From the NCBI GenBank assembly GCA_020345805.1, contig CP070772.1:1472613-1521209 (forward strand): DNA of 48,597 bases, written 5' to 3'. This DNA comes from Phycisphaerales bacterium (lineage in GTDB: Bacteria > Planctomycetota > Phycisphaerae > Phycisphaerales > SM1A02). The notes under the pieces were generated by a model. That model worked only from the letters and a program-made list of their open reading frames with translations. It was not told the DNA's origin and did not search any database. Position 1 is the first letter of the stretch; every line of letters begins with the position of its first letter. Of this stretch, positions 1 through 48,597 are shown piece after piece. A program made the position numbers and the translations under genes.

Positions 1-2516
1 ATCAGGATGTTCAGGCTCGGGCCAGAGGTGTCCTTGAACGGATCGCCGACGGTGTCGCCGACGACGCCGGCCTTGTGGGCGTCGCTGCCCTTGCCGCCGT
101 GGTGACCGACCTCGATCCACTTCTTGGCGTTATCCCAGGCCCCGCCGGCGTTGGCCATGAAGATCGCCACCGCGAAACCGCTGGTCAGTCCGCCGGCGAG
201 CAGACCCATCACGCCGCCCACGCCCAGGATCAGCCCCACCACCACGGGAACGATGATCGCCAGCAGCGAAGGGATGATCATCTCCTTCTGAGCCCCGGCG
301 GTGGAGATGGACACGCAGGAGGCGTAGTCCGGGTACTGGTGGCCCTCGACATCGACCTTGGTCGGCCAGCGGGTGGGGTCGGCGATGTCCTCCTCGCTCA
401 TTCCCTGCTTCCTGAAGGCCTCGCGCATGACGCCGAACTGCCGGCGGGCTTCGTTCATCATGTGGAAGGCCGCCCTCCCCACCGCGTTCATGGTGAAGGA
501 GCAGAACACGAACGCCAGGAGCACGCCGAGGAAGATCCCGCCCAGCACCTTCGGGTTCATCAATGTCACGTCATAGAACGTGAGAACCTGCCTGATGTCG
601 GCGCGATCGGCCGGGGCGATACCGAAGCCCACCTGCTCCCCGTCGATCAGCGCGGTTGCGTGGTACAGATTCTCTTCGGGATCGAGTTCACCGTCGAACG
701 CGACAATGTCGCCACTACCAAGGCCATCCTCGACCTTGCCGGTTACGGCGTCGCTGCCCATCAGCATCCCGCCGAACACGGGAATCTCCATTCTGAGCTC
801 GCCGCGATCGCGGAACTCGGATTCCACGCGCTCCACCACGGTGAAGCGCCCGTGATCCCGGTACTGGGCGACGAACCGGGCATTGGACGCATCGCCGGCG
901 AGAAGGTCGCCACGGTTCACGCCCGTGGTCAGTTGGGTGTTGAGGTTGGTCTGGACCACGGAGATGTAGGCTGCGAGCAGGGCCAGGGCGGTGAGGGCGG
1001 CCGAGCCGATGGCAAAACCCTTGCCGGTGGCGGCGGTGGTGTTGCCCAGCGCGTCGAGCATGTCGGTGCGCTCGCGGACGAACGGCGGCTGGCCGGTCAT
1101 CTCGGCGTTGCCGCCGGCGTTGTCGGCGATGGGGCCGTAAGCGTCGGTGGCCAGGGTGATGCCCAGAGTGGAGAGCATGCCCACCGCGGCGATGCCCACG
1201 CCGTACAAGCCGAGCAGGAAGTGCTCGCCCCCGCCGGCAAAGGAGAACGCAAGGATGATGGCGATCACGATGGTGGCAATCGGAACCCAGGTGGACAGCA
1301 TCCCCACCGCAATGCCCGCAATGATCACCGTGGCCGGTCCGGTGTTGGCCTGCTCGGCGATGGCCTGGGTGGGCTTGTGCTCGTAGCTGGTGTAGTACTC
1401 GGTTGCGAAGGCGATGATGAGCCCCGCCAGCAGGCCGGTGACGATCGAGCCCCAGATGCCGATCCAGTTCACTGATTCCACGTCCCTGAGCAGGATCCAG
1501 AACAGGCCGAGAGCAACGATCGCCAGCAGGGCTGAGGCCGACCAGACGCCCATGTGCAGGCTCTTCAGAAGCTGGCTGAAGCTCGCCCCTTCCTTGGTGC
1601 GGACCACGAATACCCCGATCAGGGAGCAGATGATCCCCAGTCCGGCCAGGGCGATGGGGGCGACCGCCAGCTTGACCGCGATCACCCCGGCGCCGGCGAG
1701 GCCCATCGCGGCGGCGGCGCCGAGGGCCATGGTGGCCAGGATCGAGCCGTAGTAGGACTCGTAGAGGTCCGCGCCCATGCCGGCCACATCACCGACGTTG
1801 TCGCCCACGTTGTCGGCGATGGTGGCGGGGTTGCGGGGATCGTCCTCGGGCACTCCCGCCTCGACCTTGCCCACCAGGTCCGCTCCGACGTCGGCGGCCT
1901 TGGTGTAGATCCCGCCACCCACGCGGGCGAACAGTGCCTGGGTCGATGCGCCCATGCCGTAGGTGAGCATGATGGTGGTGATCCCGACCAGTTCCATGTC
2001 AGTGCCGAAGACGGCGTTCCAGAGGAAGAACCACACGGAGACGTCCAAGAGGGCGAAGCCGACCACGACCAGACCCATGACCGCCCCGGAGCGGAAGGCT
2101 ACTTTCAAACCATCGTTGAGCGATTGTTTGGCGGCGAAGGTGGTGCGGGCGGAGGCGTTGGTGGCCATCTTCATGCCGAACCAGCCGCACAGACCGGAGA
2201 AGAGGCCGGCGATCGGCACCCCCAGCGCCGTCCACATCGGCTGGATCTTCGCCGCACCCAGCCCCAAGAGAACAAGAACAAGTATGCAGAAGACGAAGAA
2301 GACGACCCGGTACTGCCGCCTGAGATAAGCCATCGCGCCGTCGCGGACGGCTTGGGCGATCTCCACCATCATCTCCTCGCCCTCAGATTTGGCCATCACT
2401 CCGCGACTGAAGGAGAAGGCCATGAACAGAGCGATCAGGGCTCCGACGGGACCAAAGAAGTACGGCCAAGCGTCTTGCACGACCTGGGAGATATCTGCGA
2501 GCGTAAGGGCGTTCAT
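1..2516 (-). CDS. hppA: K+-dependent-type membrane pyrophosphatase (H+ or Na+ pump), 3' end cut by window edge
   Basis: This integral membrane enzyme hydrolyses pyrophosphate and pumps H+ and/or Na+ across the cytoplasmic membrane. The frame read from ATG 2516 shows many hydrophobic helices, the family's substrate loop DVGADLVGKVE (from Asp209) and the later DNVGDNVGDVAGMGADLYES segment. It ends at the window edge in the conserved C-terminal KDTSGPSLNIL. The subfamily-deciding site reads GNTTAA (residues 491-496); Ala rather than Lys is the mark of K+-dependent enzymes, so Na+ pumping is possible but not provable from this alone. At least 838 residues are encoded before the edge, against roughly 670-780 in common homologues. 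The excess is an approximately 120-residue insertion (residues 522-645) between the helix after GNTTAA and the next helix. An SD-like GGAAAG lies 8 nt upstream of the ATG. Identification is firm; the last several dozen residues are missing. Confidence 0.97.
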   Translation of the reverse strand, partial: MNALTLADISQVVQDAWPYFFGPVGALIALFMAFSFSRGVMAKSEGEEMMVEIAQAVRDGAMAYLRRQYRVVFFVFCILVLVLLGLGAAKIQPMWTALGVPIAGLFSGLCGWFGMKMATNASARTTFAAKQSLNDGLKVAFRSGAVMGLVVVGFALLDVSVWFFLWNAVFGTDMELVGITTIMLTYGMGASTQALFARVGGGIYTKAADVGADLVGKVEAGVPEDDPRNPATIADNVGDNVGDVAGMGADLYESYYGSILATMALGAAAAMGLAGAGVIAVKLAVAPIALAGLGIICSLIGVFVVRTKEGASFSQLLKSLHMGVWSASALLAIVALGLFWILLRDVESVNWIGIWGSIVTGLLAGLIIAFATEYYTSYEHKPTQAIAEQANTGPATVIIAGIAVGMLSTWVPIATIVIAIILAFSFAGGGEHFLLGLYGVGIAAVGMLSTLGITLATDAYGPIADNAGGNAEMTGQPPFVRERTDMLDALGNTTAATGKGFAIGSAALTALALLAAYISVVQTNLNTQLTTGVNRGDLLAGDASNARFVAQYRDHGRFTVVERVESEFRDRGELRMEIPVFGGMLMGSDAVTGKVEDGLGSGDIVAFDGELDPEENLYHATALIDGEQVGFGIAPADRADIRQVLTFYDVTLMNPKVLGGIFLGVLLAFVFCSFTMNAVGRAAFHMMNEARRQFGVMREAFRKQGMSEEDIADPTRWPTKVDVEGHQYPDYASCVSISTAGAQKEMIIPSLLAIIVPVVVGLILGVGGVMGLLAGGLTSGFAVAIFMANAGGAWDNAKKWIEVGHHGGKGSDAHKAGVVGDTVGDPFKDTSGPSLNIL

Positions 2517-2570
2517 GGCAGACTTTCCTTTTCCGTCTCAGTTCGCAGGAATCGATCGGGCCTCAATCAA

Positions 2571-2584
2571 CGGTCCGAAGACCG
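2571..2584 (-). other. UUCG-tetraloop hairpin in the hppA leader
   Basis: On the minus strand the sequence CGGTC-TTCG-GACCG forms a 5-bp stem closed by a stable UUCG tetraloop, about 55 nt upstream of the hppA start codon. It has no T-run, so it is unlikely to be an intrinsic terminator for rpsU. It may stabilise or shape the hppA 5' leader. Confidence 0.35.
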
Positions 2585-2761
2585 GCCATCCACCACGACA
2601 GACCGGCCGCCAATTGGAATGCATCGGGCAACCCCGTCTCTTCAATTCGGTTTTGAGCAGAGAATGGGTCATCGGCATCAGCGGGGGAGCCTTCCAACCC
2701 AGGCCCCGACGGCGTGCCGCGACGCCGGGCTCGGCGAGGGTTCGCCGCAGCCCGGCTCGGG

Positions 2762-3013
2762 TCAGCGGGTGGGCCGCTGCTGCTGTCCGCGCGGACCACG
2801 ACCCACCGGCGTCCGCGGCGGCCTCGGTGACTGGACTCGAGCCAGACGCTGAGCCGCCTTGCGCTGCGCCCGACGCCGACGCTCAGACGGCTTCTCGAAG
2901 TACTGTTTTCGCTTGATGTCCTTGGTCAGTCCCTCTTTCTCGCAGAGCTTCTTGAACCGGCGAAGCATCTGCCCCACACTCTCGTTCTGACGGGACTTGA
3001 TACGTATTGCCAT
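2762..3013 (-). CDS. rpsU: Small ribosomal subunit protein bS21
   Basis: The 83-residue basic protein begins MAIRIKSRQNESVGQMLRRF, with the bS21 pattern of an N-terminal strand followed by Arg/Lys-rich helices and the KREYFEKPSERRRR-like core (here KRKQYFEKPSERRRRA). bS21 sits on the 30S platform near the anti-Shine-Dalgarno and helps initiation. The ATG at 3013 is preferred over an in-frame start 16 codons upstream because it has a clear SD (AGGAAGG, about 7 nt away) and matches the family N-terminus. The C-terminus is longer than in E. coli (70 aa in mature form) and ends in an Arg/Pro/Gly-rich tail, as is common in planctomycetes and other non-proteobacteria. It is divergent from the NYN RNase gene and upstream of hppA. 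Confidence 0.96.
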   Translation of the reverse strand: MAIRIKSRQNESVGQMLRRFKKLCEKEGLTKDIKRKQYFEKPSERRRRAQRKAAQRLARVQSPRPPRTPVGRGPRGQQQRPTR

Positions 3014-3049
3014 AAAACAGCACCTTCCTCTGACAGGGGCGAACGGATC

Positions 3050-3078
3050 ATTAGACTGCAAAGCCGGCGTGCTGGCAA
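3050..3078 (-). promoter_or_regulatory. Predicted sigma70-type promoter of rpsU
   Basis: On the minus strand TTGCCA (3078-3073) and TCTAAT (3055-3050) are separated by exactly 17 nt, each one mismatch from consensus. Transcription would start near 3043, giving a leader of about 30 nt that contains the rpsU SD. This is one of the best promoter matches in the window, judged by eye. Confidence 0.6.
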
Positions 3079-3196
3079 GCTCACGGCCTCGGCCTGCACC
3101 CCGACCTCACCCTAAGATCAAGAGGCCTATCCTTGGCTCGCAACCGACTCGCCGCCACAATCAAGCCGAAAAAAGGTCTGCCGACCATTCTCCGCC

Positions 3197-4141
3197 ATGC
3201 CCCTGATCATCGACACCTACAACGTTCTGCACGTCGTCGGCATCCTGCCTCCGGAGCTGGCCGGCATCGACGTGGCGGGTCTGGCGCACCTGATCGGAGC
3301 CAGCCGCTATAGGAATGAGAGTGCCATGCTGGTGTGCGACGGGGTGCCGTCGGGGCCGGCCCCCACCACCGGGACCGGAACCGTCACGATCCGTTACGCC
3401 GGGCCGGGCCGTCAGGCCGATGACCTGATCGCAGCCATGATCCGGCGAACCTCCGCTCCGCGGCGGCTGACGGTGGTTTCCTCAGATCGCCAGGTGCTCA
3501 GGGCGGCCGCCCGACGCAGATGCAAGACCGCCCGATCCGAGGAGTTTCTGCGGCGTCTGCTCGACGACTCAATCTCCCCCCGCCGTCGCGGGAAGAGGTC
3601 TGGACGAGAGACATCCGGCCCCCTCAGCCGATCGCAGGTCACACGCTGGGCGAACATCTTCGGTCTGGATGCCGACGCTCCGCCGCCTGAGGAGATGCAG
3701 CCGGCGGAGGAAGAACTGCAGTCGCTGCTGGAAAGGGAGCCCGATCGAAAGAATGCGCCAACAGAGAAGCCCGCAGAGCCGACGAGCGAAGACGAGGTCG
3801 CTCCGCCATTCGATGTGCTGCAGGGCGACAAGCCCCCACCGCCCGCTCCCACTCCGATCCTGCCCGGCCGGATCATCCGCGAAGCAAGCTCGCTTCTGAA
3901 CGAATCCGAAGCGCGATCAGAGCCTGGGCCGGCTGCAGGGGAGGGGGACGGGGGCTCGGAGTTCGGAGAAGCTCCCGATTCTGAAGGCGACGTATTTGCC
4001 GAATTCGGGGGAGGCAATTCCGGGGGCGGGGATCACGGCGGGCCGGTCCTGCCCCCTGAAATCATCCAGGAGGCCGAGCAACTCCTGGCGGAGTTGGAGG
4101 CCGGGACTCAAGAGCCACCCGGTTCCAACGAGAAGGCCTGA
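3197..4141 (+). CDS. YacP/Rae1-like NYN-domain ribonuclease with long acidic tail
   Basis: Residues 1-120 form a PIN-like NYN domain: the opening PLIIDTYNVLHV places Asp6 and Asn9, followed by Asp48 (VCDGVPS), Asp75/Asp76 (QADDLI) and Asp97 (VVSSDRQVL), the usual acidic metal-binding set. In Bacillus the homologue Rae1 (YacP) is a ribosome-associated mRNA endonuclease, so RNA cleavage is a reasonable role. Residues about 150-314 form a low-complexity extension rich in Pro, Glu and Gly, absent from short homologues. It holds two copies of a short helical motif (LPGRIIREASSLL near 222 and LPPEIIQEAEQLL near 285). No good SD precedes ATG 3197. Nuclease family assignment is good; the target is unknown. 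Confidence 0.8.
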   Translation: MPLIIDTYNVLHVVGILPPELAGIDVAGLAHLIGASRYRNESAMLVCDGVPSGPAPTTGTGTVTIRYAGPGRQADDLIAAMIRRTSAPRRLTVVSSDRQVLRAAARRRCKTARSEEFLRRLLDDSISPRRRGKRSGRETSGPLSRSQVTRWANIFGLDADAPPPEEMQPAEEELQSLLEREPDRKNAPTEKPAEPTSEDEVAPPFDVLQGDKPPPPAPTPILPGRIIREASSLLNESEARSEPGPAAGEGDGGSEFGEAPDSEGDVFAEFGGGNSGGGDHGGPVLPPEIIQEAEQLLAELEAGTQEPPGSNEKA

Positions 4142-4262
4142 GGTTCACGCCGATCCGATCTGGCGAGCCCGGAGGCAGGTTGGCTAGGATGAAAGGCCAA
4201 TGCCGCAGATCGGCGGCGGACGGATATCTGCCTTTGCCGGAACCTCTGGGATGGCTTGTCGA

Positions 4263-4817
4263 ATGAACACGACCTTCGCATGGCTCATTGCCGCGACGTC
4301 GGTGTCGGGAATCGCCGGATGCGAGCAACCGCCGCCGGATCCGCCGGATGCGACCGCCGCGCCGGGAGGTGCGGCCGAACAGGTGTCTCAATGGGAGCAG
4401 CAGGGCGAGACGACTCTGGTGGCGGTGCCGGAGGGTGAGGAGGATGCGGAATTGGCGGCGGCGATCGCCGAAGCCCGCTCCACTGCCGAGGAGGCCCGGC
4501 AGCGCTGGGCGGCCTCTCCCCCAGCTGAACGGGGCAAGTGGGCGGTCAAGTGGGCCGCGCCGACCCGCGACGGGCACCTGGAGCATGTCTGGGTGCAGCC
4601 GGAGCGCTGGTCCCCGTTCCGCATCGAGGGCCTTCTGCTGTCCTCGCCGCTGGGGGAACTGGAGTGCGGCAGGGGAGCCGGGGAGCTGGTGAGCCTGCCC
4701 GTGGAGGAGCTTTCCGACTGGATCCACCTGCCCGACGGCGACTTTCACGGGCGGCGTGAAGGGGGCTTCACCGTCCGCCTGCTGGAGAAGCGTTACGGGG
4801 TGCCGGAGGGGGATTAG
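4263..4817 (+). CDS. DUF2314-domain lipoprotein
   Basis: Starting at ATG 4263, the 184-residue product has a short hydrophobic signal ending in the lipobox SGIAGC, so Cys20 is probably lipidated. An upstream in-frame ATG (4200) would bury the signal behind 21 extra residues and is disfavoured. Residues 21-80 are a Pro/Ala/Glu-rich spacer. Residues about 60-180 match the DUF2314 (YegJ-like) pattern: AEEARQRW, VKWAAPTRDGHLEHVWVQ, a central FRIEGLLLSSP segment and SDWIHLPDG...GGFTVRLL. The biochemical function of DUF2314 is not established, and most relatives I know of are not lipoproteins. It follows the NYN RNase gene by about 120 nt on the same strand and is convergent with pdxH. Confidence 0.75.
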   Translation: MNTTFAWLIAATSVSGIAGCEQPPPDPPDATAAPGGAAEQVSQWEQQGETTLVAVPEGEEDAELAAAIAEARSTAEEARQRWAASPPAERGKWAVKWAAPTRDGHLEHVWVQPERWSPFRIEGLLLSSPLGELECGRGAGELVSLPVEELSDWIHLPDGDFHGRREGGFTVRLLEKRYGVPEGD

Positions 4818-4838
4818 GGTTCAATCGGCCGGTCAGAC

Positions 4839-5435
4839 TCACGGGAATAGCCGCTGGATGCTCCAGCCGCCGCTCCCGTCGGAGACATACAGGACGCGGT
4901 CGTGAAGGCGGAAGGGCCGCCCCAGCCAGAACTCCATTCGATCGAGGCTGACGCGGTAGCCGCCCCAGTGAGGCGGGCGGGGCACATCGCGGCCGTCGAA
5001 ACGCTTTTCGACCTCGGCGTAGGCGGCATCCAGAGCAGCCCGATCCTCGACCGGCTGGGACTGATCGCTGGCCCAGGCCCCGAGCTGGCTGGCCCGGGGG
5101 CGGGTGGCGAAATATGCGTCCGATTCCTCGTCCGAAACGAGACTGGCCTTCCCCTCCACCACCACCTGCCGGGTCAGCACGTCCCAGTGGAACACGAGGA
5201 CGCATTGAGGATCGGCCGCCAGCGCGAGTCCCTTGCGGCTGTTGCGGTTGGTGTAGAAGACGATTCCCCGCTCATCGAGGGCCTTGAGGAGCACCACGCG
5301 GGCTGAGAGCCCGCCCTGCGGCTCAACCGTGGCCAGGGTCATGGAGGTGGGATTGGGCAGTTCGGCCTCTTCGGCGAGGTCCAGCCAGGCCCGGAGAAGG
5401 GCGATGGGATCGGCAGGCGGGTTATCGAGATCCAT
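4839..5435 (-). CDS. pdxH: Pyridoxamine/pyridoxine 5'-phosphate oxidase
   Basis: PdxH is a cytoplasmic FMN enzyme that oxidises pyridoxamine or pyridoxine 5'-phosphate to pyridoxal 5'-phosphate. With ATG 5435 as start the protein has 198 residues and begins MDLDNPPADP, aligning with the LPADP start of the family's conserved region. Visible marks are the FMN-binding RVVLLK segment, the FYTNRNSRKG loop, SQLGAW(A)S, WGGYRV, the substrate-binding RLHDR and the terminal W-IQRLFP. The frame is open upstream to a TTG at 5489, which would add 18 residues without a clear SD; that longer start cannot be excluded. It is convergent with the DUF2314 gene, only 21 nt apart. Confidence 0.95.
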   Translation of the reverse strand: MDLDNPPADPIALLRAWLDLAEEAELPNPTSMTLATVEPQGGLSARVVLLKALDERGIVFYTNRNSRKGLALAADPQCVLVFHWDVLTRQVVVEGKASLVSDEESDAYFATRPRASQLGAWASDQSQPVEDRAALDAAYAEVEKRFDGRDVPRPPHWGGYRVSLDRMEFWLGRPFRLHDRVLYVSDGSGGWSIQRLFP

Positions 5436-5482
5436 TCCCTCAATCCATCCACAGGCGTCGATGGGTCTGATCGTCAAAAGGT

Positions 5483-5511
5483 CTGGCAAAACCGCAGATC
5501 AGACCGATAAT
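5483..5511 (+). promoter_or_regulatory. Weak candidate promoter for the 5652 gene
   Basis: CTGGCA (5483-5488) and GATAAT (5506-5511) are spaced by 17 nt in the divergent region between pdxH and the membrane-protein gene. The -10 match is good and the -35 match moderate. The implied leader of about 130 nt is long, so this is a low-confidence call. Confidence 0.25.
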
Positions 5512-5651
5512 ACTGAAACGAGGATGCCGGTATCATTGTCGCCGGATAAGAAGTGGATGTTAGGCCCGTGCCGACGGTTGGACCCGCTCCGGCAGGATCT
5601 CCGCCCGTGGTGCCGTCGGGGGATGGAAGAGGCCACAGGGAGGATCGGTTG

Positions 5652-6401
5652 ATGCACGAGAAGAGGAACTTCATCCTGATCCTGCTGCTGCTGGCGGCGG
5701 CGGCGTGGGCGTTCACCGCGTTCTTCGTGATGCCGCCGGACGTGTGGGGCGCGGTATGGCAGAAGCTCATTTCGGTGGTGGTGGTTCTGGGCCTGGGAGC
5801 GTGGCTGGTCTATGCCCTCAGGATCGAGGACAAGCTGCCCAATCATCTGGAGGAGAGAGTGGGCGGAGTGTACTACGGGGCCGACGGTCTCTGCTTCATG
5901 CCCACCATCCGGGTCGTGGACAACCAGGCCCAGCTTTCCGTCTATTACCAGAACCGCTACGAAAACCCCGCCCAGGCGATCGTGCACATTCGCCCGCCCG
6001 AGGACAGCTTCATCATCCGGCCCGGCCTGCACGACGTGCATTTCGCCTTCCGAGCCGGGGGCGGCGACTTCGGCGTCATCCACCAGCCGATCGCGGTCCC
6101 CGAGCATTTGCAGGGTGAAGTGATCGAAGTGCAGCTTGCCGCGGTCAGCTACTACCCCCGGAGCAAGGGAGCCCGCCTGCTCAAGCACGCCGGGATTCCC
6201 TGCGGGTCGCTTCTCGTGGATTGGGGCGGCTCGGCCTTCAAGACCGGCGTGCATGAAGTGTCCGGCGAAGTCCAGTTGGAGAACCCCATCACCCTCAGGC
6301 TCGCCATGCCCAAGAGCGTCAACTCTTTCGTCACCGATGCCGAAACCTGGAAGCAGGAATGCATCGCTTCGGGCAAGGAAACCAGCGCGGTGAGTGCCTG
6401 A
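5652..6401 (+). CDS. Membrane-anchored protein of unknown function
   Basis: I do not recognise this family. From ATG 5652 (SD GGGAGG upstream) the 249-residue product begins with a short polar MHEKRN and two closely spaced hydrophobic helices, roughly residues 7-28 and 35-56. A soluble region of about 190 residues rich in beta-strand-like segments follows. The frame continues upstream to 5553, but that part is polar, Pro-rich and lacks an SD. The layout suggests a small helical hairpin holding a single globular domain. It is convergent with the metalloprotease gene and probably monocistronic. Confidence 0.75.
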   Translation: MHEKRNFILILLLLAAAAWAFTAFFVMPPDVWGAVWQKLISVVVVLGLGAWLVYALRIEDKLPNHLEERVGGVYYGADGLCFMPTIRVVDNQAQLSVYYQNRYENPAQAIVHIRPPEDSFIIRPGLHDVHFAFRAGGGDFGVIHQPIAVPEHLQGEVIEVQLAAVSYYPRSKGARLLKHAGIPCGSLLVDWGGSAFKTGVHEVSGEVQLENPITLRLAMPKSVNSFVTDAETWKQECIASGKETSAVSA

Positions 6402-6440
6402 CGCGGAATCGACATTGCCGGATCCGAACGCAGACGAAAC

Positions 6441-6466
6441 AGGCGGGCCGCCGATGCGACCCGCCT
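6441..6466. terminator. Hairpin between convergent genes, possible bidirectional terminator
   Basis: AGGCGGG (6441-6447) pairs perfectly with CCCGCCT (6460-6466) across a 12-nt loop. It lies between the stop codons of two convergent genes (6401 and 6498). T-runs are weak on both sides, so termination efficiency is uncertain. Confidence 0.45.
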
Positions 6467-6497
6467 GATCTGTGCGCTGTCATTGTCCTGCCGTCGC

Positions 6498-9251
6498 TCA
6501 CCGATCGCTGGTGATCTGGATCGCGTTCAGCGCCTTGTCGATGCGCTCGTGCAGATCAACCAGGTGCGCCTCGGTGTAGGCGTCCAGCTTCGGGCGATTC
6601 GTTTCGTTCAGCAGGCGCTGGATATCGGAATTCACTTCCCGCAAGTGCTGGGAGGCGAGCGTGCGTACCGCGCGGGGCATCGAACGGCCTTCCAGGGCCA
6701 GCGACACGAGCCGCCCGGTCATCGACGACTGGAGGTTGCGGCGGAGGCTGGAGATCATCGGCTTCCGCTCGCTGATGTCACCGTCAGGCTCGCCGAGAAG
6801 CTCGGTATACACCGCATCCGAAACGGCCTGGAGCACTTCCGCCAGGGTCAGGGCATCCTCATCGGCGGGAGCGCGGAACTCGTTGTCATAGACCCGCTTG
6901 AGCGTGGTTGGGTTCAGGATCATGGTCAAGGTCGAAGCCTGGACGGCCAGCACCCTGTCATGCACGGGCCAGGTCGGATCGCCCCGCTCGCCCGGGCTCT
7001 GATCATACCACTTGTCGACCGTCATGTGGGCCAGCAGTTCGGGGGTCAGGCCGAAGGCCTCGTCGTTGAAGCTGTTGTCAATGACGAATTTCAGGGCCGC
7101 CCGCTGCTTCTGAGGCTCCACCACCACGGTGGGCGGGGCGGCGTCCGGATCTCCCTTGCGGGCCCGGGTGACGTAAGCCCCACCGATCCAGTTGGCCATC
7201 ATGCTCGTCATGCGCATCTGCATGGAGAGCGTCGCCTGATAGCCGCGCCTCGCCCGTGACCAGCTCTCGCCGTCCTTTACGTATTTGTCCAGAACGCGAT
7301 CGCGGTGATACTTCACCAGCCGCATCTGGTTCTCCGCGTAGTCCAGCGGGTTTGAGGAGAAGTCGTAGGTGCGGGCCAGGGGGTCGGGGCCGTAAACATC
7401 ATCATCGGACTGATAAACAAGCTCCGGCTCGGCGACGCGCTTGAGAACTTCCTTGGTGTCGCCGAAGGTGTAGCCGTACTCGATGACCCACATGTCCCAC
7501 GGCCCGAGTCCGATCATGGCGAAGTCGCCCTGGACCTCGCCGGTTTCCATGTTGAAGTTGGGCGGGTTGTAATCCATCACCGAGCCGGTGAAGGGCTTCT
7601 TGCCTTTCATCTTCTCGCTGTTGATGTCCTGCAGCGAATAGACGCTTGATCCCTTGAAGTTGTGGCGCAGCCCGAGGGTGTGACCGACTTCATGGCAAAC
7701 GAGGTCCGCGACCATCGGACCGACAAACCACTCGGGGATGTCGTCGAGGATATCGCCTTCGCCCTCGCCGTTGCCGTTGTCGCCCTCGCTGATGAGGTCC
7801 AGCGCCTCCAGGCTGAGCCGTGCGAAGGCCATGTGCGAGGCCAGCCCGTGAGCGGCAAGACACTGGTGCTGATCATGCCCCAGCCATGCCTCGATCTGGG
7901 CCAGATCTTCGTTCATCTCCAGGATCGGGTCTTCAAACCGTGGCTCGAGTTCCCCGCCCGACTCGATGCGGTGCTTGCGCGCCGCCCGCCGGGCAAGGAT
8001 CCGATCGCGCTGCTCTTCGGTGGCCAGGAGCAGTCGGGGATCCCAATCCGGATGGTCTTCCAGCCATCTGAGGGTCTCAGGGGTCATGCTCTGCACCGCC
8101 AGCTCCGGCCCCTGCTCGTAAAGCCAGCCCCAGAACGCCCGGATCCAGCCGTCCGTCAAGACCACATCCGCATCCAGGATCTGGCCCGTGAGCGGGTGAG
8201 CCCGGCTGGGGCCGATCGCGGTGGAGATGTCGTTGTTGAGCCACCGGATGAAGTTGTAGCGCACGTCCTCCGGGTCCTTGTCCATGTGCGCGCCGGTGGT
8301 CTTGTCCTGGTAATAGACCTCGATTGCGCTGTCGAGCCCCACCTTCTCAAAGGCGTCGTTCCAGTAAAGGATGCCCTCGCGCAGCCAACGCCGGTAGCGC
8401 ACGGGAACGGTGTGCTCGAGGTAGAAGATCAGCGGCTCCTTGGGCGGGCTGAGCTTCAGCTTGGGATCGCGCTTCTGAAGGTGCCAGCGGTTGATGTACC
8501 GCACCCACTTCTCGTCTTCCTTGTACTTGCCCAGATCGCGATAGACGGTCATGAAATATCCGACGCGCTCGTCGGCGGGGCGCGGCTTGTAGCCGGTGTT
8601 GTCGGGGAGGCGGCTGATGGAGTAGTGGAACTTGACCAGCTTCCCGCCCGCCACCGGGGCCTCGACGGTGATCTCGACGTTCTGCGGAAACGCCTTGGCC
8701 TTGGTGACCGTGGCCAGGCGGCTGTTGATCCCGGACGCCGACCTGCCCAGGAACACCCCGGCCCGGTTCACCAGCAGATCGTCAAGATCGATCACTGGCT
8801 GACCGCCGGGACCGATCGCCACAATCGGCACATCAACGAGAACCCGGTCAGTGAACAACCGCTCCACGGAACTCTTGGATTGCGCTTCGCCCGTTGACCG
8901 CGTGCCCAGTTCCGGCTCTATCAGGGCCATGCGTTTGTCGAACCGCTTCCAGTAAACGTAGCGCGACGGCCCCTGAAGGCCGGCGAAAATCGCCCCGCTG
9001 GCCTGGGTCACCGCGATGTAGTGTTTCTGCCCGCCGTAGCCGGAGGGAAGCTCCGCGAGCATCTGGTTCGTCTTGTCGTTGACCCAGATTCCGTACAGCG
9101 GCTTCTTGCCGTCGGCGGTGGAGACGACCTTCCGGAAGTCCTTCGACACCTCCTCGAACGGCGGGAAATCGCCCTTGGCCCCGAACGCGGCGTTGCCGCA
9201 GGCCGTTGCCAGCATCGCGGCTGACAGGCACAACATGTTCTTTCTCGTCAT
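6498..9251 (-). CDS. Secreted zinc-dependent metalloprotease (metzincin-like, DUF5117/DUF4953 type)
   Basis: The 917-residue protein starts at ATG 9251 with a good SD (AGGAGTT). An N-terminal signal peptide (Arg/Lys, hydrophobic stretch, cleavage near AFGA-KG) sends it out of the cytoplasm. Residues about 50-260 resemble the DUF5117 region and the middle the catalytic region. The zinc site HEVGHTLGLRH (His520, Glu521, His524, His530) fits the metzincin HExxHxxGxxH pattern, and a Met-turn candidate follows in GSVMDYNPP. The C-terminal third is helical and ends QITSDR. Such proteins are widespread in Bacteroidota and Planctomycetota, but their substrates are largely unknown. It sits alone between convergent and tandem neighbours; a T2SS client role is only a guess. 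Confidence 0.9.
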   Translation of the reverse strand: MTRKNMLCLSAAMLATACGNAAFGAKGDFPPFEEVSKDFRKVVSTADGKKPLYGIWVNDKTNQMLAELPSGYGGQKHYIAVTQASGAIFAGLQGPSRYVYWKRFDKRMALIEPELGTRSTGEAQSKSSVERLFTDRVLVDVPIVAIGPGGQPVIDLDDLLVNRAGVFLGRSASGINSRLATVTKAKAFPQNVEITVEAPVAGGKLVKFHYSISRLPDNTGYKPRPADERVGYFMTVYRDLGKYKEDEKWVRYINRWHLQKRDPKLKLSPPKEPLIFYLEHTVPVRYRRWLREGILYWNDAFEKVGLDSAIEVYYQDKTTGAHMDKDPEDVRYNFIRWLNNDISTAIGPSRAHPLTGQILDADVVLTDGWIRAFWGWLYEQGPELAVQSMTPETLRWLEDHPDWDPRLLLATEEQRDRILARRAARKHRIESGGELEPRFEDPILEMNEDLAQIEAWLGHDQHQCLAAHGLASHMAFARLSLEALDLISEGDNGNGEGEGDILDDIPEWFVGPMVADLVCHEVGHTLGLRHNFKGSSVYSLQDINSEKMKGKKPFTGSVMDYNPPNFNMETGEVQGDFAMIGLGPWDMWVIEYGYTFGDTKEVLKRVAEPELVYQSDDDVYGPDPLARTYDFSSNPLDYAENQMRLVKYHRDRVLDKYVKDGESWSRARRGYQATLSMQMRMTSMMANWIGGAYVTRARKGDPDAAPPTVVVEPQKQRAALKFVIDNSFNDEAFGLTPELLAHMTVDKWYDQSPGERGDPTWPVHDRVLAVQASTLTMILNPTTLKRVYDNEFRAPADEDALTLAEVLQAVSDAVYTELLGEPDGDISERKPMISSLRRNLQSSMTGRLVSLALEGRSMPRAVRTLASQHLREVNSDIQRLLNETNRPKLDAYTEAHLVDLHERIDKALNAIQITSDR

Positions 9252-9561
9252 CTGAAACTCCTAGACCTCTGGGGCGCACAGCATCATTGGCCACGGCGGC
9301 AGCGCGGTGCTCCGTGTGTCCTACTCATCGGCCTCCCCCACGATGCACCTGGATCCAAGAAACAACCCTCCGGCGACATCACGTTCTCGGACTCCACCAT
9401 TACCGGAACCGTCCCGATGCCCGGTATTAACAGTCCGGACCACCACGGCCGCCCGCGGCACCCGGCAGGATAGGCGCCGAAATGACCACCGGCCGCCCCG
9501 GGCCGATCAGAGTGAGCGCAACCGGGGTCGCTCGCGCTCCCTTAAGGGAAACCCGCGGCGG
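9252..9561. other. Gene-free stretch upstream of the metalloprotease
   Basis: No frame here looks coding. It must contain the metalloprotease promoter, but no convincing -35/-10 pair was found. The palindrome CCCTTAAGGG lies near 9540, just past the end of the small 9562-9918 gene. Confidence 0.4.
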
Positions 9562-9918
9562 TTATTCCTCCGGAGTCCTGGGTCTGTTTTTCAGCAGCTC
9601 CAGGGCCTCACGCCTCCGCTCGCGGGCCAGGACCTCCGCCAGCGGATCCGGACCCTCCGTGGCCAGGCGGCGTATCTGCTCGGCGAGGCGCATGGCCGGT
9701 TCCAGACTCGTCAGCAGGTATTTCGTCGCAGATGCGCTCAGCTTGGCGATGTTCTGGGGTGGGCAGGCCAGCGCCCTGGCCGCCAACTCATCCAATATCT
9801 GCTCGGCGATGTCGGGCTCATCCGCACCTTTCGACGGCGCGAATCCGATCGGCGCGGATCTGGCATCCCCAACCGGCTGCGGCAGCCCCGTCCTCCCGGC
9901 CGGATCAATCGAAGACAT
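9562..9918 (-). CDS. Small helical protein of unknown function
   Basis: The 118-residue product is not recognised. The case for a real gene is a strong purine-rich SD (GGGAGGAG, about 5 nt before ATG 9918) and a protein that looks helical and amphipathic from residue 35 onward, with heptad-like Leu/Ala spacing and a charged C-terminal half ending in KNRPRTPEE. Residues 1-34 are low-complexity. There is no signal peptide or membrane segment, so it is probably cytoplasmic. It lies between purE and the metalloprotease on the same strand, with gaps of about 300 nt on both sides. Confidence 0.55.
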   Translation of the reverse strand: MSSIDPAGRTGLPQPVGDARSAPIGFAPSKGADEPDIAEQILDELAARALACPPQNIAKLSASATKYLLTSLEPAMRLAEQIRRLATEGPDPLAEVLARERRREALELLKNRPRTPEE

Positions 9919-10211
9919 GGCTCTCCTCCCTCCCTGCCTCCTTCACCCCCCGAAATCGCCCTCTGATCTCAGGTTCACGGGCATCAATCTCATCAGCCGC
10001 CTCGGCGGTGGTCTTGAGCGCACACTCTGCTGGCAAATATAGATTCATGCCGAATCACCCCGGCACGCTCCCCCACCCCACACCGCCTGCCCGCCTGCCC
10101 CATCCTCAACCCACAATCGGACTCTGAGGGACAAGCGGGATTCGTAACCGATCGGCACAGATGTCCAATAACGCCGCAGTCCATGGCGGCCGTCCGTGCT
10201 GCAGTCCTCTC

Positions 10212-10718
10212 TCAGTCTTCCGGCAGTTCCTGCACCGCCGCGGACTGCTTTGCCCGGAAGTCCCGCCAGGCGGCTTTCACCCGATCATCAGAAAGGCCCA
10301 GGATGGCCGCGGCGAACAGGGCCGCGTTGACCGCCCCGTGCGAGCCGATGGCGAAGGTCGCCACCGGCACCCCCTTGGGCATCTGGACCATCGACAGCAG
10401 CGAGTCCAGCCCGTCCAGCGACCAGCCGGCCATGGGGCAGGCCAGAACCGGGAGGCCGGTCATCGACGCCACCACGCCGGCCAGGTGGGCCGCCCCTCCC
10501 GCGGCACAGATGAACACCTCGACCCCCCGCTTCTCGGCATCCTCGATGTAGGCCGCGAGTCGCTCGGCGTTGCGGTGGGCGGAAATTGCGTTGCACTCGT
10601 GGGCAATGCCGAGCTTCTTCAAGGTCGCCGAGCATTTGCTCATCGTCTCCCAGTCGCTGGCGCTGCCCATGAGCACGCCGACCTGGGCGCCATCAACGGT
10701 CTTGTATTGAGCGGCCAT
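10212..10718 (-). CDS. purE: N5-carboxyaminoimidazole ribonucleotide mutase
   Basis: PurE moves the carboxyl group of N5-CAIR to give 4-carboxy-AIR in purine synthesis. The 168-residue product from ATG 10718 (SD GGAGAG) shows the class I signature: [14 protein letters not shown] near the start, the ISAHRN loop with the catalytic His, [14 protein letters not shown], and PVLACPM. The frame stays open to 10862, but that extension runs into the divergent asd gene and is not homologous. It is divergent from asd with 52 nt between start codons. No purK is adjacent. Confidence 0.96.
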
Positions 10719-10770
10719 TGGTCTCTCCTGAGGTCGGGGGGAAGACGGATGGTACACTCGCCCCCGGACT

Positions 10771-11805
10771 ATGCCACCCCCACACACAACGCCCCCCGCT
10801 ACTGCCCCCAATGTCGCCATCGTCGGAGCCACCGGGGCGGTCGGCCGGGAGATGCTCGCCATCCTCCATCAGCGCCGCTTCACGCACGGGACGCTGAAGC
10901 TGCTTGCCTCTTCGCGCTCCGCGGGGACGGTGATCGAATGCTGCGGCCGGCACTATGTGATTGAAGAACTCACGGAAGACAGCTTCCGGGGCGTCGATCT
11001 GGCGCTGTTCTCCGCTGGCGGTGCGGTGAGCAGGCGGTATGCGCCGCTGGCGGTGAAGGCGGGCGCGACGGTGGTTGACAATTCCAGCGCTTTCCGGAGG
11101 GATGATGACGTGCCGCTCGTGGTGCCGGAGTTGAACGGCGAAGCGTTGAATGACTTTTCCGGGGGTGTGATTGCCAATCCCAACTGCACGACGATGATCG
11201 TGCTGATGGCGGTCACGCCGCTGCACCGGGCGGTGGGCGTGAAGAGGATGGTGGTGAGCACCTACCAGGCCGTCTCAGGCGCGGGGGCGGCGTGGATGAA
11301 CGAACTTGAGCAGCAGGCCCGCGATTTCGCCGCGGGCAGGCCGTACACCACCGATGTGACCGGCCGGCAGTGCCTGTTCAACGTCTTCAGTCACAACTCG
11401 CCCATCGGCCCGGACGGCTACAACGAGGAAGAGACGAAGCTGCGGCGCGAGACGCGCAAGATCTGGAACGATCAAAGTGTGAAGATCACGGCGACCTGCG
11501 TGCGCGTGCCGGTCCTGCGTGCGCACTGCGCTTCGATCAATCTGACGATCGCGAAACCGACAAGCGGCGAAGAGGCGAAGCGCATACTCGAGCAGGCGCC
11601 GGGGGTGCGGGTGGTCGATGATCGGCAGGCGAACAGGTTCCCCGAGCCGATCGACGCGACCGGTGTAGATGATGTTCTGGTGGGGCGCATACGCGAGGAC
11701 ACAAGTCAGCCTCCGGGGATGGGCCTGGAGCTGTTCGTCGCCGGCGATCAACTGCGCAAAGGAGCCGCTCTCAACGCCATCCAGATCGCGGACTTGCTGC
11801 TCTGA
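10771..11805 (+). CDS. asd: Aspartate-semialdehyde dehydrogenase
   Basis: Asd reduces aspartyl-4-phosphate to aspartate semialdehyde with NADPH, feeding lysine/diaminopimelate, threonine and methionine synthesis. The 344-residue protein has the nucleotide loop VAIVGATGAVGREML (residues 15-29), the active-site Cys139 in NPNCTT, the STYQAVSGAG segment and the general-base His252 in RAHCASINL, all typical of the bacterial family and at normal length. There is no clear SD; a TACACT element lies 13 nt before the ATG, which could mean a very short leader or leaderless start. It is divergent from purE and convergent with yciH. Confidence 0.96.
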   Translation: MPPPHTTPPATAPNVAIVGATGAVGREMLAILHQRRFTHGTLKLLASSRSAGTVIECCGRHYVIEELTEDSFRGVDLALFSAGGAVSRRYAPLAVKAGATVVDNSSAFRRDDDVPLVVPELNGEALNDFSGGVIANPNCTTMIVLMAVTPLHRAVGVKRMVVSTYQAVSGAGAAWMNELEQQARDFAAGRPYTTDVTGRQCLFNVFSHNSPIGPDGYNEEETKLRRETRKIWNDQSVKITATCVRVPVLRAHCASINLTIAKPTSGEEAKRILEQAPGVRVVDDRQANRFPEPIDATGVDDVLVGRIREDTSQPPGMGLELFVAGDQLRKGAALNAIQIADLLL

Positions 11806-11869
11806 CGCTCGCCATCGCAAGAGGAAGGCAAGCCAGACCATACGTCAATGACCACTACTCAATATCCGG

Positions 11870-12241
11870 TCATCCGCCGGCGAGCCTGACCGGGTATCCA
11901 GCGCCGGCCAGCATCTCCGTGACCTTGTCGCGGTGATCGCCTTGGATTTCGATAACTGCTTTGCCGGCATCGTCGGTGGTGACCGTCCCCCCCGCGGCGC
12001 AGGCGGACTTGAGCGTGCGGAGTATGGCGATCAGGTCGGAGGCGGCGGGGTCCAGGCCGGTGATGGTGGTGACCACCTTGCCCTTGCGGCGCTTCTCGCG
12101 GCGGATGGTCGCGGTCTGGTCCTTCGGCAGGAGCACCCGGCCCGAGGCGTCGCGCGGGCAGGTGCATTCGGCCAGCGGCCGCTTGCACACCTCGCAGGTG
12201 ACGGGCCTTTCCAGGGGGGTACCGGCAAACAGTCCCGACAT
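11870..12241 (-). CDS. yciH: SUI1/eIF1-like translation factor (YciH family)
   Basis: The 123-residue protein from ATG 12241 carries a complete SUI1 domain in its C-terminal two thirds: KGKVVTTITGL, a helix with LRTLKSACAAGG, the strand VIEIQGDHRDKV and the ending PVRLAGG. Bacterial YciH binds the 30S subunit and affects start-codon fidelity, though it is not essential in E. coli. The N-terminal region has a CxxC-x6-CxC cluster (Cys16, 19, 26, 28) that may bind zinc, not seen in E. coli YciH. The open frame reaches 12385, but the upstream part crosses a hairpin and lacks homology. It is convergent with asd. Confidence 0.92.
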   Translation of the reverse strand: MSGLFAGTPLERPVTCEVCKRPLAECTCPRDASGRVLLPKDQTATIRREKRRKGKVVTTITGLDPAASDLIAILRTLKSACAAGGTVTTDDAGKAVIEIQGDHRDKVTEMLAGAGYPVRLAGG

Positions 12242-12289
12242 GGGGGCATGGTACAGGGAGGCCTGGAGGCTTGGAGGCTTGATGGGGGG

Positions 12290-12318
12290 AAGCCTCGGGG
12301 AAAGCTTTCCCGGGGCTT
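12290..12318. repeat. Hairpin resembling the acs terminator, between divergent genes
   Basis: A near-perfect inverted repeat with arms AAGCCTCGGGGAAAG / CTTTCCCGGGGCTT lies in the divergent gap between yciH and tRNA-Gln. It shares its arm sequence with the terminator downstream of acs at 38683. Its location upstream of both neighbours makes a simple terminator role odd. Confidence 0.5.
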
Positions 12319-12347
12319 TGGGGAGATTCGACGCCCATACCCTCCCC

Positions 12348-12375
12348 TTGATCCGACGGCAAGCCGATATACAAT
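12348..12375 (+). promoter_or_regulatory. Predicted promoter of tRNA-Gln
   Basis: TTGATC (12348-12353) and TACAAT (12370-12375) are separated by 16 nt. The start site would fall near 12382, about 8 nt before the mature tRNA 5' end. Confidence 0.55.
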
Positions 12376-12389
12376 CGGGCCTCACCAGA

Positions 12390-12461
12390 TGGGGATTGGT
12401 GTAATCGGTAGCACGACTGATTCTGGTTCAGTTAGTCGGGGTTCGAGTCCCTGATCCCCAG
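12390..12461 (+). tRNA. tRNA-Gln (anticodon CUG)
   Basis: The 72-nt cloverleaf has a 7-bp acceptor stem (TGGGGAT/ATCCCCA), a D arm with GGTGTAATCGGTAGCAC, an anticodon stem ACTGA/TCAGT around the loop TTCTGGT (anticodon CTG), and a T arm CGGGG-TTCGAGT-CCCTG. The discriminator is G73, usual for tRNA-Gln. The 3' CCA is not encoded; TTTTTCG follows directly. It reads CAG codons, heavily used in this high-GC genome. Confidence 0.97.
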
Positions 12462-12486
12462 TTTTTCGAGTTCCCGTCAGAACGAG

Positions 12487-12516
12487 ACAGGCCCGCCGAT
12501 TCCTCGGCGGGCCTGT
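12487..12516. terminator. Strong bidirectional terminator between tRNA-Gln and the T2SS operon
   Basis: A perfect 13-bp stem (ACAGGCCCGCCGA / TCGGCGGGCCTGT) closes on the 4-nt loop TTCC. It lies between the tRNA (plus) and the end of the T2SS operon (minus), and could end transcription in both directions. The T-run is weak, but the stem is very stable. Confidence 0.75.
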
Positions 12517-12550
12517 TGTATTCGAGGCAACGGCGAGAGGCTCGGGTGGG

Positions 12551-13171
12551 CTATTGCGGGGGCCGCGCTCCGGCTAAACGATCGGGGTTGGCACTCCGCC
12601 GTCCTATCTGCAGCGACCGGACGCCCTTGCCGTCCACTGGGGGCCGGCCGTCGGCAGGCTCGAAGCGGCAGCTCAGATCCGCCCCGCAGAGGGGATACTC
12701 GTCGCCGCCCGCGTCCATCAGGCTCAGGCCGAAGGTATAGGCCGGGCCGAACAGCGAAGAGATGCCCTTGCAGCTCTCAAGCACCTCACCCTCGATGCGC
12801 CACTCGGCGATGGGCAGGGCATCTGGGCGGTCAGTCTGCCCTCGATGGTGGAGGGTGAAGACGAACGCGCCGTCCTCGTAGGTGGGCGTGGGGTGAGGCT
12901 CGGAGAAGAGGTAAGCCTCGACCTGGATGAGATCGGGATAGCCGTTGCCGTTGGTGTCGATGGGCTTGGCCCCCACGCGGAGTGCGATGGCGTTGGCCAA
13001 GGCGTCTGCCGGCGTGCGCGGGGCGGGCCGGGGTTCGGGCGGCAGGGGCCGGCCGTCGCTTGATTGCACTTTCGTGGTCTCGCAGCCGATCGTCGTCGAC
13101 AGCAGCAGGCATAGCGCCGTTGAGACAGGAAGTAACGATCGGCCGCCGCCGGTTATGTTCCCGCGTTTCAT
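12551..13171 (-). CDS. Putative lipoprotein at the end of the T2SS operon
   Basis: The 206-residue product is not a recognised family. It starts at ATG 13171 with a strong SD (GAGGAAGGGG) only 33 nt after gspD, so it is almost surely co-transcribed with the T2SS genes. Residues 1-30 are a signal peptide with lipobox STTIGC, giving a lipidated Cys30. A Pro/Arg-rich spacer follows, then a region with DTNGNGYPDLIQV (residues about 73-85), a Ca2+-loop-like pattern known from dockerins and FG-GAP proteins. The rest looks like a beta-rich domain. Position and lipidation make a pilotin-like or outer-membrane accessory role for the secretin plausible, but there is no visible similarity to GspS. Confidence 0.8.
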   Translation of the reverse strand: MKRGNITGGGRSLLPVSTALCLLLSTTIGCETTKVQSSDGRPLPPEPRPAPRTPADALANAIALRVGAKPIDTNGNGYPDLIQVEAYLFSEPHPTPTYEDGAFVFTLHHRGQTDRPDALPIAEWRIEGEVLESCKGISSLFGPAYTFGLSLMDAGGDEYPLCGADLSCRFEPADGRPPVDGKGVRSLQIGRRSANPDRLAGARPPQ

Positions 13172-13204
13172 GTCAGCACCCCTTCCTCGGACCTGGTGAC
13201 TCCA

Positions 13205-16200
13205 TTACTCATATTCCCGGGCGGGGTCCGCCGGCTTGTCCGGCTTGTCCAGCCGGTTGCCCTCGGCATCGTACAAGCCGCCCGTGCCCTGCAGCGAGCT
13301 GCGACGGATCTGCTCCTTGATGTGCTCGGGTACGGTCAGGCGATCGATCTCCAGGTCGGTCAGCTCGTCGACGACCTCCAGCTCGGCGGGACTTTCGATC
13401 ACGTGCGGCGTGAGCACGATGAGCAGTTCGGTCTTCACGGTGGTTTCGTTGTGGCTCCGGAAGAGCGCTCCGATGAGCGGGATGTCGCCGAAGAACGGCA
13501 CCTTGCGGTCGCGGCGCTCGAAGCGATCGGCGATCAGGCCGCCGATGACCACGGTCTGCCCGTCATAGACGGTCACCGTGGTGTCGGCCGTGCGCTTGGT
13601 GATGATGGGCGCTTCGAAGTTCTCGCTGATCTGGGTGGTGCGATCGGAGAGATTGGAGATCGATGGGCTGACGCTCATGCGCACGAAGCCGTCGGGGTTG
13701 ATGGAGGGGGTGACCTCAAGGATCACGCCGGTATCCTCCGGCCCGATGGTGGAGGTGGCCTGGCCGGACTCGGAGACGGATGAACTGGTGATGACGCTGA
13801 TGGTTTCGCCGACCTGGATTCGGGCCGGCTCGTTGTTGGCCGCCATCACCGAGGGATTGGACAGCAGCTGCACGCGTCCCTGGGACTGGAGGGCCTTGAT
13901 GAGCAGATCGAAATCGGTGCCCGCGATTGACAGGCTGGGCACGCCCACCCCGGTGACGAACGCACTGGCCAGTCCGAAGCCGGCGGTGATGTCTGTACCG
14001 TCCATGTCGGCACGCAGCTCCATGTCCACGCCCCAGTCGTCGCCGGTGTCGATGGTGACCTCGGCGAGCATGACCTGGATCAGGACCTGGGGCGGGTCGA
14101 TATCGAGCTGCCGGATCATGTCCTTTACCCGTTCCATGTACCTTGGCGAAGCGCTGACAAGAACGGTGTTGGACTTGATGTCCCCCTGGATGGTGATCTC
14201 GCGCTCCAGCAGCCGCGCCCGGGAGCCGATCTCCTCGGCGCTGAGCGTGCTGATGAGCTTCTGCTGCTCCTGCTCGACGAATTCGCCGACCACTCTGGCT
14301 ACTTCCTCGGCCTGGCTGTTGCGCAACTGATAAACGAACACTTCACGTTCGTTGGCCTCCAGGGCATCCAGTTCCTCCACCACCGTGGCGACCAGGTCCA
14401 GGTAGGTGGGCGAACCGGAAACGAGCAGGCTGTTGGTGCGGCTGTCCACAGTGATGGAAAGCTGCTGGCGCTCGTCCGGCACGGCGGTGAGCTCAGTCCC
14501 GCCGAGCGTGGCGATGGGCTGTGATCCGGGAGGCCCCATGTCGGGCATGCCCAGTTCATCGGTCTCCTCGCCTTCGCGCGGCTTGAGCACGTAGATGTTG
14601 CTGCCCTGACGGAGATTGAAAAGATCGGTGAGGATCTCGGCCATGGCCAGGGCGTCGGCGTTGACCAGCTTGAAGATGCGGATGTTCTTCGCCCCGACGC
14701 TGGACTCGTCCAGGTCGCGGATCATCTGCTCGATCATCCCCATCGACTGCTTGGGCGCGGAGACGATGACGGTGTTGGTGCGCAAGTCCGGGGTGAGAGT
14801 GATGGATTCGCGGACGGCCGCACTGACCTCCATCTCCGACATTTCCTGCTCGATTTCCCCTTCCTGCTCCTTGGCGATTTCGCGGAGGTAATTGATGACG
14901 GTGGCTTGCCGCGACGTGCGCCGCCCACCGATGCCCCGGCCGGAAAGCACGTTCTCGATCAGGCTGACCGTCTCCAGGGCGTTGGCGGAAGTAAGGGCGA
15001 TGTACTTGATCTCCACCACCGTGGCGGGCTTCGCCCCGTCGAGCTGGGCGACCAGATCACGGATGCGGCTGACATCGCCCTCGGGGGCATTGACGATCAC
15101 GGCGTTGAGCCGCTCGTCGGCGGTGACCTGCACGGTGTCGGCCCCGCGGGAACGGTTGGCCTCCTGCACGTAGAGATCGTCAAGCAGGGCGACGATGTCG
15201 GTGGCCCGGCTGGTGGCCAGCGAGATGACTTCAAACTCCCGGTCACCCGCGGTGTCGGCGGCGAGAACCACCTCGATCAGACCCTCCAACACCTGAAGGT
15301 TCTCATCGCTGGCGGCGATGATGAGGCTGTTGCTGGCGGGGTCCGGCTCGATGGTCACACGATCAGATGGCGTGGCGGATTCGCCCAGCGATTGCTGGCG
15401 CTCCCGCATGAGGCGCTGGAGGCGCGGGGCGAGCGTCTCGGCCCTGGTGGTGGCATCCAGAGCGATCACGTGCAGACCGATGGCCGGGTTGACCGGGGCC
15501 GCTTCCAGCTTGGCGACCAGATCTTCGATCGCCCCCAGATCCTCGGTGTTTGCCGCCACCAGCAGGCTGTTGGTGCGCAGGTCCGTCAGCACCAGGGGCA
15601 TCTGCGAGCGCTTCAGGTCCGCGGGCAGATCGGCGTAGCGGCGCTCCATGATCTGGCTGACCGCCTCGGCGATGCGCTCGACGTTGCCCGCGTCAAGCGG
15701 GATGACATGAACCAGGGCGGCATCGCCTATGGTGGAGTCGTCAAGCTCCTCGGCCAGGCGCTTGACCACTTCAAACGACTCGTTGCCTGCGGCGACTACG
15801 AGACTGTTGGTTCTCGAATCGGCGACGATGGTCGCCTTCTCCAGGTCGGCAGTCTCCGGCTGGACCTTGCGCAGCCGCTCCAAGCGGGCGTCCATCAGCC
15901 GCTGGATCAGGCTCGCCAGACGATCGGCGGAGGCGTTCTCTAACGCGATGCGGCGAATCTCGCGCAAGTCCGGGGCGATTTCCACATCCAGTGCATCGAT
16001 CAAGCCCTCAAGCACTGCGAAGCTGCGCGGGCTGGTGGTGACGATCAGCGCGTTGGTGCGCTCGTCGGACCGGATGATCACCGCATCCTCGGCCCGGATC
16101 GCCTTGGAGCGCACCTGCTGCTGGAAGAGATCGGTAAGCGTGCTGGCGAGGCGCGAGGCGGAGGCGTGCTCGACGGGATAGATGCGCACCGCGGCGCTGG

Positions 16201-19200
16201 GCGAGGCGGCCTCGACGTCCAGCATCGCCACCAGCTCGCCGATCACTTCGAGGTTCTTCGGCGTGCCGACGAGCACAAGGGCGTTAAGCTGCGGCTCGGC
16301 CCGGATCACCAGATGGGTCATGGGCTGGAAGACGTCCGATTCGATCACCCGCCCGCCGTTCTCTTCCATGCGGGCCATGCGCAGGCGGCCGATCTGCCTC
16401 TGCAGGGGATTTGATTGCGGCAAGGTGCCCACGCCTTCCACGAGCACCGCGTGGAGCGTCTCGGCGAGATCGGTCGCGTCGGCGAAGGTCAGTTGTACGA
16501 TGCGGGGCTCGATCCAGCCGTTGGCGATGTCCGCATCCAGTCGCGTGGCCAGCACCTCCACGAACGCCACCGCGTCTTCCTTGCCCGCCACGATCACCGC
16601 GTTGGTGCGATCGTCGATGGTGACGGCGATTTCATCCAGCAGCGCCTTGCCCGCAACGCCTCCGGGCAGGCCTTCAATGTCCGTGCCCGGCACGCGGGCC
16701 AGCTCCTTGCCCTGGTCGAACATATCCCGCACGATCCGGGCGAACTGATCGGCGGCGATATTCTCCAGCGGGAAGATCTGAACGGTCACCGCACCGGTGA
16801 TCGGGAGCTTGTCGAGCGTGACGAGCAGATCCTCGATCGCCGCGACATTCTCCGGCGTGGAGCTGATGAGCACGGCGTTGAGCTGCTCATCGGGAATCAC
16901 CCGGATCGGCGTGGTCAGATCGAGCATCAGGTCCGGCTCGTCCAGGCCGTCGCGCCGCACGGAGAGCCTGCGCACCTGCTCCTGAACGGCCCGGGCCAAG
17001 TCGGTATCAGCCTGCTGATCGGAAGGCGAGAGGATCTGCTCGAGCAGGTCCGCCATTGCGGTGGCCTCGGAGTTCTCCAGCCTCACCAGGCGCATCTGTG
17101 ATTCGGCCAGCGCGGGCTCGGAATCGACGGCCTTGAGCAGGCCGACGATGGTGTCCTGATCGATGGGGTTGGCCACCACGATCAGCGCGTTGCGCCCCTG
17201 AAGAACGGAAACCTTGATCGGTTCGGTAACCAGCCTCGAGACCGAATCGTCCGGCTGAGGCTGATCCAGGCCGATCGTCCGGATGACATCCTGCGCGGCC
17301 TCAGGCGAAATGTGCTGAAGCTCGATGATGAAGATCCCCTGCCCGGCGGCGGGGGAAAGTTCATCCATCTGCATCACGGTGGCGCGGATCTCTTCGAACA
17401 GGGGTCCGGTCGAGGCGATCACCAGGTTGTTGCCCGGGGCATCGACCTGGATTGACAGCGGCTGGTTGTCCTGGCCGGCCTTGGCCTGATACGCCTGCTC
17501 AATGGCCGCGGCCACCCGGCTTGCCGGAGCGGCGTTCAGCTTCAGCACGTGCACCGCCAGGCCCTTGTCAGACGCTTCCTGCTGAAGCGCCTCGGCCAGG
17601 GCCTTGATCTGGGCGAACTCCTCATCCTCTGCCCTGACGATGATGGTGTTGGAGGACTTGTCGCCCACGATGCGCAGGGCCTTGGGGCCGCGCGTGCCGG
17701 AGTCTTGGTCATAGAGCGTGCTCAGTGACTGGGCAAGCTGTTCCGGATCGCCGGATTTCACCACGATCAGTTGCGGCGGGGGCAGCTTGGCGTAGTCGGC
17801 CACGTCTAGCTCGGTGACGATCTGGCGGATCTTGTTCACGTTCTGGCGCGATGCGGAGACGATGACGGAATTGGTCTGCTCCTCAGCCGAAGCGCGTACC
17901 CATTCCTCGGCCTCCACCAGCACGGTGGGCACGTAGACGTCGCGCTGATCTTCCTCGCCGCGGCCGCGTCGGGGCTCGCGCTCCTGCACGCCGCGCTGTC
18001 GCTCGATCTGCCCGCGGAAGGCTTCGTTGATCGCCCTCGCCACCGATCGGGCGTCGGCGTAGGTGAGCGGGATCACTTCAAGCTGAAGCGACGAGTCATA
18101 CTCCTGGCTGTCCAGCTTGGCCAGAAGAGCCCGGATGTCGGCCCACTCGGTTTCGTCGGCGGAGATGACCAGGCTGTTGGAGGCCGGGTCGGCGACGATC
18201 CGCACGTTACGCTTACCCGGCGTGTCCGCCTCGATCGCATAAGGCCCGTAGAAGACCGAAAGCGCTTCCTGGATCTGCTCGGCCTTGGCGAACTGCAGCG
18301 GCACGAAATCGGTGGTGCGCTGAACCTGCGACGGCTGGTCGATCTGGTCGATGATCTTCATCAACTGATCGAACTGATCGGCCGCGGCGGCGATGATGAG
18401 CTGGTTCTCCAGCCGGTTGTAATCCACGCGCGGTTCGGGCTGGCGGTCGCGACCGCCCTGACCCCAGGTCCGGGTCATCTGCGAAAGGGTGAAGGAAACG
18501 TCCTCCGCCATCGCGTGCTTGAGAGTGATGATCCGGTACTCCACCGGGCTGACCGCGGGCACCTCGTCAAGCTGCTTCACCAGCGATTCGATCACCGGGA
18601 ACGACTCGGCGGTGGCGGTGACAATGAGGCTGTTGGAGCGCTCGTCCGCGACGACCTTGGCGATCACCTCCACCGCCTCGGCCTCCTCGTCGAGCTTGAT
18701 AGTGATGCCGCGGGTTTCACCGCGCGAATCGAGCTGAAGCGTCTCGGTGAGGATGCGCACCGCTTCCTCGGCCTGCGCGCCTTCCAGGGCGTAGGTGCGG
18801 ATGATCGTCTCGTCGCTGGCCTTGGGGGCATCGAGCTGCTCGATGAGCGCCATGACCTGGGCGTACTGCTTCTGAGGAGCGTTGACGATGAGGCTGTTGG
18901 TGCGGATGTCGGAGGTGACGATCACGCCCTGGGTGGTGCGGCGGCCGAAGTGCTCGCCGATGATGCGGGCGATCTCCTCAGCGTCGCCGTCCTTCAATGC
19001 GATGATCTCGATGGTGCGGTCGCCCGACACATCCGGCTGATCGAGTTCCGCGATGAGGTCGCGGATGGTGGCCATCTCCTCGGCATCGGCGGATACGACG
19101 AGACTGTTGGCCGAGGGGCTGGCGGCGATGGTCGCGGCGGGCTCGGGGGCGTTGATCGCCCGGGCCCGTTCGACGAGGAAGCGCTGAAGAGTGCGGGCCA

Positions 19201-22200
19201 GTTCCACCGCCTGGGCGAACTGCACCGCAACCACCTGGATCTGCTGATCCTGCGGGGCGACCTGCGTGTCGATGGAGGCGATCAGTTCGGCGATCTCCGC
19301 ATGCTCCTTAGAGGTGCCGGAGATGATCAGCGTGTTGCTCTTCTCATCGGTCCGTACCTTCACCTCGTGGGGATTGGCCGGCATCCACCAGCGGCGGGCG
19401 GTGCTCGCATCGGTGAAGAGTTCGCGCACCACCTCGGCGACGGTGTTCAGGTCCGCGTTGGCGATGCGGTACAAGCGCACCCCACGCCGCTCGCCCTCGC
19501 CGGGCGGCGCGTCCAGAGTCTGAATGAGATCTTCCACCAGGTCGAACTTGTCCCCCTCGCCGGTGGCGATGAGCGCGTTCAGCCGCTCATCGGCCCGCAC
19601 CGCCACGGACCCGCGGCTGCGCTGCGTCTGAGAGCTGCGGCGCGGATAGTAGAAGAAGTAGAACGGCTCCTGGTTCCACGTCAGATTCTGGATCAGGTCG
19701 TTGACCGTCTGCTCGATCTCCGAGGCCCGGGCGTGCTGAAGCTGGAACACGCGGAAGGTCCAGACATCCGTGGCCTGGGGCGAATCGAACTGCTCGACCA
19801 TCCGCTGGATCTGTTCAAAGTCGTCATCGGACGCCGCCACCAGCAGGGTCTTGCTTGCCGAGTCTCCGATGATGGAGATCCGCCGGGCCTGCTCGCGCCG
19901 GCCGCGGCCGGTGGAAGCGATCTTCGCCCGGTCGTCGTAGAAGCGCTGTACTGCATCGGCTACCGCGGAGGCATCGGCCCGTTCGAGCATGATGGTGCGG
20001 ATCTCGAATTCGCGGGCCGCATCGCGATCGATCTCCGCCAGCACCTCGTCGATCTCGGCGTTGACTTCCTCGCTGGCTCGCACGAGAAGAACGCCGGAGT
20101 TGTCATCGGGCACGATGAGAGTGGTGGTGTCCCGCTGCTGGTCGGAGCCGATGACCACCTGCCGCAGCAGATCGGCGACCTGGTTCGGCTGGGCTGCCTT
20201 CAGCTCGACCACCCGCAGCGGATGGATGTCCTGACCGAGCTCCTGATCAAGCTCTTCCAGGAGAGTGTCGACTTCTTCGAGCTGGCGGGGCGAGGCGGTG
20301 ACGAGCAGCGTGTTCGTGCGTTCATCGGCGGCGAAGTCCGGAACCACGCCGGTGGTTCGTGCCCTCCGCCCGGCGCCCTGATATCTCGCCCGGAAGAAGG
20401 TCCGCAACGTTCCCGTCAGATCTTGTGCCTTGGCGTAGCGGAGTGGATAGAGCTTCAGCGTGGTGCGCTCACTGACCGGAGTCTGGTCGATCAGGGCCAC
20501 GAACTTGTCGATGAACCGGATCGCCTCCGGCGGGGCGCTGACCACGAGGGTGTTGTTTTCCGCGTCGGCGGCAAGCTGGATGCGCTCCGGATCGAACACC
20601 GCCTCCACGCTGCGGCCGTCGGTCATGAGCTGCATGGCGAGCTTGCGCATGCGCTGGGCCTGCCGGCCGCGCCCGCGGCGGGCATCGGAGCCGGAGATGA
20701 GTCCGCGAATGCTGTTGGCGGCGTGATCGGCGGTGGTGGTGTCCAGCGGATAGACCTTCACCACAATCTGCTCGGCGAGCGGGCCGTGGGAAAGGGCCGC
20801 CACGAGCTGCCCGACGGTCTCGAAATCGCGATCGTTGCAGGTCACCACCAGCGAATTGCTCATGGCGTCGGCGACCACCGCGATGCGCCGGCGAAGATCA
20901 CCGCGGTTGCCTCCCGGCGGGGTGATCTGGGCCAGGGTCTGGCTGATCAGTTGCGACATCGCCTCGGCGTCGGCGGTCTCGGGAAGGCCGATGTAGCGGA
21001 TCGTGCCCGGCGCGGCAGGAATCTGCTCCTGAACCTGCCGGGCCAGGTCGGCCACCCGCTCGATCGCCCGCGGCGAGCCCACCACGATAAGGCTGTTGGT
21101 CTCTGGATCGACGGCAATGGTGATGTCGGAGCCGCTGTTGATGGATTCCATCAGCCCGGCAAGGGCCGGATCGAGCGCGGGCCCGGCGTCTTCTTCCTGC
21201 ACTGCCGCGGGAAGCGAATAGAACAGGCGACTAAGAAACGGAAGAGGTGCGGATGAAGAGACGCCGCCCGGTTCCTGAGCGGTTTCGTCATCGCCGTACT
21301 TCTTCAGAAGATCGTCGACCGTAATGACCTCGACTTTCGTGGACCCGCTGCGATCGAGCATGCGCTTCAGCGCGGCGGCGACGTCCGCGGCGCTGGCCCG
21401 CGAGGGGTCGATGGGGATCATCCTCATCTGCCTCGCCGCGGCGATGGTGGCGCTGTCGATCTTCTCGACGACCTGGCTGATCATCTCGAACTGCGCGTCG
21501 GTAGCGCGGATGAGCAGGCTGTTGCTGGTGGTGTCGATGCGGATCGTGGGGGCCGGCCCTTCATCACCTGAATCGTCAAAGAGCGCTTCCAGATTTTGAG
21601 CCAGCTCGGCGGCATCGGCGTTGGCAATCGCCAGCACCCGCACGGACCGGTCGATCACGCCCGCTTCGGCCGGATCCACATCCAGCTCCATCACCATCTG
21701 CTCGGCGATGTTCAGCACCGCCGGCGGAGCGGAGATCACCACCGCGTTGAGACGGTTGTCCGCGGCCACACGTACTTCCGGCCCGGTTTCGGGCATCACC
21801 CGGCCGCGCCTGGCCGAATCGATGCGCAGCCACAGCGGTATTTCTTCGGTGGAGAGCAGTTGCTCGACGATGGGGGCGACGGTCTCGGCGCGGGCGTGCT
21901 TCAGGAAAACCGCCCGCACCTGGGCCTGGTCGGCGGCGACGCCGCTGTCCAGCGGCTCGATGATCTTCGCCACCTCGTCCAACTGCGCGGGAGTAGCGGT
22001 GACGATCACCGTGTTGCTGGACGGCTCGCCGGTCACGGTGATGGGCGGCTCGCCCGGCCTGGTTGCGCTCTGCGCGGCGGTGGCGGCGCGGACCGCTTCG
22101 GCAACTTCCGCCGCATCGGCCTGGCTGAGGCTGAAGATACGGACCTCCAGCGCTTCGCCCTCGGCGCGGGGACGGTCAAGCTCGGCCGCCATCTGATCCG

Positions 22201-25200
22201 CCACGGGCAGAAGCTCGGCCGGCGCGCTGATGAGCAGGCGGTTGTTCGGAGCATCGGCAGTGATGGTCGGCTGGGCGATCGGGAGCCCCGCGCGGGAAGC
22301 GGCCTGGAGCGAAGCGGGCCAGCGGGAAACATCACGCAACAGAGGCGATACCGCCTGCGCCACCATCTGTGCATCGCTGTGCTGAAGCGCAACGACCTTC
22401 AGATCCATCTGCGGCGTACGGATCGCCTCGGCATCGCGCTTTGCCAGCAGGTCCATCGCCGCGGTCACCTCTTCGGCCTCGCCGATGACGAGCACCGCCC
22501 CCGACTGCGGCTCGGCGATCAGCTCCACCGTCGAGCGCCGCCCCGCGGGCCGCGTCGAGTCCAGAACCTGCCTCACCGTTCTTGCCAGCAGCATTGGATC
22601 GGCGCTGGCGGGGGTGAAGGTGTCGAAGGTCCGGCCGCCCGTCTCGTCCGGCTCGTCAAGCTGGGTGATGAGCGTTTCGGCGAGGGCCACCGTGCGCTGG
22701 GGTCCGGAGACGATGAGGCTGTTGGTGCGGGCGTCGGCCTCCACCCGGATCTTCGGGGTCAGGTCGAGCTGGCCGCGGCTGCGCCGGATTCGCTCCATCA
22801 TGATGCGGGGATCGCTGGAGAGCTGATCGGTGAGCAGGTTCTCAACGATGGAGGCGATGGCGGTCGCCTCGGCATGGGCCAGGCGGAAGGTCTTGGCGTC
22901 GATGGCGTCCATCGCCGGCCTTGCGTCCAGCGGCTCGATGAGTGATTCAACTTCCTTCAGATCCGCCTCCAGCCCCACGAGGATCAGAGCGTTGGAGCCG
23001 GGAGCGGCGATAAGGCGAACGTCGATCAGCTCGCCGGTGACCTTGCTGACAATCTGCCGCATCGCTCCGCTCAGCGAAGCGCTCACTTCGCTTGCATCGG
23101 CGAAGGTCAAAGGTCTCACCCGCACCACCGGATCGCCCACCGCGGCGGTTGCGCTGTCGAGCTGCTCGATGATCTCCTCGGCCACGGGCATGATGGACTC
23201 GGGCGCGGAGATGATGAGGGTGTTGGTCTTGCGGTCGGCGGTGACGTTGAGCAGCGCTTCGACATTGGCCCCGGCATCGGGGACGTCCTCCTGGATTCTC
23301 GTAAGGAGAATCTCGCGGAGCATGGATGCCATCGTCTCGGCCCGGGCGTTGTCCAGCCGGAAGAACCGCAGCGCGGTGGCCGGGCCTTCGCCCCTTGCGT
23401 CGAGTTCGACAAGCACCTGCTCCACGCGGTCGAAAATCTCCACCGGGCCGGAGACGATCAGAGTGCGGCTGACCGGCTCGGTGGTGACTGTCACCGGCAC
23501 GTGTCGATCGACACCGCTGGGGGTGAGCGTGCCGGATTGCGACAGTCGCTGAAGGGTGGCGGCCAGTGCGTTCAGGTCGGCATAGACGACCTTGTAGGTG
23601 CGAACTTCCGTGTCGTCGGTGAGCTTGGTGCGATCGAGCTGCTCGACGAGCTGCTCGAATCCCGCCATGCGCTGGATGGGGGCGTCCACGATGATCGAGT
23701 TGGTCTGCGGATCGGCCCGCACCACGACTTCGCGCGGCTCCTGCAGTTGCGGCATGGGCCGGCCGCGACGATCCACCGGCGGCGGAGGCTGGGGGAACAT
23801 GTCGTCGATGGTCTTGGCCAGCTCCTCGGCCCGGGCCACCTTCAACGGGAAGATGCGAATCTCCCTGCCTTCGGTGTCCAGCCGGTTGGCGGTGTTCAGC
23901 TCCGTGACGATCGCTTCGATCTCTTCCAGCAGGTCCGGATGGGCCGCGATGATCAGGGAATTCGTCTGGTCATCGGAGGAGATGTTGACGGGCTTGTCGT
24001 TGCGCTCCTCCAGCGGCCGCTGGTTGTACTGGCGGTTGAGCGCGTTGGCGAGGTTTGCCGCATCGGCGGTGCGGAGTTGGAGGATGCGCAACGGGGGCAT
24101 CTCCTTAGGTTCCATCACGTCCAGTCCCCGCACCAGGGCCTGGATGATGTCGTGCTGGTCGCGCTGGGCGGCGACGAGGATCGAATTGGTCCGCTCGATC
24201 GGCTCGAAGGTCGGAATGGGGCCGGCCCGCCCGCCGACCATGGTGAGATGGCTTTCCGCCAGGTCGCGAAGGAACTCCACCACTTCCGCAGCGTCGGCGT
24301 ACTGCAGGGGAATCAGCCGCACATCCGGCGGCGGGCCGATCGTGCCTTTCAACTGATCGAGGATCGCCGCGAAGCGGAACATCGCCTCGTCCTCGGCCAC
24401 CGCCAGCAGATTTCCGCCTTCCCGATCGACCTGGACGTCCACCGCGCGGGCGTCCGGATCGTCTTTCGTCTGATCCTGGTAAAGCTCAAGCGCCCGGTCC
24501 GCGATCTCCTGCGGATCGGCTCCGGTGATCTCGAAGACGCGCAGGGTGCGCGGAACCGGAACGGCCTGAAGATCCTTCAATACCTGCTCGGTCTGGGTGA
24601 AGGTGACTTCATCGCCGGCCACGATGAGCGTGCGCGACTTGGGCTCGGCCTGTATGAGAACATCCACCGGTTTGGAGCCGTCGGCCGGCTGCTCGCTGAG
24701 CACGCCTTGCCGGGAAAGCTCCATCAACGTGCGGGCGATCTGATCCGGATCGCCCCGGTCTATGTGATAGGTGCGGAGCCTTGCGGTGGGCGGCAGTTCC
24801 ACCCGATCGAGCTGTTCGACCAGGGCTTCGAAGGAAGCCTTACGCTCGGCGGGGGCTTCGACTATCAGCGTGTTGGTCGCCGCGTCAGCGGAAACATACA
24901 CATCGCGCGGCTGGCGGAGGTGAGGCATGGGCCGGCCCCGCCGATCCATGGGCATGGGCGGCTCGGGATAGAGCTTGTCCAGTGCCGCGGCCAGGTCCAT
25001 CGCCCTGGCCCGTTGAAGCGCGAAGATCATCGTCTCTCGCTCGGCACCGGTCTCCCCGGCCCGGTTCACGCCGTCCACGAACTCCTTGATCTCGGCGAAG
25101 ACATCCTCGTGGGCGGTGACGATGAGGGTGTTGGTGCCGGCGTCGGCGGAGATGTCCACCGGCTTGTCGCGGCGCTGCTCGGCCGGACGCGAGTCGTAGC

Positions 25201-27520
25201 GCTGACGGAGCATGGTTGACAGTTGCAACGCATCGGCCGCACGAACCTGAATCAGCTTCAGCGGCGGAAGCTCAGTCTGCTCGAAGGTGTCCAGATCGCG
25301 CACGTAGCGCTCGATCATCTGGTGCTGAATCGGCTCGGCGACCACGTATAGGCTGTTGGTCTGCTCGATGACCTCGATCTGAGGCTCGGGCACGGATCGG
25401 ACGGGCTCGACCGGAGCGGTCCGGTCCAGCAGCTCAAGCAGTGGGGTGACCACCTCCGAGGCTCGGGCCTGGCGCAGGGCGATCATCCGCCCGGTCCGGG
25501 GCGGGGGAAGGAGGGGACGGGTTTCGGCCAGCGCCTGCTCGTACTTTCGCACTGCCTCCGTCGTGCCGGTCACAATGAGGTTGCCGGTCAGCTCGTCGAG
25601 GCGGGTGAGGGGACGCGGCAGATCGTCGGCGTCGTAGCCGGCGGCAAGCTGGTCGTACGTTTCCTCCACGCGCTGAAGGAGAAGATCCACCTGCTCCACG
25701 CCGGCGATGGTGATGACCCGGAACTGCACATCCGCGGGATCCGGCTTGTCCAGAGTTTCGATCAGCGATCCGATCGCCTCCAACTGCTCGGGCACGGCGG
25801 TGACCAGGAGCAGATCGAGTTCGTCGATCGGCTCGAAGGTCGGCTCGTGGAAGGTGGTGCCGTCACGCGGCTTGAGGAGCCGACCGGTGAGCGATTGCAG
25901 CGGGGCGACGAGGCGGGTGGGGCGTGCGTTGCGGATCGTGACGTGACGAGTCTCCCGGTCGATCACCGTATTGGATTCGATCATCCGCATGGCGCCGGCG
26001 AAACGATCCAGGGCCGCGGCCGAGCCGATCATGGTCAGCACACGGTTCTCTTCATCCAGTTCCAGGCTGAGGGCGAATTGCGGATCGTCACCGTCGACCT
26101 GACGATCGTACAGGTCGCGGGTGCGTTGCAGCAGCGCGGCGGGCTCGGGGGAAGTCAGTCGCAGCAGGCGCACCTGTCTGTCGACCTTAACCGGCGTGTC
26201 GAGCACCGGCACGATGGACCTGACCGCCTCCACATCGCCGGGCAAGCCGGCCACGATCAGCGACCGGCCGTCCGGGCCGGGCAGAAGCCTGGTCATGTTC
26301 TGCTGGCGGCGATTGAGAAGCCCCTGCAGTGCGCGGCTCATGGCTTCCGGCCGAGCGTGCCGAAGGGCGATGACCGTGATCTGCCGATCCTGATCGGCCG
26401 CGGCGGCCGAATCGACCGGACCATCGATCTCATCAAGCAGCAACGCGGCTTCGGCGACCTCGATATCCGAACCGATCACCGTGAGCCGGCCGGTATCCTC
26501 AAGCGGCAAAAGGGTGGGGCGCTTGTCTTCGGGCAGGTGCTTATAGAGAAGGCTGAGCAGTCTGACCGCCTCGGCCGGGGCCAGCCGTGACAGCGCAAAC
26601 GTCCGCGTCGAGCGCGACTGCGCTCCGGAGGGAACATCCAGCAGGTCGATGGTCTCGGCCAGCTTCTCGATCCGCGCTTCCTGGCCCTTTGCGATGATGG
26701 AGTTGGTGCGCTCGTCGAAGGAGATGTTGAGACCGGACATCTCCTGTTCCTGGATCTTCTGGGGCTTGTTCTGCTTGTCCATCACGATCTTCTCGACCGT
26801 CCTGGACAGCAGGGCCTTGAGTGGCTCCATGAGATCCTTGGCCTTGGCGTGCTTGATGACGAAGATCCTGATAGCGCCTTCCGGATCCTCGCGATCGAGC
26901 TCTTCGATGATCCTGACCAGGCGGCGAACCTGCGCCGCGGTCTCTGTGATGACCAGCGCGTTCTGCTCTTCGAGCGCGGCGACCGATCCGTAGGACGCGA
27001 CCATCTGCGCGAGCTTCTCCGCCATCGGGCCGGCGAGTGCCAGATCCAGGGGGCGCACCACGGTGATGATCTGATCGTCGGTTACTTCGGCGGGGATTAT
27101 GCCGGTGAAGGTGGGGATATCCTCCTTCTGCATCTCCGTGAGCTTCTGGAGATACAGCATGTCATCGTCGACGCGAAGCATCACTCCCTTGGACTGCAGG
27201 ATGATGTTCAACACCTTCAGCGCTTCGGAGCGGGTGTAGATCTCCGGCGAGATGTAATCGAGCGTACCCTCCGGCGGCGGGGCTTCCCACACCACGGGCA
27301 GACCGGTAGTGCGCGAGAAGAAGCCGATGACCTGCTCGAAGGTCGCGCCCTTGAAGTTGAAGGTGATGTTTCGCAGCTCGCCGGTGGGGGCTGAGGCCGA
27401 CGTTTCAGCCGCCCCTCCCGAAGCGCCATCCGAGGATTGGGCTATGGTCGGCTCCGCCGGAACGAGTGCGGCCAGCGCGGCTGCCAGCGCAAGGGGGGCA
27501 CCCAACAGATTGATATGCAT
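13205..27520 (-). CDS. gspD: Giant type II secretion secretin GspD with about 52 N-type repeats
   Basis: This single open frame of 4,771 residues starts at ATG 27520 (SD GGAGG, 7 nt away). It has a signal peptide (about residues 1-28), an N0/STN-like domain (about 48-126: NITFNFKGATFEQVIGFF and a second half ending MLYLQ) and a very long array (about 146-4473) of N1-type secretin domains. The array is followed by a normal secretin domain (about 4478-4708) with VLIQVMLAEV, LSNPSVMAANNEPARIQVG, TGVILEVTPSI, a VYDGQTVVIGGL strand and VPFFGDIPLIGALFR. Each repeat has the strand signature D-x-x-(T/S)-N-(S/T)-L-I-V and a helix ending in x-x-L-D. By eye I count 52, mean spacing about 83 residues; ordinary GspD has about 650-700 residues and three such domains. 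Secretins form multimeric outer-membrane channels, and the N domains form the periplasmic vestibule. It lies in a gsp operon, so T2SS rather than pilus secretin is favoured. Confidence 0.97.
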   Translation of the reverse strand: MHINLLGAPLALAAALAALVPAEPTIAQSSDGASGGAAETSASAPTGELRNITFNFKGATFEQVIGFFSRTTGLPVVWEAPPPEGTLDYISPEIYTRSEALKVLNIILQSKGVMLRVDDDMLYLQKLTEMQKEDIPTFTGIIPAEVTDDQIITVVRPLDLALAGPMAEKLAQMVASYGSVAALEEQNALVITETAAQVRRLVRIIEELDREDPEGAIRIFVIKHAKAKDLMEPLKALLSRTVEKIVMDKQNKPQKIQEQEMSGLNISFDERTNSIIAKGQEARIEKLAETIDLLDVPSGAQSRSTRTFALSRLAPAEAVRLLSLLYKHLPEDKRPTLLPLEDTGRLTVIGSDIEVAEAALLLDEIDGPVDSAAAADQDRQITVIALRHARPEAMSRALQGLLNRRQQNMTRLLPGPDGRSLIVAGLPGDVEAVRSIVPVLDTPVKVDRQVRLLRLTSPEPAALLQRTRDLYDRQVDGDDPQFALSLELDEENRVLTMIGSAAALDRFAGAMRMIESNTVIDRETRHVTIRNARPTRLVAPLQSLTGRLLKPRDGTTFHEPTFEPIDELDLLLVTAVPEQLEAIGSLIETLDKPDPADVQFRVITIAGVEQVDLLLQRVEETYDQLAAGYDADDLPRPLTRLDELTGNLIVTGTTEAVRKYEQALAETRPLLPPPRTGRMIALRQARASEVVTPLLELLDRTAPVEPVRSVPEPQIEVIEQTNSLYVVAEPIQHQMIERYVRDLDTFEQTELPPLKLIQVRAADALQLSTMLRQRYDSRPAEQRRDKPVDISADAGTNTLIVTAHEDVFAEIKEFVDGVNRAGETGAERETMIFALQRARAMDLAAALDKLYPEPPMPMDRRGRPMPHLRQPRDVYVSADAATNTLIVEAPAERKASFEALVEQLDRVELPPTARLRTYHIDRGDPDQIARTLMELSRQGVLSEQPADGSKPVDVLIQAEPKSRTLIVAGDEVTFTQTEQVLKDLQAVPVPRTLRVFEITGADPQEIADRALELYQDQTKDDPDARAVDVQVDREGGNLLAVAEDEAMFRFAAILDQLKGTIGPPPDVRLIPLQYADAAEVVEFLRDLAESHLTMVGGRAGPIPTFEPIERTNSILVAAQRDQHDIIQALVRGLDVMEPKEMPPLRILQLRTADAANLANALNRQYNQRPLEERNDKPVNISSDDQTNSLIIAAHPDLLEEIEAIVTELNTANRLDTEGREIRIFPLKVARAEELAKTIDDMFPQPPPPVDRRGRPMPQLQEPREVVVRADPQTNSIIVDAPIQRMAGFEQLVEQLDRTKLTDDTEVRTYKVVYADLNALAATLQRLSQSGTLTPSGVDRHVPVTVTTEPVSRTLIVSGPVEIFDRVEQVLVELDARGEGPATALRFFRLDNARAETMASMLREILLTRIQEDVPDAGANVEALLNVTADRKTNTLIISAPESIMPVAEEIIEQLDSATAAVGDPVVRVRPLTFADASEVSASLSGAMRQIVSKVTGELIDVRLIAAPGSNALILVGLEADLKEVESLIEPLDARPAMDAIDAKTFRLAHAEATAIASIVENLLTDQLSSDPRIMMERIRRSRGQLDLTPKIRVEADARTNSLIVSGPQRTVALAETLITQLDEPDETGGRTFDTFTPASADPMLLARTVRQVLDSTRPAGRRSTVELIAEPQSGAVLVIGEAEEVTAAMDLLAKRDAEAIRTPQMDLKVVALQHSDAQMVAQAVSPLLRDVSRWPASLQAASRAGLPIAQPTITADAPNNRLLISAPAELLPVADQMAAELDRPRAEGEALEVRIFSLSQADAAEVAEAVRAATAAQSATRPGEPPITVTGEPSSNTVIVTATPAQLDEVAKIIEPLDSGVAADQAQVRAVFLKHARAETVAPIVEQLLSTEEIPLWLRIDSARRGRVMPETGPEVRVAADNRLNAVVISAPPAVLNIAEQMVMELDVDPAEAGVIDRSVRVLAIANADAAELAQNLEALFDDSGDEGPAPTIRIDTTSNSLLIRATDAQFEMISQVVEKIDSATIAAARQMRMIPIDPSRASAADVAAALKRMLDRSGSTKVEVITVDDLLKKYGDDETAQEPGGVSSSAPLPFLSRLFYSLPAAVQEEDAGPALDPALAGLMESINSGSDITIAVDPETNSLIVVGSPRAIERVADLARQVQEQIPAAPGTIRYIGLPETADAEAMSQLISQTLAQITPPGGNRGDLRRRIAVVADAMSNSLVVTCNDRDFETVGQLVAALSHGPLAEQIVVKVYPLDTTTADHAANSIRGLISGSDARRGRGRQAQRMRKLAMQLMTDGRSVEAVFDPERIQLAADAENNTLVVSAPPEAIRFIDKFVALIDQTPVSERTTLKLYPLRYAKAQDLTGTLRTFFRARYQGAGRRARTTGVVPDFAADERTNTLLVTASPRQLEEVDTLLEELDQELGQDIHPLRVVELKAAQPNQVADLLRQVVIGSDQQRDTTTLIVPDDNSGVLLVRASEEVNAEIDEVLAEIDRDAAREFEIRTIMLERADASAVADAVQRFYDDRAKIASTGRGRREQARRISIIGDSASKTLLVAASDDDFEQIQRMVEQFDSPQATDVWTFRVFQLQHARASEIEQTVNDLIQNLTWNQEPFYFFYYPRRSSQTQRSRGSVAVRADERLNALIATGEGDKFDLVEDLIQTLDAPPGEGERRGVRLYRIANADLNTVAEVVRELFTDASTARRWWMPANPHEVKVRTDEKSNTLIISGTSKEHAEIAELIASIDTQVAPQDQQIQVVAVQFAQAVELARTLQRFLVERARAINAPEPAATIAASPSANSLVVSADAEEMATIRDLIAELDQPDVSGDRTIEIIALKDGDAEEIARIIGEHFGRRTTQGVIVTSDIRTNSLIVNAPQKQYAQVMALIEQLDAPKASDETIIRTYALEGAQAEEAVRILTETLQLDSRGETRGITIKLDEEAEAVEVIAKVVADERSNSLIVTATAESFPVIESLVKQLDEVPAVSPVEYRIITLKHAMAEDVSFTLSQMTRTWGQGGRDRQPEPRVDYNRLENQLIIAAAADQFDQLMKIIDQIDQPSQVQRTTDFVPLQFAKAEQIQEALSVFYGPYAIEADTPGKRNVRIVADPASNSLVISADETEWADIRALLAKLDSQEYDSSLQLEVIPLTYADARSVARAINEAFRGQIERQRGVQEREPRRGRGEEDQRDVYVPTVLVEAEEWVRASAEEQTNSVIVSASRQNVNKIRQIVTELDVADYAKLPPPQLIVVKSGDPEQLAQSLSTLYDQDSGTRGPKALRIVGDKSSNTIIVRAEDEEFAQIKALAEALQQEASDKGLAVHVLKLNAAPASRVAAAIEQAYQAKAGQDNQPLSIQVDAPGNNLVIASTGPLFEEIRATVMQMDELSPAAGQGIFIIELQHISPEAAQDVIRTIGLDQPQPDDSVSRLVTEPIKVSVLQGRNALIVVANPIDQDTIVGLLKAVDSEPALAESQMRLVRLENSEATAMADLLEQILSPSDQQADTDLARAVQEQVRRLSVRRDGLDEPDLMLDLTTPIRVIPDEQLNAVLISSTPENVAAIEDLLVTLDKLPITGAVTVQIFPLENIAADQFARIVRDMFDQGKELARVPGTDIEGLPGGVAGKALLDEIAVTIDDRTNAVIVAGKEDAVAFVEVLATRLDADIANGWIEPRIVQLTFADATDLAETLHAVLVEGVGTLPQSNPLQRQIGRLRMARMEENGGRVIESDVFQPMTHLVIRAEPQLNALVLVGTPKNLEVIGELVAMLDVEAASPSAAVRIYPVEHASASRLASTLTDLFQQQVRSKAIRAEDAVIIRSDERTNALIVTTSPRSFAVLEGLIDALDVEIAPDLREIRRIALENASADRLASLIQRLMDARLERLRKVQPETADLEKATIVADSRTNSLVVAAGNESFEVVKRLAEELDDSTIGDAALVHVIPLDAGNVERIAEAVSQIMERRYADLPADLKRSQMPLVLTDLRTNSLLVAANTEDLGAIEDLVAKLEAAPVNPAIGLHVIALDATTRAETLAPRLQRLMRERQQSLGESATPSDRVTIEPDPASNSLIIAASDENLQVLEGLIEVVLAADTAGDREFEVISLATSRATDIVALLDDLYVQEANRSRGADTVQVTADERLNAVIVNAPEGDVSRIRDLVAQLDGAKPATVVEIKYIALTSANALETVSLIENVLSGRGIGGRRTSRQATVINYLREIAKEQEGEIEQEMSEMEVSAAVRESITLTPDLRTNTVIVSAPKQSMGMIEQMIRDLDESSVGAKNIRIFKLVNADALAMAEILTDLFNLRQGSNIYVLKPREGEETDELGMPDMGPPGSQPIATLGGTELTAVPDERQQLSITVDSRTNSLLVSGSPTYLDLVATVVEELDALEANEREVFVYQLRNSQAEEVARVVGEFVEQEQQKLISTLSAEEIGSRARLLEREITIQGDIKSNTVLVSASPRYMERVKDMIRQLDIDPPQVLIQVMLAEVTIDTGDDWGVDMELRADMDGTDITAGFGLASAFVTGVGVPSLSIAGTDFDLLIKALQSQGRVQLLSNPSVMAANNEPARIQVGETISVITSSSVSESGQATSTIGPEDTGVILEVTPSINPDGFVRMSVSPSISNLSDRTTQISENFEAPIITKRTADTTVTVYDGQTVVIGGLIADRFERRDRKVPFFGDIPLIGALFRSHNETTVKTELLIVLTPHVIESPAELEVVDELTDLEIDRLTVPEHIKEQIRRSSLQGTGGLYDAEGNRLDKPDKPADPAREYE
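23399..24541 (-). repeat. Five-domain block, copy B (GspD residues 994-1374)
   Basis: This block covers N-type repeats 12-16, directly following copy A. It repeats the same order of five distinct repeat subtypes, indicating a segmental duplication of a multi-domain unit. Confidence 0.85.
24566..25726 (-). repeat. Five-domain block, copy A (GspD residues 599-985)
   Basis: This block covers N-type repeats 7-11 and aligns in register with copy B, offset 389-391 residues at all five signatures (646/1036, 721/1111, 796/1186, 882/1273, 962/1351). Shared details outside the general signature include RRGRPMP, DKPV-I-S and SRTLIV. Confidence 0.85.
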
Positions 27521-27570
27521 CCTGCATCCTCCACAACATGTGTGGTCAGGCTCCGCCTGATGCGCGTAGT

Positions 27571-28542
27571 TTACGGATTCAGGGCCGATCTGTCGTTGAG
27601 ATTTCTGCCCGCCTGCACCAGGAAGTGGCGATCATCGATGCGAAACACGGCCGAATCGCCCCTCAGGGAGGCAAAAACGGCCTTTCCGATACTCTGCCCG
27701 ACCCTGAGGATGCGCGTCTCGCCGGTGGAAGAATTCCGCAGCCAGACCTCCTCGCCGGCCTGACTTTGCGCCACTCCCGTCACCACCCATTGCTCGTAGG
27801 GAAACTCCGGCGGGGACGGCGGGGGCGAAGGTGCCGCCTCCGGGGCGGCGGGAGGCGGAGCAGGCCGCGGGGGCCGCAGGCGAAACGGATTGGATTCCAC
27901 CAGCGATGCCAGCCGCTGAAATCGGCTGCGGTCATAAGCCGCTGGCGCAGCCTCCGCCGGCGAACGACCGGGCAGGTAGAGCGTGGTGAGCCGAACTGTG
28001 AAGCCGAATCGCTCACCATTGTCTTTCGGATCCAGCTTCAGATAATCGATGCGCTTCAGCCACGGCTCGGCCTCGATGCGATCGACAAGCTGCATCACCT
28101 GTGCGAAGCTCCCTTCGCCGGAGATCCATCCGTCCAGCTCGACCAGATCGATCTCGTCGCGCAGCGCATCCCAGGATGCGCTGCGTGGGAATGCCCTGCG
28201 CGCGGGCGACTGCCTGGACGACCGCGAGCCGGTTCCCACCGTCGCTCCGGCAACCTTGACCGTTTCGGCAATGCGATTCAACCGCTGTCGCAGGTGGGCG
28301 TCGACCTCTTCTTTGTCGCTTCCGAGAGTTCGGTCGGCATAGGAAGTCAATTGCCGCTCAAGGGCCGGCATGTCGTCGAGGCGGTTCCGTGACTTATCTA
28401 CGGCGGCCTGCGCGTCAGCGATCTGCCCGACGAGGTCGCGGCGGGGACCGAAGAATACCGCTTCTGCGCCGCTCCACAGGAGGAGGCATGCGATAAGCAG
28501 CGCAACCAGCGCACCGGCGATCATCATCGGCCGGGGGGTCAT
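27571..28542 (-). CDS. GspM-GspC fusion (T2SS inner-membrane assembly protein)
   Basis: The 323-residue protein has a short cytoplasmic start, one membrane helix (about residues 7-24) and a periplasmic coiled coil (about 35-100). A PilO/GspM-like ferredoxin-fold region follows (about 125-192), then a Pro-rich linker (222-248). The C-terminal domain (251-316: QWVVTGVAQS, ILRVGQSIGKAVFASLRGDSAVFRIDDRHFLV) resembles the HR domain of GspC and PilP. In typical systems GspM binds GspL while the GspC HR domain contacts the secretin N0 domain, so one chain may here link platform and channel. The start overlaps the gspL stop by 4 nt (ATGA); gspD follows after 50 nt. No PDZ domain or separate gspC is seen. 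Domain calls rest on pattern and context. Confidence 0.8.
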   Translation of the reverse strand: MTPRPMMIAGALVALLIACLLLWSGAEAVFFGPRRDLVGQIADAQAAVDKSRNRLDDMPALERQLTSYADRTLGSDKEEVDAHLRQRLNRIAETVKVAGATVGTGSRSSRQSPARRAFPRSASWDALRDEIDLVELDGWISGEGSFAQVMQLVDRIEAEPWLKRIDYLKLDPKDNGERFGFTVRLTTLYLPGRSPAEAAPAAYDRSRFQRLASLVESNPFRLRPPRPAPPPAAPEAAPSPPPSPPEFPYEQWVVTGVAQSQAGEEVWLRNSSTGETRILRVGQSIGKAVFASLRGDSAVFRIDDRHFLVQAGRNLNDRSALNP

Positions 28543-30077
28543 GAAGCGCCCCCTTCCCCCCCGGAGCTTCCGGTTGCATCGCCGGCGTTCTGTTCACCCT
28601 CGATCGGCGGCGCGCTTTCCACGGACTGAAGGCGATACTTGAACCCGAACGGCAATCGCCTGCCTCCCTGGGCGTCGGTGCCGCTGGAACTGGTCACGTA
28701 CCACTCGGTTCGGACCAGCGCTTCGCGGAGGGCGTCGGCGGTTGCCCGGTCCTTCGCCTCGCCGTCCACGAGGATCGCCAGCTCCTTGGGGGCGGACCAT
28801 TTGTTGCCGGCGGCGGCCCGGTCGTATTTGACTCCGCGAAAACTCAGCGACCCGGTCCACGAATCGAGCACTACTTCATTGGCAGGCGGCAGGATCTCGT
28901 TGAGGAACCGCAGATGGGCCGTCCAGTCCGCGCGGGCCGTCTCCCACTGTCTGAGATGTTCCAGCTTCGCCCCGTCGCGCTGGTAGCGATAGTCATCGGT
29001 CGCCAGCCCGGCCCTCTGGCTTCGCAGATACTCAAGATCGGTGCGGAGGCCGCGGAGATGAAGCTTGCCCATCGTCCAGGCGGCCACGATCAGAACCAGG
29101 ACCGCGCCGACGGCGATGAGGGCTCGGCGCCGCTTCTGCCCGGCGATGTCCGGCCCCCGGCGCGGATGGGCGAAGTCGATGGTCGGCAACTCGAGCACCG
29201 GCTCCAGCAGGAGGCCCGCGAGCGGCCAGAGACGATCCATGACGTTGTCCTGGGCCTCCACCAGCGGGTGAGAGTCGAGGATCTCCGTATTGACCTTGAG
29301 CATCTCACCGATGGGCCGGGCCGTCTGCTCGCTCACCAGACGATCGCCTATCACCACTGCGCTGCTCACTTCCGAAGTTTCCTCGACGATGCGGTAGCTC
29401 ATCCAGGTGCGGCGGGTTTCGGTGATGACCGATTCGGCGATCGCCCCGGTCTCGGTCAATCCGGAAGCTTCCGCGGCGCGTGAGAAGCGCACGATTCCGC
29501 CGGAGACGATGCAGAACTCCACGGACTCGCCGGTGATGTCCACGGCGAGGACGGTCTCGGCGGGATCGCTGCCCAGGCTTCGGAGTAGAGCGGCCGATCC
29601 CATCGCGCGGAGGGAGATGCGCCCGATCTCCAGGCCGGCAGCCGCGGCCACCCGCCGCGTGCGCTCGAGCACCTCCTCCGGCACCGCCACCGCCAGGACG
29701 GTGGTGCCGGCTTCCGTATGCTCGACCGGGACATAGTCGATCACCGCATTCTCGGCGTCGAAGGGAAGCTCCCGCTTCAGAGCCAGCCGCGTCATCTGCG
29801 GCAGTTCCACGTCATCCGTGCTGGGCAGCATCATCCGCTTCAGCCCCACGTGCTCGCGGGCCAGGGCGAAGATCGCTTCGCCCCGGGGGAAGCCGGCGGA
29901 CCTGAGGCACTCGCCCACCCAGCCGCCCAGCGCTTCGGCGTCACCGACATCCAGTCCTTCCGGCATGTCCTCCACCAGCACCTGCCGGATTCGGATCGTG
30001 CTCCGCTGCGGAGAGGCCAGAACCGCCCTCAGCCGGCGCCGTCCGATGTCGATCGCGATTGCGTGGTTTGAGGCCAT
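28539..30077 (-). CDS. gspL: GspL/PilM-PilN-like T2SS inner-membrane platform protein
   Basis: The 512-residue protein combines a cytoplasmic actin-like ATPase fold (about 1-290; phosphate-1 loop AIAIDIGRRRLRAV, later AVDITGESVEFC), a membrane helix (about 320-336) and a periplasmic PilN/GspL-like ferredoxin-fold domain (about 340-485). The tail is low in complexity and ends GGEGGAS. GspL recruits the secretion ATPase GspE and pairs with GspM. ATG 30077 (AAGG upstream) is preferred to the TTG one codon earlier. It lies 112 nt after gspK and overlaps the GspM-C fusion gene. Confidence 0.88.
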   Translation of the reverse strand: MASNHAIAIDIGRRRLRAVLASPQRSTIRIRQVLVEDMPEGLDVGDAEALGGWVGECLRSAGFPRGEAIFALAREHVGLKRMMLPSTDDVELPQMTRLALKRELPFDAENAVIDYVPVEHTEAGTTVLAVAVPEEVLERTRRVAAAAGLEIGRISLRAMGSAALLRSLGSDPAETVLAVDITGESVEFCIVSGGIVRFSRAAEASGLTETGAIAESVITETRRTWMSYRIVEETSEVSSAVVIGDRLVSEQTARPIGEMLKVNTEILDSHPLVEAQDNVMDRLWPLAGLLLEPVLELPTIDFAHPRRGPDIAGQKRRRALIAVGAVLVLIVAAWTMGKLHLRGLRTDLEYLRSQRAGLATDDYRYQRDGAKLEHLRQWETARADWTAHLRFLNEILPPANEVVLDSWTGSLSFRGVKYDRAAAGNKWSAPKELAILVDGEAKDRATADALREALVRTEWYVTSSSGTDAQGGRRLPFGFKYRLQSVESAPPIEGEQNAGDATGSSGGEGGAS

Positions 30078-30160
30078 CAAGGTCCTTGTTCGATGCTCAC
30101 ATCATCCTACACGGTGCGGGGATGGATCAAGAAGACAAGTGAGGGGAGGTGTCAGTGTTT

Positions 30161-30191
30161 GAGAATCGGGAAGCCGCAAGCGGCGAGAATC
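30161..30191. repeat. Hairpin flanked by direct repeats at the gspK/gspL junction
   Basis: GCCGC-AA-GCGGC (30173-30184) is flanked by two GAGAATC direct repeats (30161-30167 and 30185-30191), overlapping the gspK stop. A related core lies downstream of gspF at 40453. It might modulate transcription or mRNA decay within the operon. Confidence 0.4.
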
Positions 30192-31761
30192 AGCGGCCAA
30201 ACCGCCAGCGACCGATGCGGTTGCGAGTGTCGGGATCCGCAGACTCCTCGGGATCGGTGGTGGTTGCGCCGCCCGCCGGCAGCGTGTCCGCTTCGGCCGC
30301 GTCTAGTCCCTTCTCATCGGCGAAGTCCTCGTTCAGATCGTCCATCGTCATGACATCGTCGAAACCCGCTGGTTCGTCTAAGTCGAGACCGAAGTCCGGG
30401 TCGTCTTCGGACTCCGGTAACTCCGTATCTTCGATATCGTCATATCCGCCATCGGGAAGGATCTGCTCGTCCTCCGGCGAAGCGGCCGGCATGGCGGAGG
30501 CCAGCAGGGCCGCGGTCTGGAGCATGGTGATGTCGCGCAGGTAAGCGACCCGCGCCCGGGGAGCGGCCAGATCGATCACCGCCTCGTAGATTACCGGGTT
30601 CGTCAGCGGCCCATCGGGCTCATCAGCATCAACCTCGCCCGCGGCGATGCGCAGGCGGTACGTCCAGGATCGGGTGGTGATGCGGCCGGCCAGGTCGTCG
30701 TAAGCCTCCGGCTCCACGATCCCGAAAACGGCGGGCCAGGCGATGGTGGCGATTTCATCCGGTGACAGGTCGCGCCTCACATCGACAATCTGGTTCGCCT
30801 GCTCCGGAGTAAGGCCCGGCAGGGCCAGCAGCGCTTCCAGCGGGGCGGTGTTGATGTCCAGCCGGCCGAAGTGATACTCACCGGCCTCGGTGGTGAAGGC
30901 GTCGATGATGTTCGGCCAGTCTTCGGGCGGAACGTTCATTGAACGAAGGACCTGGAAGATCGTCGCATCGCTCTGGAACTTCGTGCCGACGTCAAAGACC
31001 TGCTTGAGTATCCGGGATGCCTCCGGGCCGAAGCGATCCTCGACCCGTCGTCCCAGCTCGTCGGACCATTCGACATTGAGGTTTATGCGTCTCGCGCCAT
31101 TGCGCTGGATGGCGGGCTCGAAGGCATAGACCGTCACCACATCTGCCAGGCCGCGCGGCGCATCATCACCGAGACGGTCTGCGATGCGCTCGAGGATGTC
31201 GCCCTCTTCGAGCTGCGCTTCGTCCATGATCGTCAGCTCGTCGATCGGGCCATACAGGATCTCGGCCGTCACACCATCCGCTCGCAGCAGCTCCGCCACG
31301 GACTGGAAAGGCCGGCCCAGCGTCTGATCACGGCAGGCGATGATGACCTGGGCGGTCGGTTCCTCCACCAGCCCGGTGGCCACCAGCGCGGCTGCGTCAG
31401 CGGTGTTCAGATCCAGCCGGCCCGCTTCGGGAATTAGCCGCAGCCCGCCGGGCCCCAGCGGCAGAAGGCGGACAATGCCCAGGCGCGGACCGGTCTCGTA
31501 GATCTCGTACTGGCTGTCCAGCCGGGGCGGTTCGCCATCAAGTATGCGATCACGCTGATCATCGAGTCTGCTCATCACCGCCTGCACGCCGGAGACGGCC
31601 AGGGCCCGGGATTGGGCGGCGTCGGCGACGGCCGCGGCGGCGGTTACATCCGCTTGTGATAAGAAAAGGAGGCTGGTCGCCACCAGCAGCGCACCGCCAC
31701 CGATCACCAATACGGCGATCAGCACGAACGACCGGCGCTGGACATCAACCCGCCGGCGCAT
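30190..31761 (-). CDS. gspK: GspK minor pseudopilin
   Basis: GspK caps the T2SS pseudopilus tip with GspI and GspJ. From ATG 31761 (SD GGGAGGAGGG) the 523-residue protein has a short basic leader, a prepilin helix (FVLIAVLVIGGGALLVATSLLF) lacking the Glu5 of other pseudopilins, as expected for GspK, and the large domain with two SAM/HhH-like motifs (LDLNTADAAAL near 117 and LDINTAPLEALLALPGL near 302). The residue before the predicted cleavage site is Ser rather than Gly. The last ~100 residues are strongly acidic and low in complexity, unlike typical GspK of about 330 residues. The gene overlaps the end of gspJ by 17 nt. Confidence 0.92.
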   Translation of the reverse strand: MRRRVDVQRRSFVLIAVLVIGGGALLVATSLLFLSQADVTAAAAVADAAQSRALAVSGVQAVMSRLDDQRDRILDGEPPRLDSQYEIYETGPRLGIVRLLPLGPGGLRLIPEAGRLDLNTADAAALVATGLVEEPTAQVIIACRDQTLGRPFQSVAELLRADGVTAEILYGPIDELTIMDEAQLEEGDILERIADRLGDDAPRGLADVVTVYAFEPAIQRNGARRINLNVEWSDELGRRVEDRFGPEASRILKQVFDVGTKFQSDATIFQVLRSMNVPPEDWPNIIDAFTTEAGEYHFGRLDINTAPLEALLALPGLTPEQANQIVDVRRDLSPDEIATIAWPAVFGIVEPEAYDDLAGRITTRSWTYRLRIAAGEVDADEPDGPLTNPVIYEAVIDLAAPRARVAYLRDITMLQTAALLASAMPAASPEDEQILPDGGYDDIEDTELPESEDDPDFGLDLDEPAGFDDVMTMDDLNEDFADEKGLDAAEADTLPAGGATTTDPEESADPDTRNRIGRWRFGR

Positions 31762-32512
31762 CGTCACCCTCCTCCCCCGCATCGGGAATAACTATGACTC
31801 GCACGCGATCGGGCGCCGGCTCATCGAAGAACTCGATGTCGCTGACCTCGGCGTATTCCGATTCGTCAAAGCCCGCTTCGGCGTCGAAAGTCAGGCGATC
31901 AGGAGGGAACTCGTCTTCGGTTGCGGTGAAACCGGCTTCAAGCTCTTCGGTGATCTCACCCGGCCAGGGATGGAACCATACGGCCACCTCGACCGCCTGC
32001 GGCAGCGCGCCGGCGCTGCGGCTGTCGAAGGAATCGCGCCAGGTGTTTCCATCGTGAAAGCGGAAGCGCACCTTGTATAGCGAGCCGCCCAAGTTGTAAG
32101 AACCGCTGGCGGACGCGGAGCGCGAATCCCCGATCACGCCGCGCGAGGCCTGGATTTCGCCCGTGCCGGAGGTGAAGCGGTATTCGGCGAACTGCAGATC
32201 GGCCAAGGCGGCCGAATCGTCCGGGCCGCGCTGGGCCAGACCCGCGGCGACGTTGCGGGTAAGCACGCGTATCGACGTCTCATCGCCGCTCAGCCCCGCC
32301 CCCGCACTGGAATCGCCTGCCACGCAGCAGAGCAGGTCCGATTCCAACCGCTCGATGAGCATCGTCGCCGTCCGATTCCGCTCAGATGCTTCCAGCACGC
32401 TGGCCCGGGTGTCCAGCAGGTTGAAGAGGAAGCCGTACATCACCCCCACCAGGCCGATGATGAGGGCGATGGAGACCAGCACCTCAAGCAGGGTGAACGC
32501 TCGGTGCTTCAT
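31745..32512 (-). CDS. gspJ: GspJ minor pseudopilin
   Basis: The 255-residue protein starts MKHRA-FTLLEVLVSIALIIGL, a class III prepilin signal with Glu at +5 and Ala instead of Gly at -1, followed by a hydrophobic helix of about 20 residues. The globular part (about 40-205) fits GspJ by length and position between gspI and gspK. The C-terminal region is rich in Asp and Glu (DEFPPDRLTF, SDIEFFDEP, GEEGDDAP). ATGA overlap with gspI indicates translational coupling. It is expected to join GspI and GspK at the pseudopilus tip. Confidence 0.88.
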   Translation of the reverse strand: MKHRAFTLLEVLVSIALIIGLVGVMYGFLFNLLDTRASVLEASERNRTATMLIERLESDLLCCVAGDSSAGAGLSGDETSIRVLTRNVAAGLAQRGPDDSAALADLQFAEYRFTSGTGEIQASRGVIGDSRSASASGSYNLGGSLYKVRFRFHDGNTWRDSFDSRSAGALPQAVEVAVWFHPWPGEITEELEAGFTATEDEFPPDRLTFDAEAGFDESEYAEVSDIEFFDEPAPDRVRVIVIPDAGEEGDDAPAG

Positions 32513-33072
32513 GGGCCTGCCTCCGGGAAGCCGGTTGAATCGCCAGCGCCGGGCAGGCCGCGCAGCATGTCGTCCATCTCGTACTCCTCCTCCGCTTCCT
32601 CGCGCAGCCTGATCAACTGCCGAAGAGTAAAGCTGACGGGGTTCTCGGCGCCTGCGAACTCATCGACGGGCTCTTCGGTCACGGTCAGCTCTATCAGGGA
32701 AAGACCTGTGAATTCCGAGCGGGTGGTGGTGACGTCAAAGACCCATTGTCTAGCGCCAATCTCATAAAGAGATGATTCGTCGAAGCCCGCTTCCGCCAGC
32801 GATCCCACCGCTTCCCGTCCCTCGCCGCGCAGATCGGCGAGGGTGATGAGGTCGGCCTCAAGCTCGGCCAGCTTCGAGCGGGCAAGATCCACCGCGTACG
32901 CTTCACGCCGGGAGCGGTCCAGAGCATTGATAACGCTGGTTACCGCCCGCAGGGCGAAGGTGGCGGCCCCCACGAAGATGGCGATCGAGACGAGGATCTC
33001 CAGAAGCACGCCACCGGTCCGACTGCTGCGGCTGATCGTGAAACAGAGACTGTCGATCGAGAAGCGTGACAT
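32509..33072 (-). CDS. gspI: GspI minor pseudopilin
   Basis: The 187-residue protein has a leader of about 20 residues ending RTG-GVLLEILVSIAIFVG; cleavage between the two Gly residues puts Glu at +5. This leader is longer than the usual 5-10 residues. The helix is followed by the GspI-like LARSKLAELEADLI motif and a small globular domain, then an acidic tail (EEAEEEYEMDD). It starts 18 nt after gspH and overlaps gspJ by 4 nt. GspI is thought to begin tip-complex assembly. Confidence 0.88.
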   Translation of the reverse strand: MSRFSIDSLCFTISRSSRTGGVLLEILVSIAIFVGAATFALRAVTSVINALDRSRREAYAVDLARSKLAELEADLITLADLRGEGREAVGSLAEAGFDESSLYEIGARQWVFDVTTTRSEFTGLSLIELTVTEEPVDEFAGAENPVSFTLRQLIRLREEAEEEYEMDDMLRGLPGAGDSTGFPEAGP

Positions 33073-33090
33073 GCGAATCGGCCGTGGCGG

Positions 33091-33885
33091 TTACCGCTCC
33101 ATTTCCCCCGGCGCTTCCGGAAAAACATCAGTAAACGGCGAATCCTCCGTTCCGGGCGATTCCTCCGCCAGGTCCTCCCGCGCCTGCGACTCACCGACCA
33201 GGTCATCATCCTGTATCTGCGGCAGGCCGCTCCAGGGGTTGACCGTGAGCCTCTCAAGGTGATCGTTCCTGTCCCACAGCCAGGCGGGCTCGCAGATCAG
33301 GGCCGACCCGTCGGGCAGGAAGACCGCCAGGCGGATGGTGACCGGATCGTCATCTTCTTCAGCCGGCATCGGTTCGACAGGGGGAGAGAAACCCTCACCC
33401 CACGACTCTTCCTCGAACTCGGACCACTCCGCCAGGAGTCCTTCAGCCCCGTCCGGCGGCGCGGAACTGAGCCGAATACCTGCGGGCAACGCCCGCAGCG
33501 CCCAGCCCTCGTGGATCAGGCCGGCCGTATTCTGTTCTTCATCCCATTCGAGACTGTAATAACCGGTTTCCTCGCCTTCCTCGTCTCCGGCGATGCCTTC
33601 ATTGGAGGGCCAATCTGACGGATCGCCTTCGCTCATCTCTCCGGGCTGGAAGATCCTCGCCTCCAGCCGCGCGGGGGGGAAACGATACAGAACCTCAACC
33701 GTCCGCCCGGTGGCCTGGGCGTGAGCGCGAGCGAGCAGCAGATGGCTGGTGGTGAGCTCGACCGCCGATTCGAAGCGACGTTCGTCGAGCTGACCCATGA
33801 TCGCGGGCAGGGAAAGGGCGCCCAGCGCCAGCAGCAGGGCGATGGCGATCAGCAGCTCCAGCAGTGTAAACCCGCGCCTGGGCAT
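33091..33885 (-). CDS. gspH: GspH-type minor pseudopilin
   Basis: The start ATG 33885 gives MPRRG-FTLLELLIAIALLLAL, a classical prepilin leader with Gly at -1 and Glu at +5. The frame is open to a TTG at 33936, which would overlap gspG and give an overlong leader. After the helix, a GspH-like region (RRFESAVELTTSHLLLARAHAQATGRTVEVLY, split across the first ~60 residues) is followed by a long, partly disordered C-terminal half with many Glu, Asp, Ser and Pro. At 264 residues it is clearly longer than usual GspH (about 160-190). GspH links the tip complex to the GspG fibre. Confidence 0.85.
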   Translation of the reverse strand: MPRRGFTLLELLIAIALLLALGALSLPAIMGQLDERRFESAVELTTSHLLLARAHAQATGRTVEVLYRFPPARLEARIFQPGEMSEGDPSDWPSNEGIAGDEEGEETGYYSLEWDEEQNTAGLIHEGWALRALPAGIRLSSAPPDGAEGLLAEWSEFEEESWGEGFSPPVEPMPAEEDDDPVTIRLAVFLPDGSALICEPAWLWDRNDHLERLTVNPWSGLPQIQDDDLVGESQAREDLAEESPGTEDSPFTDVFPEAPGEMER

Positions 33886-33904
33886 GGGTGGCGCGCCGGG
33901 CCGG

Positions 33905-34435
33905 TCAGGAACCGACTTCGCCTTCCCCGGTGTCAAAGTCCTCGAACTCTTCCATCACCTCGCCTTCCTCATCGAGGAATCGATGGTGGTTGTTGATGTC
34001 GTCGTCGGTGTCTTCTTCGCCGTCTGGTCCCATGGAGATGATGTCGTAGGGCGCACCTTCGCGGATCTCGCTGGGAGCGCGGTAGATCCACTCGTTGTCC
34101 CACTTGTCGAACGGACAGGCCGTCTCGAGGAACCTGGACCATTTGGCCTCGTCTTCCTCATCTTCCAATGTGTCGGGACTCCACAGGACGGCCAGCCCTT
34201 CCTCCTCGGTGGGATAACGGTCCATCTGGAGGCGGAACAGATCCAGGGCACGTTTGAAGTCGTCCATCTGGATCTTGGTCACATCCACATCCGCCTTCTC
34301 CTTGGCCGGCAGGAGGCTGACCACCACCAGCCCGCCCAGGGTGAGCATGATGGCGATCACGATGAGCAATTCGATCAGCGAGAAGGCTCTGCGAACACGT
34401 CGGTGGTCTTTCCAGTTTCCAGTCACGGTGCACAT
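33905..34435 (-). CDS. gspG: GspG major pseudopilin
   Basis: GspG is the main subunit of the T2SS pseudopilus. The protein (up to 176 residues) has the prepilin site RRA-FSLIELLIVIAIM, Ala at -1 and Glu at +5. It also shows GspG marks: DDFKRALDLFRLQMDRYPTEEEGL, then FDKWDNEWIYRAPS, YDIISMGPDG and the acidic DTDDDINN that normally binds Ca2+. A tail of about 20 mostly acidic residues follows. ATG 34435 touches the AAGG motif with no spacing, so an in-frame GTG at 34426, about 8 nt from AAGG, may be the true start. It is the first gene of the operon. Confidence 0.94.
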   Translation of the reverse strand: MCTVTGNWKDHRRVRRAFSLIELLIVIAIMLTLGGLVVVSLLPAKEKADVDVTKIQMDDFKRALDLFRLQMDRYPTEEEGLAVLWSPDTLEDEEDEAKWSRFLETACPFDKWDNEWIYRAPSEIREGAPYDIISMGPDGEEDTDDDINNHHRFLDEEGEVMEEFEDFDTGEGEVGS

Positions 34436-34575
34436 CCTTCGTCATTGCGGCCGGCTTTGTCCGGACCACGCCCGAACCGAGCCGCCACCTCGATCATCGA
34501 CCCATCTTCACTTCCGCCAACACGATACCGCATTCGGCGGGCCGACACCCGCGTTTTTTGCCCTCCGGCGGCAGT

Positions 34576-34592
34576 CATCGCGGATCGCGATG
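34576..34592. promoter_or_regulatory. Perfect palindrome, possible operator between T2SS operon and porin
   Basis: CATCGCG-GAT-CGCGATG is a perfect 7-bp inverted repeat with a 3-nt centre. On the minus strand it overlaps a TTGACA (34596-34591), which would be a -35 box facing the T2SS operon, though no good -10 lies at the right distance. It has the size of a binding site for a dimeric repressor or activator. Confidence 0.4.
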
Positions 34593-34675
34593 TCAAACGG
34601 CGCTCTTCCTGATCGGTAAAACCCGCCTCTGGCCCAAAAAGATCACCTCCCCGCCCGGATCAGGCGGCTGTTCCC

Positions 34676-34681
34676 TATACT
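34676..34681 (+). promoter_or_regulatory. Candidate -10 element of the porin gene
   Basis: TATACT lies 49 nt upstream of the porin ATG, predicting a start near 34688. No recognisable -35 hexamer is 16-18 nt upstream. Confidence 0.3.
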
Positions 34682-34730
34682 CGCCGCCTTTCCCGAGGAA
34701 AACCGCCGTAACAGCACTTGGGAGATCCGA

Positions 34731-36083
34731 ATGCAACGATCCATCACTGCGGCTTGGACTGGTCTGGCCCTGGTTCTTCTCACGGGTCAAGCGAGCGGCG
34801 GCACCGAATGCGATTCGCTCGCCGAAATGGAGCAGGAAGTCAGCGAGCTGCGCTGCCTCGTTCAAGAACTGCGTGTACAGCGCCGCGACACTTGGCTGAC
34901 CGAGAGGCGGAGCCAGGAGATTCGCGCACTGGTGGGGGATGTTCTGGCTGACGCCGATACCCGCGCCTCCCTCCAGAGCCAGGGCGTCAGCGCCGGGCGC
35001 GACAGGTACTTCTTCATCGCCAGCGCCGATGGGAGCTTCCGGCTCAACCTGCTGGGACAGGTGCAGACCCGCTACGTCCTGAGCCTGCAGGATGGTGAAG
35101 GGGATATCGACTCGACGCGCGGCGGGTTCGAAGTGTCTCGATCCCGCTTCGGCTTCATCGGGCACGTGGTGGATCCGGGCTGGAAGTACGTGCTGTGGGC
35201 GGGGTGGACCGCCGGCGGCCGCTCCGTGCTCATCGATGCATCGATCAGCCGGGATCTGGGCGGCGGCTGGAGCGTACAGGCGGGGCAGTTCAAGCTGCCC
35301 GTGTGGAAGGAATGGCTCATTTTCGAGGGGTTTCAGCAGTTCATCGAGCGGTCGCTGTTGAACAGCCGCTACGGCGGCCTGGCCGCGCAGGGGATCGCCA
35401 TCGAATACCGATCGGATTCGGTGTATCTGAAGGCGGCGTACAGCGATGGGGGGCGGACGTGGTTCACCGAGTGGTCCGAAGGTCCGGCCGGGGCCGCCGG
35501 CCCGCTGCCGTGGCAACTATCCAACGAGTACGCGCTGAGCGCCCGGGCTGAATGGCTCGTGAAAGGTCCGCGCGGCGCATACTCCGAATGGGAGAGCTGG
35601 GTGGATGAAGAGCCGATGCTGGCGCTGGGCGCGGCCGCTCACGTGCAGCGAGGCGAGTTCGGAACCGCAGATGATGAAACCGAACTCATTCAATGGTCGA
35701 TCGACGCATCGGCGGAGTTCGGCGGGGTCAACATTTTTGCCGCCCTCATCGGAGCACACGTTGACACTAGCACGGCGGATCGTGATGAATGGGGGCTTCT
35801 CGTGCAGGGCGGCTGGTTCCTCAACGAAGACTGGGAGGCGATCGCACGATTCGAATACGGCGACCTGGACGGGGCGGGCACGGTGAGCGACGAACTGATG
35901 ATCCTGACCGCGGGCGTCAACCGGTTCTGGTCCCGGCATGCGCTGAAGTGGTCGACGGATCTCGGTTATGCATTCGAGCCGGTGGATTCCGCCTGGAGCG
36001 GGACCGGGGCCGGCTGGCAGACCGACAGTGCCGGCGACGACGGTCAGATCGTCATCCGCAGCCAGCTTCAACTGCTCTTTTAG
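34731..36083 (+). CDS. OprO/OprP-like outer-membrane porin
   Basis: The 450-residue protein (SD GGGAGAT) has a signal peptide (about 1-24), a short predicted coiled coil (about 28-80; EMEQEVSELRCLVQELRVQ) and then a phosphate-selective-porin-type beta-barrel. Barrel marks are the entry segment FRLNLLGQVQTRYVLSL, SRSRFGFIGHV, GWSVQAGQFKLPVWKEWLI, many alternating amphipathic strands and a C-terminal Phe (SQLQLLF), the usual Bam recognition end. OprO/P-family porins pass small anions; the substrate cannot be told here. The N-terminal coiled coil suggests trimers with a periplasmic stalk. It is divergent from the T2SS operon. Confidence 0.88.
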   Translation: MQRSITAAWTGLALVLLTGQASGGTECDSLAEMEQEVSELRCLVQELRVQRRDTWLTERRSQEIRALVGDVLADADTRASLQSQGVSAGRDRYFFIASADGSFRLNLLGQVQTRYVLSLQDGEGDIDSTRGGFEVSRSRFGFIGHVVDPGWKYVLWAGWTAGGRSVLIDASISRDLGGGWSVQAGQFKLPVWKEWLIFEGFQQFIERSLLNSRYGGLAAQGIAIEYRSDSVYLKAAYSDGGRTWFTEWSEGPAGAAGPLPWQLSNEYALSARAEWLVKGPRGAYSEWESWVDEEPMLALGAAAHVQRGEFGTADDETELIQWSIDASAEFGGVNIFAALIGAHVDTSTADRDEWGLLVQGGWFLNEDWEAIARFEYGDLDGAGTVSDELMILTAGVNRFWSRHALKWSTDLGYAFEPVDSAWSGTGAGWQTDSAGDDGQIVIRSQLQLLF

Positions 36084-36612
36084 TCCGGTCCGGGCAGGAT
36101 GTGCCGCGCCGCGCGGCGGCGGGAGCTTGCAGGCGAAGAGCGACAGGCGTAAACCCTTTATCCGGCGTGATTTATATCGACCGCCCGGCCGATCGCCACC
36201 CGGGACAACGCTCCTCTCACAGTTCTACGACACGGTCAAATGGACCCCCCGCCGCCCCCGAACGACTTGGCGGATGACGCGCTCATCGGTTGATCGGCGC
36301 GTCGGCGCCGCGAGGGTTAAGTCCGTCACTGAAACAGTCGATGCCCGGTATTGATTGCCGTCGATTACCGACCGCGCCGAAGGTGCGTCGCCCTCGGCGG
36401 GTCCGGTCAATTCAGGCCGTATGGATGCGGGCAGATTCTGTATCGAGATGCGTTCTGCGCGGTTTTCTGTGCGGGGAGCAGCGCTAAGATACGGGACTCG
36501 CGCTCGCGACCGCATCGCGTCCGGAGGTCCTATTTCCCGTGACCAGAATCCTGTGGGAAGGCCCGCAGTGTTCGTTTCCTGAAAAGTTGAATTCGCCAAG
36601 GGAGCCCTACTG
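36084..36612. other. Gene-free region upstream of acs
   Basis: About 530 nt without a convincing coding frame. A 10-nt palindrome GCCGCGCGGC lies at 36108-36117, shortly after the porin stop. Promoter-like AT-rich patches (TTTATATC near 36170, CTAAGATAC near 36485) have no matching -35 boxes. Long leader or regulatory DNA for acs is the likeliest content. Confidence 0.4.
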
Positions 36613-38649
36613 ATGACCCAAGCCCAAGACAGTTCGACCGCCCAAGCCGTCGCCGAGGAGCAGCTGTTCAATCCGCCCGCCGGATTCGCCGCCTCCGCCG
36701 GTGGCCCGCACATGAAGTCGATGAAGCAATACCAGGAGATGTACCAGCGCTCCATCGACGATCCGGAAGGCTTCTGGGCCGAGGTGGCCGAGGATTTCCA
36801 CTGGTTCAAGAAGTGGGACAAGGTCCGCGAGTTCAACTACAACATCAAGAAGGGACCCATCTCCATCAAGTGGTTCCTCGGCGCAAAGACCAACATCACC
36901 TACAACTGCCTTGACCGCCACCTCGACACCCGCGGCGATCAGACCGCGATCATCTGGGAGGGCAACGAGCCCACCGAGGACTGCAAGATCACCTACCGCC
37001 AGCTTCACACCGAGGTGTGCAAGTTCGCCAACGTGCTCAAGGCCAACGGCGTCAAGAAGGGCGATCGCGTCTCCATCTATCTGCCCATGATTCCGGAGTT
37101 GGCGATCTCCATGCTCGCCTGCGCCCGGATCGGGGCGATTCACTCCATCGTCTTCGCCGGGTTCAGCGCCGATTCCCTGGCCGACCGCATCGTCGATTCC
37201 ACCTGCACGACGGTGATCACCGCCGACGGGACTTTCCGCGGCAGGAAGCCGGTCAACCTCAAGGAGATCGCCGACGAAGCGATCGAGAAGGCCAACACCC
37301 AGATGGGCGGCAAGAAGGTCGACAACGTCTTCCTGGTCAAGCGGGCCGGTGACGCCATCGAGCACAGCTTCGTGGAGGGGCGCGACAAGTGGTGGCATGA
37401 CGAGATGGCCAACGCCAGCTCCGACTGCCCCTGCGAGGAGATGGACGCCGAGGATCCCCTCTTCATCCTCTACACCTCCGGCTCCACCGGAAAGCCCAAG
37501 GGCGTGCAGCACACCGTGGGCGGATACATGGTCTATACCGGCTTCACCCACAAGTACGTCTTCGATTACCACGAGGGCGACATCTACTGGTGCACCGCCG
37601 ACATCGGCTGGGTGACCGGGCACAGCTATATCATCTACGGCCCGCTCGCCAACGGCGCGATCACCACCATGTTCGAGGGCATCCCGACCTATCCGGACGC
37701 CGGTCGCTTCTGGGATGTGGTCGACAAGTACCAGGTCAACCAGTTCTACACCGCCCCCACCGCGATCCGGGCCCTGATGTCCGCGGGAGCCGAGTTCCCC
37801 GCCAAACGCGACCTGTCTAGTCTCAGGCTCCTGGGTTCGGTGGGCGAGCCCATCAACCCCGAGGCGTGGCTGTGGTACCACAAGCACGTCGGACACGAGC
37901 GGTGCCCGATCGTGGACACCTGGTGGCAGACGGAAACCGGCGGCATCCTCATCACCCCGCTTCCCGGCTGCACCCCGCTCAAGCCCGGTTCCGCGACCTT
38001 CCCCTTCTTCGGGATCAAGCCCGTGATCATCGAGAGCGAGACGGGCAAGGTCATCGAGGGCAACAACGTCAGCGGCGTGCTCGCCATCTCCGAGCCGTGG
38101 CCCGGCACGATGCGCACCGTTTACGGCGATCACCATCGCTTCGAGGACACCTACTTCCAGATGTATCCCGGCTACTACTTCACCGGCGACGGCTGCAAGC
38201 GCGACGCTGACGGGTACTACTGGATCACCGGCCGGGTGGATGACGTCATCAACGTCTCCGGCCACCGCATGGGAACCGCCGAGGTCGAGTCGGCGCTGGT
38301 GGCCCATCCCAAGGTCTCCGAGGCCGCGGTCGTCGGCTTCCCGCACCCGATCAAGGGACAGGGCATATACGCCTATGTCACCCTCAACGCGGGCGAGGAA
38401 TACGTTGACGAGCTCAAGAAGGAACTCGTCGCCCACGTCCGCAAGGAGATCGGCCCCATCGCCTCCCCGGACGTGATCCACTGGGCGCCGGGCCTGCCCA
38501 AGACCCGCTCGGGCAAGATCATGCGTCGGATCCTGCGGAAGATCGCCGAGGACGCCGCCGACCAGCTCGGCGACACCTCCACCCTCGCCGATCCCTCCGT
38601 GGTCGAGAACCTGCTGGCCGAGAAGGATAAGATGGACGCGGCGAAGTAA
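36613..38649 (+). CDS. acs: Acetyl-CoA synthetase (AMP-forming)
   Basis: Acs converts acetate, ATP and CoA to acetyl-CoA through acetyl-AMP. The 678-residue protein has a good SD (AAGGGAG) and normal family length. Motifs are [11 protein letters not shown] (from Tyr287), the WWQTETGG acetate/AMP-binding segment, [21 protein letters not shown], the hinge and the terminal [11 protein letters not shown]. Lys635 in that last motif is the residue acetylated to switch off Acs in other bacteria. It is followed by a strong intrinsic terminator and appears monocistronic. Confidence 0.98.
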
Positions 38650-38682
38650 CCCCTCGCGTGCATCTTCGAAAAGACCACCCCC

Positions 38683-38713
38683 AAGCCCCGGGAGAGCTTT
38701 CCCGGGGCTTTTT
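38683..38713 (+). terminator. Intrinsic terminator of acs
   Basis: Arms AAGCCCCGGGA (38683-38693) and TCCCGGGGCTT (38700-38710) form a perfect 11-bp stem with a 6-nt loop, followed by TTT. It lies 34 nt after the acs stop. Confidence 0.88.
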
Positions 38714-38765
38714 CCTGCGCCTCGTGTAACATGCCCTTACAACCTCAACGCGCAGAGCCCTCGCC

Positions 38766-40361
38766 ATGACCGATTTCGACTGGTCGTTCCCGTATCCCTC
38801 CCAGCGCATGCCGGTGTTTGCCCGCAATGCCGTGGCCACCTCCCAACCGCTGGCGGCGATGGCGGGGATCGAAATGCTCAAGCAGGGCGGCAACGCGACG
38901 GATGCGGCCGTCGCCACCGCCATCACCCTCACCCTCGTCGAGCCCACCTCCAACGGCATCGGCTCCGACGCCTTCGCCCTCATCTGGGCCGGCGGAGGGC
39001 TGCACGGAATCAACGCCTCCGGCCGATCGCCCAAGGGGCTGACCGCCGAGCGCTTTGCAGGTAAGAAGCAGATCCCCTATTACGGCTGGCACGGCGTGAC
39101 CGTCTCCGGGGCCGTCTCGGCCTGGGTGAAGATCTCAAAGCAGTTCGGAGCCCTGCCCTTCGAGAAGCTCTTCGAGCCGGCCATCCGCTATGCACGCGAC
39201 GGCTTCCTCGTCTCGCCCCAGACCGCCTACTACTGGAAGCGATCGTTCGATCGATACACCGAATTCAAGCCGTGGAACGCCACCTTCGCCCCCGCCCCCG
39301 GAAATAGACCCCCAGGAATCGGAGATCAGTTCAAGAGTGAAGACCACGCCCGCACCTACGAGCTGATCGCGGCCACCAGAGGCGAAGCGTTCTATCGCGG
39401 CGAGCTTGCCGAGAAGATCGCCGCCTACGCAAAGGAAACCGGCGGGCTAATCACCGCCGACGATCTCGCCGCACACCAGGCGCTTGATGTGCGCCCGATC
39501 TCGATTGACTACCGCGGCTACACGCTCAACGAGATTCCGCCCAACGGCCAGGGGCTGATCGCCCTCATCGCATTGGGAATCCTGCGCAATCTCGATATCG
39601 CTTCGCTGCCGCCCGATTCGCCCGACAGTCCGCATCTGCAGATCGAGGCGATGAAGCTGGCGTTCGCCGACGGCCGGCGATTCATCGCCGACCCGGACTG
39701 GATGGATGTCGATGTCGCGCATCTGCTGGATGAGGCATACCTCGCCGAGCGCGCGAAGCTGATCAACCCCAAACGCGCCGGCAATCCGAAGCACGGCACC
39801 CCTCTGCCGGGCGGGACGGTCTATCTCACCGCCGCCGACGCCGAGGGGAACATGGTTTCTTATATCCAGTCCAACTACACCGGCTTCGGCTCGGGCATCG
39901 TAATCCCCGGCACGGGGATCGCCCTCCAGAACCGCGGCTGCTGCTTCACGCTCGAAAAGGGCCATCCCAACCAGGTCGGCGGAGGCAAGCGGCCTTATCA
40001 CACCATCATCCCCGGATTCGTCACGAAGGACGGCAAGCCGGTGATGAGCTTCGGGGTGATGGGCGGTTACATGCAGCCGCAGGGCCATGCCCAGGTGATG
40101 GTGCGGATGTTCGATTACAACCAGAACCCCCAGGCCGCCCTGGATGCGCCGCGCTGGCAGATCGGAACCGGGCGAGAAGTTAATATCGAGCCCGGGTTCG
40201 AGCCGGCCGTGTATGAAGACCTTCGATCGCGCGGCCACGATGTAACCATCGCCGACGCCCGCACGGTGGCCCACGGCCGGGGACAGATCATCTACCTGCT
40301 CAAAGACGGCTACTGCATCGCGTCCGACCAGCGCAGCGACGGCCAGGCGGTGGGATTCTGA
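38766..40361 (+). CDS. Gamma-glutamyltransferase-family enzyme without signal peptide
   Basis: The 531-residue protein belongs to the Ntn-hydrolase gamma-glutamyltranspeptidase family. Marks are the large-subunit start ATSQPLAAMAGIEMLKQGGNA, LIT-DDLA, the NEIPPNGQGLIAL region, and the small-subunit start with candidate nucleophile Thr351 in GGTVYLTAADAEGN. The FGSGIVIPGTGIALQNRG stretch and the GGKRPYHTIIPG segment follow. Classical GGTs have TTH at the nucleophile; TVY here, and the absence of a secretion signal, point to the cytoplasmic YwrD-like branch. Autocleavage at Thr351 is expected. Substrates may be glutathione-like or other gamma-glutamyl compounds. No strong SD is visible. Confidence 0.9.
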   Translation: MTDFDWSFPYPSQRMPVFARNAVATSQPLAAMAGIEMLKQGGNATDAAVATAITLTLVEPTSNGIGSDAFALIWAGGGLHGINASGRSPKGLTAERFAGKKQIPYYGWHGVTVSGAVSAWVKISKQFGALPFEKLFEPAIRYARDGFLVSPQTAYYWKRSFDRYTEFKPWNATFAPAPGNRPPGIGDQFKSEDHARTYELIAATRGEAFYRGELAEKIAAYAKETGGLITADDLAAHQALDVRPISIDYRGYTLNEIPPNGQGLIALIALGILRNLDIASLPPDSPDSPHLQIEAMKLAFADGRRFIADPDWMDVDVAHLLDEAYLAERAKLINPKRAGNPKHGTPLPGGTVYLTAADAEGNMVSYIQSNYTGFGSGIVIPGTGIALQNRGCCFTLEKGHPNQVGGGKRPYHTIIPGFVTKDGKPVMSFGVMGGYMQPQGHAQVMVRMFDYNQNPQAALDAPRWQIGTGREVNIEPGFEPAVYEDLRSRGHDVTIADARTVAHGRGQIIYLLKDGYCIASDQRSDGQAVGF

Positions 40362-40452
40362 CACGAAGTCCATCGAAGCGCGGCACGAGGTGGCGTGGTC
40401 TGGAGCGCCCCCGGAAGCGGAAGGCCACGCGGCGTGCGGCAGCGCAGTGCGA

Positions 40453-40492
40453 ATCGCGAAGCGGCAAGCCGCAGCTGCGCGATCTTTGTTCT
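40453..40492 (+). terminator. Nested hairpin with T-rich tail after the GGT-like gene
   Basis: The outer stem ATCGCG/CGCGAT (40453-40458 with 40478-40483) encloses GCGGC-AA-GCCGC (40461-40472), and CTTTGTTCTTC follows on the plus strand. It lies between convergent genes. Its core resembles the hairpin at 30173. Confidence 0.5.
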
Positions 40493-40493
40493 T

Positions 40494-41681
40494 CTACTTC
40501 AGCGCCGAACTCATCCGCAACATCGGCACCACCAGGGCGATGAAGATGAACAACACCATTCCCGCCAGCATCAGGAGCAGGGCCGGCTCCATGAGGCGGA
40601 TGAACACCGTCATCATGCGGTCGACGCGCTTCTCGATCGTTTCGGCGATGGTGAGCAGCACTTCGGGCAGGTTGTTGGCCGACTCACCCACGCTGATCAT
40701 CTCGATCACATCCTCGGGGAACATGCCGCTGTCGGCCAGGGGCTGAGCGAGCGTCTCGCCGGCGCGAACCGCTTCGATCGCTTCATCCACCGCGGAAGCC
40801 AGCAGCACGTGACCGGTCGCATCGCGGCTGATCTCCATCGCGGGAAGAAGCGGGATTCCGTTCTCCAGCAGCGTGCCGAGAATGCGGGCGAAGCGACCGA
40901 CGGCAATCGACTGAACGAGCGGCCCCAGCCTGGGCGTGCTGAGTTGCCACCGCGCCACCGCCTGACGCACCGCTTTGCGCTTACGCAGCCATAACAGCAA
41001 TACCACTAGCGCTGCCAGTAGCAGCAGCAGAAGCCACCAGTAACTCGTCAGCAGCGCCGAAGCGCCCAGGAGGATCTTCGTCGGCAGGGGAAGCTCGATC
41101 CGCGCATAAAACTTCTCGAACTTCGGCACAAAGAACAGCAGGGCGAAGATGACGATCCCGATGCCCACGGTGACGAGCACGGCGGGGTAGATCAGGTTGC
41201 CGATCACCTTGCCCCGCATGTCGGCCTGCTTCTCCAGGAACGTGCCCATCCTCCCCAGCACGGGCTCGAGGAACGCGCCGGCCTCGCCGGCACGGATCAT
41301 GGCAACTTGGATGGGCGGGAACATGTCGCCGTGAGCGCTCATCGAATCAGCGAGTCGCGCCCCGTCGGCGACGTCGTCGGCGATTTCGTTCATCACCGCC
41401 GCCAGGCGTGGGTTGGCCTTGCTCCGCCCCAGCAGGCGCAGGCCGCGCAGCAGCGGCACGCCCGCCCGCAGCAGATCGGATAGCTGGTGATACGCCGTGG
41501 CGAGATGGCGGGTGGTGACCCGGCGTCGGAACCGCGTCCGCTCCTGCACCTCCTGCACCTGCACGGGAGCCAGCTCGCGGGTCTGCAGCTCCGTCAGCAC
41601 CGCCTCCTCGCTCAGGCCGGCGAGCGTGCCGGTCACGCGCTTTCCCGCCGCATCCCGCGCGATGTAGGTGAAGTTCGCCAT
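40494..41681 (-). CDS. gspF: T2SS inner-membrane platform protein GspF
   Basis: The 395-residue protein begins MANFTYIARDAAGKRVTGTL, the GspF/PilC N-terminal motif, and has two homologous cytoplasmic helical bundles (about 60-170 and 265-370). Each contains the family pattern L-x-AG-V-PLL and FPP-x-V-x-MI-x-x-GE. Three membrane segments are visible near 167-190, 215-238 and 365-390. GspF forms the core of the inner-membrane platform and contacts GspE and GspL. Normal T2SS operons keep gspF beside gspE and gspG; here it is alone at the end of an rnr-CDF-YiiX cluster. A pilus PilC role cannot be excluded, but no pilus genes are in view. Confidence 0.92.
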   Translation of the reverse strand: MANFTYIARDAAGKRVTGTLAGLSEEAVLTELQTRELAPVQVQEVQERTRFRRRVTTRHLATAYHQLSDLLRAGVPLLRGLRLLGRSKANPRLAAVMNEIADDVADGARLADSMSAHGDMFPPIQVAMIRAGEAGAFLEPVLGRMGTFLEKQADMRGKVIGNLIYPAVLVTVGIGIVIFALLFFVPKFEKFYARIELPLPTKILLGASALLTSYWWLLLLLLAALVVLLLWLRKRKAVRQAVARWQLSTPRLGPLVQSIAVGRFARILGTLLENGIPLLPAMEISRDATGHVLLASAVDEAIEAVRAGETLAQPLADSGMFPEDVIEMISVGESANNLPEVLLTIAETIEKRVDRMMTVFIRLMEPALLLMLAGMVLFIFIALVVPMLRMSSALK

Positions 41682-41755
41682 GCCCGGGCCATTCTACCGT
41701 CCCTGCCGCTGCGGACCGACGTCGCGGCTCGACCAGCTCGGGAGGTTCTTCCCGG

Positions 41756-43108
41756 TCATGTCTGGCGCAGGCTCTCGGCCATCGCGGCCGCCGCTTCGGG
41801 GCCGGTGAGCAGGCGCTTTCCCACCGAAGGTGTGCCGAACAGCGCCACCGGCTCGAATCCGCCGCCCTCCACCGCCAGGGTGAGGATGTCATCGGCCGAG
41901 AGCGTCGGCATCCCGCCCCGCCGGGACAGCTCGAATCTGATCCCGCCGATTCCGTCGTATGCGCGATAGATCACCTCCGTGCAAACGAGGCGATCGGCGG
42001 TGAAGAAATCGAAATCGAAGTTGTAGAGCTTGCCTTCGTGGGACACGGCCTGGGAGATCGCCTCGGCGATCTGGCGAGTCGTCAGGCGGGGCCGGATCAC
42101 CGCCAAAGCGTCGACGGTGATCGTCTCCTGCAGGCGCCGGAAGAGCACGCCGTCCTTTTTCGCTTCCAGTACCCGCTTGGGCTTGACCCATCGGGCGGCG
42201 TGCTCGGGGCTGATTCTAAGAGGAAGTTGCGACCGGGTGGAAGGCGGACCGATGTGCAGGGCCGCGTGCGGCCAGTACCCGGGCAGGAAGAGATTGCTCA
42301 GAACCTGGTCGTGGCGGGCAATGATCACATCGCCCGGTAGCAGAAGCTTTCTCAACTGGCGGCGCACCGGACCGGTCATGCGATCGGTATGGAAGGGGTT
42401 GGCGACGTCGGCGATGACGCAGCCGCACGCTTCGAGTATGCCGAAGAGCATCTGCTGGCAGGCCGAGGCCCGGCGCCAGCGCCAGGAGTGCCAGCGATAG
42501 CGCAGACGGGCCTTGACGTACTCGCCCATGTCCACCTGAAGAGACGGCTCGGCCTCCTTCAGGTACTCAAGCACGGTCCGCATCTGCGGATTTTCGTTCA
42601 GAGCGTTGATCTCGGCCCGGTGGTCGTCGGCGAATCGTACCGCATCGGAGAGGTGGTATGCGTTAACGGGGCTCGTCAGTGATCTGTAGACCGCGGTGTA
42701 CTGCTTGCGTGGAATGCGCAGGCGTTCATCGGGCTCGTTGAGCTTGCGCTGCACGATCTTGTCGGTGGCGAAGTCGAAGACCAGGAAGCGTGCGGCCCGA
42801 ACCAGCAGGCACGCAGCGGTGTAGGCGATCACGAAGAACTGCAACTGATCGGCGGGACTGATTTGCGGCCGGCCCTCCAGGGCGAACGGCCGCAAGTCGT
42901 TGATGACCTCCAGCAGGCCGGTGCGTGCGGTGAGGTAGCGGGCGTACCAGAGGCGCAACTGCTCGTCATCCCTGGGGGTAAAGACGCCCCGGCGGGCCGC
43001 CTCCCGGGCGATCCGGTAGGCCTCATCCCTGCTTTCCAGCCGCGAAACCGCCGGGGCGAGGCTCTCGATCGCGCGCACGGAGTTCGTGATGATTGCCTGC
43101 GCATCCAC
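41756..43108 (-). CDS. YiiX/YebB-like permuted NlpC/P60 cysteine hydrolase with N-terminal helical domain
   Basis: The C-terminal half (about 255-430) has the circularly permuted papain-like pattern: LLLPGDVIIAR, then His281 in YWPHAALHIG, and later Cys376 in RLVCTEVIYRAYD, His preceding Cys in sequence. Such enzymes cleave amide bonds in peptidoglycan peptides or act on lipids. The first 250 residues are largely helical, with a hydrophobic stretch (FFVIAYTAACLLVRAARFLVF) that could touch a membrane; there is no signal peptide. The start codon is GTG 43108 (MDAQAII); an ATG there is out of frame. Spacing of 74 nt to both neighbours suggests loose co-transcription with the CDF gene and gspF. 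Confidence 0.8.
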   Translation of the reverse strand: MDAQAIITNSVRAIESLAPAVSRLESRDEAYRIAREAARRGVFTPRDDEQLRLWYARYLTARTGLLEVINDLRPFALEGRPQISPADQLQFFVIAYTAACLLVRAARFLVFDFATDKIVQRKLNEPDERLRIPRKQYTAVYRSLTSPVNAYHLSDAVRFADDHRAEINALNENPQMRTVLEYLKEAEPSLQVDMGEYVKARLRYRWHSWRWRRASACQQMLFGILEACGCVIADVANPFHTDRMTGPVRRQLRKLLLPGDVIIARHDQVLSNLFLPGYWPHAALHIGPPSTRSQLPLRISPEHAARWVKPKRVLEAKKDGVLFRRLQETITVDALAVIRPRLTTRQIAEAISQAVSHEGKLYNFDFDFFTADRLVCTEVIYRAYDGIGGIRFELSRRGGMPTLSADDILTLAVEGGGFEPVALFGTPSVGKRLLTGPEAAAAMAESLRQT

Positions 43109-43182
43109 GACAACAGGATAGCGAGCGCCGGCACGAGCATTAAGGCCCTGCCCGTGCCGGGAGTTGAATCAGCGCCCGCTCC

Positions 43183-44094
43183 TCATCCGATATCGCCGTT
43201 TCCGCGGCGCCCGAGCGGTTCGATATGGACGAGCACATCCTCGACCTCGGGCATCTTCTTCCGCACGGCATCTTTGACGCGGTGGGCCAGGTCGTGTGCG
43301 TCGTTGACGGACATCGCCGGCTCGACCTCGATGTGCATGTCCACCCAGTAACTTGTGCCGCTCTTGCGGGCGCAGACTTTCTCCACATCGCCCACGTCCT
43401 TGACCGCGACGGCGATTCTGCGGGCCTGTTCGGCGATGTCGCCCTGCTCGGCGTCCATCAGCTCCGAAAGCGGCGGGCGCATGATGCGCACGGCGTTGAA
43501 GAGGATGATGGCGGAAGCGAAAATGGCCGCCCAGTTGTCGGCCGCTTCATAGCCTTCGCCCCCGATCAGGGCGATGGTGATGCCGATCGCCGCGGCGACA
43601 GAGGTGATGGCGTCGGATCGGTGATGCCAGGCGTCGGCCCCGATGGCGCTGGAGCCGGTCTTCTTCTCGGCGCGCCGCCCGATCCGGTACATGGTCTCCT
43701 TCACCGCCACCACCGCCAGCAGGACCCAGAGGGTGAAGGCCGCCGGGGATTCCTGTCTCTGGGAAACATCGCGCACCGCCTCCACCGCGATCCCGATGGC
43801 CGCCCCCACCAGCATCATCCCCACCACCAGGGCGGCGAGGGCCTCGGCCTTGCCGTGCCCGTAGGGGTGCTTCTCATCGGGCGGCTGGCGGGCGATGCGG
43901 ATGCCGCCCCACACCACCACCGATCCGAAGATGTCGGCCATGGATTCGACGGCGTCGGCGATCAGGGCGTAGGAATTGCCCAGCAGGCCGGCCAGCAGCT
44001 TGATGATCGCCAGAGTGAGATTGACCAGCAGGCCCAGCAGGGCGATGCGCAGATTTCGGAGGCCGGCCGAGATGGGTTCCCGCTTCTCAGTCAC
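43183..44094 (-). CDS. Cation diffusion facilitator (CDF) transporter
   Basis: The 303-residue protein has about five to six membrane helices, the metal-site motifs ALIADAVESMADI (helix 2) and WHHRSDAITS (helix 5), and a C-terminal cytoplasmic metallochaperone-like domain (DMHIEVEPAMSVNDAHDLAHRV, then VHIEPLG). CDF proteins export Zn2+, Fe2+, Mn2+ or other divalent cations using the proton gradient; the metal cannot be deduced. The frame is open far upstream, but the first ~99 codons are the antisense-free shadow of the rnr end. GTG 44094, 41 nt after rnr, is the best start. Confidence 0.9.
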   Translation of the reverse strand: MTEKREPISAGLRNLRIALLGLLVNLTLAIIKLLAGLLGNSYALIADAVESMADIFGSVVVWGGIRIARQPPDEKHPYGHGKAEALAALVVGMMLVGAAIGIAVEAVRDVSQRQESPAAFTLWVLLAVVAVKETMYRIGRRAEKKTGSSAIGADAWHHRSDAITSVAAAIGITIALIGGEGYEAADNWAAIFASAIILFNAVRIMRPPLSELMDAEQGDIAEQARRIAVAVKDVGDVEKVCARKSGTSYWVDMHIEVEPAMSVNDAHDLAHRVKDAVRKKMPEVEDVLVHIEPLGRRGNGDIG

Positions 44095-44135
44095 CGTCGG
44101 CAATTGTACGGGCAATCGGTGCGCGAGTCCCGCCC

Positions 44136-46496
44136 CTAGCGAGCGCGCTTGCCGCGGCGGCCCTGCTTGTAACCCTTGCGCTTGCCTTTTTCGCGCTTGC
44201 CGCCGGGGCGCTTCGTTGCCCGCGCGTCGACCGGCGCGGGCGGTCGTTGGGGAAACTGCGTGATGGTCAGATCGAGGTGGCGCGAGGCGAGATCGACCTG
44301 CAGGATCTTCACGGTGACGATGTCGCCTATGCCCAGCGATGCGCCGCTGCGCTGAGCGGTGAGGCGGCCGGAAGCTTCGTTGACATCCCAACGGTCCGGC
44401 CGGCCCTTGGATTGGGGCATGTCCTGCCCGCGCACCAGTCCCTCGACGAGGAAGCGTTCGATGGAGACGAACACCCCGCCGGAGGTTACGCCGGTGATCA
44501 CGCCGGGGAATTCATCACCCAGATGATGCTCCTGGAGGAACTGCATGACGAGGAAATCTCGCAGCTCGCGCTCCGCCTCCTCGGCCTCGTTCTCGGTATC
44601 CGTGCAGTGTTTGCCGAGAACGACAAGCTCCGCCTCATCGGGAGTGCGGTTGTCATCGAGAACGCGTTTGCCGAGCTCGCGACGCTTGCGCCCGCCGGGG
44701 ATGTTGCGCCCGTTGTCGGTGGCGTCGAGATAAGCCTGCAGCGCCCGGTGCAATATCAGATCTGGATACCGCCGGATAGGGCTGGTGAAATGCGCGTAAT
44801 GATCGGATGCGAGGGCGAAGTGGCCGATCATCGCCGGGCTGTAAGTCGCCTTGGTCAACGTGCGGAGGACCGCGAAATGCAGGGCCCGGCCGGCAGGCGT
44901 GTCGCGGGTCGCCTCCAGCAGCCGCTGCAGGTCAAAGCGAGTGGGTTGATCCGGCACGCTTAGATGCGCGGCCAGAGCGTACATCTGCAATTCCGCCAGA
45001 TCCCCGTGCACCGGATCGGGATGGATGCGGCGGATGATCGGCACGCCTAGGTCTTCGAAACATCTCGCCACCGCTTCGTTCGCCTCCACCATGAACATCT
45101 CGATTATGGTGTGGGTGAAGGCGTCATCTTCCGGCACGGCGTCGACGACATGACCGTCATCATCGAAGACGAGTTCAACGTCGGGAAGGTTGAGGACGAT
45201 CATGCCGTCGCGGTGACGCCGCTTCCGGAGGATTCGCGCGAGTCGATCGCTGAGGCGGAGGGTTTCGATGAGCTGCTCGCTGTAGTGCGGCTCGGTCGCG
45301 GCATGCTTGCGGGCCTCGTTCATATCGCCGTCGATCAGGGCCTGGGCCTCCAGATAAGTCAGACGTTTGCTGGACTCGATGACGGTTGAGGCGAAGCGCT
45401 GGGTGAGGACGCGGCCCTTCTCGTCGAAGTTGATGAACGCGGATTTTGCGAACCGCGGCACGTCTTCCTGAAGCGAGCATACGCCGTTGGAAAGCACTTC
45501 CGGGAGCATGGGGATGACGAGGCGGGGCAGATAAACGCTGTTGCCCCGCTCCCTGCCCTCTTCGTCGAGGGGACTTCCCGGCGTGACGAAATGGCTCACG
45601 TCGGCGATGTGAATGCCCAAGGTCCATTCGCCGCCTGATTCGTCGTAAGCGATGGAGATGGCGTCGTCGAAGTCCTTGGCGTCCGGCGGGTCGATGGTGA
45701 AGATAAAGGTCTCGGTCAGATCTTCGCGATCCGGCCAGGGGCCCCGCGACTCCTGCTCGAACTCGCCGGCGGCGGCACGGGCCCGATCCACCGCTGCATC
45801 GGGGAATTCGGTTCGCAGGCCGTGAGCGGTAATCACCGCCTGGGTTTCCACATCCGGCTCGCCCGCCACCCCGAGCACCTTCGTGATCACGCCTTCTGCG
45901 TGATAATCCTCCTCCGGGTAGTGCAGCAGCTCGATAACGACCTTGTCGCCTTCCCTGGCGTTCTTGGCATGCGGGTCGCGGATGAGGACCGGATCATGAA
46001 GCGACCGGCCGTCGGGAGCGACGAACCAGTTGCCTCCCCGCTGCATGAGCACGCCGACGAAGTTGTCCTGTCCGCGATCGATGACTTCCACGATCCTGCC
46101 GATGCATTCGCTGCGGCCGGCGCGGGGCTTGGCACGCCAGGATTGGCGGATCACTTGAGCCCGCACGAGGTCGCCGGAGATGGCGTCGCGCACGTTGCCG
46201 CGGGGAACGAAAAGATCGCCCTCCACATACGGCGTCTCCGGCTGGACGAAACCGAACCCGCGGGCGTTGAGGCGGAATCGTCCGATCACTTCCTCGCCGA
46301 AGCGGGGCAGGCGCAGTACGCCGGCCTCGTCAATGACAACTTTGCTTTCCCCGGCCAGTCGCCGAATCGCTTCCTCGAAGGCCTCCCGTTCATCCGGCTC
46401 TACCCGCATGTCACGGGCGACTTGTGCGGAGGAGCCGGGCCGGTAGCCGCTGTGGGCAAGGTGTTCGAGGATACGGTGTGTGTATCTAAGTGGCAT
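44136..46496 (-). CDS. rnr: Ribonuclease R
   Basis: RNase R is a 3'-5' exoribonuclease that degrades structured RNA. The 786-residue protein has an N-terminal helix-turn-helix-like region (1-65), two cold-shock domains (about 70-230) and the RNB catalytic domain with FTIDPPDAKDFDDAISI. There Asp269, 275, 277 and 278 are the metal ligands. A later HADVSHFVTPGS, NVYLP-like and HFTSPIRRYPDL segment and a C-terminal S1 domain (about 675-760, GVFVSIERFLVEGLV) complete it. It ends in a Lys/Arg-rich tail, as usual. The ATG 46496 has no obvious SD. Confidence 0.97.
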   Translation of the reverse strand: MPLRYTHRILEHLAHSGYRPGSSAQVARDMRVEPDEREAFEEAIRRLAGESKVVIDEAGVLRLPRFGEEVIGRFRLNARGFGFVQPETPYVEGDLFVPRGNVRDAISGDLVRAQVIRQSWRAKPRAGRSECIGRIVEVIDRGQDNFVGVLMQRGGNWFVAPDGRSLHDPVLIRDPHAKNAREGDKVVIELLHYPEEDYHAEGVITKVLGVAGEPDVETQAVITAHGLRTEFPDAAVDRARAAAGEFEQESRGPWPDREDLTETFIFTIDPPDAKDFDDAISIAYDESGGEWTLGIHIADVSHFVTPGSPLDEEGRERGNSVYLPRLVIPMLPEVLSNGVCSLQEDVPRFAKSAFINFDEKGRVLTQRFASTVIESSKRLTYLEAQALIDGDMNEARKHAATEPHYSEQLIETLRLSDRLARILRKRRHRDGMIVLNLPDVELVFDDDGHVVDAVPEDDAFTHTIIEMFMVEANEAVARCFEDLGVPIIRRIHPDPVHGDLAELQMYALAAHLSVPDQPTRFDLQRLLEATRDTPAGRALHFAVLRTLTKATYSPAMIGHFALASDHYAHFTSPIRRYPDLILHRALQAYLDATDNGRNIPGGRKRRELGKRVLDDNRTPDEAELVVLGKHCTDTENEAEEAERELRDFLVMQFLQEHHLGDEFPGVITGVTSGGVFVSIERFLVEGLVRGQDMPQSKGRPDRWDVNEASGRLTAQRSGASLGIGDIVTVKILQVDLASRHLDLTITQFPQRPPAPVDARATKRPGGKREKGKRKGYKQGRRGKRAR

Positions 46497-46727
46497 GATG
46501 TAGCCTGTCGTTCATGAAATGCCGGCTGCATCCGCGACTTGGGCAAGTTATGAGCAAGCGCGAAGCGGGGCAAACCGCAGGGGTTCGCCGAGCGCCGGCG
46601 GTGGGAAATGCCTCCCCCAATCGGCCTTCTCGGCCGGCCTGCCCCGGGAATGCGGCATGGTCGTTAGGTGTCATAAACCGCGGCGGGGGCATGCCGGGCC
46701 TTCAACTTGACCAGGAGGAACAGAAAG

Positions 46728-47126
46728 ATGTTGAGCCTGCAAAAACGACCTGCATGGACGATCCTCGCGATCGTCTCGGCGGTAACCGTCATCTCTCTGG
46801 CCATGGGGGCCGGGCGATACGGCCACTCGAGAATCGACCGCGACATCCTTTCCAAAGTGCAGATCATCAACTTCAATCAGTCGGTGGCCAGGTTCGACAC
46901 CACCACCGGCGAGATACACCGCTTCAACGGCGATCTGCACAAGCCCAACGTCCGCTGCAGCTGGATCCTCAAGGTGAAGGGAGTCAGGAAGAGGACGTCC
47001 GGCTATCTGGAGATCCAGCATGCCGGCGGGGGGACGTTCCTCATCGACCGCGTGACCGGCGACTCCTGGATCCTCCGCCGGCGCGGCGCCAATGCGGCCT
47101 GGGACGAGGTGAGAGTGTTTCATTGA
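46728..47126 (+). CDS. Small exported or membrane-anchored protein of unknown function
   Basis: The 132-residue product is not recognised. ATG 46728 has a perfect SD (AGGAGG) about 9 nt away and is preferred to a TTG seven codons upstream. Residues 10-32 are hydrophobic (ILAIVSAVTVISLAMGAG), serving as an uncleaved anchor or signal. The rest is small and basic, with two similar phrases FDTTTGEIHRF and IDRVTGDSWIL, suggesting two short beta-hairpin units of a type found in many planctomycete proteins. It stands alone between rnr and the FmdB gene. Confidence 0.7.
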   Translation: MLSLQKRPAWTILAIVSAVTVISLAMGAGRYGHSRIDRDILSKVQIINFNQSVARFDTTTGEIHRFNGDLHKPNVRCSWILKVKGVRKRTSGYLEIQHAGGGTFLIDRVTGDSWILRRRGANAAWDEVRVFH

Positions 47127-47207
47127 GCCGGAGCCTGCTTCAACGCCGTCAGCACGCAATACCGAGGACGGACGAAGCATCCGGATTGCCATGATGTCGG
47201 ATCGCCA

Positions 47208-47546
47208 TCAGGATGAGGCCGCCTTCGCGGATGGGGACTTCTTCTTGCCGTCAGAGGACGCCTTGTCTTTGGAGGAGGTCTTGTCCGGCTTTCCGGAATC
47301 GGACTTGCCGTTAGCGCCGGTGGCGGCGTCCTTGTCCGCCCGTGCGGCCTTGCGGTACGACTCGCTGCGATAATCCGTCTCGTAGAAACCGTTGCCTTTG
47401 AAGAGAACTCCCGCACCGGTGCCGATCAGACGCTGGAGAGTGAGCCTGCCGCACTCCGGGCACTTGCGCTTGACCGGGGCGGTCATCTGCTGGAAGAGCT
47501 CGAACTCGTGGTCACAGTTCCGGCAGTTGTACTCGTAGGTCGGCAT
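47208..47546 (-). CDS. FmdB-family zinc-ribbon protein
   Basis: The 112-residue protein starts MPTYEYNCRNCDHEFELFQ, a textbook FmdB zinc ribbon with Cys8, 11, 29 and 32. The first ~60 residues match the family (also GTGAGVLFKGNGFYETDY); the remaining ~45 are a Lys/Ser/Ala/Asp-rich low-complexity tail. Function of the family is unsettled; it is often regarded as regulatory or RNA-related. It follows grpE by 6 nt, so it is co-transcribed with the chaperone genes. Confidence 0.93.
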   Translation of the reverse strand: MPTYEYNCRNCDHEFELFQQMTAPVKRKCPECGRLTLQRLIGTGAGVLFKGNGFYETDYRSESYRKAARADKDAATGANGKSDSGKPDKTSSKDKASSDGKKKSPSAKAASS

Positions 47547-47552
47547 GACGGA

Positions 47553-48170
47553 CTATTCCTCTTCCTCGGCGGGGGCCACGGCCACCTTGGCCGGCCTGAG
47601 TATGAGGTCCCCCAGTTGATATCCCGGCTGCATCACCATCACGATGTGGTTGGGCTCGATACCTTCGGCCGCCTGTTTCATCATCGCCTGGTGGAGATTC
47701 GGATCGAATTCGTCTCCGATCTCGGGACTGATGGGCTGCACGTTATGGAGTTCGAGAGCCTTGGTGAGTTCGTCCCGCACAATCTTCACACCGCCCACCA
47801 TCTGCTCCACGTTCAGTTGACTCAGATCCTGGTTGAGGGCGAGGTCGAAATGATCCATCACGGGGAGCAACGACCGGACAACCCTGGCCACGCCGTCCTG
47901 CGCGGCCCGGACCTCGTTCTCCATGGCGCGGCGCTGGTAATTGCGGTAATCGGCCAAGGCGCGCTGCCGGCCGGCAACAGCCTCGTCGCGCTCCGCCTCC
48001 AGGCGGCTGAACAATTCGGCGGCCTCTTCGGACAGCTCGATCTCCTCGACGCTTGCCTCACCGGAAGCGGACACTCCCGTCTCGTGGTGGACGGCCTCCC
48101 CGGTCGGCTCCACCGCTTCCTCGTCGAGCGCGTCAACCTTCTTCTTCTTCTTGGGCTTTCGCTTTGACAT
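47553..48170 (-). CDS. grpE: Nucleotide exchange factor GrpE
   Basis: GrpE releases ADP from DnaK and acts as a thermosensor. The 205-residue protein has a Lys-rich and acidic N-terminal tail (1-55), a long dimerising helix (about 56-115, RLEAERDEAVAGRQRALADYRNYQRR) and the four-helix and beta-wing part. The wing shows VRDELTKALELHNVQPI, GDEFDPNLHQAMM and VMQPGYQLGDLILRPAKVAVA. It lies 36 nt after dnaJ; dnaJ-grpE order (not grpE-dnaK-dnaJ) is less common but seen in planctomycetes. Confidence 0.97.
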   Translation of the reverse strand: MSKRKPKKKKKVDALDEEAVEPTGEAVHHETGVSASGEASVEEIELSEEAAELFSRLEAERDEAVAGRQRALADYRNYQRRAMENEVRAAQDGVARVVRSLLPVMDHFDLALNQDLSQLNVEQMVGGVKIVRDELTKALELHNVQPISPEIGDEFDPNLHQAMMKQAAEGIEPNHIVMVMQPGYQLGDLILRPAKVAVAPAEEEE

Positions 48171-48206
48171 CTGACAACCCGATGGCAGGCAGGGCTGATC
48201 CGGCGG

Positions 48207-48597
48207 TCAACCGCCGGTCATTGCGTCTTTGATCTTCCCCCAGAAAGACGGATTGGAACCGTTGCCGACTTCAAGGTCCTCGGTTCGGGCATACTCCTCC
48301 AGGAGCTTTTTCTGCGAGTCGTTGAGCTTTTTCGGCACGACGAGCTGGACGATGACGACAAGGTCGCCGCGCTTGCCCGTGCGAAGATTGGGCAGGCCGT
48401 GGTCGGGCAGGCGGAACAGTCCGCCATGCTGGGTGCCGGCGGGGATGGTCAACTCGGCCTCGCCGGAAAGCGTGGGGACCTTGACCTGCGCACCGAGCGC
48501 GAGCTGGGTGAAGGCGATTGGAACCGCCAGCAGGAGATGGTCGCCGTCTCGCTCAAACCGATCATGCTCCCTCACCCGTGTAACCACGTGCAGATCG
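48207..48597 (-). CDS. dnaJ: Chaperone DnaJ, C-terminal part (cut by window edge)
   Basis: Only the last 129 residues or so are inside the window. They match the C-terminal substrate-binding and dimerisation domains of DnaJ: GDLHVVTRVREHDRFERDGD, LPI/VPI-x-FTQLALG, VPTLSGEAELTIPAGTQ, GLFRLPDHGLPNL, GKRGDLVVIVQLVVPKKL. The J-domain and zinc fingers would lie beyond position 48597. It is the first gene seen of a dnaJ-grpE-FmdB cluster. Confidence 0.96.
   Translation of the reverse strand, partial: DLHVVTRVREHDRFERDGDHLLLAVPIAFTQLALGAQVKVPTLSGEAELTIPAGTQHGGLFRLPDHGLPNLRTGKRGDLVVIVQLVVPKKLNDSQKKLLEEYARTEDLEVGNGSNPSFWGKIKDAMTGG

Follow-up and report, generated by a model that had tools for sequence, protein, structure and literature searches.

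A single gene in the 48,597-nucleotide stretch of a Phycisphaerales genome analyzed here (the window) encodes a protein of 4,771 residues that, judged from its sequence, is the type II secretion secretin GspD, with an N0 domain, a pore domain, a type II secretion operon and 52 N-type domains in place of the three N1-type domains usual for GspD. We read the 52 domains as a variant of GspD because the number of rings is not constant among secretins; N-modules have been described as superposed rings whose number depends on the machine (PMC10550240). Studied secretins have about three to six ring-type domains, and here the array of 52 is conserved, with up to 63 domains in a relative. No description of giant or divided secretins was found in the literature searched, preprints and most subscription journals being outside its scope.

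A GspD Secretin with 52 N-Type Domains

The giant gspD is one unbroken open reading frame on the minus strand (Table 1), and the plus-strand frame at the same positions has many stops. A sequence-only reading that preceded this analysis had claimed an uninterrupted frame without giving its strand, and the 4,771 residues indeed run without a break. The protein starts with what appears by eye to be a Sec-type signal peptide, MHINLLGAPLALAAALAALVPAEPTIAQ. The Pfam N0 model matches the single sequence weakly (aa 55-113, 12.9 bits against a cut-off of 27), and a profile of N0, N1, and N2 built from 21 giants matches the solved GspD chain 5wq7 at E 3.5e-30 over positions 7-231 of 250. At the other end, PF00263 is complete (1-169 of 169, E 2.1e-50), and a C-terminal profile matches the GspD pores in the PDB (6hcg, E 4.6e-68). 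The earlier claim of a GspD-type secretin is backed by the operon, the N0 domain and the pore. The NCBIfam equivalog TIGR02517 scores 1304.6 against 351.35 bits, a sum over 25 stretches that is inflated by the array.

The number of domains was counted in two ways. With Pfam Secretin_N, 49 stretches are matched at the permissive limit of E≤10, and a search of the own genome yields 47 matches at E≤0.001 inside the frame of the giant, 41 of them above the curated cut-off; the sequence-only reading had set fewer than about 10 as the count that would speak against it. Iterating an HMM on the giant's array together with the arrays of relatives yields 52 domains between about residues 144 and 4476, in agreement with the roughly 52 proposed from the letters alone; as this HMM was trained on the giants themselves, the count of 52 leans on them, and the Pfam count is the independent one. 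As controls, 20 whole-protein shuffles of the giant gave one match in total at a domain E≤1, and eight secretin frames of 687-770 aa gave two to four matches each. Domain starts along the array are mostly 66-106 residues apart, which means short linkers. The domains of the giant share a median pairwise identity of 26%, with 56% in the best pair. Domains 8-11 and 13-16 form a duplicated neighboring block with a lag of five, in which the best pairs (9/14, 10/15, and 11/16) reach up to 56% identity.

Compared with GspD, PulD, and XcpQ (5wq7, 6hcg, 5zdh), the giant shares the N0 domain, the N1-type domains, the pore and the neighboring pseudopilin genes, but it has 52 N domains rather than three and 4,771 rather than about 650 aa, and no GspC was found.

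Table 1. Features of the gspD locus, in positions of the window
Feature	Position	Strand	Basis or remark
Giant gspD, 4,771 aa: signal peptide, N0, 52 N domains, secretin pore	13205..27520	minus	ORF and profile searches
Signal peptide, aa 1-28	27437..27520	minus	By eye, rule of thumb
N0 domain, about aa 49-128	27137..27376	minus	Weak Pfam N0 and profile match to PDB GspD
Array of 52 N1-type domains, aa 144-4476, almost gapless	14093..27091	minus	Pfam, iterated HMM, AlphaFold
Domain 25, aa 2018-2167, N domain split by a long insert	21020..21469	minus	Gene-division site in L075, L042/L076
Domain-25 insert, aa 2078-2129, predicted disordered; site of the relatives' signal-peptide-like segment	21134..21289	minus	Prediction
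Secretin pore domain, aa 4543-4709	13394..13894	minus	PF00263, PDB GspD profile match
Small conserved gene downstream of gspD, lipoprotein-like start, candidate pilotin	12551..13171	minus	Locus scan and lipobox
GspM-like protein; C-terminal tail resembles GspC HR domain (suggestive)	27571..28542	minus	NCBIfam GspM below cut-off; hhalign
GspL/PilM-like protein	28539..30080	minus	PF11104; TIGR01175 below cut-off
GspK-like minor pseudopilin	30190..31782	minus	Below curated cut-offs; HHH_3 above
GspJ-like minor pseudopilin	31745..32512	minus	Below cut-offs
GspI-like minor pseudopilin	32509..33072	minus	Below cut-off
GspH-like pseudopilin with prepilin motif	33091..33936	minus	Profile matches
GspG major pseudopilin	33905..34435	minus	TIGR01710 97 bits, above cut-off 88.85; PF08334
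GspF-like inner-membrane platform protein, six kb upstream	40494..41681	minus	PF00482; TIGR02120 330 bits, below cut-off 424

Operon and Genome Context

The giant stands as gspD at the end of an operon in the order gspG-H-I-J-K-L-M-D, with all genes on the minus strand. Most of these genes (H-, I-, J-, K-, L-, and M-like) score under the curated cut-offs and GspG above its own; pseudopilin, GspL- and GspM-like genes are also kept beside the giants of relatives. The genome, a single contig of 3.94 Mb, contains five secretins and matches to T2SSE-type ATPases at 16 places. A secretin frame of 1,704 aa in the same genome (L066, 3583000-3592000) gives no match to the N-domain HMM. The small gene downstream of gspD adjoins the secretin in 43 of the 112 loci scanned, some of which share a genome, and a lax lipobox pattern is present in 29 of 33.

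In PulD, GspC docks to the N0 domain. Searches with PF11356 found no GspC in the own genome and three weak matches in 61 relatives, none above the cut-off and all in genomes without a listed giant frame. The GspM-like protein consists in part of a Pro-rich linker and a conserved tail. The tail aligns with the HR domain of those GspC matches with an hhalign score of 21.3 (P 0.0012, probability just 19%), against a maximum of 12.4 in 30 column shuffles and 13.3 with four other profiles; Pfam and PDB sequence searches with the tail gave no supporting match. The resemblance is suggestive of a GspM that would hold N0, and we offer it as a lead.

Also encoded on the minus strand of the window are a DUF4953 met-zincin protein (6498-9251) and a C92 peptidase-like protein (41756-43108).

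Conservation and Selection along the Array

Our search for giants was restricted to proteins of about 2,600-8,300 aa. Of the 1,387 candidates scored, 606 above about 2,600 aa share the C-terminus of the giant at E≤1e-10, which answers the question of other giants raised with the sequence-only reading. The 120 that were listed, the window's own protein (P0001) among them, have 2,643-5,312 aa and 28 to 56 domains, with exactly 52 in 41 of them. Their length follows 511 + 83 aa per domain, and thus varies in whole units.

The domains correspond by position. In the 40 other relatives with 52 domains, a median of 51 of the 52 domains (minimum 38) have their reciprocal best match at the same index in P0001. 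In a sample of 20 relatives, the longest colinear run reaches 52 of 52 in four (L041, L037, L050, and L035), against a mean of 11.5-11.6 after shuffling; it is 43 and 44 in L052 and L053 of another family, and just 18 in L046 and L054, in which most of the matching lies toward the two ends of the array. Identity to P0001 in the 40 relatives is 45-62% in blocks of the array, 60% in the pore, 52% in N0 and 29% between non-orthologous domains. Domains 25, 26, 35-38, 41-44, and 47-52 are never missing in the 120 listed proteins, while the array varies most over domains 5-22, single positions of which are missing in as many as 77 of the 120 (domain 12). In six congeneric pairs of giants, all of them relatives and none including the window's own gene (L055-L057; L052, L053, L058, L065), dN/dS is 0.10-0.20 overall and 0.53 in the highest single domain. 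Every domain of these congeneric giants is under purifying selection by this measure.

These data bear on whether the giant frame is an artefact of assembly or of repeats, the collapse or expansion that the sequence-only reading had named as a danger. Tandem Repeats Finder gives just two rows, of 40-50 bp, and the identical domain order is found again in assemblies of other genera. Because the genome is a single contig, the DNA lacks long tandem repeats, many assemblies contain positional orthologues and the giants are under purifying selection, we rejected an artefact, the chance of which we regard as negligible.

Distribution and Phylogeny of the Giants

Among the frames listed for 61 genomes of the own order, frames of at least 1,800 aa are present in 25 of the 37 genomes of the own family and in 11 of the 24 of other families. 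Among the matches listed, 12 of the 37 family members and 13 of the 24 other genomes have no such frame, and the giant is therefore dispensable. In 392 genomes sampled from the phylum, 14 of the listed frames exceed 2,400 aa, all in the own order, and the remaining listed frames all have at most 1,495 aa. Named records of giants (among at least 80 loci) are mostly from Phycisphaerales/Phycisphaerae, and others are labeled Verrucomicrobiota, including a Pedosphaera; the best frame has 3,877-6,169 aa in 15 such genomes. Full-length frames have 63 domains in L151 (6,169 aa), 47, 47, 42, and 42 in the Verrucomicrobial giants L152-L155, 41 in L157, and 50-52 in five Phycisphaerales. Overall, complete giants span 23-63 domains; Phycisphaerales have them, and so do Verrucomicrobiota, in which most of the array differs. 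One further Verrucomicrobial giant, L097, has a lone in-frame stop inside a domain, either a nonsense mutation or a sequencing error. A plasmid search returned ordinary secretins alone, at below 60% identity.

In a tree of 113 pore sequences rooted at the midpoint, a clade of 91 rows (support 100/96) holds 64 giants, 24 mid-size forms and three contig-cut frames, separate from 22 mostly short secretins. Within this clade, the Verrucomicrobial giants group with giants of the order's other families and with forms from Pirellulales and Gemmataceae. Similarity of the Verrucomicrobial arrays to P0001 is confined almost entirely to domains 42-48 and 50-52. As they and the arrays of L046, L054, and L089 match mainly in domains 42-52, most of the array in these proteins has probably expanded separately or diverged past recognition.

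The same tree weakens the link that the sequence-only reading drew to the enlarged periplasm of planctomycetes. An enlarged periplasm has been described for Planctomycetia, e.g., Planctopirus and Gemmata (PMC5394234), but the Pirellulales and Gemmataceae secretins, although in the same clade as the giant, have just ~6-13 N domains and 1,077-2,267 aa (complete frames) and no giant array, and giants are also found in Verrucomicrobiota. The crateriform structures of planctomycetes were considered as support and rejected, Phycisphaeraceae being described as without them (PMC8882080).

A Divided Domain in the Middle of the Array

Domain 25 is the site at which the gene is divided in some relatives; the sequence-only reading had overlooked both this divided domain and the existence of two-gene forms. 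In L075 and in L042/L076 (one genome), the first frame stops once it has encoded the opening strand and helix of an N domain. The second gene then has a start codon, a signal-peptide-like segment and the rest of the N domain (strands and helix). Both halves have domain 25 of P0001 as their reciprocal best match, and the two genes of L075 overlap by ATGA. In these relatives, which nest among single-frame genomes in the pore tree, one N domain is thus apparently made up jointly by two exported chains. A divided domain in mid-array would mean that two chains can carry such an array, and it offers a handle for taking the machine apart.

Single-frame giants bear a possible trace of this arrangement. 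Their domain 25 carries a long insert in the same loop. In the window's own protein this insert is predicted to be disordered, and in the structure model the halves on either side of it fold together into a single N domain. Inserts of at least 25 aa, present in 108 of the 120 proteins having domain 25, were scored as signal-peptide-like if they held an uncharged hydrophobic 11-mer with a mean of 1.3 or more. Such an 11-mer is present in 89 of the 108, whereas of 14 other domains in which long inserts occur, 13 show a share of 0-8% and one, domain 1, a share of 18% (of 17). Lys/Arg is found upstream of the segment in 70 of the 108, and a motif resembling A-x-A lies downstream of it in 69. In addition, the single frame of L157 contains a complete signal-peptide-like sequence, located between its domains 26 and 27. 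The single-frame giants look like fusions that retain the trace of a second signal peptide.

It could also be that single-frame giants are still made as, or cut into, two chains at domain 25 by an internal start or by processing, such that the protein would be bipartite in all lineages of the order. The frequency of the 11-mer and its flanking residues, the full signal peptide within the frame of L157 and the true two-gene versions all argue for this. On the other hand, the segment in the window's own insert is degenerate (its best uncharged 11-mer reaches 0.95, under the threshold of 1.3), some inserts have no Met ahead of the segment, and no signal-peptide-like mid-array segment was seen in L151-L155, which include four Verrucomicrobial giants. 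Moreover, once the N-terminal half has been exported, an internal signal peptide would by the established topology rule arrive at the membrane the wrong way round for cleavage by signal peptidase. We consider two chains in all lineages distinctly unlikely.

Division is not restricted to domain 25. In L099, L107, and L115, which adjoin the Phycisphaerales giants in the pore tree, the gene is divided inside other N domains. Short secretins from Verrucomicrobiota (L118, L129, L132, L134, L139, and L146) and from one Sedimentisphaerales genome (L109) are likewise split within an N domain, and the second of their pieces begins with a signal-peptide-like segment; they differ in that their pieces have about 400-720 aa and fall outside the giant clade.

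Predicted Structure and Possible Architectures

AlphaFold models domains 34-41 as beta-alpha-beta-beta-alpha units, i.e., N1 folds. With a predicted model as query, 38 of the 39 Foldseek matches at E≤0.001 are secretin chains, and single predicted domains fit GspD at 1.5 Å over 64 residues. The same type of ring domain builds PilQ of Thermus thermophilus (N0-N5), whose six stacked rings are said to span most of a wide periplasm (PMC5745081) and measure about 35 nm (PMC4463427); PilQ differs in being a type IV pilus secretin of 757 aa with five N1-type rings. PulD, with N0-N3, is reported to reach about 20 nm into the periplasm (PMC6882859).

If 2.5-4 nm is assumed per ring, 52 rings would give a length of roughly 130-210 nm. 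We hold it to be somewhat better than an even chance that the rings stack into a sleeve, of the order of 150 nm in length, through which type II cargo would pass from the inner membrane to the outer-membrane gate. As in known GspD, about 15 chains would assemble via the pore; each N domain would pack sideways on its copy in the neighboring chain, as in the rings of GspD and PilQ, and N0 would be placed at the inner membrane. The sleeve would surround a long pseudopilus, which would push folded cargo upward, screened from the periplasm; as the two-gene relatives indicate, the array may consist of two exported chains that jointly complete domain 25. We favor this sleeve because of the GspD-type N0-N1-N2 and pore, the operon, the N1 folds, the positional orthology, the selection and the variation of length in whole units. 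Its exact length would not be essential, as domains 5-22 are so often missing in relatives. Against the sleeve stand the low pTM and the rmsd of 9-18 Å in the majority of multi-domain fits, the dispensability of the giant, the GspC that was not found, and the mass, which would be near 8 MDa for about 15 chains. The literature searched documents no periplasm of close to 150 nm in Phycisphaerae, and secretins of the same clade from groups that do have an enlarged periplasm number just ~6-13 N domains.

In its strongest form, the sleeve would be the longest protein conduit known in an envelope, a stack of ~50 rings that weighs around 8 MDa, measures at least 150 nm and is made of two exported chains whose half-domains join into one mid-tube ring, fixed since the ancestor of the order and paralleled in Verrucomicrobiota. 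We regard this full version as doubtful. A conserved array of this size points to one of two things: bacterial envelopes contain protein conduits of 100-200 nm, or a domain that builds rings has been put to a different use. As the number of domains is countable, from 23 to 63, the giants form a natural series in which one may ask if ring number sets the length of the tube and the width of the periplasm.

An alternative to the sleeve is that the C-terminal domains alone form rings and that the rest is a flexible chain of beads, which would serve as a periplasmic tether or brush, fixing the pore to the inner membrane or binding cargo. The monomer models, with a pTM of 0.30 (domains 34-41) and 0.49, are consistent with this, and so is the pattern of loss: domains 5-22 are often missing, 35-38, 41-44, and 47-52 never, and the part common to Verrucomicrobiota is the block 42-48 and 50-52. 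However, the interior domains are conserved about as well as the pore and are under purifying selection, the linkers are short, and the two-gene versions export two chains without a covalent link, a loss that a tether could survive only if the halves bind each other. We rate a bead chain as rather unlikely but a serious rival to the sleeve, which we favor.

A third architecture would have consecutive domains of one chain pack side by side into a wider ring, a coil or a cage, and so make no longer tube. N domains can bind laterally, and a tandem chain would offer lateral partners within itself; the models moreover fix no geometry between domains. We know of no precedent for consecutive N domains of one chain winding into a ring, coil or cage, and we think it very unlikely here. 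In each of two models, one pair of neighboring domains fits XcpQ N0-N2 (5mp2), at 3.9 Å over 127 and 5.2 Å over 134 residues. These best-fitting predicted pairs are compatible with the N1-N2 arrangement of XcpQ, in which the domains are consecutive along the axis, as in a sleeve.
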